Positions 1 through 64,000 of a stretch of DNA of 64,000 bases are shown in pieces (within the stretch, counting starts at the first letter, position 1; each line of letters starts with the position of its first letter). The translations under genes were made by a program, and so were the position numbers. The notes beneath the pieces are model-generated. The model had not been told where the DNA came from, did not search any database, and saw nothing but the letters and a program-made list of their open reading frames with translations. The stretch covers positions 7,814,501-7,878,500 of the forward strand of contig NC_088313.1 of assembly GCF_910592395.1 (NCBI RefSeq). The letters run 5' to 3'. This stretch comes from Lineus longissimus. Lineage: Eukaryota; Nemertea; Pilidiophora; Heteronemertea; Lineidae.

Positions 1-366
1 AGCCTTCAAATTTTGACAAATGGAACCATCAAGATATTCCAGAAGGAGACAGTACATGGTGTTGAGTCACACTGGACTGAACTGCACGTGACAAAGTATT
101 ACAAAAATTATAATTCGCAAGGGCCACTCCATCTCATCAAAATCTGTTTCATCAGCGTCCATCTCATTGTCTACTGAGGAACCCAGAATTATCTTCTCAT
201 CACTGTCACTGCCAGGGTCGTCATCACTGCCTATGTCCGCATCCTTGTCATTAGCATGGCTCGAAACCAAAGAGTCTGGAGCTGAAAGTCCATGAAACCA
301 TGTTGGCTGCAACAAGTCCTCTTTACATGACCAACAATAATCGGTCGGAATCAGGCCCTGATCAAG
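1..366. repeat. Direct repeat copy 1 (366 bp), partner at 1133-1498
   Basis: The first 366 bases reappear at 1133-1498 with an exact offset of 1132 and no difference that I noticed. The unit holds the minus-strand C-terminal coding stretch DQGLIPTDYCWSCK plus an acidic tail. It may begin before the window. Near-identity means either a very recent tandem duplication or an unmerged haplotype in the assembly. Confidence 0.85.
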
Positions 367-1113
367 ACCTCCATTTTTACCAGATGAGTCTTTAACTGTC
401 CAGACTTTGAATGCAACCCCACACCGTGCCATACATTTCACTAATTCATCTAAGTGACAGATGCCAGTGTTTGGACAAACACCATGCTTTTCTTTGTCAT
501 CTAACCCATTAGCATCTTGTATAAGGTTTGTCAAGAGCTTGTCTGTTACCCTTAACATCAGGTGTAGTTCATCAATGACAATATTTTTCATTGTTAGTCT
601 AATCAACGGAGGGAATTTGCAGCCATGGTAATTATCGGAGGAACACAATGCATCTTCCCGCATTTCTTTGACTCTCCTGATAATAGAACTGTCCCAGTAA
701 AAGTCACTTGGCTTTGTGACATCTTTTCGGTCCTTCGTTTCGATCTTACAGTAGATACAAGCAAAGTTGGAATTTGCACTACACAAGCCCAGTACTAAAA
801 GTAGGAACTTATAGTCACCCCCTAGACAGATCTTTAGTTGCAGCTCTTCCAGGGTGAAGGGATTGAGATTTGCAAGTAAGACATGCAATGAATGCATAAT
901 ACTTGCAATGCATCCAGTATTGATCGGATTGGTCATTCTTGCCTGTGTTGCCTCCCTACCCTCAATGATACTGTCCAAACTGTGGTGATGAATCACTTGG
1001 GGGATGCAGAGGGCCAATTTTGTGGTAGATTTGCCCATGTATCGTGAAACAGTAAGGTCCTGGTGTTCGTGGCGTGAACATTTGCGCGGATAGTGATGCA
1101 AAGGCCATTGCAC
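67..1113 (-). CDS. Chimeric ORF, multicopy invertebrate family (GGDYKFLL / ACIYCK type)
   Basis: This is a 348-codon minus-strand ORF. The upstream two thirds (373-1113) carry GGDYKFLLLVLGL, a CxxC pair in FACIYCK, and IDELHLMLRVTDKLLTNL. I recall this combination from a high-copy, TE-like family of cnidarians and molluscs whose function I do not know. After SSGKNGG the reading runs directly into the duplicated 366-bp unit (DQGLIPTDYCWSCK and an acidic end). That unit belongs to the C-terminus of the neighbouring, different family. The ORF therefore looks like a fusion made by the duplication, with the natural C-terminus missing. It may not be expressed. The start codon is uncertain because the family normally has more N-terminal sequence. 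Confidence 0.45.
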   Translation of the reverse strand: MQWPLHHYPRKCSRHEHQDLTVSRYMGKSTTKLALCIPQVIHHHSLDSIIEGREATQARMTNPINTGCIASIMHSLHVLLANLNPFTLEELQLKICLGGDYKFLLLVLGLCSANSNFACIYCKIETKDRKDVTKPSDFYWDSSIIRRVKEMREDALCSSDNYHGCKFPPLIRLTMKNIVIDELHLMLRVTDKLLTNLIQDANGLDDKEKHGVCPNTGICHLDELVKCMARCGVAFKVWTVKDSSGKNGGLDQGLIPTDYCWSCKEDLLQPTWFHGLSAPDSLVSSHANDKDADIGSDDDPGSDSDEKIILGSSVDNEMDADETDFDEMEWPLRIIIFVILCHVQFSPV

Positions 1114-1132
1114 TATTGTATTGTTAAATGTG

Positions 1133-1498
1133 AGCCTTCAAATTTTGACAAATGGAACCATCAAGATATTCCAGAAGGAGACAGTACATGGTGTTGAGTC
1201 ACACTGGACTGAACTGCACGTGACAAAGTATTACAAAAATTATAATTCGCAAGGGCCACTCCATCTCATCAAAATCTGTTTCATCAGCGTCCATCTCATT
1301 GTCTACTGAGGAACCCAGAATTATCTTCTCATCACTGTCACTGCCAGGGTCGTCATCACTGCCTATGTCCGCATCCTTGTCATTAGCATGGCTCGAAACC
1401 AAAGAGTCTGGAGCTGAAAGTCCATGAAACCATGTTGGCTGCAACAAGTCCTCTTTACATGACCAACAATAATCGGTCGGAATCAGGCCCTGATCAGG
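1133..1498. repeat. Direct repeat copy 2 (366 bp)
   Basis: Partner of bases 1-366. Here the minus-strand reading enters from the exon with PPSRRSLEKKLQRAHFVT, which is the expected order for the HAFTGCD family. This copy is therefore probably the original and the copy at the window start the duplicate. Confidence 0.85.
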
Positions 1499-3143
1499 AG
1501 ATGCTGTATTGGCATGGCTCCACAAAACAGTGACGAAGTGAGCCCTCTGCAATTTTTTCTCAAGTGATCTGCGTGATGGTGGCAGCAAGGCACAGTCGAT
1601 CTTCTTGATATTGACCAGTGGGTTTGCCTGAAACAAAGTGGCAATAAATGAGTGTGGTATCCATTGGTGGTGCATATAGGATTTAAACAGCTTATGGCAA
1701 AGTTTACCTTTAAAAATGGTTAGAAATCTGTAGAGGGAAGGGAAAGAGTCATTCCATAATGGACTTAATTTAACTAGGTACCTTATCGACTTTGCCTGAC
1801 ATCTTCATCAATTTAGTGTAGCGTGCTTCATCCATATCTTGGTCTTTGGTTTGGCCATAAACCTTGCAGACAAACTGCAATATTCAAGTTGACATCACCA
1901 CCAACATCGCCCATACTGGTGAACAGTTTGAGAAAGCGCCCAGTTTTATCTTTTAGAAGTATCTCCCGGGGTTTTACTTTGCCTTTCCTGAAATAATAAA
2001 ATGCAAAATAAGAAGTTGTACTTTCCAACAGTGTCAGAATGACAAAATATTTATATCAAATGTCATTCATGTTTGAAGTAAACTCTTAATAATCTAAATA
2101 CACATAATATTTTCTTTATCCAACTGTGCTGGTACTGTATGTTTCTCCATCTGATAACTGAAAAATCTAATTTTAAAAGAATCCCACCTGTAAAAGGAAG
2201 AGGTGAAATCACATCCTGTGAATGCATGGTATCCCAATACCAGAAATCCCCGACCTCGAACTTGCGCATGCGCACTAATTACCATCTCGGCCGATCAACG
2301 CAGTAGTGCGCTTAGCTTAGGGCAATCTCCAAAAGCTGAGTTAATCAGGCGGTGGGGAGCATTACGCACTTTGCCGATAGCCCATTGGTTTCCTCTAATG
2401 TCTAGCTAATACTGTGCAAAATTTCAGTGAATTTAGTCAAAAAAATCCTTTGTCCACCTTTGTACCGCCGCTTTGCATGCATTGATGAAGTTCAAACAGG
2501 GAAAATCAGGAAAATAAGCCTTTGAGGCGTTTTTACGGCTCAAAAACTGGCATTTCTAGAGATAATATTTTAGTTGCCGATAGATCCGCGAGAGGGCAAT
2601 ACCATCTAGAGTCATAATAACACTGCTTCTGGTGTTTTGGAACATTTTTTTCTTTGTCCACTTGCATGCCGAAGTTGGAGGTTTTAATGATGTGACAGCA
2701 AAAAATTGAATTGGTCATTGCGAGGGGGTCACTAGGGAGCTTGGGGGGTTGATCTATGCAATATACCTAGTTTTAAATCGTGCTTGTTTCATGCTAATGT
2801 GAAACACCATCATTCTGATACTACTGAGATTTAAATTTTTCACTCTAGATTTTAAATGAAGTTTGAAAATTCATTTTTCACTTGATGATCATGCTAATTA
2901 TGACTGCATGAGTCCAGTTTCCCTGCACCCAAAGTTTATTACTGATGGTAGCTTTCCTATATCTAATTGTCTAATGTAAAAAAGTTGGGCATTTTGTGGG
3001 GGGTGTACTGTGGTCTTGGCCTCTCCTACTTTGGGGGTGGGGGTGGGGTGGGGGTGGGGTGGGGTGGAGGTTGGTCTTGTTGGCATCCAGGTTTGAGATA
3101 TCATAAAACTCTTGACTGGTGTTATTATGGACTACTCGTTTTT

Positions 3144-3194
3144 AGCTCACCTCTTAGCAGAGGTGAGCTTATCCCATACCGTGGCGTCCGTCGT

Positions 3195-3229
<35 letters not shown>

Positions 3230-4269
3230 CGTCGTCCGTTAGCAGGGCACGTTTCGTAACTGTTAGAGCTATTGAGTTGAAACTTGGTACACATGTACCC
3301 TTATGTAATGACACCTTGGAGACCAAGTTTCGGTCCGATTCGTTTCATGGTTTGGCCACCAGGGGGCCAAACGTTAAAAGTGAAAATATGCAATATCTCC
3401 CTTAATAGTAGTCGGGAAATTTTGAAAAAAATATTGTAGGTACTTCTAGCAAAGGTGCATCATATATCCTCCGGGTTTTTGATTTGACCTCCTTTTCAAC
3501 GTCACAGAGGTCAAATGGTGTAAATTGGCCGTTAGGATGTAACGATGGCACGTTTCTAAACTGCAATGACTATTGATACCAAATTTGGTACACATTTACC
3601 CCTTAGTCAGGTGATCTCAGGGACCGAAGTTTGGTCCAATATAATTCACCACTTGACCACCAGGGGGCAAAATCCAAAAACCTTAAAAATGTGATTATTC
3701 CTTAACTTCTTGCCCGATTGCCACCAATTTGATATCATGGGTACATCTAACCACCATACAGTATATGTCACACAGGTTTTTAATTTGACCTTCTTGTCAA
3801 GGTCACAGAGGTCAAATGGCGTAAATTGGCCGTCAGGCCGTAACTATGGCACGTTTCTTAACTGCAATGACTATTGATCACAAATTAAGTACACATGTAC
3901 CCCTTGGTCAGGTGATCTCAGGTACCGAAGTTTGGTGCGATCTGATTTGCCGTTTGGCCTCCAGGGAGGGGGCCAAATCCTAAATTCTTCAAAATGCCAT
4001 TATTCCTAGTAATGACTTCCCCGATTGTCACCAATTTTATATCATAGGTACATCTAATTCTCACAACCATTCAATGTGTCACCCGGGTCTTCTTTGATTT
4101 GACCTACTTTTCAAGGTCACAGAGGTCGAATGTACTGTAAATTGGCCATTTTGGGGAAATTGTAATTGCTTGGACCTACATCAAACCTAACACTACATGA
4201 CACAATACCATGCTCTTTATCCATCTTTCCTCCACATGAGGTGAGCACAATGGCCCTGGCCATTTCATT
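3144..4269 (+). mobile_element. Helentron-like (HINE) element E1
   Basis: The 5' end has a stem-loop GCTCACCTC / GAGGTGAGC (3145-3168) just after TTTTA. The 3' end has GAGGTGAGC (4238-4246), the inverse complement of the 5' end, followed by the hairpin AATGGCC-CT-GGCCATT and TCATT. Asymmetric terminal inverted repeats plus a 3' hairpin are the known layout of Helitron2/Helentron non-autonomous elements. The interior is three or more diverged units of about 300 bp containing TATGGCACGTTTCTTAACTG and AAGGTCACAGAGGTCAAATG. R2 shows the uninterrupted site at 48004-48009 (CGTTTTTCTCTC), so insertion left no target duplication. Confidence 0.75.
3187..3238. repeat. (GTC)n microsatellite
   Basis: A CGTC/GTCGTC triplet run lies near the 5' end of E1. 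Similar GTC runs follow the 5' ends of the related elements near 38990 and 14610, so the tract appears to be part of the element family. Confidence 0.8.
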
Positions 4270-4849
4270 CTCTCTTGTAATTCGGCAATTTTATATCAGA
4301 TAACAAAGCGTAATTCAAACGGATACCGCATCTCGTTGAGGCTGCCATTGTGATTGATTGCTGCGAGCTGATTCGTCAATGGCGGCACGTGACTGATTAC
4401 ACTGGCGGCCTCTATCGGACGGCGTTGGTCGGGTTTTTCTGGTGTTGCTGGCAGTCCTTTTGGGCTCTTCAAGGACATCTACGATGTTGAACACATTGAT
4501 GTGCCTCCTGCTATTGCCGTTCCCACAGTCCATGATAACTTTGGTCATGGACCTCGCTTCGCGTCATTGCAATCCAAGTACTCCAATGAGTATAACCAGG
4601 ACATCAGTGTCAGATGCTCGTACAATGACAGTACTGGCAGTTATGGAGATGAAATGCAATCAGTGTATCAGCTTCCTCATGATTAGCCTGCATGTGAGGG
4701 GGGTTGGTGACGGTGATCATTTGACAGTCATCTGAAACATACTTGAAGCATTCACCGCCATAGGAGGCGTACAGGGTCTTTCCATTCAAGATGTTTGTAT
4801 AGTGGTCTTTTCCCCATTCCTTTATAAAAAACCGTCCACGCTCATTTTT

Positions 4850-5404
4850 GGCTCGCCATTAGGGGCACTGGACGAAATGCGATTTTTAAGCACCATTAAG
4901 TTTGAATGCTGAAAGGTGTTTCTATCTTTGAGCAAAACTTAATGGTGCATTAAAAGTGCATTAAATACGACTGAAATATATTGTCTTAAAGCTAACTAAA
5001 AGGTGCATAAAGGTACATTTAATTTAATTGGTTTAAAAGTAGTGTAAATGTGTTATTATCACAATGACCTGTATAAGCACCTTTAAACATCTCCTTTAAT
5101 TTGCAGAAATATGGTAGCATCTTTCAGTAGTGTTTAAAGGTGACTTAATGTTGCAGTAATAAAATGTAGCTTAAATCTGTATTTAAGATGCTGATCCTAG
5201 TATTCAGGAAACAAGTCCAGTCAACACTGGATGGAATGCGATTTTTAAGCACATTTTACGTATGGCTGAAATGCTATTTTTAAGCACCTGTACGCATGGC
5301 TTTATGATGCTGAAAGCTGTATCCATATTTATGCAAAATTTACCGGTTCATTAAAGGCCACTTAAAGAAACTATCTTGAATAAACTGAAAGCTGCTAAAT
5401 CTAC
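4850..5404. other. AT-rich non-coding stretch with imperfect direct repeat
   Basis: No gene was seen. The motif AATGCGATTTTTAAGCAC and the following segment (about 4874-4965) recur in diverged form at about 5237-5350. This looks like remains of a repeat and is not classified. Confidence 0.4.
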
Positions 5405-5589
5405 TTAAAGGGAGGGCCCAACGCTATTCAAACCTGTTCAAGTTACATTATTTTGATGATGTATGTCTAAATAAATCATTGTCGATGTTTATTTGCATTT
5501 TCCTGGCCGTTTGTTGATTTTAGAACCACTTTTGTGCGCTTGTGAGTAGGGCTAGATTAAGCGTCTGCTATAAAAAGTGACGACAAGTG

Positions 5590-5630
5590 GCGCCACCCTC
5601 CGGTGTGACGTCATGCCATGTATCATCCGA
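5590..5630 (+). promoter_or_regulatory. Subterminal promoter block with CRE-like TGACGTCA (Kolobok-A left)
   Basis: GCGCCACC (5590-5597) is followed by TGACGTCA (5606-5613) and CATGTAT, about 135 bp before the transposase start. The same ordered block (GTCTGCTA, GCGCCACC, TGACGTCA, CATGTAT) occurs inverted at the right end (TGACGTTA at 28607-28614) and at both ends of Kolobok-B. It is probably a shared promoter for the two genes. Confidence 0.6.
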
Positions 5631-5747
5631 AACAGCTGACCGCCATGTTTAGTGCTTTGTGTATACTGTGCATAGTTGAGAGTGAAATCTGTGTCAAATA
5701 TCCGATATTTTTAGCGATCTATTGTGTTTCTTTTGTTCTGTATTGGA

Positions 5748-8700
5748 ATGGCTGAAAAGCCAAAGAGACCGAGAAAGGACGGGGGCACGCGTTGTGCAGC
5801 ATGGGGTTGCGATAATTCGAAACTGAAGGACAATATCGGCGTGTTCGAATTTCCCTGTAAGAATAAGGAACCTGAGAGATTTTCTTGTTGGTGTAAAGTA
5901 GTGAAACGTACGCGTATGGACTTTCGATACGTCAAAGGAACGTCTAGACTGTGTGCTGCTCATTTCGATGACAGTCAGATTGCTAATCTGACGAGGATCA
6001 AGTCAATGAGGGAGGCGGACCCGGAGGCTGCGAGGAAGATTCCGTGGAGGTTGGCGAGTGACGCCAGACCAAACCCAGCCCTGATGTCCAAGCGACCGAT
6101 ACATGGTACCAGTACATCAACGCCCACACCTGTGACGCCAGCTGCACCACTTGCAGGGACTGAGGAGACCCCAAGGAGACCCCCGAGGACAATACCAAGA
6201 ACTAGGCTTCGGCCTGGGGCAGCCAAGCTGGAGAGGAAAAGGGTGAGCCTTTTTATCTACAAATTTTGCCTACCCCAAAACCGACTATAGACAAGAGCAG
6301 GCCCTACATCATATAGCATACATGTAATCAGGCCTGTCACTGTCAGTGCAGTGTCAATGCCAGGGCCAGGGATGAGGAGGAGGCTACACTGAGTCTTTTA
6401 ATTTGTATTAGCTGGCACAACTTACTTTTTATTTTATATAACTTCTTTTCAATTGCAGACAGTTCAAGATGCCATGATGGATGCGACCCCCATTCTCCCA
6501 GTTGAACCCCCAGTAGACTGTGGGACCGACATGAATCAGCCACTGCTTGATGGAGTTGAATCTGAACAGCAGGTTGGTAATCAGACTTAAACTTGGTTAT
6601 TGCATAGTATTGATAAAAGCAAGGCTAGGACTAGGTTATGCTAGAAGAGAGTGCCCAGTTGTCACATATGTGATGTGACTCATGCCCCGCACAGATCAAA
6701 ATACATGCTGACTGCCCTCACCCTTAATTTAATTAGCAACATGAATGGCAAGTCTGTTCTTTTTTCAGCCAAATGAAGTATCACACTCACAGGTTAGCCA
6801 GCTCCATATTCACCTGGCACGAAGCGCTATGAAAAGAAAACCACATCGCTCCATCAGGGTCCAGGCCAGGCCTACTACTTTCACACAAGGTGAGTGAATT
6901 AATCATATGCTGCAGGTTTTCTTCTGCTTGACCTCATCTTTGTGATTTTCTACAATACAAAATATGTACTGAATACCACATTGTAATGTAGATTGGTTCT
7001 GACTGTCACTTGGGATGGAATGCACGTAAATATTTCAGTTCATGACATTTTCCTCATGCAATGTCACCTTTTTTTATTCACAGGTACCCAAACAGACATG
7101 CTCCCCACATGTGTGTGCCAAGCTGAGGGTGGGCGGTCATCGGAGGTAGAACAGTTGCCCTCTGAGTCTGGGAGAGCTGTGACAGACGTGACACTGACAG
7201 ATGAGGAGTCTTTAATGGACACAGATGATGAATCCACCTATCCTGAGAAGGATGATGACCCAGATTATGTCCCAGATTCCGATGAATCCGAAGAGGAACA
7301 AGATTTTCTTGATGACCCTGTCGAGAAAGAGTAAGTGTACATTACATCATCAATCAATGCTTTGATGATGACTACCGGTACTCTCTGGAGTTTTTTTAGT
7401 ACTAAATGACATTGTGGTTGGGTGTGCCATATTGGCTCCATGGTAGTTTGTACTCAAGAGTTTTTCAATAGAAAGTTTTGATGAATGATTTGATTTACAT
7501 TATCGCTATTAGAATACAATGTATCTTTTTGTTGCAGGCAAGATCCAATGTCCGAGAAGAAGTACTTGGTATCTCCAGCTTGATGTCTTTGTTTGCGACG
7601 TGCCCAGTTTGTTGCTCAGTGTCATCCCGGCAGATAAAGCAGATTGGCACCTTCATTTCTGTACATCAGCAATGCACAAACCAGGGATGTGGCTTTTCCA
7701 GGTACGTTTTCCTTTTATCATGACAATGAACAAGGAATAAGTTGGCATGATGTATTGTTGGTCAACTGCAATCTTGAATATTGCTCTTTATCCACTGTTG
7801 ACATGAGTCTTAGTGGCCTTCAGAAATGAATGGAACACCAACTGTGGTGTTGTTAGTTACTGTACATTTGCATTGATACTCAATAGGGTCCTTTCTCTCC
7901 ATTAAATGTACATACATATATATGGTTATGTTTTTTCTTTCAGGTCTTGGAATAGCCAGTCAATGTATGGTAATTTGCCTGCAGGAAATGTGCTTCTGTC
8001 GAGTGCGATATTGTTCTCCGGGGCAATTCCTTCCCAGGTACTGCAGGTTTTTAATATACTTGGCTGCCAAACGATTTGCAGAAACACATTCTTCAATCAC
8101 CAAAGACAGTTTCTATGTCCAGCTGTGGAGGCCGTATGGACTGCAGAGGAGGGTGAAGTCCTCAATGCTGTCAAGGAACAGGACACCCCTCTGGTGGTTG
8201 GAGGTGACGGACGCTCGGACACTCCTGGTCATTCTGCCAAGTACGGATCATACTCGTTGATGAACCTTGACTCAAAGAAGATTGTATCTATGGAGCTTGT
8301 CCAAGTAAGTAGAAATCATTCATTTTTTGAATTTTTCAATTATGTAGCCTACACTATTGAAATTGGTGAAAGCTAATTAGTCGTATCCTATCTCTGGCTA
8401 CATGCTTTAAAAAGTTTCAGAAGTTAAATTTATGACCTAAGTCTAAAATGTTCTATTTATGATTGTTATTCTTCAGAGCACAGAGGTCAAGTCTTCAGTC
8501 CATATGGAAAAAGAAGGACTGATCCGCTGCATCGACTTCTTGAAGGAGCGGGGATTCACTCTGGACAAGATCATTACCGACCGCCATGTCCAAATACAGA
8601 AGTGGATCCGAGAGAATCTGCATGACACTGCACACTTCTTTGATGCCTGGCACCTAGCCAAAAGTGAGTATTTTCTGTAAACTTTGTAATGTAAATAAAC

Positions 8701-9802
8701 GAAACAATGTTACAAGATGATGCTAGGACGTCTAAATTAGCTTGAATATGACATTGTGAGTAATGTAGTTGAGTTTGATGTAAAAATAGCCCCCCCCCCC
8801 CCCCCCAGGTGGAATTTGTCTCTGTACAATGTTGTTGGTGACACATTTTCTCTTATTTCTGATTTGAAGAAGAAGTTGCTCAAACTGTCAAAGGAGAAGG
8901 GGTGCGAGTTAGCTGCCCAGTGGTGCAAGGCAATAATTAACCATGTGTACTACGTTGCCTCCAACACTCCAGAGGGCCAGGCCGACCTCATCATAGCAAA
9001 GTGGCTTTCACTCGACAACCACGTCCACAATGTACACAGAGGCCACGGAGAATTGTTTCCCAAGTGTGGTCATGGTAGACTGGGAAGGACGAAACAGAGG
9101 AGGAACAAGTGGCTGACTGCAGGTAAATAAGCATGTATATTTTGTTAGGTTTTCTTTAGGGAATGGCATTATGACACACCAATTAAATTCCTGGATTTCC
9201 TTCCTTTTTCCAAGAGGGTAGGATTTTCATCATGTTCCCATTGATCATTTTGCCAGGGAGGTCCTTATGTGTACATGTATTACTGTATTTTCAGGGACAA
9301 AGGTTTCCACACAGCTCACAAAGATAATAACTGCAAAAAGGTTTGTGAAGGACGTTGGCAAGATATCGTGTGGTCAGCAGACATCAGGTCTCGAGGCATT
9401 CTACAGCGTAATCAACCATTTTGCACCGAAGCAGTTTCATTTCAGTCATGAGGGCATGGAAAGTAGGTAAGTTATTGTTAATACGATGGATGGGTTGGGT
9501 CAAGATTACTGCAATGTTCGCGAGGAGAGGTCACACCTCATCCTGTGCATATACAATCTCTCTCGATGTACCTCTCACTGTCAGTGCATGTACATATCTA
9601 AATGCTGTGCAGTGAATGCAATTGATTTAAATATTTATTACGGTTCATTTCAGGCTCCGTGTGGCTGCCTTGCACTACAATGAAAATAGCAACAAGGACC
9701 AGGCTGTTACCCAGGACGGTCAGGAGAGATGGGAGGTGCTGTTTCCAAAGGTGAAGAAGGGTGGTTACTCAGTGCGTCCAGTCAGGAAACCAAGTACATA
9801 TG
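5748..9802 (+). pseudogene. Kolobok-A THAP-DDE transposase, exons 1-10 (frameshifted)
   Basis: Exons: 5748-6242, 6459-6572, 6769-6889, 7084-7330, 7538-7701, 7944-8304, 8477-8663, 8862-9122, 9295-9466, 9654-9802. The last exon is at 27241-27410. Exon 1 encodes a THAP zinc finger (CAAWGC ... LCAAHF). Exon 4 is acidic (DDPDYVPDSDESEEEQ). Exon 5 has CPVCC ... CTNQGC cysteines. Exon 6 has GGDGRSDTPGHSAKYGSY, exon 7 IITDRH, and exon 9 SGLEAFYSVINHFAP, which give a D-D-E set. Exons 6 to 10 match Kolobok-B exactly in length. Two lesions: exon 5 is 164 nt instead of 168, putting a TGA after KKYLVSPA, and the exon 8 acceptor is TG (8860-8861) instead of AG. The start MAEKPKRPRK is chosen by alignment to copy B. 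Confidence 0.8.
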
Positions 9803-10619
9803 GTAAGACTTTTTAGCTCAGCTGACAAAGTCAGCGGAGCTAGTCAAATAGCTATTCGATTGGTGTCCGTCCTTCCACCCATCCTGCCATCCTTCCATCC
9901 ATCCATCCATCTGTAGGCAAAGTTGGGCATTTTGTAATCATACAACCGAGGCACTTCAAATCTAGTCTTGCTTATAAACACCGCAGAAAATGTTGCTTTC
10001 GGAAAAAAATTTGGGCGATTCGACTCAAATTCAGCTGCCCAGGGGGCAAAATGCGTAAATGAAAAAACAATTTTTTGACGCTCTATTCCAGCAGATAAAA
10101 GCTCGAAATAAAGTTGAAAAGGTCTTCATGATACAGAAGTTTTGATATAATATAGATTAGTGTGGATTTATATCACCAGTTGGCGGTAGTGAGCAAAACT
10201 GTTGTTTGACCCCGGATGACCCCGCTTTAAATTTCCCGCCGCGAACTGACATGAAAACCTCGAACCTGAGGGAATACCGGACTGCTGGTATTGCCAGTGC
10301 ATCCACTGTATGAACGGCTCGTCTGGGGTAAATTGACGATCAAGAAAATGGCGGTGACCTTTTTATTTCTACCGGAGCGATGATTTTGTAAGTGACAAAT
10401 TTTCTTATTTAAGCCTTTACGGAAATGTATTTTGGTACGAAACTTCACACGTTTATAGAAAAGATCAACGAGAATGTGTTCAAATGCCCTCATAACGATG
10501 AGTTCAACGGAATTTTGTCAAAACAACCTTCGAATGGAGTCAACTTTCTTTGCGAAATTGAAGCGACGACCTCATTATTTATCGTAATTTATGCAGATCT
10601 GAGTCCAGCTGATGGGTGA

Positions 10620-12560
10620 TGTTCTGATTTGTGTTCAAACTATTGGAAACTTCGGAAATTAATTCTATTAGTTCTACTATTCTGCAGGAGTATATTATAG
10701 CCATTGATGTTGACAGCTAAAAGCACGAAAACTTTGTTTGTTTATAAAACTGTATCGAGTGTTATCGAATCGAATGGATGTGTCGATCGTCGGGGCGGAT
10801 TGATATGTGGTTGTGCGTCCAATGCGATTAGGTCATTCAGTTAGTTTGAGAAAGATCATGATCATGAAGATGCCTGTTGTGTTATCATAACCGGAATATA
10901 ATTTAAAGTTATTAGTGGTGTTGTCATTGCCATTTTTTGCATGGAATGATAGTTCGAGAGCTCTCATCGACGTATTCAGCATTGACGGAAAGTAGGTCCA
11001 GATTTGGCAACACGCCAGCTGTCGCACATGTTCGGCATGTTCACGAATTTGCACAGGTAAGAATGATGTTAGAAGATTTTATCTCAATGTAACTTTGATT
11101 TTCTGCCAGCCATTGGCCATAAGAACTCTTATGTGACGAAGTAGATTGTAGTATGAATCCCATAGTATTGTAACGTAGCGATGTGGTGCCGTTTGAGGCC
11201 TAATATATCCCGTAAATTTAGGTCGCCGAGGACGATGTTGACAACGAAACGATCATAAAATGGGGTGGCCGATTTTTCTGCACGTCTTGGCAATTTTGGA
11301 ACGAAAATTTCGGCTGTCGTAGTCATGTCAATGGCTGTGGCTGTGCTCAGCTGTAAATGTTACCATTTGGAGTCGTCGTGCCATAGTGAATTAAAATCTG
11401 TAGTTATTTATTAGAATGTTTAAGTAAGTGATGAAACTCCCAAGGTAATAATCGAGGACTAGAGATATAAAGTGCATGCCTCCTACAGTACGGTAAGCAA
11501 TGATTGAAGTGTCGTCGATCAATTTGGAATATGCTGAATAAGTGCAGGGATTCCTGTCCGGCATTCCATTTGTGAAGCCATTTACTGATTTAGGTCTCAA
11601 TGTTTACCTTTCTCTGGTTGGGAGTTTCATCACTACCTTCACTATGGTTGTGCAGTACAAATTTTCGAATGGAATAGAATGCTGGGACTAGCTCGGAAGA
11701 TTCAAGGACACCCCACACCCTATTTGATAGTACCTCATCATCAAGTCCACATTAACATTTAGGACATCCAGTGTTGTCAATAATGGACCAGTTACAGCCA
11801 CTCGGGTTTGTTGATTATAAACAAATTCTTTGTCCCCAGGTAAACATTGATCATGGACTAAATGTCCTACATGACCTTGATTCCAGGCCTGGTCATGTAA
11901 CATGCTGGTTATTAATTTCAAACAGGCCTTGTGTCCAGGTAGGAAATGAAATTCAACCATTCCACGCATTGTACATGTTGTTGTTACACTTCTACCTGAA
12001 GACAAGGCTTTGTAAACAAGGGTATGTTTGTAAGAGGTCCATTTTCAGGAGGTTACTTCTACACCACTAACTCATCTTTAAGCCCAGCTCTTGGCTCGCA
12101 TCATGTGGGCAGGATTGGCTGTTGAGTGTTATGGTTCAGTTTGTGAGATGGCCTAATTTAATGAGGTTACACTATTTTTTTGAAAATCAGCCCACAGGAC
12201 TGACTTTTCAGGAAATTAAGTGTGCCCTTCGAAAGTTACATCTCTTAGTGGATTTGCTTCCATAGATGCCTTGTTCAGCACATCACCTGATCAAGTACAC
12301 ACTGTATCCGGTGGTGTACCTAGCTAAGTCCTGAATAGGGGAAAAATCTATAGTCTGTTTGATAATACTATTTCGCCCATCGATGTCAGCCTTCTTTATT
12401 TGGTGTTCATAACCCTGCTCTTTCTTTACAGATTCACTGTTGTTTAATAACCTCCTTATTTTATTCCTACAGATTTCATCATGATTCTACACACACCACT
12501 TTTCTTTGCTCGTCTTGATGCTTAAGTAACGTTTCATTTATACGTATTCCAGGTTCATCC
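10620..12560. other. Non-coding interior of the Helentron-like element
   Basis: I see no convincing gene on either strand here. The short ORFs have no recognisable motif. The stretch ends at the start of the RPA-like gene. Confidence 0.4.
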
Positions 12561-12565
12561 TCAAC

Positions 12566-14202
12566 ATGGCTTCCGCAACATCAAATTCAAATCAAGACAA
12601 ACGTAAAGCAGAAGAGGTCGACAAAGTCGGATATATCCACAATGTATCCCCTATGAAGCGTAGCAGAACCAATCATGACTACTTTAACTCCACGTTGCAA
12701 ATAGGACCAAATGCATATACGAACATCTTAGGATTCCACAAGAAACATCTAGCCCAACTGAAAGAAGCAGCACAACACAAGTAAGTATAACACTAACAGT
12801 CAACAGCGAACGACGCCATCGTCATGTCAAATCATAATTTCACAGATGCCAATATTATTGGTAAATTATTAATTTTCTCTTCAATTAAAAATAACCATAG
12901 AAGACTTTGTTCCCTGGAAACACGAAAAAAAGACAATCCCTCCTCTTTACAACAATTTCAGTATTACCTGTCATCATGTCTTATTATTTCAAACCTTCAT
13001 CTTCAACTATCAACATAACAAAACTTTGCATGTATTCTTCTATTTCAGAAGCCCAGTTAAAATAAACAAGGCTGCACTCGTACCTAATTTGAAAGAGAGC
13101 AACAAAATGGATATAAAGATACAGTATCCAACACAGATTTCAACTCACCCAACGGCGCTGTCATTCAAGTATAAACAACCACAGGAAGAAAAGTCACTCA
13201 CCATGCCAACCATCAAAGATATCAAAACCCATCAAGCAATTGAACGACAGAAGGTCAGTTCTTCTCGACAAATAATACATTTCTAATATTGCTCAATATA
13301 ACTAAAACACAACAGTAAACCTTAGAGCTTACTTAGACTATAATTTACAACTACGTACTATAGTACACATCAACCTCGTCAAGTCCAATTAACTTGCACC
13401 TTAAATCAGATTCATGATTAATCATGGCCAACTAATTACAACTGAGTCTTTAGATAGTTATCCACTAAAATCTTAACAATATCAAACACTAATTCAGGCA
13501 CCTTACGTTTTATCCCTAATGCTTGGTGCTTTCCTTTTTCAGCTCAATGTCACAGGCCGAATTACAAAGGTTCTGGAAGAAGAATCCATACAGTCAGTGT
13601 TTGGCACGGACCTCGCAAAGAAAGTATTTGCCCTTGCCGATGAAGAAGAAACCATCGCCATCGCTCTGTATAGTACCTTGATACCTACAGTCGAATTGGA
13701 CAAAACGTACTCTTTCAAAAATGTATCTATCCGCCAGAACAACGAGACAAAGACCCTCACCACAACACCAACAACTGAAATAACGCCAGCTGATGATATC
13801 ATTGCTTGTGACAAACTTCCAAAATGTGAAAATGTTTCACATCTCCTGCTGGCAACTTGTCAACAAATTGAAGTCTCCAGTTCAAAATCCTGCAGCAGTT
13901 GTAAAAAGAATTTACCAAACCCGAACATCCTGCAAGCTAAAACATTCAAATGCCCCAACTGTAACATGCGACAAATCACTGAACTTGTCACAAATCATAT
14001 TAAAGCCAAGATGAACATCAAAGACAATGGCAACATTTATCGCTTAACTGCCTTCTCAGATCTATTAACTAACTTCCTGAAAGCCAACTTCATCAACCTG
14101 GATTCAATAGAAGATATGGAAGTTTTCTTCCTAGAGTTGCCACCTTTTCATTTATCATACAACTCCGCTACCATGGCTGTAACATACATGGCCACTCATT
14201 AA
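12566..14202 (+). CDS. RPA1-like OB-fold / zinc-ribbon protein (359 aa)
   Basis: Three exons, 12566-12780, 13049-13253 and 13543-14202, have GT-AG junctions and join in frame to 359 residues ending in TAA. Residues 1-70 are basic and disordered-looking (KRKAEEVDK, MKRSRTNHD). The middle has the pattern NVTGRITKVLEEESI ... EEETIAIALYSTLIPTVELDKTYSF, typical of an OB-fold. The C-terminal half has CSSCKKNLPN ... CPNC, four cysteines like the zinc ribbon in the third DNA-binding domain of RPA1. It probably binds single-stranded DNA. RPA-like genes are known cargo of Helitrons and Helentrons, which fits its position. No Rep/helicase partner was found, so the element alone could not move. It looks intact; the start is the first ATG of the open frame. 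Confidence 0.6.
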
Positions 14203-14565
14203 CACTTGAACAAGACAAAAGTCCAGTTCTGTTCTGAGTTCATACTTCATATGCCCCTATCTGTACATTTGCTAAAGAACGTACATGTATGCTCAGTTCA
14301 TCAACCTATCATAGTTATCTTAAAGTTACATGTTATTATTTCATTTCATTGTGATCTGTGATTGATTTGACTTGTGCAATTTGTTACATTTCTTCAATAT
14401 CGAACTGTAATAGAGGTTTCCCACATGACATTTGACAAACACCTCCCAGTGCATTTCCTCTACGACCATATCGTAACAACATAATAGAATACTAGTATGC
14501 ATTTGCAGGTCACCCTCTGATGACAGTGGGATTTCTCTATATCATTGTTATCTTAAAGTCACATT

Positions 14566-14625
14566 TTTGGCTCACCGTAGGGGAGTCGATACAATAGCGC
14601 TGTGTCCATCGTCGTCGTCCATCGT
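14566..14625 (+). mobile_element. Helentron-like 5' end fragment
   Basis: TTTTTGGCTCACCGTAGGGGAGTCGATACAATAGC followed by GTC triplets resembles the 5' end of the GGTGAGC family (E1, E3 and the element at 38950). The matching 3' end is not clear, so this may be a truncated or nested copy. Confidence 0.45.
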
Positions 14626-14829
14626 ATGCTGTGCTCTGTTTTATTTCATTTTGTTTAATCTGTAATTCTATATCTAATTCTATATGTAATTCAAATGTGA
14701 TTCACACGAATCAAAACTATATCAGGTGGCACACAAAAAACAAGTACACAATATATTTTGTTATCAGTCAAAAAGTCTCCATCGCATTGTAATGCAATTT
14801 CTTGCACATTTTTTTGTTTGACATCTTTC

Positions 14830-15365
14830 ACATCTTCTGATAAGAGTTTCAATGAAACATCTGAAATGTTTTAGAAGTAATAGGCATTTGAAAAATTGGA
14901 CAGAAAAGTGTAATGCCAGACCTTCAATAACCACAAAAACAAATTTCTGGCTATAACTGCCATAATATTGCTGGTATGATTATGATTTTGATGTCAAAGT
15001 ATACGTTGTCGTGACCAAGAAATCATTTAAACTTGGTTTAGGAGTTGTTACACCATTGCATCATGGGAATTGCTTCTGGTTTTTTAGGCCAATTCACAGC
15101 CATCTTTGATTTCCCATAATGCGATTGTGGTGCAACTCCGAAACCTGGCTTAAATGATACCTTGACCCAAAAAACCTATATTTCGACACTAAAATAGTTA
15201 TCCTATCTGGAATATTATGGAAGTTATAGCTAAAAAATATGTTTTATGAATCACCCTACATGTCATAGGCCTGGCATTTTCATATCATACCTCAATTTTT
15301 CAAATGCTAGTAACTTCTAAAATATTTTAGGTTTTTCATTGAAATTTCATAGTAAGGCGAGAAAG
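14830..15365. repeat. Foldback element (long imperfect inverted repeat)
   Basis: The left arm (about 14840-15050: TTTCAATGAAAC, TTTTAGAAGTAATAGGCATTTGAAAAATTG, CTGGCTATAACTGCCATAATATT) is matched in inverse orientation by about 15120-15350. The loop is near 15070-15110. This is a palindromic MITE-like element of about 530 bp with no coding capacity. Its target duplication was not determined. Confidence 0.55.
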
Positions 15366-15852
15366 AAGTCTAATAATTATGAAATGGCATTTCAGCATGA
15401 TAAATATTTCCATACTTATAATGAAAACGTTTGTGGACTCATTTTTTTCTGCACCACCCGATATATATACTTTGAAAATGATTCCAATCACCTGCTGGTC
15501 AGGACAATTTGATACCAATAAAAAAACATCTCATTTTTCAACTCTTGGTTCATTTGTTCAATTATTTTCCTGTCTTCAGCATCTAAGCTATGCTACATTG
15601 CCCCAGTATCAGTAAGATAACCACAGATTCCAACTACCACATATGGACCACTTCCAACTTTCCTAATACAAGTAAGAAATATGGTAATTTACGTGTTCGC
15701 TAAACACCTTCAGCACTCCTACTCTGCAATCAGGACAATATAACAAAAGACATCTTCAGTCATCATATAAAAGCTACTTCATACAGCCTGTCAGCTCAGT
15801 ACAATCCCCATGTGCCTTTTTTTAATTGCTATCAATGGTTGCATGTCCTGTC

Positions 15853-15882
15853 GGCAAGCGCCAGCCCCATGGGCCTCTTGTT
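15853..15882 (+). mobile_element. Second Helentron-like 3' end
   Basis: GGCAAGCGCCAGCCCCATGGGCCTCTTGTT is a diverged version of the 3' end at 27044-27075 and 38351-38382, keeping the GGGCCTCTTGTT terminus. It is either the true end of the RPA-carrying element or a decayed nested copy. Confidence 0.5.
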
Positions 15883-16441
15883 AAATCCATTGTCGGAGTT
15901 TGAAAAAGGATTTATTTTCGAAAATCAATTGGTCGTTTTATGTGGTGCTGCTGTATCTCGTCATCTTCAGAAGCTACTGTTTTGGATTATGAATCTGCCA
16001 ACCATACATTTTCAGAAAATGGAGTTACTAGTATATGACCCCTCTTAAAGCATTTTCTTGCCCTTAGATTGTCTGGACCCGGTAATTCCTATTATGCCAG
16101 TGTTTCTATCGGAAGTAATCATGCTCACATATCTCTCATTTCCAGATTTTCAAATCGATTGTAAAAAGTTGGCCTCATCTTCTGCTTCAGACATCATTAG
16201 TACTAACTATTACACCAACCTACAATAAATGTCTCCTTAACTTCACTCTGGCAGGAACCCTGACCTCTTTAAAGGGAAGGACCAATCCTCACCCACAACT
16301 TCATGAATAAATATGCTTTGGGGTCTTAAAAATCAATTTCAATTCATTTTAATCGAAATGCACTGTTAATTTGATCACAATTCTACGATTTGTTTGGCTT
16401 GAATTTGGTTTAATTCGTCGTCTGCTAAAAACTTGACATCA

Positions 16442-16475
16442 GCGCCACCACACGTACGTGACGTCACGGCATGTA
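16442..16475 (+). promoter_or_regulatory. Subterminal promoter block (Kolobok-B left)
   Basis: GCGCCACC (16442-16449), TGACGTCA (16459-16466) and CATGTAT lie 45 bp before the ATG of the P2X7-domain gene. The order equals that of the other Kolobok ends in this window. Confidence 0.6.
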
Positions 16476-16510
16476 TACAATTTACGATCAGCTGTTCAGA
16501 TCCACGCAAA

Positions 16511-17892
16511 ATGATGTCTTCGAGTGATGATTCTTCAAGTCTGTCCAATATAAGCGATAATTTCAACGATAGCAATGAGAGTAGGGGCTCCGAATCTATT
16601 GATCTGGAAGAGGAAGAGTTCGAAGAACAGATTGGTGCCGGTGGGGCGGTGAAAGGATACCAATTCGAGCCGCACGGCGATGAAGATGGCAGTTCTGAAT
16701 TTTCTTCAAATTCGTCTTCAGAATCCGCGGAGGAAGATGCAAATATGGCCAAGTGGAGGGAACGAATGACCACAACGAAATGGTAATTAGTTTTTCCTTT
16801 CAATGTCCTGGGTTGCCAGTCATCGTTTCTCAAATCTTTCGTTGAATCATTGACGAATTTGGCCATAATTAAACATGTTCAAAGATACCAGTTCACCCAA
16901 TGTACAAATCCACTAGCCTACATTACATACATGGACGCACTAAAAATATACACAACTACTACAGGCATGACAGGTGAATGCACTCATCTCCAGTCAGTGT
17001 TGGGAAGTCAATATTGACTGTAGCTACTATATAGGGCCTATGTCTTAGTCCTGTTTAAGTAACAATGTTTAATACCTCAGAATGTGAATGATGATAGACC
17101 ACTGGTAGTGGTTGTTTCTATCAAATGTTATTTCCTCAAAAAATCTAATCATCACTCCACACACATTATAATTATGTTCATTATTTTTTAGGTGCGAATG
17201 TGACAAGAAATGTGTTAACTCACTGATACCAGAGGAGAATGCCTGCTGCCGGGAGTGGGCCCCAATTGATGGAGTACTCGAGGAGTACAACTGTGACTTC
17301 AAGCCAGAGATCGCATGCATAACGGACCATCCTGCTTTCCACAGCTATTGCCTCGATGTCTGGTCCCTGCAGCTTGCATACAGGCTTTTTCATAAGAAGG
17401 AAGTGCCAGGAGCAATAAACTTGTAAGAAGACTTCTTCTATTTTTATTTTTTTATTAAATTATAATTATTCACTGTATTAGTGTGTACACTTTTACAAAA
17501 GAAGAACAATATGGCATCAAATTTGTTGTGTATCATTGTACCAGTAAACCTTTTTAAACCACAAAGATAATTTTTATCTAATGGTCAAGCATATTTTCTG
17601 CTCCATTAGAATTCAAGCCTTACCAGCTCTGACCAGTACACGCAGGCCTAAATTATGCCATCTATGACAGAATCCATTTCTTCATTTCAGGAAATACAGA
17701 CATGTTGCATATCGGAAACTAATCCGATGGTGTTGGAGATATCTTGGAGAAGGGAATCGTGTGCCATTACCAGCCTGTGCTGTTCATTTAATCCGTAAGA
17801 CTTTTCCTCCAGAAGGCGAAATTGTGGGCTTTAAGTATCCACCACTCAAGAACAAAGGCACTAAGAGAAAAAGGCGTAATAATAGTCAGTGA
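16511..17892 (+). CDS. Kolobok-B accessory protein with P2X7 intracellular (ballast) domain, 234 aa
   Basis: Exons 16511-16782, 17192-17422 and 17691-17892 join in frame. The N-terminus is Ser/Asp/Glu rich (about residues 1-60) and ends in GGAVKGYQFEPHGD, followed by AKWRERM. Exon 2 is cysteine rich: CECDKKC, PEENACCRE, then ITDHPAFHSYCLDVWSLQLAYR. Exon 3 has KYRHVAYRKLIRWCW, LPACAVHLIRKTFPPEGEIVGF and a basic tail KRKRRNN. This order is the known signature of the P2X7 receptor C-terminal cytoplasmic domain, a zinc-coordinating fold also found in many stand-alone invertebrate proteins. No transmembrane segment or ATP-binding ectodomain is present, so it is not a receptor. It converges on the transposase with stops 29 bp apart. 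A role in transposition (DNA or partner binding through zinc) is inference. The start at MMSSSDDS is chosen because exon 1 then equals the 272-nt exon 1 of Kolobok-A. Confidence 0.85.
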
Positions 17893-17921
17893 CACTGTTC
17901 AATGTTCAAACAGACTGGTCT

Positions 17922-20900
17922 TTATAATTTCTTGAAACGCTTGTACCTCGCCAAGTAGCCTTCTACTGCTTCACGTTTATCAGGATGTACATATTTGCTA
18001 CTCAGAAAGTCATGTTTTCGTTTGTTTGTCATCTTCATGTTGTTCTTACATCTATGATGAGCTTCATCCATCAGTCTCTTTGCATAGCCTAAAAATAGAA
18101 ATTGTAATTTATGTAAAGAAATATGTTTAGATAATAATAATATTAAAGTTTTCATAATACTGAAACGAAAGTAATTCTTTTTCAATCTGAAGTCTAATAT
18201 GTTCGCTCCTTTGAAAAATCATGCAAGAAATAATTCATAATGTGGAAAAGTAAGCAATCATTGCAAGAGGGGTAAGGGGTGTATCAGCTCCTGTCTATAA
18301 TGTCCCTTCCTTTGGGTACCTACTTGAAACTCTGGTGAGAGTCATAGACACTCTGTACATTCATGTCACCTGTAGATGACAGCACAGTATTTTATTGTGG
18401 AGAATTATGTTTAATAGCAGTGCTGGGACTGTTTGAGTGGTAATGGGTCTGATCAGAGTTAAGTACATGAACTTACCATATGTGCTCTCTTTCCTCACTG
18501 GTCGAACAGAATGACCCCCCTTCTTCACTTTTGGAAAGAAGACGTCCCACCTCTCCTTCCCATCTTTATTGACTGCCTGCTCCTTCTTGCCATTTTCATT
18601 ATAATGTAAGGCAGCAATACATAGTCTGAAATCAAACAGAAAAAAAATGAAAATGCATCGTAGGCCTGTGACAGCGTAGGCCTGTAACAGCTGAAGTAAG
18701 CCAGTGACTGGGCAGTGGGTGGCTGACTTACTTGAGCATTTACAGTATGTGGCATTGAAAGTACACTGGAACAAACATATTGACCACTTGTGAACCATAG
18801 GCATCTTGAAGCCAATAATAGTTATAGTGCCATTCATGTCAACAAAATAAGTTAAGTACGTACTGGTAAACATGTACATGAAGATTGAATTCAGTAGCTA
18901 GGGGATATCAGTTTTCATTATTGCACCCCCTGCACTGCCCAACTGTTCAGCATCACTGCACTGATTATTTAAATGATTCAAAAACTGTCCTACCTGCTTT
19001 CCATGCCATCAGGGAAGAAATGGATCTGTTTTGGTGCGAAATGGTTCACCACACTGTGAAACGCCTCAATTCCAGATGTTTGTTGACTACAGGATATCTT
19101 TCCAATATCTTTGACTAATCTTGGGGCAGTGATGATTTTGGTCAATTCATTGGACACCCTTGTTCCTGAAAATGAAAACAAAACTTACCCATACAGCATG
19201 AACAATTCACAACTTATGCTGAATATAGAGGTCCCTCACATGAAAAGTATTTGCTCAGACTTGCTCTACCATTTAACACAGTTCACAATTATTGCCATTA
19301 TTTAGAATTCCTTTTTGCCATTGTGTTATTACCCCCCCCCCCCCCCCAAAAAAAATAGCCTAGTTTGCTCTTACCATAACATGGAAACCCCCCCCCCCCC
19401 CCCAGGAAAATATTCATTACATTACAGCCAGATCCCGTTAGTGAAGGTTAAAAAGCGAACCTCAGGTTGCAAAGGCAAATGCATTGAGGCCGTGAGGTTG
19501 GAGTTTCTCTTTGAATTGCCCGATGATGTTGTTATTAGGGTAATCAGGCATGATCAGAGATTGGCGCAATCTAGCCTAATCTCCTATGGCATGTCTGGCT
19601 GACCTACCACAGCAGGTGTTACGGAATTTGTTATCGTTACTCCTGCCTGTAAGTGGCACATCATCTGACAAAATCAGAGTGTACTCAGTGTAGGCCTAAT
19701 GGCAATGCTTCAGATGAAGACCTGATCGGTCCTGTCGGATGCTTGTTTCTATATTGCAATATTGTAGTTGATCAAAATATGGTGTTAATTCTAGTTTAAC
19801 CCCCTGTGTGTCTGCATTGGTGCAGGATGCATGACTGCTTTTTCGGACTGTTTGTTTATAGTAGGCCTATGTGAAAAAAACATTTCTTTTTTTTTCATAG
19901 TTTTTTTAATGAGACTGGTTTAAACATGTCATTACAGCCGTTAGGAGAGGTCAAAAAGCGAGCCTCAGGTTGCAAAGGCAAATGCATTGATGCCTTGAGG
20001 TTCACTTTTCTCTCTGAGTTGCCTGATGATGTTGGTATTGGGGTAATCAGGTGTAATCACAGATAGTCTAATCGCCTCTGGCATATCTGGCTGACTGCAA
20101 GCAGCACGTGTTACCTATATATAAGCTGACAAGATGTTGAGTTTAGTAATGGTCAACGGTGTAACTTTTATGTGTTTGCTTTGTGGTTATGTTGGCTGAA
20201 CTTTTGAAACGACTTTTAACCCCTCAGGACCATTCTCCTTAATGTCAAGCCATGCTGCTGCGTAAAATGTAGTGTTGTTAAAGGGAATATCTAGTAGCAG
20301 CGATAATAAACGAGATTTAAATTTTTGGTTTTTGCGGGCTACTTTAAAAACAAAAATTAACTTAGTCACAGCATTTTCTTCTTCTATATGTGTGTATGTG
20401 AGGGGGCGTCTACACTTAGCTTCAATGTTTTGACATTGCTCAGGTTCCGGACACTTGCGTATGGGTGGAGGCTACGGAAACAGTACCCCTGGAAGTTTAT
20501 GGCTTTCAGGGGGGTTAGAGATAAAGATATATACATGTAAAATAATCATTTGTTCCCTGGACATTCAACTTTTGGAGTTCCCGTCAGAAATTTTAGGGAA
20601 ATCCCAAGGGTGTCTATTACAGTTCATGCCTTTGCGTCACCATTATATCCGGCTCCACAAACCCATGACAGATTCCATGCTATATTCCTGTTCAATTTCA
20701 GTTTCAAGCTAACTGTGACGAAGCGTTTGCCATACAATATTCAAATATCCCAGTACATTTATCCTGTGATAGAGTGGTCTAGTCTATAAAAGAGCCAATA
20801 TTACAGCCTTGCCTCTATCTCGACCTAACTTGAAAATAGTACACATCCCTACGGCCTATATAATGTATGCTATTGTGTGGCCTTACTTACTGACACAGAC

Positions 20901-23900
20901 TCCTTGTAGCCAGGTCAGAGCTATCCGTCCAATTTCAACTTAAGCTAAAAAAATTGCAATGCATCAGGTGTGGATAGACTGCCTATCATGTGATGTCCAG
21001 TTTAGCATGAAGCATGCTGTTTTATCTGTTCTGTTAACACACAGAAAGTGGGTAGAAGGCCAGGGGCAGGGGTAGACGGGAGTGAGAACTCTGGCCTTAT
21101 GATGGTCATCCTCGGTCATCTTGAAGTCACTATCACTATCAGGTTTTCAGTTCTTTCATGACAGACTCCTTCATGAATATGATGATGAATACTTGTTTCA
21201 TCATCTCTGCCTCAGCTTCCAATATTTCATGGACATCAGATAGAAACCAATGCAGAAGCATACACTGCTTCTCCGCATCAAAATCATTGAAGATATACAG
21301 CAACTGTTCCTTGACCAATCCATGACTCATCATTATATAACATTATATAACAATTCATGGCAGGAATTCAGCAACACATTGAGTGCATTCGATTTGGTAA
21401 CCGGAAAAACGCCGACCGACCGACCGACCGACCGACCTACTCGCCGACTCTGACAACCTCACTTACGGCATCCCATTCGCGCCTCCTAGCCCGGTAACCG
21501 GAAAAACGCCGACCGATCGACCGACCGACTGACTGACCTGCCAACCTACCGTCATAGTGCAGTATCCCTTTCGCTTCTCTATAGCACATGTATCTGTGTA
21601 GTGCCCAGCGCAATGGACGTGATGGAGTCCGACGTGTCTGACAGCAGCATCTCCAGTCAATTATACCGGGAAAACGAGCCCACGCGGTAAGGAACTGATA
21701 ACGATACTCTAAAGATATGCTTTGTCTACATGGTTGGTGGATATAAAAACATGATTTGGGCCTAATCTATGCACTGTAGTTTTTTTACTCGAGTGTCTCG
21801 ACCGATGCAATGCATGAACTGCAACGCGCAACATGCATTTGTTGTCATTTGACTAGCGCACGTGCGCTTGTTTACAATTTCATTTCACGTGACCTGCTAT
21901 CGTGGATTGGATATATCACATTGACTTATGAGACCTGTGACTCAACTACGAAACTCCTTGGGTTGGTAGGTCGGAAGGTTGGTCGGTCAGTCGGTCGGTC
22001 GGTCGGTCGGTCGGTCGGTCGGTCGGTCGGCGTTTTTCCGGTTACCATTCGATTTAATCCACTAATCCACATACCCATATTGCACCAAGTGTAATGAACC
22101 CAGTAAGACAGGTAAACCTAACACAGCAGGTGGTGTCTGTAGTGCAATAGCAGATGTCAAGGAGGAAGGCCTTGGAGTGCAATCAATCAGCTTATCTGAT
22201 CTATTATAAACATCCAGCTGAGAGGCATTCCTCCTATTTTGCTCATATTTCGCTAACGGGGTCTGGCTGTCATGAAAATACAATACCTGCAGTAAGCCAT
22301 TTTTTGCTGTTGCGTCGTCGCTTTCGAAGTCTACCGTGGCCACACTTGGGGAACAGGTTGCCATGACCTTTGTGGATGTTGTGAAGGTGATTATCCAATG
22401 ACTTCCATTTGGCAATTATCAGATCAGATTGACCCTCGGGGGTGTTCGATGCCACATAATAGAGGTGGTTGGTGATGGCCTTACACCACTCCGCAGCTAT
22501 TTCGCACCCTTTCAGCTTCGCAATTTTCAGAACCTTCTTCTTCACATCTGGAAAAAAGTAATCCCAATTAACCATTGATTGAATGAACAATTCTGCATGT
22601 CTTTTGCTGAACTCAAGAAGGAAATAAGACATTCATATGACACCCAAGTACCAAGTCATGGATTCACACAATCGAGGGCTAGCACTAGCAGTATATGCAC
22701 ATTACATGTACTGGTAAACAATATTTGACAATGTCTACATATACAATAGGCCTACAAGCTGAGATGGAATTTCATTAAGCACTCCGTGCAGGAGGTGAAA
22801 GATTCTTGTAGAGTGGCCTGAAATCAATATTTAGTGATTTAATTTTTTTACATCCGTATGAAAACATGTAGGCTTCATGTACTTACTTTTGGCAAGATGC
22901 CATGCATCAAAGAAATGTGAAGTTCCCCCAAGGTTTTCTCTGAGCCATTTCTGTATTTGACAATGTCTGTCAGTGATTATCTTGTTAATCGATACATCAT
23001 TTTCATCAAGGATGCGTACACAGCGGATCAGCCCTTCTTTCTCCATATGAACTGAAGATTTGACCTCTGTACTCTGGAATGGAAATGTCATGGTACCGGT
23101 AAATACAACTTTCATGTGCCATGTTTTGGACCTATGATTTTTCTTTGACTTTGGCAAAATTCGACTTCTGTGAGTTCTACTTATTTAGGCAAGGTTTTAA
23201 TTTACTTGAAACCACTGGCTCAAAAGTATTTACAAACAGCCCTAATGCCTTGTTTCTCATTGTTTGTGAGGAAAACCACAGAAAAACTTTTCAATATCAA
23301 TAATAACTTGGTATAGAGGTGAAAAAAACTTACTTGGACAAGCTCCATGGCTATGATCTTTTTATTGTCAAGGTCCATGAGGGAATACGATCCATACTTG
23401 GCTGAATGGCCAGGTGTATCCGACCTGCCATCACCACCAACGACAAGAGGGGCATCACTCTCCTTAACGTCAACTAGTAGTGCATGTTGTTCTTTGCTCC
23501 ATACTTCTGTCATGGCTGGGCTAAGGTACATGCGCTGGTGATTAAAGTACGTTGTCCTGGAGAAGGCCTGGCAACCAAACAACTTTAGAAAACGAAGAAT
23601 TTTGCCTGGTATGCTGCCCGAAAACAGTATGGAACCTGACAAGAGGATGTTCCCTGCTGGTACCTTGCCACACATCGGTTGGCTGTGCCAAACCCTGGAA
23701 GAAGAAATCACCTTACAATGCATATACAATGGAATATCATTTGAGCCATCTGAAATACATACACTTACCGGTAAATTATTTCAAAGAAAGCAGTGCACAC
23801 TCTAGTAAATCATATGTAATTCACAATGGGCTGTCAGAGTGGCACATTGGCAACATCGGCGCCTGTCACCACTGAGGTCCCGAGTTCGATTCCCAGTCGA

Positions 23901-26682
23901 ATCCGGTCACTTATGTGATAGAGAGGCGACTCTTTGACAGCATAGGTTTTCCCGGGACTCCGGTTTCCTCCTACATAACAATAGCATCACCCAGTTTAAT
24001 TAAATGAGTAGCTATAATGCCTTAATTAGACGCTTGCACTCCTCGAATAATATTTTAATCCACAATGCTTATGTACCAGTAATGAGGAAATGATAATTAT
24101 CAGTCCATATGAAGAGACATAAAAATAGGCTTATTTGACTCAAATGAAAACTATACCGTACCGTGAAAATCCACATTGACTGTTACTGCAGTGCTGCTCA
24201 ATCGATATGAAAGTTCCAATCCTTTTGATATGCCCCGATGATTCTGATGAACACACTGGACATGATGCAAACAAAGTCATCAGACAAGAATGAAAAACGA
24301 AATACTTTTCCTCCGAGACTGGGTCTTTGCTGGAAATGAAAATTACAACACATGAAGGACAAACAGACAACTGACAATTTGATACTAGCACATCTGAAAC
24401 AAAATCGTCCTCAATCTGGTATTCCTGCCAAAACAAAATACATGTAGCTGTTCAGTAGTAGAATCTGAGAAAACCAATTTGCTTTAGTTCAACATAAAAT
24501 CTTTGTTATTATTCTTAACTTTCAAAGGAAACAGTCAGCAGCACTTACTTTACTTCATTCTGCCAATCTTCGAATTCCCTTTCATCACAATCATCAGATT
24601 CATCAGCTGAATTTGGTTCATAATCTGGATCAACAGAATCATGCATTTCATCCTCTGTTTCCATGACCGAGTCGTCATCAGTTTCAACAGGCATGGCAGT
24701 ACCACTACAAACATCTGGCTCCAGTGGTGGATCTGGCAAGTCACAGCCCTGGGGACAATTGCACATACATTTACATGTATCAGTTTGAGTTCCTGAAAAC
24801 ACAGAAAAGGCCAATGAAAAACACAGTGAATGGAGAAACTGGTCCAGCTACCACCACCACCACAATATAGGGGCAACATTATATTAAGCCTACATGCATA
24901 ATGCCATAATTGAAGAATTGCACCATCTATACCAGAATACATCCTCATGTCCATACATCCTCATGTCCATGTTGTCCAAGACAGTTGCTTTGCTAGTACT
25001 AAATCCCAAGATTAACTCAGTTCACTGTCCACAGCGGATTGGCACTTAACTGCTTCAGTTATGACAACAACCTCCACAGGAATTGATTATAACAAAAAAA
25101 AACAGATAATTGACATTGTGATTGGCAAATACATGTATATTAACCACTTGTGAATTCATGAAATTTACAAAGACTTTACACTTACAGCTCAGCTGTGGTT
25201 TTGGAGGGGCAAGATTTTTTTCATCCATTGTGCATGTTTCATATATTGCAAAGAAATCTTAAAATTACCTTGTGAAAAAGTGTTTGGCATAACTTGTACG
25301 TGAAAGGAACGATAAGACGTTCTCTTAGTCTGCACGTATTGATCCACAAGCTCTGGCTGAAATACAAAAATTTGAGATTAGAATGAGGAATATCATTTCA
25401 GACACAAAATATACCATGTGCTGGCCAACATGATGTGTACTGCACTGAACATGACATGACAACAATGCTCCAGAAATTCAAGTATAGCTGTTATTGACAC
25501 CAATCAGACAAATGTCAGACTGCAATTACTTGATATCATTCTTTTCCTGATAGTGATGTCAATGTGTGATGATGGCAGTATTTGAATGAGACAACTCTAG
25601 GGAAAAAAAGAAATGAGTGGGATGGCCATGTTTCTCACCAACTTTGTCATGTTTGTATCATTGCATTCTATCTCCATCGCCTCTGAGTCTGCCTCACATG
25701 ATGATGGGCCTGGTACTGGTGATGATGGTGCTGTAGTGGAATCAGCTGACTCAGTAATTCCAGAACTTGGAAGTAATACTTCCATGGCTTCTTTGACCCT
25801 CTGAAATGGAACAATATTTTTATCAGGGGTAAGGTCATAAATAATAAATTTATTGGCTTAACTCAACTGCATTATCCCCCCACCATGGGTAAGGGTTAGG
25901 GTTAGTTGCCTATATTTTTCCCATACATAAATTCTAATACATTTCACACTCAATGGTTGGGGATAATGCAAATATGCACCCCCCCCCCCTCCTCCCATTC
26001 CACACACTCACATGACATTGTGTGTTTACTTGTCTGACAATGACTTTAGTCTAAGTACAAGTAGTAGGCTAGGGCCTAGGCCTAGCTAGGCTATGCTAGA
26101 GCTATGCTAAGTTAAAGTAAGTTAAAGTTGGCAAACTAGACTAAATCATGAAATAAATACAATGAAATATAGAATAATGTATGATGATGCACGTACCTTT
26201 CTCCTGTCTTTTTTGGTTGCCCAAGGTCTAGAAGTTGGGGGTCGTCTTGGGGTTGAACCACCGGCGAAGGAAGAGGAAGAAACAGAAGGCCTAACGTTAG
26301 GACTAGGGGTGCCATGGGTTGGCCTTTTAGGGAAGAGGTCCGGATTTGGCTTGGCCTTGGGCACTAACCTCCACGAGATTTTTTGAGCCGCCTCTAGACC
26401 CTTATCCTCCAACATAATCCTGATTTGCATCCAGTTATCGATTTGGTCCCGATCGAAATGGTCGCCACAAAGCCGTGATGTGCCTTTGACGAACTTGAAA
26501 TCCTGGCGAGTCCTCCGAACTGCTTTGCACCAAAAATCAAATCTTTCCGGCGACTTCTCACGGGCAGGAAACTCGAACACTCCAACACAATCCTTTAATT
26601 TCGATTTATCACAGCCCCAAGCGGCACAGCGAGTTCCCCCATCTCTCCTCTGCCTCTTCGGCCTCTCACTAAACTCCTGCAT
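17922..26682 (-). CDS. Kolobok-B THAP-domain DDE transposase, intact 814 aa
   Basis: Eleven exons on the minus strand: 26682-26197, 25800-25639, 25356-25269, 24792-24549, 24329-24162, 23694-23334, 23073-22887, 22547-22287, 19165-18994, 18625-18477, 18088-17922. They total 2445 nt, all phases agree, and I found no internal stop. Residues 19-76 form a THAP finger (C19, C24, C72, H75, W51). An acidic stretch follows, then CPVCSSESS ... CSNSQCG, a probable zinc pair. Catalytic candidates are D471 (GGDGRSDTPGHSAKYGSY), D538 (IITDRHCQI) and E686 (SGIEAFHSVVNHFAP). Also conserved are AHFFDAWHLAK-like SHFFDAWHLAK and ALHYNENG. Kolobok transposases combine THAP and DDE domains and target TTAA, as here. 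It would bind the TIRs and cut and paste the element in the nucleus. Confidence 0.85.
19320..19403. repeat. Two poly-C tracts
   Basis: Two runs of C (about 19331-19347 and 19388-19403) lie in the long intron between transposase exons 8 and 9. They are simple sequence and may be length-variable or poorly resolved. Confidence 0.8.
19448..20098. repeat. Diverged direct repeat pair (about 155 bp each)
   Basis: 19448-19605 and 19947-20098 share CTCAGGTTGCAAAGGCAAATGCATTGA, TTGCCTGATGATGTTG and GGTAATCAGG. They are short dispersed-repeat copies within the intron. The class is unknown. Confidence 0.65.
21396..22046. mobile_element. MITE with 9-bp target duplication and GACC-repeat TIRs
   Basis: It starts GGTAACCGGAAAAACGCCGA and ends with the inverse complement ...CGTTTTTCCGGTTACC. 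It is flanked by the 9-bp direct repeat ATTCGATTT (21387-21395 and 22047-22055). Long (GACC)n/(GGTC)n arrays follow each TIR. A second internal copy of the TIR begins at 21490. A 9-bp duplication suggests a Mutator-like origin. It sits in Kolobok-B intron 8. Confidence 0.8.
23835..24060 (+). mobile_element. tRNA-derived SINE
   Basis: A-box-like TGGCACATTGG (23839-23849) and B-box-like GAGTTCGATTC (23881-23891) are about 40 bp apart. A conserved body follows with GCGACTCTTTGACAGCATAG and CCCGGGACTCCGGTTTCCTCC, as in metazoan SINE core domains. The 3' end is uncertain. It lies in the Kolobok-B intron between exons 5 and 6. Confidence 0.65.
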
Positions 26683-26789
26683 TCACGATTTTGAATAGAA
26701 TATCGGCACACAATAGCAAAATAATCGCGACCCAGATATCAATATCACTGCTTTGTTAACACAAAATGGACGATCTGGATACAATGGAT

Positions 26790-26830
26790 ACATGCCGTGA
26801 CGTCACTTGTCCGATGGTGGCGCTGCAGTC
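26790..26830 (-). promoter_or_regulatory. Subterminal promoter block (Kolobok-B right)
   Basis: On the minus strand GCGCCACC is followed by TGACGTCA (26798-26805) and CATGTAT, about 115 bp before the transposase ATG. It mirrors the left end block. Confidence 0.6.
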
Positions 26831-27240
26831 TCACTCTTAGCAGACAATGTTTTCAGCCAGTTTTCCAGTGTCTAAAGTCCCGTCATTTGGGTTAAAATAA
26901 TTTGATAAACAAGGGGCAAAGTTTTTGAGAGAGTTGTTTATTGTACAAAGCATCAAATACAAGCAATAATTGCATGGTAAAAAACCACCGGTCCTTCCCT
27001 TTAACACTTGCTTCCCTAGTACACATACACGATGTACTTAAATCAGCTGAGCGCCAGGCCCTTGGGCCTCTTGTTACCTTTTGGCAGTACTGTAATGTCT
27101 CCTGCATCAGCTTTTACTGCAGTTTCCAACATGATGATTCCACTATGGCAACATCCGCTATATTAAGTTACTGAACAAAGAATGTTTTATCACCTTGTAT
27201 TTCACTTTTCTCACAAGATATTTCAATTTTCTCTTTACAG

Positions 27241-27410
27241 GATATACACAGAGACTACTCCTCGAGGTTCAACGCAGGTGTGTGAAGAATTTGAAAGCTG
27301 CCAAGAAAGGGAAATTTGCTGCACTTTGTGATAACTATGAGCATCCAGAGAAAGCTGAAGCTGTTGACAACTACAAGACCAAGTTCAAACGTTTCAAGAA
27401 TACAAAATAA
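27241..27410 (+). pseudogene. Kolobok-A transposase exon 11 (C-terminus)
   Basis: Begins after TTTACAG and encodes GYTQRLLLEVQRRCVKNLKA ... KFKRFKNTK then TAA. It aligns with Kolobok-B exon 11 (GYAKRLMDEAHHRC ... RYKRFKKL). It is separated from exon 10 (9802) by 17.4 kb of later insertions. Confidence 0.8.
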
Positions 27411-27436
27411 TCATGCAGTCACTTGTTCGATTCAGT

Positions 27437-28569
27437 TCACTTCTTCGTCTTGAGTGGTGGATACTTGAAGCCGACAATTTCACCTTCTGGAGGAAAGTTC
27501 TCACGGATTTTATGAACTGGCTGGCAGTGGCACACGGTTTCCCTCTCCGAGAATTTTCCACACCCAGCGTACCATTTGCCGATAGGCGACGTATCTGTAT
27601 TTCCTGGAAAATAAGAAATGGATCAATTAACTTGTTTGATGCGACTGATTATACTTTGAATTCATTCTGAATGATATCTGTGTTCATTTGTTTTAATTTG
27701 TACATATTTGTAAATACCTGAATCGAAAAATGAAATAATAAATTTGTACAGAAGTGAAATGAAATTTTACTTACTGATTCATTGTCCCTGGCACCTCTTT
27801 CTTGTGGTATAGTCTGTATGCCAGCTGGAGTGACCAAACATCAAGGCAATTTGAGCGAAAGGCAGGATGGTCAGTAATACAGTCTATCTCCTCAAAATCA
27901 GCTGCGTACTCGTCAACAACGTTGTTCACTGGCACCTTCTCCCTGCAGCAGGCATTTTCCTCTGGCACTGTGGAATTCAGACAGTTCTTACATTCGCACC
28001 TGGAAAATAAATCAGCATTTGTAGAAGGAGGACCTTTCAACTACAACACATTATTCCATAGACTATTACATGATTAATAGCCTACATGTAGGCTGCAGGG
28101 GTGAGAAAATAAAGCCTCAATAATGTGAAAGTTTATAATGAGATGTGTACATCATGACATGGTGTACAAAAAGACCTGCAAATATGTATGTGTTGTGACC
28201 CAAAGTGTATGCCTACTGAACTGAATGAAAACACATCTGAAACAACCCATGAATGCCTTTTCAGTAGCAAGAAATGCGGACAATGTCTCATATTTACCAG
28301 GACGTAGTGTGCATGCGTTTCTTCCATTTAGCCAGGTTTGCATCTTCCTCTTCATCACTGTTGTGTTCGTCAGTGCCCGATTCAGAAGAGCTGTCTTCAC
28401 CACCAGAATACGGCCCAAACTGATAGCCCTTGACTGCCCCGCCGACAAGAATCCTCTTGAACTCTTCGCCACTTAGATCAACCGATTCGGAGTCCGTTGA
28501 GGCGCTATAATCTGAGATATTGGAAGATTCTTCGCTGGAAATGTCCACTTCGTTTACACTGTCTGCCAT
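27437..28569 (-). pseudogene. Kolobok-A accessory gene with P2X7 intracellular domain (frameshifted)
   Basis: Minus-strand exons 28569-28298 (272 nt, equal to copy B), 27999-27775 and 27603-27437. Recognisable parts: an acidic N-terminus with GGAVKGYQFGPYSGG and AKWKKRM; CECKNCLNSTVPEENACCRE; ITDHPAFRSNCLDVWSLQLAYR; KYRYVAYRQMVRWVW; FPPEGEIVGFKYPPLK. Exon 3 lacks 5 nt present in copy B just after LPA (near 27525), which shifts the frame and gives an early stop. The gene converges on the transposase C-terminus with stops 26 bp apart, exactly the Kolobok-B arrangement. Confidence 0.8.
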
Positions 28570-28801
28570 GTTGATAATCACAGCTGATCGAGTGGGATAC
28601 ATGTGATAACGTCACCAGCTGGTGGTGGCGCTGCGGTCGGTTTTCATAGCAGACGACGCATTCACTTCGGTGAATAAAATACTAAAATGCCCATGCAGAA
28701 TAAATTACGCTTTATTTTGCTGTAAACAGCGTTTTAACCTATAGTTATGATCCTAACACTACCTTATTCGCAAGGTAGCACATGAAGATTGGGCACTCCC
28801 T

Positions 28802-30280
28802 TTAAAACATGCCGAAAAAAATTTATTTCTATTTTCACTGACAGTGCAGTGCTGTAAGAACACGAGTAGTCAAGCAGCTAGTCTCACAATCACACCATGG
28901 CCCATACATACTGTGTGTACTCGATTAACTGGTCTTTGTTAGAGTTTACTAAGTCAAGATTAGCTGTGTCCAGAAGGGGACTCGGCCTAGGAAATTAGCC
29001 CAGTTTGAAATGACAAGTGAAACATTGGCCTAACAGACATTGTGCACTCATTTTAGCATAAAATCCATATCATAATGAGGAAAACCTTGTGTCAGTCAAT
29101 CATGCCACAAAACCTGTTAATTGAGTACCCACAATATACATTAATATACAAGGCTGCCATTAACTCTCATTAAGTTTACTCTGATTCAACCATTTCTTGT
29201 CTTCAATCAAAGCTTGTGTATACAGTTGAACAAAACATTTCGTATTCACTATACATTTTTTTCCCATATCCAGTTAGTTACAGATCAAGTACATGTATAC
29301 AAAAATGTACCAGCTATGCATTACAATTAATCTTAACATAATCATGAAGATATATGGCGCGGTATGAAAGTGATAGAATCAGCATCAAGGCCAGCATACG
29401 CAAACCGACAGAGTATTCTCTGAACTAGCATAAGTACCCGTGGCGAGCACGTTGGTGCTGGGTGGGGCTATTGGTGTTGGGATATTTGTTGAGGGGGTGT
29501 TTGGTATTGTGGGGCGTGGATGCTGTGGTTGGGTGTTAAGAAGTTATGGGGTATATCATAATGAGGAAGATAACATGTTTTTAGGAAAATATAGATTTGT
29601 ATTTGTAAACAATACGTTTGAACTGTCGAGGGCAGTAATACAGATACATTGTATATGAGTGTTTGGATGAAATGGCTAGTTGAACATTTCTATATACAAA
29701 GAGAGAAGTAGGAAGTTATAAATGGAAAGCCTGGTTTGATCCTAAATTGAACAGAGTCAGCAGTCTAGATAAGTAGGGTTTCTGTGTGTAAATAGCTGGC
29801 AGAGCTCTCAAATCGGGATCAAAATACGCTGTGGAAAAATTGTTGCTCCTCTCTGAAAGTATGGCGGCATAAACAGGTAACTGACGCGAGTTAAACCCGA
29901 GTTAGTAGAACCTGAAGTTTCAAGTCACCGATGACTTCACTCGAACGGGTTCTGATGGCCAGACTTCACTCGAACGGGTTTTAAGTACCCGGGTCACAAA
30001 ATGGGTTGTCTCCGACAATTTTGCAAATTTCTTTTGCAAATTTCTTTTGCAAATTTCTTTTGCAAATTTCTTTTGCAAATTTCTGAGAAACCAGCACACT
30101 TCCGAGGCTGAAACAATAACAATGACACACACCAGATAGTAAAGCAACGCTCTCCAGCGCTGATGTCTCCCGGCGATGCGTAGTTTAGAAGATTCGAGGG
30201 GACAAAGGTTTGTTCACCTAAATTATGTACGCGTAGCTACACTATTACGCATGTACACTATTGAACATTCAAAATGGAGT
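28802..30280. other. Non-coding stretch
   Basis: No gene was recognised. It contains a repeated phrase CTTCACTCGAACGGGTT (around 29935-29985) and the 13-bp tandem repeat listed separately. Confidence 0.5.
30023..30084. repeat. 13-bp tandem repeat (GCAAATTTCTTTT), about 4.8 copies
   Basis: Copies begin at 30023, 30036, 30049, 30062 and 30075 with no mismatch, the last one partial. Confidence 0.95.
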
Positions 30281-30287
30281 CCGTCAA

Positions 30288-33059
30288 TTATAATAAGATT
30301 GGCAGAAAGGAAATCGAGCCTCCGAACTCAAAACGTTTACAACACCATATCTGACATGCTTGACTGATTTGCTCCTTGTTCTCAGATTCTCTGTACCATG
30401 ACACAGCAGCAAAGTAATGTTGCTTTCGGATTCCATTCAAAGTAACAACATGAGAAAAGTAGAAGTTCACTCTACATGGTCTGAATTGAACTGAACCATC
30501 ATCAGTATGCACCCACGCAGCAACAACTCGAGCATATCTCAATGTCCTGTTTTCCATTCTAGAGCCATAACTTTCCCCAGCAATGTATAATGATCCAAAT
30601 TTCTGGACAACTTCACTCGATGTAATACTTTCGCCTGTTGTTTCAATATTTGGATACATCTGCTGGTACACAAACCTGGTATCCTCCTGCGAGTAAGACT
30701 CGTTTCCTCTGCTCTTTTCGTTGAAGTCTGTCTCTAAGACCCTGATTACTTCTTTGATTCTGTTTGGGAAAGCTATAGCTCTTTCCTCTGACGCTGGGAC
30801 TGTTTGCTCTGGATACTTGCTGACGTCATGGTTCTCCTTCTTGGGTATGGCGTTGCTGTTAGTGTTATACGTGATGATGTTGTGACTCACTCCGATTCTG
30901 TCTCCTTCTTGACATTTGCTGCTGTCGATGATTCCTACGATTCCCCAGCCAAGGTCTGTTCTCTGCGCGTACGGTTCATTCGCTGACATGGAAACAACTT
31001 CTCTGGGGACCAGTGCACGAGCGCAATTGTAGCCGATCAGCAATCCAACAGGGCAGCTCTGTAGAGGATGTAACTCTGACGCTATCTTCTTTAAGTGAGG
31101 CCACTTCTCGGCCATATCAGGTGTAGGGACGTGGGATCTGTTCATTGGCATCAGCTCCCAGGAGTAGGTGGTTGGTAGTGGAACCCTAACATCACTGCTC
31201 ATTCCTCTCACCTCCAACCCCTTCAGTTTAGTGGTTTCAACCAGCTCATTCTCGGCAGACATTGTTGACAGCAACAGATCCGTCTTGATCCCTTCTAAAC
31301 CCAGCTGCTTGTAGACATCATCGGGAACAAACGTGCTGTCTGATTGTGTATCTAGCATGGCATACACTAAAAGTTCAAAGTTCGGTCTATCGTGGTGAGA
31401 CACCCAAAATGGCAGCATCATGGAGCTCTTGCAGGTAGAGTTGACATAGGCATGGCTCGGGGTGACTCTGGCCACATTGCCTACTGCTCTCTCTGGCTCT
31501 TGCTTCTGACTATCCTTATGTAGCGACGTAGGGTGTAGTCCTTCACACTGCTGACACTTCAATCTCCTATTACATTCCTTGGAAATGTGTCCGCGCTTCA
31601 GACAGCCCCAGCACAGGGCGGATGCCCGCACTAGAGCCTTCCTTTCTGCCATTGTTTTCCCTAGGAAATCAGGGCAGCTGTCAACGTTGTGGGGCTGCAT
31701 ACAAACGACGCATTCTTTCACTTTCGTACGTCTCTTCTCATGCTTGAACTGGACTTTTGGCTTGGCAGGATCTGGCTTGGCTAGTTCGGTGGAGAGGCTC
31801 ATGCTTCCTTTCTGATCTCCTCGCTGCTGGTTGTACGTGCTCTTTCTGTTACCATGGTAACCGCTTGTAACCGGTTGCTTCGATTCACTGGTTCTGTTTG
31901 AACTCTGTGCTCCAAGTGAAGTGATGGGATCACAGGCGATCTCGGCTTCTCTTTCAACGAAGGCGACAAAGGTGAGGAAGGGTGGGAAACATTGGTGATG
32001 TTCTTTGAACCGGAATACCTCTCGCCCCCATCTGGTCACCATCCAGTCTGGGACCTTTGATAGCAGCTTTCTATTCTCACGTTCGTCATTTAAGATTGAT
32101 AACTGACTGCCGGCAATCTCCATCGCTGAATGGCATTGGCGGAGGAAGTCACCAAACTTCCTTAGTGCTATTCCGTCCCTGGCTGGGACTCTACTCCAAC
32201 CTTCTAGTTTCTCTCGAAAAGCGTTGGCGATGACGAAGGGATCGCCAAAACGTTTTTCCAGCAGTGCCCATGCCGCATGGTAGGCTCCTTCTCCTTGTAG
32301 TAAGAGGTATCCCTCTACTGACTCCTTGGCCGCACCACTTAGATATCGCTTAAGGTAGTGCGTGCTCTCACTGTCTGAAATACCTCGTCCACGGATCAGA
32401 GTATGGAAAGCCATCTTCCAGGAGGGATATACCAGCGGATCCCCGGAGAAGACTCCTGGCTCTGGTGGGGGTAATCGGCTGATGTTAACCTGCTGAGAAA
32501 AGACTTTCAAGAACTCTTGGAACTCTGACATCTGGAGTCCCGCCTCGGGTCGTGACGGTCTCTCAGTGTTGAGCAGATTGGGACCAGCTAGCAGCGTCTG
32601 TGGTCTCTCAGTGTTGGGCAGATTGGGACCAGCTAGCAGCGTCTGTGGTCTCTCAGTGTTGGGCAGATTGGGACCAGCTAGCAGCGTCTGTGGTCTCTCA
32701 GTGTTGGGCAGATTGGGACCAGCTGGCAACGGTGGTCGATTGGCACACGCTTGAGCTAAAACGTCTAGGCCTCCTTGCGGATTCTCGACTGCACCAACAT
32801 CTGCATCGCCATTACCAAAGCTCCGATTATCCTCAAGGAATCTGTCCATCATCCCATGTTGTTGTTCCGACACCAACGATTCAGGCCGATTTGCCATTTC
32901 TGCTTCCGTGAGCATAATCTCTTTTTCCAACTGCAGTCGCTTCATTCTTGCCTCTACCTTCCTGACACTCTCCTCCAGGGCTTGCTCCTCCTCAAGGAAC
33001 TGCAACTGTACTTTCAGGCTGGCTATGGCTGCAGCGGCTGAGCTGGCTGATGATGACAT
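30288..33059 (-). CDS. BEL/Pao-type retroelement gag-protease ORF with foreign C-terminus (923 aa)
   Basis: Order on the minus strand: an Ala/Ser-rich and coiled-coil N-terminus (residues 1-55, VQLQFLEEEQALEESVRK); a 15-residue tandem repeat (about 110-170); a DUF1759-type gag region (FSGDPLVYPSWKMAFHTLI ... LEKRFGDPFVIANAFREKL); zinc knuckles (CVVCMQPHNVDSC, CWGCLKRGHISKEC, CQQCEGLHPTSLH); and a pepsin-like protease core (YAMLDTQSDSTFVPDD, DUF1758 type). The start of a Pao reverse transcriptase appears (VLETDFNEKSRG), but no RT catalytic core follows. From about 30650 the frame continues into VVQKFGSLYIAGESYGS ... FRPCRVNFYFSHVVTL, which resembles the tail of another invertebrate multicopy family. 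No LTRs were identified. It could be a truncated element or a captured gag ORF. The start ATG is at 33057-33059. Confidence 0.7.
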   Translation of the reverse strand: MSSSASSAAAAIASLKVQLQFLEEEQALEESVRKVEARMKRLQLEKEIMLTEAEMANRPESLVSEQQHGMMDRFLEDNRSFGNGDADVGAVENPQGGLDVLAQACANRPPLPAGPNLPNTERPQTLLAGPNLPNTERPQTLLAGPNLPNTERPQTLLAGPNLLNTERPSRPEAGLQMSEFQEFLKVFSQQVNISRLPPPEPGVFSGDPLVYPSWKMAFHTLIRGRGISDSESTHYLKRYLSGAAKESVEGYLLLQGEGAYHAAWALLEKRFGDPFVIANAFREKLEGWSRVPARDGIALRKFGDFLRQCHSAMEIAGSQLSILNDERENRKLLSKVPDWMVTRWGREVFRFKEHHQCFPPFLTFVAFVEREAEIACDPITSLGAQSSNRTSESKQPVTSGYHGNRKSTYNQQRGDQKGSMSLSTELAKPDPAKPKVQFKHEKRRTKVKECVVCMQPHNVDSCPDFLGKTMAERKALVRASALCWGCLKRGHISKECNRRLKCQQCEGLHPTSLHKDSQKQEPERAVGNVARVTPSHAYVNSTCKSSMMLPFWVSHHDRPNFELLVYAMLDTQSDSTFVPDDVYKQLGLEGIKTDLLLSTMSAENELVETTKLKGLEVRGMSSDVRVPLPTTYSWELMPMNRSHVPTPDMAEKWPHLKKIASELHPLQSCPVGLLIGYNCARALVPREVVSMSANEPYAQRTDLGWGIVGIIDSSKCQEGDRIGVSHNIITYNTNSNAIPKKENHDVSKYPEQTVPASEERAIAFPNRIKEVIRVLETDFNEKSRGNESYSQEDTRFVYQQMYPNIETTGESITSSEVVQKFGSLYIAGESYGSRMENRTLRYARVVAAWVHTDDGSVQFRPCRVNFYFSHVVTLNGIRKQHYFAAVSWYRESENKEQISQACQIWCCKRFEFGGSISFLPILL
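32560..32735. repeat. 45-bp coding tandem repeat (GPNLPNTERPQTLLA), about 3.7 copies
   Basis: The repeat sits within the gag ORF. Each 45-bp unit preserves the frame and encodes the same 15 residues. Copies are almost identical, so the array is recent or kept homogeneous. Confidence 0.9.
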
Positions 33060-33975
33060 CTTATCGTGTTGGTCCTCTTCTGAAGTATGGTATCAAAAGA
33101 TTTCACTGTGAGTGCCAGGGTTTCGGGATTGCATCTAACGTTTTCTTAAAGACTCGACGGGAACGCTCAAAGGTACTCTCAAACTGTTTATTCCGTAATA
33201 AACTGCTCCATAAATTGTTCCTCAAAAGTTCCGTGAAATCTACAAAGATAGATTTGTACACAACATAAGTACTATGGCAACAGGATTTTATACACTATGG
33301 TCTGTACTAAAACTGCAAGATGATGGAAAATTTTAAACTGTAAGCTCTTGAATCTGCTAAATAAACATTATTACAGGGTGACAGTAAAGTCATCAGAAAT
33401 CCCAGGTATTTTAGTCAATCAAAATATTGACAGTCTCACTACTGGTCGTATGTCACAAACTGGGCCAAAAAGTGTTACATGCCAAAAATGACCCATTTTC
33501 CAATATTAATTCCTTGTATGTATGTATGCATTGTCTTCTGTTTGCTGTAGTTCCTTTGTCATTATCTAATTTTCTCTTTGCTGGAAAATTAATTGAACAT
33601 GGAATGCCAACTGAATAATGCATTAGAACCCGAAGACAAAAACGATGTTTTCTCAAAATCAATGTTTATTATTCAAAATAACCTAACTCTTTTTTTTGCG
33701 GACCATTTTCCATTCTGATTGTTGCAGGTTTCTGAACAACCTGCAACAAACTCTACCTAAAACACACAAATATTAAGTAAGGTGATGATGCATAAATCAT
33801 TGACCAAACTTTGAAAATCACTTAAAAAATCTTCCAATAAAAAGCGTCAAAATGTAACAAATGTCAAGACTGGTTCTAAAGACCACTATAATGCCAGAAT
33901 TTTTACTTCATAAGCAGAAAACAGGAGAGCAACTGCTCTGGATTGCTGCACTCTATTTTACTAGTGATGTGTTAA
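33060..33975. other. Non-coding stretch upstream of the gag ORF
   Basis: This would hold the leader and LTR of the BEL/Pao-like element in minus orientation. I could not find a matching LTR downstream. No gene was seen. Confidence 0.4.
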
Positions 33976-33979
33976 CCAC

Positions 33980-34957
33980 TTATAGGTCTGCAATGGCACA
34001 CATAATGTCCTCATGGTCTTGGATATTCAACACAAATGCATCTTTGTCTAGGAGTAAGTCTATTCCCACATACAGTGTACAACCAACTGGATTAACAATG
34101 TCTTCATTCTCCTTTTCACTCTTATATATACAACATTTTCTGCTGGACTTGATAAACTTGTAATAGAATCCTTTGAGGACATAAGTTCCTGCTGTATATG
34201 AGTGACCTGAACACATTACATTTTCAGTCAGGCATGTCATTCCTTCCGAGGTAACATGAAACAAAAAGTAGTCACTTAATGACTCCACATTTGGCCTAAC
34301 AGCTACCACACTGCTCTTGGATATCATTTCATACATTACATTTGTTAAGGCCAAGGCATTGAATTCTGCTAGTGGGTCTGGATCATCACCAACATCACTT
34401 TCATCAACATCTTCACTAGCTTGGTCTGAAAACTTTACCAACTTGAACGGTTCAAGGTAGTCTTTGTTGTCACAATCAGAATATTCACAATGAATACACT
34501 GCAGACAGTAACACCCAAGAAGCCTGGTGGCCAATTGTCCCTCCACATTTGTGGAAGCAACAGAATGCAACTTTTGGGTACCTTTGATAGTAAAAAAATG
34601 TGCCCTGGAACGATTCACATTGATATCCTCCTGGCCAACATAGAAAAATTTCCTTGAATGAAGACTTGAACTTTTTCCTATCCATGAATCAGAAGCTAAC
34701 CTCTGACATGCAAACTCATACATATCTTTTGCGCTGTGAATACTAATATCAATATCAATATCTCGTATCACTGCCCTTCTCACCTCAGTTTTAAGAAAGC
34801 CTGCTGCAGAGTCAACCTCCCCCTTTCCATGCCCATTCCCTGAAAAACTTCTCACAACTTTAACCTTCAGATCAGCCTCGCTTCTGGAAATGTCCCCAAA
34901 ACAGTTCGCACTCTTATACTGGGCCGCACACCCATCTATACGATGGTGAAGCACCAA
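33980..34957 (-). CDS. Partial gene of a multicopy invertebrate family (DGCAAQYKS / HGKGEVD type)
   Basis: The 325-codon frame contains DGCAAQYKSANCFGDI, SFSGNGHGKGEVDSAAG, TKGTQKLHS-like IKGTQKLHSVAS and CYCLQCIHCEYSDC. I recall this order from a widespread TE-like family in cnidarians, arthropods and molluscs that lacks a named function. Its DG...Q..N plus HGKG motifs suggest a degraded RNase-H-like nuclease, which is inference. The N-terminal half expected upstream is absent before 35000, so this is a 3' exon or a truncated copy. The C-terminus ends naturally in TAA near 33980. No internal stop was seen. Confidence 0.5.
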   Translation of the reverse strand: MVLHHRIDGCAAQYKSANCFGDISRSEADLKVKVVRSFSGNGHGKGEVDSAAGFLKTEVRRAVIRDIDIDISIHSAKDMYEFACQRLASDSWIGKSSSLHSRKFFYVGQEDINVNRSRAHFFTIKGTQKLHSVASTNVEGQLATRLLGCYCLQCIHCEYSDCDNKDYLEPFKLVKFSDQASEDVDESDVGDDPDPLAEFNALALTNVMYEMISKSSVVAVRPNVESLSDYFLFHVTSEGMTCLTENVMCSGHSYTAGTYVLKGFYYKFIKSSRKCCIYKSEKENEDIVNPVGCTLYVGIDLLLDKDAFVLNIQDHEDIMCAIADL

Positions 34958-34959
34958 TA

Positions 34960-35850
34960 TTTCACAACCTAATCATTTTAGTTCTGGCATCACTATATTT
35001 TGTACACAGTGGTTCACGAAATTGAAGTCATGTGATTGTCCATTACTAATTACTAACCAATGTTCCTTCACATGTTTTTCTGTGACTGCATCAGCAGCGA
35101 CAGCATGCCGTGTTATGACCATCGAATGAATTGGTCAATTTGTGAACTGGAAATGCACTAAATTAGAATAGGCCCTTGATTTGATTCATGTGATTCTCCC
35201 TCCGCACACAAATTCCTCACTCGTTCCTCATTGCTCCGAGTCTGGCCAACAAAAACATCCACTATAGCATTCCTTATTGACTCAAATCAGTCCTGCCGAG
35301 TGGCTGCTCTCTAAAAAGATACTTGATGGAGACAATAGTCATTAGTCAGTAGATTACCCTGAAATACCACAATGCTTGCGTTCCGTGATTCTGCTCCTCC
35401 TCCACCGCTCCTCCTCCACCGACTCCCCCGCTTTTTGGCTCTACCTCCTCTTACATAAACTTTGCTGGAACAATTAATATTGGTCCTATTGACCTGAACT
35501 TTGGATTATCTAGAAGAGAATAGCAATACCTACTATGTGCTACCTCATTTATATTTTTAGGCCATCAACTTCTCAAGATATTTAAGATTGAACATCAACA
35601 CATTCTGAAAAGTGTAACAGCTCCCCCATATCAGGGGCCCAGCTTGTGACATACGACCTACTACGGAATCGCCATCTATACGAAGATGGAGAAACTAATT
35701 ACCAATCACATGTATCGCACTCCTGCGCCATGCATTGCTGCCACGCAGCGCAGGAAACGCGAACCAGAATGCCCAGTAGAAAAAATAGGATTTCCGAGAA
35801 ACTCCACAGTCAAACTGTATCATACAACACCTCTGATCAAAGATGAAAAG
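34960..35850. other. Non-coding stretch
   Basis: No gene or clear element was recognised. A short CTCCTCC-rich tract lies near 35395-35445. Confidence 0.4.
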
Positions 35851-35856
35851 TCTTAA

Positions 35857-36829
35857 AGGATAGCTCCTGGAATAAATCGCTATAGCGATAATTGGGAAAA
35901 CTAACGCACCTGCATATTTCGTATATCATTATTATTCCAATATAGGACTGTATATCGCTCAAAAATTTGCGTTTGTACCAATAAAGGTGTTTTAAATCCA
36001 CTAAACACAGAGTTCATGGAGGGCGCCATTTTCTCACTTTGTTCGCGATCTCTCCTCCAAAACCGGAGAATCGTGACGTCACGTGTGCAATTCACATTGT
36101 CAGTATTGTCACAATAGCAGTCAGCCGATTGATATTTTGAGATCGTGTTATTGTATTGTTATCAAGGGGGCTTCAGATGATGAAAGCTACGTTGACAGCA
36201 GTGACACTTCGATGAGCAGCGGGAGTTATGAAGATTTGGATGTAGGGGGAAATGTTGGTGTACAGGGCTACCAGTTTGAGCCGGAATATGAAGAGAGGGG
36301 GAGATAGAGTCATTGACGGCAATGACGCTATGGCTCAAGCTATTGAAGATGCAGCTGGACCCGATGTTGATGGCCAAACTGGACTATGCACCGAGGCATT
36401 TTGCATTCAAGCAATCCATATATTACGCGAATGTCCAAATAAAACGAAATTAGAATGATTTAATTGCGTGAAATCTTGAGACATGCGAGAGAGATCGCGA
36501 AGAAACGGATATTGACATGGATTCACACACTGCGCACGCGCGAAAAGCGGTGACAAGCCCACAATATGCACGATCGGTGCTTCGGAATTTCAGCCAATCA
36601 CTGCCATTGCACACACCGCGTCATCACCGAGGGAAATTTGACTCAATATGGCGCTGTCCATGTCAGTAAAATAGGGGCTATTAATATCAATTTTTCTCCC
36701 TGAACTATAATATTTCTTCCACTTTCATAAGGTTTGTGGTAAAGAGGAATACTCATTTAATATATTTCCATTGGTTTCGTTCAAAAAGGCTGCCAACGAT
36801 TTATTCCAGGAGCTATCCTTTAAGAACAT
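35857..36829 (+). mobile_element. Kolobok-C: short TTAA element keeping one P2X7-gene first exon
   Basis: A perfect 23-bp TIR (AGGATAGCTCCTGGAATAAA...) is flanked by TTAA at 35853-35856 and 36830-36833. It contains TGACGTCA at 36074-36081 and a plus-strand open stretch matching exon 1 of the accessory gene. It has no transposase. The TIR differs from Kolobok-A and -B beyond AGG, so it represents a third family moved in trans. Confidence 0.8.
36155..36307 (+). pseudogene. Exon-1 remnant of the P2X7-domain accessory gene
   Basis: The frame reads GASDDESYVDSSDTSMSSG ... DVGGNVGVQGYQFEPEYEER then TAG. Compare GGAVKGYQFEPHGDEDG in Kolobok-B and GGAVKGYQFGPYSGG in Kolobok-A. The acidic Ser/Asp lead and the GYQFEP motif are kept. 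The cysteine-rich exons 2 and 3 are missing from the element. It could encode a short peptide of unknown role or simply be a relic. Confidence 0.6.
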
Positions 36830-36833
36830 CAAT

Positions 36834-38350
36834 ATACCTTACAACTGAACATTACACGCATATTAACAGAGAACTAGCGCCATCTCCAGACGCGACAACA
36901 TGAAAAGAGCATGGCTTCTCAACGCTGAGATCCTACATCACTTTGATGCTAATTTTCTCATATTTCTAGCCCAAAGTTACACAAACCAGCTTAACTGAGA
37001 GGGCTTCTAACATTGTTCTATACATATAACACGTTTGTTCAATAATTTACCTTTTGAGTCGGGTTTCTTAGCTTAATTTACTTTGTTGACAATTCCTTAC
37101 CACTGGTTTACTCGAAATCGAAAATGCGGACCCTACAATATGAAGATCACGGCCAGTTTCGTATCCGGTTTACCTAAGTCCCAAAGACACCTGTTACGAG
37201 AGTCTCAAATCTCAACTTATGCAGACGATGCATTTACAGGTGCTATTTTAGTCAGAGGTAGCCCTTGATTATGAAGGGATTTTCAAATTAAGGTGACCAT
37301 GGTCTTTTCATATGCTCACCACGGCTTTCAATACTTGATGTATCTGAAGAGGCGTGCGGAACCTGACATGGCCTTACCAAGGAGCTGCTCACGGTGCTGA
37401 ACTTCTAGCTTGCCTGTCGACTAAGTGCCTTTTTGGCCGAGACATTGCTACATGTAGGAGGAGCACACATTTTAAAGTTATAGTAGTGATAGTACAGTTG
37501 GTTCGAGCCATTTGGAAGCCGACGTGTGAAGGCCTATCTGGGTTCTCCTTCTTCTCCGTATAAAAAGGGGAATATTGCTGACTAAGGAACGAGGCATATT
37601 GACATTGCCTCATCATCTCTATCGGACCAATTGATATACTTTTATATGCACGCATACATCACGCCATTGCAGGGTCCGAGTCTGTGGAAAATTGGTTTGA
37701 TTAATTTGTCTCTTTGATATTGCTCCTTTATAGCATTAGATTTTCATCGCAATTTAATCTATTCACGATATAGCCAATTTGAACCTGTCTGGGCCAAGGA
37801 TAGATTGGTTCCCGATCGACTCACTAGGGATACGCAGTAGAGCACAATGTCATGAAAAACGACCCTTTGTATTGTAAATTCCAATCACCTGCAGGAAAGG
37901 TCAATTTCTCTCAATAAAATTAATTTTGTTGACTCCTGTAATCTCTACCTTATTAAAAAAACAACAACAGTGGTGTTCGTCCCAAACTGGTCATTTCTAT
38001 TTATTTTGAACTCTGTTAAATCAGGATACCTCTCAATTACAGACAGCATTTTGTATCCTTGTGCTGTACAACCCAGCCTGGACATACCACCGTTGTCCAT
38101 GTAGAAGTCTCATCCTCTCTGACACTTCTTTTCTGTAAAGCTACCGTAACAACATACTGAACTAGGGATATCTTCCGTTGCCTCCTGTAATATTTACATA
38201 CCATGGCTGATTAGTTCAATCATATTTCATCCAGCTGGCAGCTCTGCGTTGGAAATTTTAGTGGTATAACGTGTTCTCTTGACCTTCAAACAGTAGTATA
38301 AAGCCGGTATTTACTACTTTACACCCTCCGTCCTATGTTATTAGGTCATC
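36834..38350. other. Non-coding stretch ending in a Helentron-like 3' end
   Basis: No gene was recognised. It probably consists largely of the body of the Helentron-like element ending at 38382, whose 5' end I could not find. Confidence 0.4.
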
Positions 38351-38382
38351 CAGCTGAGCGCCAGGCCCTTGGGCCTCTTGTT
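38351..38382 (+). mobile_element. Helentron-like 3' end (CAGCTGAGC family)
   Basis: CAGCTGAGCGCCAGGCCCTTGGGCCTCTTGTT is identical to the 3' end at 27044-27075, including the AGGCCCTTGGGCCT hairpin. Confidence 0.65.
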
Positions 38383-38593
38383 CTTCTTAAGTTTTTCTTT
38401 CAATGCTTTCCTGTTTTTTTCCCCACTAAATCTGATTGTACATGTTTTGAGTCCTTTGAAGACATCATTTCTACAGGTAGCATCTCCTGAAATAAACAGT
38501 ATGATCTACCAGTAATATTTTACAAATATCCCACCGTTTCAAAAATTATTACACAATTATCATTATCATCAAAACACTTAAGAAGAGTAACTA

Positions 38594-38646
38594 ACAGACA
38601 CAGTGATTCAATGCCGATAATATCGCCATTGAATCACTGTGTCTGT
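38594..38646. repeat. Near-perfect 53-bp palindrome
   Basis: ACAGACACAGTGATTCAATG (38594-38613) is matched by its exact inverse complement at 38627-38646. The 13-base spacer contains a further small palindrome (CGATAATATCG). It could be a tiny foldback element or a hairpin RNA. Confidence 0.85.
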
Positions 38647-38945
38647 AAGTAGTACTAACACCAAAATAATCTGGCTTCTTAATCAAATCAACCGCGCTTT
38701 TCTCAGGTGCAGGGTCACAAGGGACTATTCACATTGTACTGCATTGAACAAAGTATATCAAGTGTAATTGACGAACCTTTTGTTTCAACTTTTGTTTCAC
38801 CAGCTGAGACTTCTTCAATTTTCATCAAATTTCACAGGAAGTCGATCAATCTGTAGGTGGAGGCACACTGCCACAGCATTTGACAGCAAACCGTAACGTC
38901 AAGTCAGAGGACTGAAAGAGACAGAAGACGATTTGTGATCAATTA

Positions 38946-40965
38946 TGATCACCCAACAATGTCTATACAATAGCCCTGTTTCCGTCGTCATCGTCGTCGT
39001 CGTTGTATACTGTGGGTATGAACTTGAAACTTTGTACACATGACCCCCTAGTGCAGCGGTCAATGTAAACCCTGACACCCCCCCTGGTCAGGCGTTCGAC
39101 ACTTTATCACCATTTTTGAAATTTCAATGCGCCCAGGGATCGACCCTTTTGCACCCAGGGTGGTGCAGACATGCACCAGAACTTCACCACCCTAGGTTGG
39201 TTGCACAGGTCAGGGCTTCGACTGTTCTTCACCATTGAGAAGACAGACGTAAGTCAGGATATCACCATATTAATAAAAACAGAAAAAAAAGAATGTGTCA
39301 AAGAGAACAACAATAAAAACAATCATATTGCCCCAACTAATTTTTTTGTCAAAGTAGTCTTTGAAAGGAGACAATAATAAAACAAAAACAACTCAAGGGG
39401 GTTTTTGAGTGCCCAGAACACGCGAGTGATGGTATTCGGCCTGAGAAATCACAGACCATCACAAGTGTGTTCTGCGCACTGACACAAATCACACGAGAGT
39501 TCTTTTATGATTATCATATACCAAGTTGTTCGCCAAAAAAGGCAATTCAGTGCTCACAATCTGTGAAAAATTGCCCGCTGCCGGCAACCATGACATCACG
39601 TCATGAACATGACGTTGTTCCACTGGTGACACAACTTCGTCGATGCCTGGCAGGCGGGCGACGTGTATCGGGAAATTCGTGGCCATCCCCGCCATCTTGC
39701 CTATAATAGTGATATTATGATAATGAGGTGATCTGATGGTGATACGCCGTCGTTGGCCCGGCAAGATTCCTGATCGCCAGACGTTCACCACCAAGGAAAA
39801 AGCCAGGCGCCACGCATTCGACACAGCTAATTCTCCTGATGTCCAGGCTGTCGACGATTTTTCACCGACATCTTTTCAGCTTATCGCCATGACATCGTCG
39901 TTTGAAAAAAAATACTTCGCTCAGACATCGACGCTACATCGACGTCGATGTGGCGTCGATCCCTGACCAGGGGGGTGTCAGGGTTTACATTGACCGCTGC
40001 ATAGGTCAGAGGTACTCTGACACATAATTTCGGTCAAGTCTGGTTCATGACTTGGCCACCAGGGGGCCAAAACTTAAAACATAAAAAGTGTGATATGTCT
40101 CTTATTAATGATCCGTTTTCAATACTCCTGGCAAGGATACATCACATATCATACGGGTTTTTGATTTGACCTTCTTTTCAAGGTCGTAGAGGTCAAATGT
40201 ACTGTAAATTGGCCGTTAGGATGTAACTATGGCACGTTTCTTAACTGCAATGACTATTGACTATTGATCCCAAATTTGGTACACATGTACCCCTTAGTCA
40301 GGTGATCTCAGGGACCAAAGTTTGGTCCAATATGGTTCACCACTTGACCACCAGGGGGCAAAATCCAAAAACCTTAAAGATGTGATTATTCCTTAACTTC
40401 TTGCCCGATTGCCACCAATTTGATATCATGGGTACATCTAACCACCATACAGTATATGTCACACAGGTTTTTAATTTGACCTTCTTTTCAAGGTCACAGA
40501 GGTCAAATGGCGTAAATTGGCCGTCAGGCCGTAACTATGGCACGTTTCTTAACTGCAATGACTATTGATCACAAATTAAGTACACATGTAGCCCTTATTC
40601 AGGTGATCTCAGGTACCGAAGTTTGGTGCGATCTGATTTGCCATTTGGCCTCCAGGGAGGTGGCCAAATCCAAAATTCTTCAAAATGCTATTAAGTATTA
40701 TTCCTTAATTACTTGCCCGATTGGCACCAATTTTATATCGTAGGTACATCTAATTCTAACAACCATTCAATGTGTCATCCGGGTCTTTTTTGATTTAACC
40801 TACTTTTCAAGGTCACAGAGGTCAAATATACGGTAAATTGGCCATTTTGGGGAAATTGTAATTGCTTGGACCTACATCAAACCTAACACTACATGATACA
40901 ATACCATGCTCTTTATCCATCTTTCCTCCACATCAGGTGAGCACAATGGCCCTGGCCATTTCATT
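38946..40965 (+). mobile_element. Helentron-like element E2 with nested MITE
   Basis: The interior is the same ~300-bp unit array as E1 (for example TATGGCACGTTTCTTAACTGCAATGAC). The 3' end AGGTGAGCACAATGGCCCTGGCCATTTCATT is at 40935-40965. The 5' end is diverged or cut (near 38946), with a GTC-triplet run at about 38984-39003. It borders the decayed gene at 40966-46100. Confidence 0.65.
39053..40000. mobile_element. MITE with 40-bp TIR inside E2
   Basis: The left end GCAGCGGTCAATGTAAACCCTGACACCCCCC is mirrored at 39960-40000. Flanks suggest insertion at TA (ccctaGT ... CAtaggtc). It interrupts the repeat array of E2, whose sequence resumes at about 40001. Small ORFs inside have no recognisable motif. 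Confidence 0.8.
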
Positions 40966-42896
40966 GAACTTTCCGTTGGTCAGGAGTTTTTCTCCCCTCT
41001 GCCTGATTGTTTGTTCAGCTCCTGTTATGGTATAGACCCAATATTCTGCCCCACGCAACTTCCGCTCGCTGTCTTCGATGGAATTTTCCATGTATTTGTC
41101 AAGGCAGACATGAACTTCATTCTCTCTTCCAGAGCATACTAGTGATAACATCATACTGGCTATGGAACCATAGACTGCACCGATGTTGGTAATGGACAGA
41201 ACAGAGTGAATCAACAGCCCTCCATCATAAATTATTGCGTCCACACCTGGTGCATCTGTCACCATATCAGTCTGCATTTCTTCAAGCTTGTTCAGCAGTG
41301 CTGACTTCTGTGACTTGAGGAGTGCTCCATCAACATGTGCAAGCGATAGGGGATATGTTGTGATTGGAAATGCCTAAGGACATGCCTAAGATCAATGACG
41401 CTACTTTCTGCAACAGCAACAATCATTCGGATGAAAAGGTCCCTAAGACTTTCAGCACTCTTTTTCGCCTTCTCTGCTGCTGGCATCTCCCCTTTCTTCT
41501 TCTTCCTTTCATTCTCGGAAGCAAAGTTGTTCACCTTTATCCTTTTCACTGTCTTCAGAAATCTGGCTCGATTGGTCTTCCATTCTTCTTCAAATTTCTT
41601 CCTTAGCATCCCTAGGAGGTATGCTTCTGTTTCCTTTGCAGGTGCTTGACCAGTTGCAATATTCACTACAGTGCTCGGAACTTCATCACTGAATGGATTG
41701 CAGAACTCGTCTATCTTTTCACTCAGAGCCTTTATTTGACTATTGTCCTTTCTCATCCTTTCTGGACGGTTCTTTGCAGTTGCAGTTTCTCCAACCTCAA
41801 GCCAAGCGAACGTTCTGAGTTCAGTCACTGCCATGGCCCTCTGCGTCATGGACAGTGACCATCTACGTATTGCATTTTCAGAATTTCTGAAAGCCACGAT
41901 CCCTCTCCTGCCAGATGCTGAGTCCCGGTTTACTGTCTGCTCGAGTGAGAGATCAACAGCTGACCTGCAGTAGTTCTTTTTGGTGTGTCATATGGAAAAA
42001 GCTCCCTTCTTGAGTATTTCTCGTATCTGTGGGTTTGAAGAAGTCAGCTTTTGTAGAAATAGGGTTCCCCATCTGCCGTTATTCGGGCGATTTAAAGCAA
42101 AAAAGACATCCAGGATGGCAGGAAAAACGGATATGTACCCGTCTACATCATTCATTTTAATGCAACGCTGTAGCTCCCGATGGATCCTATTCACGAGGAA
42201 TATGTATGTGCCTCAGAACTGTGCCATTGGGCCTTTGGTATCCTCCGTTGTTGATTGAAAATAATCTTCATACTTCTGAAGGTGCTGGGCTATGATTGGG
42301 TCAGAAAGGTGGTTCTCAACTCCATCTGAGGGAAGTGATGTCATGACGTCTTCGAATGATTGGCGTTCCTCTAGATGAAGCTCTTGCAGGAAGCTATCAT
42401 AGAGCTTTTGTTCCATAACACTGGCAAGAAGTTCGTGTATCCTTGTACAACGGTTATAGAATTTGCCTTTTATGAAGCCCATCATGAAACCTTCAGCTAA
42501 GACTTCAGCTTCAGTAAGAATGAATTCAACTCCGGTTTCATTGAGCATAGTACCAAGCGCACCGTAAAATACAAGTTCTATCTGGAAGTTTCCAAGCAAG
42601 ATCAGCATATTGGCTAATATGAATAAAACCAAGCATATGCTTTTACTTGTAATTTTGAAGTATTTTCTTGTACTGATATGAATAAAACCAAAGTAAATGC
42701 TAGATATTATAAGTATCTACTCATAGCAGAAGCAAATGCTTTTTAGTGTCTAGCATTTGCTTTCAAGAAAAGTAATTGCTCATATCCTTATGAATAAAAT
42801 GTAGTAAGTACCTTTTACTAGCAAGGAAATACTTCCAATTTTCAAGGTAGCTCAGTTGGTGGCTTGGAATTCGTAGCCATCGGACGTCTATCAGCC

Positions 42897-43925
42897 ATGG
42901 CCGAATTCATGGCGGTTCCTAGACAGCGTAAAGTGTATTTACCCAGAAGGACATGTCGGGTTCAAAAATATAGGAGTTTGTATCGTTTTGAGGAGGAGAA
43001 TGTCCTCTGGTTGGCAGAACATTTTCTTCTTGATACAGGGGAAACGTGAGGTGGATGTTTGAGTGTCAAGCAACAAATGGAAGTTTTTCTACGACACGTG
43101 GGGGACCCCGGTTTTCAGAGTGGTGTTGCAAAGGATAAAGGAATTCATCAGTCCACTGTTTGCAAAACATTTTCCAAGGTGTTGAAACAGATTTTGGCCA
43201 AAGCTAATTTATGGATTAAATTTCCGAGTACACTGGCGGACATTAGAATTTCGCAGCAACTGTGGCAGGAAAATTTCGAGATGCCGGGTGCAATTGGCGC
43301 CCTTGACTGCACACATGTGAAAATTTGCAAGCCAGGGGGAAGACGCGGATATGGAGATGAATATATTAATCGTAAAGGTGTTGCCTCCATTAATGTGCAA
43401 GCATCCTGTGATGCCCAGGAAAGATTCACCAGCATTGACGCAAACTGGCCAGGATCAGTTCATGACAGTAGAATTTGGAAAAATTCGGATGTAGGTCGCT
43501 TCGTGACAAAAACTCTGGGTGATGGACATCTTCTTGGGGATGAAGGATATGGCATAGCACCATGGCTTATGACGCCCTACGGTAATCCAGTGCAGCCACA
43601 TGAGAGAACCTTCAACCGGATACATAAAAAGGAAAGGGCCGTAATAGAGAGATGTTTCGGGCAACTGAAAAAGAGATTTCCGATTTTGCTGGGACAGGTC
43701 AGGCTACGAATTCCAAAAGTACCAAGTGTAGTTGTAGCATGCTGCGTACTTCACAATGCTGCCAAATACCTAAATGATAGGGATGACGACTTCATCGATG
43801 CTCAGGATGACGATGATGAAGAAGGTGATGAGGATGATGATGATGCGGATCTCCGAATTCGACACCGGGGGCAGGAGAGGCGACGTGCAATATCGGAAAT
43901 ACTCCACGACGGTAATCAAAATTAA
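42897..43925 (+). pseudogene. Harbinger-1 DDE transposase (HARBI1-like) with one in-frame stop
   Basis: From MAEFMAVPRQRK the frame runs through YRFEEENVLWLAEHF and a TGA at 43047-43049, then continues in the same frame (GGCLSVKQQMEVFLRHVGDP) to 43925. CGA to TGA is the simplest explanation, as ETRGG fits the family. A helix-turn-helix-like segment GIHQSTVCKTFSKVLKQI is followed by the catalytic motifs IGALDCTHV (first D), WPGSVHDSRIW (second D), GDEGYGIAPWL and ERAVIERCFGQLKKRFP (E). The tail is acidic (DDDDEEGDEDDDD). Without the stop it would be about 342 residues, normal for Harbinger. Confidence 0.8.
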
Positions 43926-44322
43926 TGAGGTATGTTATATATGTGTTTGTGGGTGTGCGGGCGGGTGCGGGCGGGTGCGGGTGTATCGACAGCATATCAA
44001 TTATTTTCAACAAATGACAGACTAAAATGGGGTAAGGAAATAAAAATGTACTTTATTTCAACCTTGAAAACATGTTAACACCGGGACAACATCAAAATTG
44101 TTCACTGGCAGGGTGAGGCAAATACCCAAATGCTAACCTATCTTGGAAATCTTTAGGATGGTTCTTTTCTTCAACTGGAAAATAATTAACAAAATTAAGC
44201 ACACTGCTTCTGTCACACAAAGCATGCTACCAAGGGGTAACTTAATGTTAAACACGAAAACCTCTAACAACATTATGGTAGCTGCTGTTTCATTTCATGA
44301 ATGTTTTACGTTTTATGACAGT

Positions 44323-45107
44323 TCAGTTGTCTTCATTAGCTTGTACCATAATTTGGTTTTGTTGCATGCGAACCAATTTCAACTGCTCAAGGAGAACAAG
44401 GCGCTGCAACTCTTGTGTATTCATATTTTCCGTTTCGTCTGTTTCTGCTACAAGTCTTTTTGTCTTCTTTTCAGGCCTCGGGGGGGATACCAGTGGATTG
44501 GTTCTCATTCGTATCTTTAGTGGGACCTGCAAGTGGAGTCTCAGTGGTTGACGCAAGTCGTTTCTTTTGGATACCAACTGCAATGCCTCCTGAAATACAG
44601 TGGACATTTGTAATAGCCTGGGCAGTAGAAATGCTTGTAATTTGTTAATAAATTGAAGCCAATAAATTGAGATTTTAGTGTGGTTATTGTTTATGACTGT
44701 TCTGAGCTAAGAAGAAAGTGCAACTTACCTTTTACACGACTGTATGTTGGATTTGTGTCAGCTTGCAAAAGTTCCAAGAGCATCTTCTCCCAATCTTTAA
44801 GAATAATTGGTTTATTCCAAGTTTTATTCACATCCGACTTGGCTTTTACGTCATTCTTGATATTATTGATTTTCTTCGTTAGTTGTTTTTCATTAAGTTC
44901 TAATCCACTAACTTCCTTGTATTTTGTAATGAGTTCCTTAATTGCAACAGCTTTGCGTTCTTTTATTTTTGGCAGCTGTGACTTATTTAACAATACCGGA
45001 TATTCCTTCAACAACTTTATGAATGTCATCTGTTTACTGACCGTTTCTGCGGCCTCAACCGGCGAATCCGTATCGGACATTTCGGTGACAGCAGTGTGCA
45101 CAGCCAA
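44323..45107 (-). CDS. Harbinger-1 Myb/SANT-like accessory protein
   Basis: Exon 1 (45107-44729, possibly starting at 45080 with MSDTDSPVEAAE) has KQMTFIKLLKEYPVLLNKSQ ... NEKQLTKKINNIKNDVKAKSD, a trihelix of the Myb/SANT (MADF-like) type used by Harbinger elements to bind TIRs and import the transposase. Exon 2 starts after TTTCAG near 44565 (GGIAVGIQKKRLASTTETPL). The coiled-coil end (PEKKTKRLVAETDETENMNTQ ... QLKLVRMQQNQIMVQ) is in another frame. The shift falls at a run of seven C (on minus) near 44480, so a one-base error or mutation there would split the gene. It ends at 44323 facing the transposase. Confidence 0.65.
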
Positions 45108-46107
45108 CCAGTAAAGATAGCATGGATAACGTTCTGAAGACTGTCCTCAACTGTCCCACTATACATAATACAATGGTTTTTCACCCACGGCCAATTTATG
45201 TAACAGGATATAAGCTCGGAAACCGCACTTACCTCATGAGTGTGTCATATGAAATGTGACATCGGTGGTAGTATATGCTTCCAAGATTTTAGCAAAGCTT
45301 GTCAAGTAAAAGATTTGCTTTATTCATACCGAACCAAGCATTACCTTTTGCTTATAGTAAGTACTGCTTTACCTCCAAGTATTTATTGGGAAGTAAATAC
45401 TTTTTTTTATTCATATTAGCCATTGTCAAGCTTGGATTGAGTATGCCTTGACGGCCACTGCTGAATCATACGTCACAACTGAATAGTCCTGCCCTGTTTC
45501 CTTGGCCACATTCATTATGTGAATCATCGTCTCCTTCACAACTGCATTATCTGTTGGTGACTTTGGGATTGGGTCCATGTAACAGATCCGCTGGACTGGA
45601 AGATGGTCCGTTACAAATCGACTGATGAACCTGGAATAAAGTGGTGTGTCACCCTTCTTCAGCAGCCAAAACCAGTAGAGATCTTAAGCAGTCAGCTGTG
45701 GGCGTGGACTTTCATTGCATCCTTCAGTTGGTGTGCCTGTTACAGTTTCCATGCAGCTGGTGAACTTGGGTGCCTTCAGGGATTTTCGGAACGCAGGAAT
45801 TTCCTGATGGTTTCCAACAAAAGTCCTCCTGTTTCGACCTTCACGAAACTTAATGTCATTGGTGCGACATTGTTCCTTGTCATGCTCCATTATATTCTGA
45901 TAGGTGTGGCCAACTGTGGAATGAAGAGTCTCCACATTTGCATTCTCTATCATTGTTATCCCACACCCAGGCGGTGGCCTGATCAGAGAGAAGGCGAATT
46001 GCATCTGGAGTATCACGGTAGCCTCCCTTTGTTCAGCAGTCAGAGCAAGAGAAATCAGTTGTCTTTGTTAAGCCATTTCATACCTAATGAAGTCCAAGCA
46101 GTTAAGT

Positions 46108-48522
46108 TTTTGGCTCACCTTGTGAGCCTATGCAATGACGTGGCTACCATCATCACCAAAATGTTAGCGTGGCACATTTCATAACTGCTTGAGGTCTGAA
46201 CTTAAAACTTGGTACACTTGTACCCTTGGGCCCTTGGGCGATTCACACCAAATTTCATTCCAAGAGTATTCTTGGTTTGGGCACCATGGGGCGTAATGCA
46301 AAAACATAAAACATGCAATAAGATCCTTGATTTAAGTCAGATTTTCATGAAATTTCTTTGGTTGGTACATCACATAATGGGTTTTTGATTTGACCTACCT
46401 TTCCAGATCACAGAGGTGAAAGTCGCTAAATCACCGATATGTGGCACGTTTCGTTTCTATTTGAGCTGGAAGGTTCTTAACTTGTGTGGACATGTATCTA
46501 GGGACCCACTATTCTACCCTAAAAATTTGGCCCGCTTGGTATCAAATATGATATACACGCATCTTGAAAATTAAACAAAGTTCTATTAATTACTCTGCTA
46601 CTAATGATCGGATTGCAACCAAATTTCATGTGATTATATATCTATGTACTCTCTCCAAGGTCCCTGATTTTCAGTCAAATCCGATAAACAAAGTCATAAT
46701 TCTCTGAAACTAATGATCGGATTGCAACCAGGTTACTACGTATCTTAGTTCTCTTTACAATATCCCAAATTTTCAGTCCAATCCGTCCACCAATATTGTT
46801 GTACTCCAAAACTATTAATTGGATTGCAACCACATTTCATGTGATTATGTATCTATGTACTACTAACAATATGCCTAATTTTCAGACAAATCAATACCAG
46901 AAATCCCCGACCTCGAACTTGCGCATGCGCACTAATTACCATCTCGGCCGATCAACGCAGTAGTGCGCTTAGCTCAGGGCAATCTCCAAAAGCAGAGTTA
47001 ATCAGGCGGTGGGGAGCATTACGCACTTTGCCGATAGCCCATTGGTTTCCTCTAATGTCTAGCTAATACTGTGCGAAATTTCAGTGAATTTAGTCAAAAA
47101 AATCCTTTGTCCACCTTTGTACCGCCGCTTTGCATGCATTGATGAAGTTCAGGAAAATAAGCCTTTGAGGCGTTTTTACGGCTCAAAAACTGGCATTTCT
47201 AGCGATAATATTTTAGTTGCCGATAGATCCGCGAGAGGGCAATACCATCTAGAGTCATAATAACACTGCTTCTGGTGTTTTGGAACATTTTTTTCTTTGT
47301 CCACTTGCATGCCGAAATTGGAGGTTTTAATGATGTGACAGCAAAAAATTGAATTGGTCATTGCGAGGGGGTCACTAGGGAGCTTGGGGGGTTGATCTAT
47401 GCAATATACCTAGTTTTAAATCGTGCTTGTTTCATGCTAATGTGAAACACCATCATTCTGATACTACTGAGATTTAAATTTTTCACTCTAGATTTTAAAT
47501 GAAGTTTGAAAATTCATTTTTCACTTGATGATCATGCTAATCATGACTGCATGAGTCCAGTTTCCCTGCACCCAAAGTTTATTACTGATGGTAGCTTTCC
47601 TATATCTAATTGTCTAATGTAAAAAAGTTGGGCATTTTGTGGGGGGTGTACTGTGGTCTTGGCCTCTCTTACCTTGGGGGTGGGGGTGGGATGGGGGTGG
47701 GGTGGGGTGGAGGTTGGTCTTGTTGGCATCCAGGTTTGAAATTGATGTAGGCATTCCAGTAATTTGATTGCAAATTTGTTAGATCCTCTGGTGAACAGTC
47801 ATATCAGGTGGGAGCATACAAACAAGGACAACAGGGACGCTAAATAAAGAGGTGTCCTGATTATGATCACCTGTGTCCTCGAACACAAGACGAACGATCG
47901 TTTAGCCAAAACATACTGCGAGCCGTACTTTTGAGGTACATTGTGTCTCCGCGGTATAATACGATATCAATTTAGACCAAGGGACCATATTATGGACTAC
48001 TCGTTTTTCTCTCTTGTAATTCGGCAATTTTATATCAGATAACAAAGCGTAATTCAAACGGATACCGCGTCTCGTTGAGGCTGCCATTGTGATTGATTGC
48101 TGCGAGCTGATTCGTCAATGGCGGCACGTGACTGATTACACTGGCGGCCTCTATCGGACGGCGTTGGTCGGGTTTTTCTGGTGTTGCCGATGACAAATAT
48201 TGCTGCCAGGCCGCCATCTTGAAAATTCAACGAAGTTCTGTAACTCCTAAGCTGTTTAACAGATGTCAACCAATTTCCATGTGACATGTACATGTACACT
48301 CTGCAATAACCCTGAATCTCATAAACAATATGGCCGCCTGGTGGCCATCTTGATAATTCAATAAAATCTTGAAATTCTCCATAAAAGCTGTACTACGACA
48401 CCACTTCCTCTAAGAATGCAAAATTGACATCAATGACCAAAACTGTTCTCCCCATATCCACTGCAAATGACATGCATTAACATTACCCGAGGTGTGCACA
48501 ATGGTCCCTGGACCATTTCATT
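46108..48522 (+). mobile_element. Helentron-like element E3 hosting R2
   Basis: The 5' stem-loop is GGCTCAC-CTT-GTGAGCC (46112-46128). The interior has GTGGCACATTTCATAACTG and repeated AATGATCGGATTGCAACCA phrases. The 3' end GAGGTGTGCACAATGGTCCCTGGACCATTTCATT is at 48489-48522. R2 (46892-48186) splits it. Confidence 0.65.
46892..48186. mobile_element. Element R2: second copy of the R transposon
   Basis: Same TIRs as R1 (CAATACCAGAAATCCCCGACC and its inverse at 48166-48186). It shares near-identity with 2235-3098 and with 4265-4447. It has about 250 bp (47742-47988) absent from R1 and lacks E1, so it preserves the empty site of that insertion at 48008/48009. No coding capacity was seen. Confidence 0.75.
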
Positions 48523-49061
48523 TACAATTCTCTTCAGGAGAATTAACAAATGCTATGAAAAGGCGAAAAGATAAATTGGGCGGTAAAACCATTTAGATAT
48601 TGAAAACAAGAATAATCAGAGTAATGAGCTATGTACAACATCGGTAAACTGTATGCTATATCATCTAAGGTCAAGTGCTCTGGTGTTTGAAGTTATCTGA
48701 AATATCAATTATTGGAGAAATTGTATACTTTTGCAGATTACAGATCTTAGTAACGTGCAGGTTCGGTCATGCTACCTTCAGGTTGCCAACAGGTCAGACA
48801 GGTTTCTACTGGTAGCCTCTGAACCAGTGCACCTCTCAAGGTCAGGCTCAGGCCAGGCCAGGACGGGCGCCCCAGACTACCTGCAGGTTGCCTGGAGGTT
48901 TGACTTCTTGAAGTCAAAAACTTAGCATTTGAATGTTTGTGGATATTGCTCTGATATCCCTCGGGAACCATAGTCATATAGAGTCAGGTTTTCAGCTGTT
49001 CGGTGTGATTCAAGAATATTCCTTAAATAGCACCTTACATGTAAGGGAATTGGAACACCCC
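48523..49061. other. Non-coding stretch
   Basis: No gene or clear repeat was recognised. Confidence 0.4.
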
Positions 49062-49070
49062 CTCACACAC

Positions 49071-49760
49071 GGCTTGTGGTATTCGACTCGATGACTCGAC
49101 GCCGCGATGGCTCGATGACGCGATCGTTGCTATGGATTTTGCTAAAATACGGAATCCCATGATCCTGGTCTCCGGGCTACCGCTCCAATAGCAGAGGTTT
49201 TAGCTCGGCTTTCCCATACCCAGCTAATTTTTCTTCAACCTTACCTTCAATATTTTGTTTGTTAACGAGGAATAAAAATTTGATGTCACTCGCACATGTC
49301 GAACATGTTGTGTTTTCTCATTTGGTGATGCCGGTTTGGACAATTCCACTTCTGCCGTGCTGAACGGATATCCAGAGCCAAACTTGTCTCCAGGAACTCG
49401 CATGTCATTTTAACATTGGAATTTCTGCTTGTAAAGAACCTGGGTAGGAGGTTGATCTGAACCAGCTATATTTAGGTGTATTTAGCTGTATTCACGGTAA
49501 GATACCAGTAGCTTGCACAGCAACATGGCGCATGGTTTTATCAAAAATGCGAACTTGTGGGAAACGAAAAATGGTCGGATTAGATACGGTGAAAACAGCT
49601 GGAAATGGGTTGGTAATGATCGGTTCTTTTTTATTTTCCTCCACTTATGATTCTATGTATAAATTACAGTCCAAGCAGTGATATTCTTAAAACAAATTCC
49701 AACTTGATCGCGTCATTGAGTCACCGCGTCGTCGAGTCATCGAGTCGAATACCACAAGCC
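49071..49760. mobile_element. MITE with 9-bp target duplication and CTCGATGAC-repeat TIRs
   Basis: It starts GGCTTGTGGTATTCGACTCG and ends with the inverse, flanked by CTCACACAC at 49062-49070 and 49761-49769. The TIRs are about 57 bp and made of short CTCGATGAC-like repeats. It has no ORF with a recognisable product. The 9-bp duplication and repetitive TIR parallel the element at 21396-22046. Confidence 0.8.
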
Positions 49761-49873
49761 CTCACACACACCCCTAAGACCTACTCATAAAACCTGATAA
49801 ACATTGCTATTTCAATGTCTGAGAACAGTCATTCTTAAAAAATCATTAAGGAGAAAAGTACAGATTACTTTAA

Positions 49874-50153
49874 CCCTTTGCCTACTGAGCCACTACCCAC
49901 CTGGGACACGAGAGCACTGATTGTATTTACCTGTGAGAAACGCTGTGAGTACTCGCCATTGTGTAGTTCTAATGGCCGCTGAATGTTTGTACTGGCAGCA
50001 CAAATCATTAGAGTAGTTACGAAAGTTGTTCCCAGATGGCAGTACTATGCGTTCACTTAAAACGTAATTTTTTTAAAGGTGTATCCAGTACGCGTGACTT
50101 GTCCTGGGATAGCAAATTAGTGCATACGGGGTACGCATTACGTAGGCAAAGGG
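49874..50153. mobile_element. piggyBac-like MITE
   Basis: TTAA (49870-49873), CCCTTTGCCTAC, and at the far end GTAGGCAAAGGG, TTAA (50154-50157). A TTAA target with CCCTTTGCCT-type termini is the known look of piggyBac MITEs. It is 280 bp and non-coding. Confidence 0.75.
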
Positions 50154-50159
50154 TTAATA

Positions 50160-50648
50160 CAGTTTGGAAGAAATACTCGAAAGTTGGGAAAAATTGGCCC
50201 ATCAATTGGGAGGAAAATACTTCTGATTTTCAGCCACTGTAAGCAGCCCTTTTGAAGGCTGGTGCCTTGGTACTAAAGGCACCATTTCTTCATAAGTTCC
50301 AAAGAGGAAAAAGGAATTGGCATGTGTTGACTTGGAAATTTACGGTCTTTTATCATAATTGCTGGAGTGATCTGGAACCAAATCCTGTACCACACAGTTG
50401 GAGCTGAGGTGGTTTCCTGGTGAATGATCAGGACACTCTGTGGGATATATTGTTGAATCCTGGATGAAACATAGTCTTTTGTTGTGGTGATAAAGGGTCG
50501 ATCACCTGAACAGAGGGGTACATAGTTCACATTGATCGCTGCATGACAATGACACACTGATTTCTCACAACATCTCCGAAATAAGTCTCCTGGGCGGTTT
50601 TGCAGCTCTGCCAGATCTAGTGTAAGACTGTGTACTAGTATTATTCTG
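50160..50648. other. Non-coding stretch
   Basis: No gene was recognised. Confidence 0.4.
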
Positions 50649-50653
50649 ATTTC

Positions 50654-50920
50654 AGGGTTTCCGCCAGAGGGGGGGATGTGGGATTCATCCCCCCTAAAAT
50701 ATTTCGAGGGGGGATATCCCCTCCCTAATTTTGAGCACTAAAGTTTGTTTTACTGTCAAATTAGTAATTTTCATGATTTGGTATATAAAATAAGAGCATT
50801 TGGGAGCCAATTGTAGCGGTTTTAGGGCCAAAAAACGTCTCAGGAGGGGTCACATACCCTTTTTAAGAAAAAAAAAAATTTTTTTTGCTCCCCTCAAATC
50901 TAATCCTGGCGGAAACCCTG
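50654..50920. mobile_element. Small TIR element CAGGGTTTCCGCCAG (hAT-like), 267 bp
   Basis: It starts CAGGGTTTCCGCCAG, ends CTGGCGGAAACCCTG, and is flanked by GATTT (50649-50653 and 50921-50925). CAGGG termini and a 5-bp duplication suggest a hAT-like non-autonomous element, though the class is not certain. Confidence 0.7.
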
Positions 50921-51149
50921 GATTTGTCCCAACAACTGGATTCTGTATATCCCACATGGCCTGTATGACATCTGAGTCACCCTCTGTTTTGACAATAGCT
51001 TGATGTCCAGTCTATGTCAGTGTCTGGGGTTGATGTCAATATCTCGAGGGGTCCTGTTAGAAATCTTGGGGTCCTTTTTGACCCCACACTCTTTCCATGG
51101 CCCCTCAGGTAAATAGTCTTGTCAGGTCGACATCATTTCATTTGAGAAA

Positions 51150-51275
51150 CAATGGGTGATATGAATAAAGACTAGCAAATGCTTTTATCTAAAACTCCAT
51201 GTAAATTTACACTAGGCCTTTCTGTACAACATGGAAGTAAAAGCATTTGCTAGTCTTTATTCATATCGCCCATTG
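51150..51275. mobile_element. 126-bp MITE related to Harbinger-1 TIRs
   Basis: Arms GGGTGATATGAATAAAGACT and its inverse (GGGCGATATG...) are nearly palindromic over about 38 bp. ATATGAATAAA is shared with the Harbinger-1 TIR (GGCTAATATGAATAAAA). The flanks AAT/ATT are inverted rather than direct, so the duplication is unclear. Confidence 0.65.
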
Positions 51276-51279
51276 GTTT

Positions 51280-52360
51280 GGTGCGAAAGCGGCTCGCGAG
51301 TTTTTGTTTCCCAATCAACATAACCGAAGCGGTAAGTTAGAGTGTTCTGATTGGTTCACGAACTTTGACATCATTCATAATAGTAAACACACGCACGTGC
51401 TACTGAATTTGTAAACAATCATGACAAATGGAGTATTTACAGGATGTATCAATAAAAAACCCAATACTTTCAATTGAAATTATAGATGGTACAATTATTA
51501 GAGTAACGGGTGGGTCAATTTTGTAAGAGAAGCCTTGATGTTGATGAGAAGGGATTTTTACAGTTCTCTACAGCTATTGGGTGTCTCAAAAAGGCAAGAT
51601 ATTCAGTTTGGATCAATATTAGTATCTCCACAATACAAGGTCAATTTGAATAGAAATGTCAACTCTGGGACTAACATTAGTGTCCCTTTATTAGTGAGGT
51701 GTCAGCTAAGGGAAGTTCCACTGAAGGTTGTTGACACAGACAGCAGAACCCAACCCAGAAGGTTGAATGAACATTTTGGGAACATCCATCATCAGTGTCA
51801 TCATGTCTTCCAAGGGACCAACATTACTGTCCCTTATTAGAGGTGTCAGATGAATGGACAGAACATTTTGGGAACATCCATCCGTGTCTTCCAAGGGACC
51901 AACATTATGATTATGTACGAGGACGCGATGTATGGACAGGAAACATTGCGACTTCCATCAGAGAGAGGGGGCATTTTGTCCCGTCTTCCAAAGAATGTTC
52001 ATAGGGAGGTTCCTTAATTTCGACCCAGAGGGATGCACCTGTGGAACCCCTCTACTCAGATACCTTTGGCCTTCAGACCACGACGGGTTGTCCTTTTATA
52101 GTGAATGTTCCCTGATTAATATAGAGGTAATTTCGCACTGCAAATAAAACTAAAAAAGATACTGTCTACTATCCATTATGAAATGCTTTATTCAAGAACA
52201 CAGAATAAAAAACCCTGCCACAACCTTGCATTGTACATGTACATTCAAAACAAGTCACAATCTCATTCAAACCTACATCTATGACTGACAGCTGCTTACA
52301 GCGAATGAGAAGAAGAAGATAGCTGCATACAAAGTGACTACAACTGATGTACACACACAT
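51280..52360. other. Non-coding stretch with degenerate minisatellite
   Basis: Between about 51650 and 51960 the phrases GGGAACATCCATC, TCTTCCAAGGGACCAACATT and AGGTGTCAG recur two or three times at roughly 100-bp spacing. No gene was recognised. Confidence 0.4.
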
Positions 52361-52363
52361 TCA

Positions 52364-52698
52364 TGCCTTTATATTCCCCCAAAGAGACAACGTATAATGT
52401 CACTCCCAAATTAGGACATCCCAAAAGTAAACATCCCTAAATTACATTAAAAAATTTTTGTACCCTCCTGAGTCGTTTTCTGAGGGTCAAAAATGGTCAA
52501 ATATGCTCCTAAACACCTTCAAATGATGATGTGTACATGTAAATAAAGTTTTTCTCATAATTATGCAAAAAAAGACCGATTTTTGGCGCAAACGGCAAAA
52601 ACACTTGTCCAAACTGGCAGGTGGCGCAGTGTTGTTTCACGAAAACCACAAATTATAGGCATACAAAATGTAAACACCCTTGGGGGAATATAAAGGCC
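52364..52698. mobile_element. MITE with TIR GCCTTTATATTCCCCCAA
   Basis: The left arm at 52364-52384 is matched by CTTGGGGGAATATAAAGGC at 52679-52697. About 335 bp, AT-rich, non-coding. The target duplication was not determined. Confidence 0.6.
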
Positions 52699-52816
52699 TG
52701 TCATATATTTTGAACACTATATGCCCTAATTGATCTTGCCAATATCATCCCTATAAAACCAAAGACTATAGGGACTGTAGCAAAAGTCATTGAAGCCAAA
52801 AGAGACGAAATGATAT

Positions 52817-53246
52817 AAGTCGTAGTTCCACCTATCATAAAACCCCGTGTTTTTTCAAGACCCGTGTCTTCGCCGCGTGTCAAAAAACCCGCGGCGCACT
52901 TTCACCTATCAGTTGTGTTAGATAATGGTTAATAGCCCCGGCGACAGGTGCGCTGTAGGTAGGGAGCTCTCCTGTGTTTCTTTCCCGTTGGAGGGGGCGC
53001 AATACCGAGGCAACTACACCGCGCCATCTGTCGCCGGATCTTAGAACTTGCAATTGTCGTGTCTATTCAGATTCCACCTATCAAAAAACCCGTGTTGAAC
53101 ACGGGTCTAAATTAGCCCCCGATTAGCCCCATCGAGCTCGATGGGGCTAATAGACACGGGGATTTGACACACGGGTCTATTTAGACACGGCAATTCATAG
53201 GTGTAAGCGCAAAAGACACGGGGATTCGATAGGTGGAAGTACGACT
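52817..53246. mobile_element. MITE with TIR AAGTCGTA(G/C)TTCCACCTATC
   Basis: The left arm at 52817 and the inverse arm ending at 53246 each continue into ACCCCGTGT or CCCCGTGTC-like sequence. The element contains several repeats of CCCGTGT(C) in both orientations and the 28-bp perfect palindrome at 53123-53150. An outer, weaker inverted repeat (AGCCAAAAGAGAC at 52795 and its inverse near 53400) suggests it landed inside another foldback element. Confidence 0.65.
53123..53150. repeat. 28-bp perfect palindrome
   Basis: TTAGCCCCATCGAG is followed directly by its inverse complement CTCGATGGGGCTAA, with no spacer. Confidence 0.95.
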
Positions 53247-53429
53247 TTAGTCTCTCCCTTTTACCCCCCTCCCTGAAAGACGAAAGAAAATTGGACTTGT
53301 GGCTTCAATTTTGAAGCCAAAAAACATATTTTCTTAGTCTTTCTGGTCCTCACCCCCCCCCCCCCCCCCCCCCAAAGATGAAATAATTTACAAAATGTAG
53401 TCTCTTTTGGCTATTTCAGTCGTACAGTA

Positions 53430-54330
53430 CTGGTCACAATTTACATACATTCCACAAACATACATTTTACATTTGGTCAATTTACATTGTTAACAGTCGT
53501 ACAGTATACAATTACATGTACCTGAAGTTTTTCCTAAGTAACCCATTGTTCTTTGCTTGTAAAGTACCCATTGACTACATTATGTATAGGCAGGAGGCAG
53601 GTAGAAACTATTTCAAAGTTACATGTACACAAAGTTGCTGATAATGGCAGGGGTCTTTCCCTCCAACAGTACAACGAAACTTAACACTTGCATGAAAAAC
53701 AAAATTATCGCTGAATCAAACATAAACCCAGGCCCTTAACTGTGCTAGTCACCCGAAGACTTCCAACCTGACCAATTTGACTCCCCATCTCCTGCCCATA
53801 GTCCCCCTTTAAAAGGAGTTGACTGCTAACAGTAACACTATATTTTTTAAACCATGTAGGCCTACATTTTGTAAACATCAGATCGAAAGTGGACAGTAAA
53901 ATTTAAATTATTGAAACTATGCCAGTTTCACCTTCAATCAAAGAAAAATGAATCCACAAACATGTCAAATGGATGGAAGTAGACTATTCTAAAGTCACAT
54001 TCTTGTTGAGCTTCTACACTGTTACTGTATACCGTACTTAGCCCTGCTGTCCAGAATACTGTGAACATGGAAATGTTTCGTGTGCCTTTTATTTTCGCGT
54101 TTACAAATTAATCGCGAAAATAGATGGCCACGAAAAAAAATCTAATTCAAATTGAAATTACTGTACTTTAATACAGGGTTGTCAAAATGCCATATTAAAT
54201 GTCTGCAAAAGTTGCAATTTTCCCCAAACTGCGAAATAAAATGGCCGCGAATATTTCCAGGTTTACAGTACAATCTACTTATATAAAAACCATTACAAAC
54301 CAACACTTTTTTAGGCCACACCAAACTCTC
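53430..54330. other. Non-coding stretch
   Basis: AT-rich with gtacatgta motifs and a CGCGAAAATAGATGGC-like repeat phrase near 54110. No gene was recognised. Confidence 0.4.
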
Positions 54331-54332
54331 TT

Positions 54333-54830
54333 CTACCACTTTGATGAGTGGCTCTTTCCAATGTTCTCATTGTTCTTCGCACACTGGCTCAGACTGTGAG
54401 GTGCTCGTCTTGGATGCCTTTTAGGAAGCAAACCGTCAACTTTTTTTCTGACACTACTTTCCTTCTTCACAACAGCCAAAGGACTTCCTGTCTGTATGCA
54501 CCTCCTACCACTTACAGCTGTAGTTCTCCTGGGGACTGCAGCTGGCTGGACCTTTATGATCTTTCCCTGTTTAATGGCGAGCTCCTGCAGTGGATCCCGT
54601 TTTCTCTTTCTCTGACCCAACGCATCTGCAGCACCAGTGTACTTTCCAAAAGTCTTTAGTGCAGACACCAATGATGTGTTGGTCTTTAAACCATTAAACT
54701 GCTTTAAAAAGCATTTGATAGGATCAGAAAGTTCCTCTGGATTCTCCCGGAGCAGCAGGACAAGTCGGTCAGCAGTTTCATGGATACCATCCTCGAGGGC
54801 ATTGCTTTGTGATTGCTTTCCATTTTCATG
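54333..54830 (-). CDS. C-terminal exon of an unrecognised gene, cut by a LINE
   Basis: The minus-strand frame reads ALEDGIHETADRLVLLLREN, LKTNTSLVSALKTFGKYTG, KRKRDPLQELAIKQGKII, VQPAAVPRRTTAVSGRRC, RAPHSLSQCAKNNENIGKSH then stop. VQPTA(V/I)xRR ... GRR plus a final HSL...N...GK(S/T)H resembles the C-terminal tail of SWIM/MULE-type TE proteins that I recall from invertebrates; this is a weak match. The upstream part is lost at about 54832, where an L1-like LINE tail begins. Confidence 0.45.
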   Translation of the reverse strand, partial: HENGKQSQSNALEDGIHETADRLVLLLRENPEELSDPIKCFLKQFNGLKTNTSLVSALKTFGKYTGAADALGQRKRKRDPLQELAIKQGKIIKVQPAAVPRRTTAVSGRRCIQTGSPLAVVKKESSVRKKVDGLLPKRHPRRAPHSLSQCAKNNENIGKSHSSKW

Positions 54831-54831
54831 T

Positions 54832-56968
54832 CTTCTTTTTTTTGTAATTTATATTTTTTATTGTAAACTCTCAAAAAAAATTTACACAAAGTATTCAATC
54901 CAACAGTTTTGTTACAACAGTTTTCTACAGTGCGGTGCAGTGTGCAAAGTGCAGAGGTGCAAGAAACTTAGTCTTTTCCTAGATAGCATTTAAGAAATTT
55001 CCCCATTTTCCCACAAAGTCTGTTCTTTTTTTGTGGCATTTTTCAATATTGATTTGGAGTTTTATTGTCTGTTTGAGATGTTGGAGGTTTGGTAGGCTAT
55101 TGTTTAGTTTTGTTTTGTATATATATTCTTTTGTAATAATTTTGATATGTTCTATTGCAAGCGACTGCCCTGGCCTGTCTTTGATGTTAAATAGTGGTAT
55201 GTTAAGATGTTGACAAAGGTTTAGCCAGAGAGTTTTGGTTAAATTGCATTCCCACAACAGGTGTTGTAAAGTTTCTTTATATATTAAACAAAAACTACAT
55301 GTATTGGTGTTTGTTAGGCCACATTTGTATAACCAAGTATTAACAGGTAATGTTCTATGTAATATTTTATATTGCAACATTCTTAGTTTGGTGTCAATTG
55401 TGGCCCGGTAAGGGAGGCAGTATATGTCGCTCCAGTCATCTTCAGTGAGGTTGCAGTTAGTTAAATGGTTGTCCATTTGGTTTCTGATTTTTCAGGTCTT
55501 TTACTTGTACTTTTAATTTTTTGCCAATAGAAATGTTTTCTCGTTTTTTAAAGATTTTTTATCTTTGTTATGCTAAGATCGACAATTTCGGTCAGATTTG
55601 ATCCCCCATCTTTTATTCTTTTCTTCCAGTTTTTTGGTACTGCATGTAACACAGCTAAGAGTTTGAACGGTTCTTTTTGAATTCCATATTTTGTAGAGAA
55701 TTGTTCCCATGTATAAAAGTTCCCTGTTTCGTCAACTAAATCATTCAGATATTTAACACCATGTAGTTGCCATTCATTGTAGAAGATTGTTTTGTTGTTT
55801 ATTTTGATATTTTTATCATGAAAAATCATGTTTTTAAGGGGATGCTCTTCTTTTGAGTCAGCCATTGTTATCAAAGATTTATAAACATCTTGCCAGGAAG
55901 GGTTTAGGTGATTTTTAAAGGTTGCATGAGGGTCTCTTGAAAGCCAAATTAAATTTCCACCATGCTTAGTAGTGTCAGAAAGGATAAGTGTTTTCCAATC
56001 AGAAAAATTTAGATCATTGTGTAATTTCTTAACCCATATCAATTTTTGGGCCATACAGAAGTATTTTATATTTATCATTTTTAAACCACCATTGTCATAG
56101 TCATTGCATAGCGTTGTTCTTTTTATTTTTTCATTTTTATTGTCCCAGATGAAGTTAAAGCAGATCTTTTCTAGCCTTCCGAAACATTCCTCTGATGGAT
56201 TTGGCAGTGCTGTAAACAGGTGTATTAATTTAGAGAGTGCTAGTGACTTAATGATACATATTTTCCCATACAGAGTTAGATTTCTCCCTGTCCAGATATT
56301 TAGTAGTTTTGAAACTTCTCTGATTTTGTCTACATAGTTTTTTTCAGTAAAATTTTCCTCATCTAAATTGTATTTTATTCCCAATAAAGTGAACTTTCCC
56401 ACTAATTGCCATTTTATATCCTTATCATTTCCCAGATTGTAGTTTAATTGTTCAGTGAGCCCAATCTTGATAGCTACTGTTTTGGTGTAATTTATTGTCA
56501 ACCCTGACACTTCTGAAAATCTATCGAGGAGGTTCATACAAGATCTGTAGTTGTGTTCTGTATTATCGAGGAAGAGAGTTGTATCATCTGCCAGTTGGCT
56601 AATTAAGTATTCCGAGTTGTCGATTTTTATGCCTTTTATGTCTTGGTGGAGTTGGCAAGGATCTCTGCTGCCAGAAGAAAAAGATATGGGGAGAGGGGGT
56701 CCCCCTGCCTGACTCCTCTTCCTAATGTAAACCTATCGGAGCAGTGCCCATTGTTTATTATACAACTTTGGATGTTTTGGTAGAAGATTCTTATCCATTT
56801 TCTTATATTTTCCCCAAAATTGAAGTACCTCATTGTCCTATTTACAAAACTCCAGTCAAGAGAGTCAAATGCCTTCTCAAAATCGATAAGCAGTATAATA
56901 CCAGGCATATTGTGTTTTTTCATCTTAAAGATTAAATCCCATGTGATACGAGTGCATTCCCGTATAAA
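54832..56968 (-). mobile_element. 5'-truncated L1-like LINE (RT and zinc-finger C-terminus)
   Basis: Minus-strand order: 56965-56636 reverse transcriptase (MPGIILLIDFEKAFDSLDWS, GRGVRQGDPLSPYLFL); in a shifted frame QLADDTTLFLDNTEH (the A/YADD box, near 56590); 56537-55548 the RT thumb and connection (SGLTINYTKTVAIKIG, CFNFIWDNKNEKIKRTTLC, NDYDNGGLKMINI); and 55476-54979 a zf-RVT-like end (TLPVNTWLYKCGLTNTNTCSFC ... HLLWEC). The 3' end is A-rich on the minus strand (T-rich at 54832-54900). At least one 1-nt frameshift (near 56640) separates the ORFs. The endonuclease and ORF1 are missing, as in most 5'-truncated copies. Confidence 0.8.
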
Positions 56969-56969
56969 C

Positions 56970-57570
56970 ATTCACTTGCCTTCCAATGTTTTTCCAACAA
57001 TAATAGTTGCAATTGTTCAAAAACATTCACTGAATGTTTTTCCAACAACGGGAGTCGTTTTAGCTAGTGTATTTTCAACAATAATAGTACATAAGGAAGT
57101 CACTTTGTTGGAGTTGAACATATCAGAGTCATAAACCGAATAGTCACCATGTCTCTGTCTACAGCAAGGACATTATACAGAACTTGTTGGCACAGCAGTA
57201 TCAGCATACAGCAACGCAGCAGCAAAACCAACATATACAACACCAGCAGCAGCAGAGAAGTATGAACATACAACAGCAGAGGGCCTCATCAGAACCAGCA
57301 GATTCAACAGCAGCAGCTTCTGACGCACGTTATATGAAATTTTCATGTGGAGAACTAGTTATCTGACGTTTTCGTATCGTTATCCTGCACGAAATGAGTA
57401 CTGACAATCTGAAGAGTTCGTGTTAAGAGTTCGTGTGGCTGTTAGTTTTACCTGTCCCATTTCCTATTGGGATTTCCGAGTGTTGGCCATTTAGTGTTAA
57501 AATTGTTGATAAATCGATATAAACTCTGCTTTTTCGTGCAATTGTAACAATTTCGATTAGATTGTCAGAA
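56970..57570. other. Stretch with repeated phrase and Gln-rich codons
   Basis: 57000-57090 repeats AATGTTTTTCCAACAA. From about 57155 to 57366 a plus-strand frame encodes a Gln-rich run (LAQQYQHTATQQQNQHIQHQ) and ends SCGELVI then TGA. This could be an exon of an unrecognised gene or only CAG-type simple sequence. Nothing else was seen. Confidence 0.3.
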
Positions 57571-57573
57571 AGA

Positions 57574-58214
57574 ATGCAGCCTTGCTTCACGTCAACTCCG
57601 AAAATGGTTTCGAACCATTTTTCACAATTTACAGGTGGTGTTGAAGTTGAAAATTCTCAGTTAGACACGGCTGCGAACTTTGACCTATCTTCAACTGCAG
57701 ACGTAAATCACACCAATAACAAGTCGGATTCACGTACATCAGCTTCTACATCGGTCCATATAAAAACAGAACCGCTTCATTTTGACATGGACACTATTTC
57801 GCCATCTGCACGGGCTAACAGACGTCCTGTTTGGGAAGAAGCCACGGTCGAATGGCGTAAAATGATGATGGAAAAGTACGAAAAATGCACATGCATGTGT
57901 TTGTGTGGAAAAGGACTGCCTTTTGGCGAGAAAGGTTTCAACAAGCAAAGTGCTCTTTTAGATAAAAGCAGTGACGCCGTAAGTCAAACAGACATGAATC
58001 GCATTTGCGTGCATAGATTGAGAGATCACGATTACTGTGATTGTTTCTGTCGCTGTTATGTTGGACAACTACGATTTGAAAAGAACAATCCAAAATGTGT
58101 TTTGCCTTTTGGTACTGGAAAAATGGTGAAAATGGTGAAAGGACAAAAAATGGTCGATGGACGTATACCGCAGACTATTAAATTCGTTTTCGAAGACGAT
58201 GGTCTTTGTGATAA
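57574..58214 (+). CDS. Unrecognised Cys-rich protein gene, 3' end displaced by Harbinger-2
   Basis: The frame starts at ATG 57574 (MQPCFTSTPK) and is open to the Harbinger-2 boundary. It has a Ser/Thr/Asp-rich first half, SVHIKTEPLHFDMD (a sumoylation-like IKTEP), then VEWRKMMMEKYEKCTCMCLCGKG and a Cys cluster RDHDYCDCFCRCYVG, and a basic segment GKMVKMVKGQKMVDGR. I do not recognise a domain. At 58212-58214 Harbinger-2 is inserted in its TAA. Without the insert the frame continues from 62739 (GLCDN then VWTIRYPVVVDISAIEKHCL) to TAG at 62812. In the present state translation would run into the TIR and end after 39 extra codons. Confidence 0.5.
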
Positions 58215-58400
58215 GAGAGTTTTCGCTATCTCGACCGAGAACGGATCCGCCGAGAATTATTCCCGATCTCGTTCCCGTTCTCGGACCTGGCAAAATTGGT
58301 TTCGCATTCGCGGACCGGGAACGTGACGTGATTGCTGACGTCACTCATAGATGGCACCACTGTGTCCTAGTGGTTGTTATGGAAACATCCACGGATAAAC

Positions 58401-59471
58401 ATGGCGCGCAATTTGATTAACTTCGCAATTCAACACGGCGATGACGATTTGCTGCAGTTTGAGATGGATCGTCTGGCTTTTGGCAGAAGAGAGACTTCTT
58501 TTAACCCAAATTGGGATCGTTTTGACATAGACAAGCTTAGTGATGCACAGTGTGAATCGAAATTCCGCTTTTTTAAGGACGATATTCGTCAACTTGTCCA
58601 GGTCTTGGACATTCCCGCCGTCGTTTCATGCCAGAACCGTTGCGTAATCACTGGGGAGGACGCTTTATGCATGACTTTAAGACGATTTGTGTACCCAAAT
58701 CGATTCACAGACCTGCAGGAGGAATTCGGCCGACCTCTCTCAGTCCTGTCTCTTGCTGTGAAAGAAACTGTAAATCTGATATACGATACCCATGGGCATC
58801 TCCTGAGGCGGTTAAACCAGCGGGCATGGTTGGATGAAGACCATCTTGCCGCCTATGCGGAGGCAGTTGAAATGGCTGGTGCACCCCTTACCACTTGTTT
58901 TGGGTTCATCGATGGCACCGTCAGGCCTATATGTCGTCCAGTACGTTTCCAGAGAGCTGTCTTCAACGGTCACAAGCGGGTCCACGCTATAAAATTCCAA
59001 TCGCTCACCCTACCAAATGGGCTCATTGCGAATCTTTGGGGGCCGGTCGAGGGCCGTCGACATGACGCCGGAATACTTAGAGAAAGTGGGCTTCATGATG
59101 AGCTGGAACAGTTGCCACGAACCCGGGATGGAGAATTCTATTGCGTGTATGGAGATCCTGCTTATCCCATCCGTCCGTGGTTGATCTCGCCTTTTCGGGA
59201 AGGGGCCGCAGGTCTTAATCAAAATGAGCAGGACTTCAATGCTGCCATGTCTGCTCCTCGTACCTCTGTAGAATGGGGCTTTGGGAAAATACTGAAGTAC
59301 TGGGCATTTGTGGATTTTAAAAAAGACTTAAAGGTTTTCCTCCAACCTGTGGGAAAATTCTATTTGGTTGCTGCATTGTTAACGAATATCCATACCTGTC
59401 TGTATGGTTCTCAAACAGGATCTTACTTCGACCTGGAGCCTCCCAGTCTCAACGATTACATAAGGGGCTAG
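58401..59471 (+). CDS. Harbinger-2 DDE transposase (DDE_Tnp_4 type), intact 356 aa
   Basis: A single exon from MARNLINFAIQHGDDD to TAG at 59471 with no interruption. The N-terminal helical domain has CESKFRFFKDDIRQLVQ ... ALCMTLRRFVYPNRFTDLQE, as in the helix-turn-helix part of Harbinger-related transposases. Catalytic motifs are CFGFIDGTVRPICRP (first D), VEGRRHDAGILRESGL (second D), VYGDPAYPIRPWL, and SAPRTSVEWGFGKILKYW (E). GHKRVHAIKFQSLTLPNGLI is typical of this branch. Length is normal for the family. The start is the first ATG after the TGACGTCA block, 58 bp downstream of it. The protein would need the partner encoded on the opposite strand for TIR recognition. Confidence 0.85.
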   Translation: MARNLINFAIQHGDDDLLQFEMDRLAFGRRETSFNPNWDRFDIDKLSDAQCESKFRFFKDDIRQLVQVLDIPAVVSCQNRCVITGEDALCMTLRRFVYPNRFTDLQEEFGRPLSVLSLAVKETVNLIYDTHGHLLRRLNQRAWLDEDHLAAYAEAVEMAGAPLTTCFGFIDGTVRPICRPVRFQRAVFNGHKRVHAIKFQSLTLPNGLIANLWGPVEGRRHDAGILRESGLHDELEQLPRTRDGEFYCVYGDPAYPIRPWLISPFREGAAGLNQNEQDFNAAMSAPRTSVEWGFGKILKYWAFVDFKKDLKVFLQPVGKFYLVAALLTNIHTCLYGSQTGSYFDLEPPSLNDYIRG

Positions 59472-59975
59472 GACAGAAACAACCTTCTGGCATCGGTATT
59501 GCACTTGACTGAACAACATGAGGCCAACTGCTTTCCAGTGACACTAGTGTGCAATGCTCATGGACGATTCCAAGACAACCCCACAAAGTGTTACTCTAAA
59601 CCTGGACATTTTTGCTGGCTGATTAATTTCGCTGATTTTGCAGGTGGGAATTACATCTTGTATTGGTGTTGAACCAAAGAGCAACCTCTTGTTAACAAAA
59701 TTTATCTGTTTTTTCAAGGAATTTTGCAAATCTGCGAAAAAAATTAGCTGCAAATAATTTCTGGGTTACAGCATTTGAATGATGAAGAAGTATAACAATG
59801 TAAAAACAAACCAAATTTATTTGATAACATATATCAGTAACAACAGATTGTAAATAGATTTGTTAACAAGTCCTCAGTACTATCATTCGAAAGTTTGTTG
59901 TTTCCTCCATCCCGCGAGATGGGCTGGTGAATTTGGAAGTAAGAAATGTGCCTCTGAATTCTCCACCACACAATA

Positions 59976-60405
59976 CAGAGCGAGTAAAAAAAAGACACTT
60001 TTTAAAAGGCCCCTTGTTTTATTGTACCAATACTAGTAGGCCTATATATAATCTATTTTTGCTTCTACTTATGCAGCAACTCTTCCTGCATCATTTGGTA
60101 CTAGTCATGCCTAACTGGTTTTCATGCATGACTGCACAGGAGACATTTAGGAGACAAGGGTGAAATCTGACCTGCACCAACTGATATGGATGTGAAATGG
60201 CTCTCAATTGGCGCAGGTCGGATTTCACCCTTGTCCCTTATTATCCTCTGTGCAGTAAAGCATTAAAACCAATTAAGCATGAATGGCACCAAAAGATGCA
60301 GGAAGAGTTGCTGCATAAGTACAAGCAAAAATAGATTGTATATATTGATACACAATAAAACAAGGGGCCTTTTAAAAAGTGTCTAGTTTTTTGTGACTCA
60401 CTCTG
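59976..60405. mobile_element. Tc1/mariner-like foldback MITE
   Basis: TA (59974-59975) then CAGAGCGAGT...AAAAAAGACAC; the far end is GTGTC...ACTCACTCTG then TA (60406-60407). Arms extend through TTTTTAAAAGGCCCCTTGTT on both sides. CAGAGTGAGTCA-type ends at TA are typical of mariner MITEs. It is inserted between the two Harbinger-2 gene ends. Confidence 0.75.
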
Positions 60406-60420
60406 TATAAAAACGAGTCT

Positions 60421-62005
60421 TTACTTTTTCACCTGGTCCATAAATCCTTTCATTAGCTGGAGAAATTGTTCGTCTTTCTGTCTCTCGACAGCCATCTTAT
60501 TGCGTCTCTCTTCCTTTTCCAAATCGAACTGTTCGCGTTGAAATTTCAGTTCTTCCCTGCGCAAATTGATTTCCTCCATCTTCATCTGGGTGTAGTCGGT
60601 TAGTGTGCCCCTTTTCTTTTTTGGTGTCCTACCCGCTTTGCTTGCATCTGAAACATAAATTTGAGAAGAATAAGTTTTTTTCAAGTCCAATACCCATCCC
60701 ATGAATACCAATATATCTTGGGGAAGAACAGAACAGAATGGCCAGAAAGCTTGAAGAAAATAAAGCACCTCAGTGCTGCCATCTAAAAGAAATGACACAA
60801 GCGATTTCAGTCACTCACCTTCTTTTTCATCAGCTTTCATCCCCACCATTGCCCTCTTGCGTATCTCCACCCCCTGTTTCACTAGATTGTCCTGCTGCTG
60901 AGTATGGGTACTTTGTTTTTGCTTATTTGTAGTCGCCAACTCGTCCTTCAGCGCAACCAATTCGGTAAGTAGTTGGTCCCTTTCAGTGAATTCTTCGGCT
61001 GCGCCTGACCTTTGAAATAATGCATCACTTTAGACTGACATTTCCATCTCTGCATTAGGTCTAGGCGAGACCACAACTTTCCAGTTGGCAGCACAATCTG
61101 GGTACAGCTATTTTCCATTTGCGGACAGGTGCTGCCATCTGGAAACTGGCAATTTCTCCCGATACCCTACAGTACATGTATCTGTCTCGAGATTTACATG
61201 TATTTATTACAGCGGGAATTTGTACATGTGGCTATGTCCGGGCAATTAAAAAGCACCTAGGTGACCGACGCTAGAATAAGTCCAATTTCTCACAAATAGT
61301 GTGGGTTTTGTGTAAAAAAATCAATCCCATTGGTCGCCAGCCCCAAGTACTGTTTGGGGACTCCACCACCCCCCCCACCACCGAAAAAAAGGGGAATCTT
61401 CACTCACCAATGAAGGTACCTGGTAACAAAAACCTCTTTTTTGAACTCACCTCCTCAGTGACGCCATCTGCTCAGCTCGGAACGCTTTTATCAATTTTTC
61501 AAAACGTTCGCGGATTGACCGATTGTTCACAGGCAGAGTATTGGGGTGGGTCTTCATCAAACTACTGTTGACGTTTTCTGTTACGATGGTCCATTTTTCC
61601 TGATGTGCTAGTGGGTTAACGGCCAAGATCTCTCTCAACAGGATTATATCAGTTGACGGCCTATAGCGTATGGTTTTCGGTCTGAAAACATAACATACAT
61701 TATTTATTATATTATGTATTACATCAGCGATTGCCAAGACTACAATGTAGTCTTCAGTTCACACAGAGGACTGTCTACAATTTGGATTCTTTGCTACCAT
61801 TCTTACCAAAGGTCATCAATACATGTAATTTTGTACAACTACTACCTTATTCCTACCCAAAACAGTAAACACTAAATTTCATTTCTATTCGAATCATTGT
61901 CATGTTCACGTGTTCATGATCTACCCACCCTTGGCCTTTTCCATTTGCTGCAACTTCTGCATCTTGATTCACTTCTCTCTCCTGGGGCTGGGGTGGAAAT
62001 TCCAT
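60421..62005 (-). CDS. Harbinger-2 Myb/SANT-like DNA-binding partner, intact 241 aa
   Basis: Four minus-strand exons: 62005-61929, 61681-61451, 61009-60819 and 60647-60421. They total 726 nt and join in frame at GT-AG sites. Exon 2 carries the helix-turn-helix part (YRPSTDIILLREILAVNPLA ... NNRSIRERFEKLIKAFRAEQ), which resembles the Myb/SANT-like domain of Harbinger partner proteins. Exon 3 is helical (RDQLLTELVALKDELATT). Exon 4 has a basic patch (KAGRTPKKKRG, likely nuclear import) and a charged coiled coil (MKMEEINLRREELKFQREQF) to the stop at 60421. In known Harbingers this partner binds the TIR and carries the transposase into the nucleus. The start is the first ATG of the open frame; a TGACGTCA lies about 670 bp upstream near the TIR. 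Confidence 0.75.
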
Positions 62006-62136
62006 AGTCTAGAAAAAATAATAACACAGTTAATATTTTGTGCCCATTGAGGTTGACGTTCGTACTTTGCCTTTGGGACAGGCACGTAAGCTAGCCGAGT
62101 CAATGCCCGATATTTATAAAATTAAAAGACTAGAAA

Positions 62137-62230
62137 ATGCTTTACAAGCAGGGGGGGGGGCAGGGGTCAAATGTCAAATGCCCCCCCCCCCCCCGAGGTC
62201 ACCAAAATTTTTGGCCCTCCCCCCAAGGCC
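62137..62230. repeat. G and C homopolymer tracts
   Basis: A run of G at 62152-62160 and a run of C at 62180-62193 lie in the Harbinger-2 region upstream of the partner gene. They are simple sequence. Confidence 0.7.
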
Positions 62231-62871
62231 AAGACCAAAAAGCTGGCTACACGCCGCCCCTATCAGTGTCCAGCATGGACAGGCCTGAGCAAGCCCAGAC
62301 AGGCAACCATCATACCATGCATGACCATGTACAGTGTATGCAGTCGGAGCAGTGTGAGCAGGGCGTGGATAGTAGTGTATGCTGGCCCTGCTGTGCTGGC
62401 TGAAGATGGTCCCGGAAGATGGTAAAAATGTCTCGATTTATTCCCATCAACACACTATTCAGTAGGATTATTTTCATCCTCGCACTTTATGCACCATCAC
62501 TGCCCAAATTTACAACAAATACCTGAATAGTATCCCATATATATTTGCCATTTTTCGTGCTACAAATGGAAGTGGACGTCGAGACGTGCAACTCGGAAAA
62601 TGCAGACGAGATCCAGCGCAGTTTTCTCGGAACTCGCGATCGGGAACGGCAATGGGGACACAACAATTGATGACGTCATCCACAAAACTGGGTCATTCTC
62701 GGCGGATCGGTTCTCGGAACGGGATAGCGAAAACTCACTAATGTCTGGACAATTCGATATCCAGTGGTTGTGGATATAAGTGCTATAGAGAAACATTGCC
62801 TAAATATCTTCTAGTGAAATTGGCCGAGGCCGAACGAATGCGTAGGATCGAATCAAACATCGCCAAACTAA

Positions 62872-63837
62872 CTCAAGCTAATAGACGTTAAAAGAAAATC
62901 TGAAAATTGCCACGGACATTGTTATGGAAAAACAGTGCTCCGAAATACACGGGAACATTTCAACGAACTTATCGAGTGCAAGCGTAAACTGAGGTCTGCA
63001 AGTTTAAAGAAAGACATTCTGAAATATTCGTCAAACGTTTGTACAATAATTAAAAACTTTCACGATCGTGGTTTCGGTACACCTGTCGATCCTGATGTTC
63101 CAATCGACCAGAATGACGAAGTTATATCGCTTATACCAACTAAAGCCGATATTTGGAGTACTGTTGGTCTTTGTCATCAGTGTTCGGAGTCGATCACACC
63201 TAATGATCTCGCCAAGAAAAACGCAGAAGCCACCTCACAGTTTTCTGCTACTGATACTGATGCTGCTGCCGCATCGTCTGTTGCTACTGTCGCTCCCGCC
63301 AAGGCTTCCTCTCCGGCAAAGACTGTCACTCCAACAAAGGTTGCAGATGCAGAAACAAAAACATCAGATTCTACAAAGAAGGCAAGGGAGTCGATTGCCA
63401 AATTTACATTAAGTCTAACTTACTCGATATCCAAGTCAAGAGAGGCGACTGTGGCCAATGATACTGTTGATCCTGCTACATCCGAAGCTTCCAATACAGA
63501 GGAGACGTTGTCTTTACCATCATCGGCCCCTCCTCCACTAACTCCTATTTCTCCACGACCAATTATGCAAGTCGTCAATACTGTAATTTCTGATAATGAG
63601 CATAATGTGGTACCTTATCAAGAAAAAGACTGTGTGCGGAAATTGCGTAAGAGAAAGGCTAGTGAGTCAAACTCGTCTCCAGAAAATGTGATGGAACATT
63701 TGAAAAAGGCACGTATTGACACTGTGCGGGAAAATACGGTTTTTCGTATTAATATGTGGAAAGTAAAGGAGGAGAACATTCGTGTTGTGTATACTAAGCC
63801 AACTGTGTTCTACGATACAGTAAAAATGTATCCATAA
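62872..63837 (+). CDS. Unrecognised protein, open frame without a clear start (about 320 aa)
   Basis: The frame is open from 62872 to TAA at 63835-63837, but the first in-frame ATG is late (PIMQVV), so an upstream exon or frameshift is likely. In the neighbouring frame just before, LAEAERMRRIESNIAKLTQA reads as a helix that could be its N-terminus. Visible parts: basic helical TREHFNELIECKRKLRSASL; a low-complexity Ala/Thr/Ser/Pro region (TVAPAKASSPAKTVTPTK); KKARESIAKFTLSLTYSISK; Pro-rich SSAPPPLTPISPRP; and the nuclear-type patch CVRKLRKRKASESNSSPE. No family was recognised. It lies just downstream of Harbinger-2 and could belong to the same host locus as the gene at 57574. Confidence 0.4.
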   Translation, partial: LKLIDVKRKSENCHGHCYGKTVLRNTREHFNELIECKRKLRSASLKKDILKYSSNVCTIIKNFHDRGFGTPVDPDVPIDQNDEVISLIPTKADIWSTVGLCHQCSESITPNDLAKKNAEATSQFSATDTDAAAASSVATVAPAKASSPAKTVTPTKVADAETKTSDSTKKARESIAKFTLSLTYSISKSREATVANDTVDPATSEASNTEETLSLPSSAPPPLTPISPRPIMQVVNTVISDNEHNVVPYQEKDCVRKLRKRKASESNSSPENVMEHLKKARIDTVRENTVFRINMWKVKEENIRVVYTKPTVFYDTVKMYP

Positions 63838-64000
63838 TTATTTGAGGCTTTTATTATTCAACGAAAACTTAGAAAGATATAGACTGTTTTAGTAAATTTT
63901 ATGTGATGTTGTATATTTTCTTTTTCAGCATCATATCCCATCCTTCATCTAGGATTGAGAGCTTTTTCTTAACAAAAATCAACCTTGCTTGAACTCCACT

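Follow-up and report, generated by a model that had tools for sequence, protein, structure and literature searches.

An intact-looking Kolobok transposon, probably of the Kol0 kind, with a P2X7-type second gene in Lineus longissimus

A 64-kb stretch of the Lineus longissimus genome, referred to in its entirety as the window, contains a candidate DNA transposon in which a transposase gene lies tail to tail with a gene for a short protein resembling the cytoplasmic ballast domain of the P2X7 receptor. Is the P2X7-type gene part of the transposon or a neighbour trapped between its ends, and what might its product do? We put the probability at close to nine in ten that this element, here called Kolobok-B, belongs to the Kol0 kind of the Kolobok superfamily as an autonomous cut-and-paste transposon that looks intact, with a transposase and KolX as its standard genes. 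The evidence for this consists of the ends, the target duplication, both open reading frames, a second family with the layout preserved and selection acting on both proteins.

An initial sequence-only reading had seen in the pairing of a transposase with a P2X7-domain protein what would be an unusual two-component transposition system, and could not say whether it was already described. The pairing was in fact published in 2022 by Kojima and Bao as KolX of Kol0 (PMC9587614). The available portion of that paper states that Kol0 Koloboks as originally reported encode a transposase and KolX, that KolX adopts the fold of the P2X7 cytoplasmic ballast and conserves seven cysteines, that vertebrate P2X7 arose via fusion with a KolX, and that the link between ballast domain and Kolobok had not been pointed out before. 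The domain itself had been described across animals by Rump et al. in 2020 (PMC7016195, likewise consulted in part). Since the pairing is in print, Kolobok-B adds a further member to an already described kind and not a new kind.

Ends, genes and classification of Kolobok-B

The components of the element are as follows.

16273..27000, complete Kolobok-B: 10,728 bp flanked by TTAA, 11-bp inverted ends that begin with AG, both spliced genes open
16269..16272, TTAA target-site duplication, left
27001..27004, TTAA target-site duplication, right
16273..16283 (+), left terminal inverted repeat AGGGAAGGACC
26990..27000 (-), right terminal inverted repeat AGGGAAGGACC (forward-strand letters GGTCCTTCCCT)
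16511..16782 (+), KolX exon 1: acidic/serine-rich N-terminus, GYQFEP motif
17192..17422 (+), KolX exon 2: ballast cysteines C92, C94, C98, C109, C110 and C133, assigned to P2X7 positions by motif
17691..17892 (+), KolX exon 3: C197 as the seventh ballast cysteine, a GFKYP motif, the basic KRKRR tail and the stop
17922..26682 (-), transposase gene: 11 predicted GT-AG exons, 814 aa
Transposase exons 1-6 (-): 26682-26197, 25800-25639, 25356-25269, 24792-24549, 24329-24162, 23694-23334
Transposase exons 7-11 (-): 23073-22887, 22547-22287, 19165-18994, 18625-18477, 18088-17922

The apparently intact two-gene Kolobok proposed at 16273-27000 was confirmed in its coordinates, its TTAA copies and its 11-bp inverted ends. 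Both genes, said to join in frame, could be rebuilt from exon-intron structures predicted from sequence: the GT-AG model of the transposase gave 814 aa, and the three predicted KolX exons joined in frame to give a protein of 234 aa (KolX-B). The 29-bp distance between the stops was also borne out (17890-17892, TGA, plus strand; 17922-17924, TAA, minus strand). Intron 8 of the transposase gene (19166-22286) houses other repeats: a pair of inverted 29-bp arms (19417-19445 and 22249-22277) encloses further arms that start with TGGTAACCGGAAAAACGCCGACCGACC at 21395 and 22047 and carry CCGA/TCGG runs.

TTAA target-site duplications and termini of the form 5'-RR ... YY-3' (AG...CT) were found in Kolobok-B as well as in two further elements described below, Kolobok-A and Kolobok-C. 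Inspection of the 814-aa protein by eye revealed the catalytic motifs DGRSD at 471, ITDRH at 536 (D538), DAWH at 559 and GIEAF at 684 (E686) in this order, which places the C/DxxH signature of Kolobok DDD/E transposases between the second D and the E, while a Pfam profile search (E up to 0.1) gave no match to the DDE part. The THAP assignment of the earlier reading was upheld by the same kind of search (residues 19-110, E 1.7e-7); this domain is usual in Kolobok transposases (PMC6004289). By analogy with the superfamily, the THAP domain would read DNA near the ends of Kolobok-B, and the DDE domain would excise the element and insert it at TTAA. No relatives of the transposase were found in prokaryote genomes, and none of one of its exons or of KolX in viral contigs, collections not expected to hold animal transposons. 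Rfam gave no match at gathering thresholds.

Two other identities were considered and ruled out. THAP was the sole Pfam match of the 814-aa protein (E up to 0.1) and the ends begin AG, which excludes piggyBac, the usual ends of which are unlike these. KolobokP resembles Kolobok-B in carrying a second gene, on the opposite strand and downstream of the transposase, but that gene encodes a His-Me finger nuclease, while the second gene of Kolobok-B is KolX and matches P2RX7_C only; KolobokP is moreover described with long terminal direct repeats of ~450 or 660 bp, and Kolobok-B was searched for inverted repeats only (KolobokP according to the available portion of PMC9587614).

The P2X7 C-terminal assignment of the 234-aa protein passed its profile search, in which residues 74-216 matched P2RX7_C with E 9.8e-12; the frame surrounding exon 3 matched by itself (E 6e-6). 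All four distinct sequences among the PDB matches at E up to 1 were P2X7 (best 8.7e-9). By motif alignment, cysteines occupy all seven ballast positions, with C92, C94, C98, C109, C110, C133 and C197 of KolX-B corresponding to C477, C479, C482, C498, C499, C506 and C572 of rat P2X7 (rat numbers counted from the KolX-B/PDB alignment). HMMER instead paired P2X7 C498/C499 with the stretch around C125 of KolX-B; this pairing was set aside in favour of the CCR motif at C109/C110, because Kolobok-A retains CCR and has no C125. D, E and S together make up half of residues 1-85.

A P2X7 ballast-like KolX with seven cysteines is the hallmark of the Kol0 lineage, and the putative Kol0 placement of Kolobok-A and -B rests on this gene and its motifs. 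Compared by description, the Kol0 lineage (Kolobok-1_XT and relatives, in the available portion of PMC9587614) shares with Kolobok-B the TTAA target, 5'-RR ends, a DDE transposase and a separate KolX gene with the seven ballast cysteines. The Xenopus XKol elements (PMC6004289) also have a THAP plus DDE transposase and, in the table rows consulted, a similar size (~9-12 kb), AG ends and a TTAA target; the main text of that paper mentions neither KolX nor P2X. Likewise short are the ZCD/ballast-domain proteins including Nanor, which share with KolX the cysteine clusters WCxCx2-3C, CCR, CIT and PxC...IR..FP but are described, in the available portion of PMC7016195, as animal genes, whereas KolX is a transposon gene.

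A second family and the divergence of the two genes

A tblastn search with both Kolobok-B proteins revealed a second gene pair in the window, with transposase pieces at 5751-9804 and 27240-27398 (+) and KolX pieces at 28569-27443 (-). Both transposase-bearing copies found by tblastn in the window thus carry KolX.

5409..28801, Kolobok-A: interrupted by Kolobok-B, 13-bp ends with one mismatch
5405-5408 and 28802-28805, TTAA copies of Kolobok-A
5748..27410 (+), transposase gene of Kolobok-A: frame shifts in exon 5 near 7572; the last exon, 27241-27410, lies past the Kolobok-B insertion
27437..28569 (-), KolX gene of Kolobok-A: frame shifts in exon 3

Because the tblastn pieces flank Kolobok-B and the ends of Kolobok-A at 5409 and 28801 adjoin TTAA, Kolobok-B was placed, in reverse orientation, in the last transposase intron of Kolobok-A. 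What had been said of this older relative held: the pair, its orientation and the 26-bp stop spacing (stops 27408-27410 and 27437-27439) are kept. The frames, however, are broken in both genes. In its KolX the frame shifts just before 27517, in exon 3, an exon that has also lost the seventh ballast cysteine; the frame around exon 2 alone matched P2RX7_C with E 0.0045, under the Pfam curated cut-off, and the basic tail, clear in Kolobok-B (KRKRR), is short (KTKK). No counterpart of exon 3 of the Kolobok-B transposase was seen by eye in the three frames of 6590-7083. Kolobok-A looks like a dead copy, while both Kolobok-B genes read through under the predicted splices.

Comparison of the two families revealed nearly the same divergence in both proteins. 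Identity was 63.3% over 706 compared codons for the transposase and 63.5% over 189 for KolX. A crude Nei-Gojobori count between two sequences gave pS 0.79, pN 0.22 and pN/pS 0.285 (bootstrap 0.25-0.33) for the transposase and pS 0.70, pN 0.26 and pN/pS 0.375 (bootstrap 0.29-0.47) for KolX, with synonymous differences at or near saturation in both genes. Omitted from these ratios were exons 2 and 3 of the Kolobok-B transposase and the part of exon 5 before the frame change of Kolobok-A, as well as the KolX residues between exon 2 and the frame change in exon 3. For the ballast pieces only (99 codons), identity was 76% and pN/pS 0.24. Selection thus appears to have maintained both genes during the divergence of families A and B, and the equal divergence together with the pN/pS of both proteins indicates that KolX is a selected part of the transposon. 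We regard this as the strongest evidence here for KolX as a working transposon part.

The competing account sees in the P2X7-type gene a host gene or a chance neighbour that became trapped between the ends and does nothing for the transposon. Ballast-domain genes have been reported as short and free-standing in many animals and, in several invertebrates, as being in linkage with two conserved markers (available portion of PMC7016195), which would fit such an origin. However, place, orientation and similar stop spacing are common to two families in which 37% of the compared residues differ, and both proteins are equally diverged between them. Kojima and Bao moreover report KolX in the Kol0 group (PMC9587614, consulted in part), and a box shared by the ends of both families and a KolX-like remnant in a third element, both described below, also speak against a trapped gene. 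This account was rejected on layout, divergence and box, and we give it almost no credence. The earlier claim that the P2X7-type gene belongs to the transposon therefore stands, on one layout in two families, equal divergence, purifying selection and the shared box.

The mirrored box, convergent transcripts and a third element

The region before each gene was found to contain a related block in both families.

16442..16467 (+), box GCGCCACC...GTGACGTCAC before the KolX gene of Kolobok-B
26797..26823 (-), mirrored copy before the transposase gene of Kolobok-B
5590..5613 (+), Kolobok-A box, transposase end
28609..28631 (-), Kolobok-A box, KolX end; it ends GTGACGTTA and lacks the full palindrome

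Between each end and the start codon, a block of ~60 bp follows the order GTCTGCTA...GCGCCACC...GTGACGTCA...CATGTATC. The exact pattern GCGCCACC-N5-15-TGACGT matched four times in the 64 kb, once at each of the four Kolobok-A and -B ends and always pointing inward, with none elsewhere in the window and none in 100 shuffles. Local alignments of the ends scored 39 to 63 in all six pairs, against a largest value of 30 in 300 shuffles (five pairs against shuffles meant to keep dinucleotides, the sixth against simple shuffles). When the Kolobok-B box was scanned over 850 overlapping 300-base tiles, the best matches were the other A and B ends. GTGACGTCA, which we take to be a CRE-like palindrome, gave eight matches at five places with 0.27 matches expected; the places are three of the A/B ends, position 58336 and a site in Kolobok-C, and the full palindrome is absent from the KolX end of Kolobok-A. 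We infer that the mirrored box is promoter-like and perhaps a transposase site; that it would act as a promoter before each gene, switching both on together, and maybe also be bound by the transposase, seems to us evenly poised. The available portion of the Kol0/KolX description (PMC9587614) includes neither the stop spacing nor the mirrored box, both of which are present in Kolobok-A and -B, and the term 'tail-to-tail' is absent from the main text of that paper.

The hexamers AATAAA and ATTAAA, the only two sought, first occur 249 bp (KolX) and 129 bp (transposase) beyond the stops of Kolobok-B, within the span of the opposite gene, and 326 bp (transposase) and 494 bp (KolX, inside the Kolobok-B insertion) beyond those of Kolobok-A. 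With hexamers 129 to 494 bp past the stops, the predicted convergent transcripts of the two Kolobok genes should overlap in a sense/antisense arrangement.

The third element is much shorter.

35857..36819, Kolobok-C: 963 bp, perfect 23-bp ends
35853-35856 and 36820-36823, TTAA copies of Kolobok-C
36167..36307 (+), KolX-like N-terminal remnant: acidic/serine run plus GYQFEP, by eye

An open run ending GYQFEPEYEERGR resembles, by eye, the N-terminus of KolX. The remnant was not matched by tblastn with KolX-B at E 0.01, and the Kolobok-B transposase gave no tblastn match to Kolobok-C. Alignment of its KolX end with the KolX ends of Kolobok-A and -B yielded scores of 16 and 24 with shuffle maxima of 28; as this is not above shuffles, Kolobok-C was treated as a separate family, recognised only by its TTAA copies, AG ends and the short, putatively KolX-like run.

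Several other frames were noted elsewhere in the window. The GTGACGTCA copy at 58336 falls between a 267-aa cysteine-rich frame (57523-58326; no Pfam match at E 0.01) and the DDE_Tnp_4 transposase frame that it precedes, 58371-59471 (+, E 4.3e-20); another DDE_Tnp_4 frame lies at 43050-43925 (+, E 2e-38), and we presume both to be Harbinger-like. A 934-aa open frame at 30288-33092 (-) with DUF1759 (E 3.1e-9) is probably, by our assumption as to type, the gag-like part of a BEL/Pao-type retroelement. The 394-aa frame at 55548-56732 (-), with a weak RVT_1 match (E 0.0026, under the curated cut-off), is perhaps a non-LTR retroelement fragment. In the 356-aa frame at 67-1137 (-; no Pfam match at E 0.01), the C-terminal stretch from DQGLIPTDYCWSCKEDLL recurs without change in the 201-aa frame at 1199-1804 (-), consistent with a local duplication or repeated element.

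What KolX may do

The ballast core by itself does not tell the function of KolX, and among the titles and abstract beginnings listed from the open-licence literature none concerned what KolX does. In the functional sense, the two-component transposition system of the initial reading would be a putative one. Among the roles considered, we tentatively favour, at somewhat less than even odds, that KolX would be a zinc-binding nuclear protein assisting the transposase as part of its complex; the layout of such a helper would comprise an acidic, probably disordered N-terminus, the ballast core and the basic tail. A regulatory role ranks second and guanine-nucleotide binding a distant third.

As a regulator, KolX would control transcription from the mirrored boxes or repress the element. 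The combination of acidic N-terminus, zinc core and basic tail would also be in keeping with a nuclear regulator, and the boxes precede both start codons. Truncated P-element products repress their element and offer a parallel, and binding of the boxes by KolX is putative. The Pfam search of KolX-B matched no known DNA-binding fold, which counts against this role, while a role in transcription has been hypothesised for the related zebrafish Nanor (available portion of PMC7016195). On balance we consider a regulatory role unlikely, though clearly less so than the one that follows.

KolX could alternatively act in trans as the part of the transposase complex that binds guanine nucleotide, comparable to the GTP-binding insertion domain of the P-element transposase. 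The P2X7 ballast binds GDP via R546, H547, R574, R578 and K583 (PMC7016195, consulted in part), of which, by motif alignment, KolX-B retains three (R546, H547 and R578) and Kolobok-A two (R546 and R578), and the P-element transposase, likewise a THAP plus DDE protein, pairs its ends GTP-dependently (PMC7776569, consulted in part). Outside vertebrate P2X7, however, only R546 and R578 of the five are conserved (Rump et al., same portion of PMC7016195), and the GTP cofactor is called unique to the P element within the transposase/integrase superfamily (same portion of PMC7776569), so that we rate this role as quite improbable. Slightly more doubtful still is its extended form, in which KolX would be the trans-acting guanine-nucleotide-binding subunit of a two-protein transposase, the GDP-binding tail of P2X7 would be a cofactor of transposition that has been domesticated, and the mirrored boxes would drive transcription of both subunits convergently from the two ends.

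The helper role thus remains our preferred, tentative reading. Relative to the available portion of PMC9587614, the mirrored box and the finding that KolX and transposase are under equal selection add a little. Kolobok-B, whose ends are clean and whose genes are both open, is a good starting point for probing the role of KolX, which would bear on why vertebrate P2X7 has a zinc- and GDP-binding tail, transposon-derived according to Kojima and Bao (PMC9587614).
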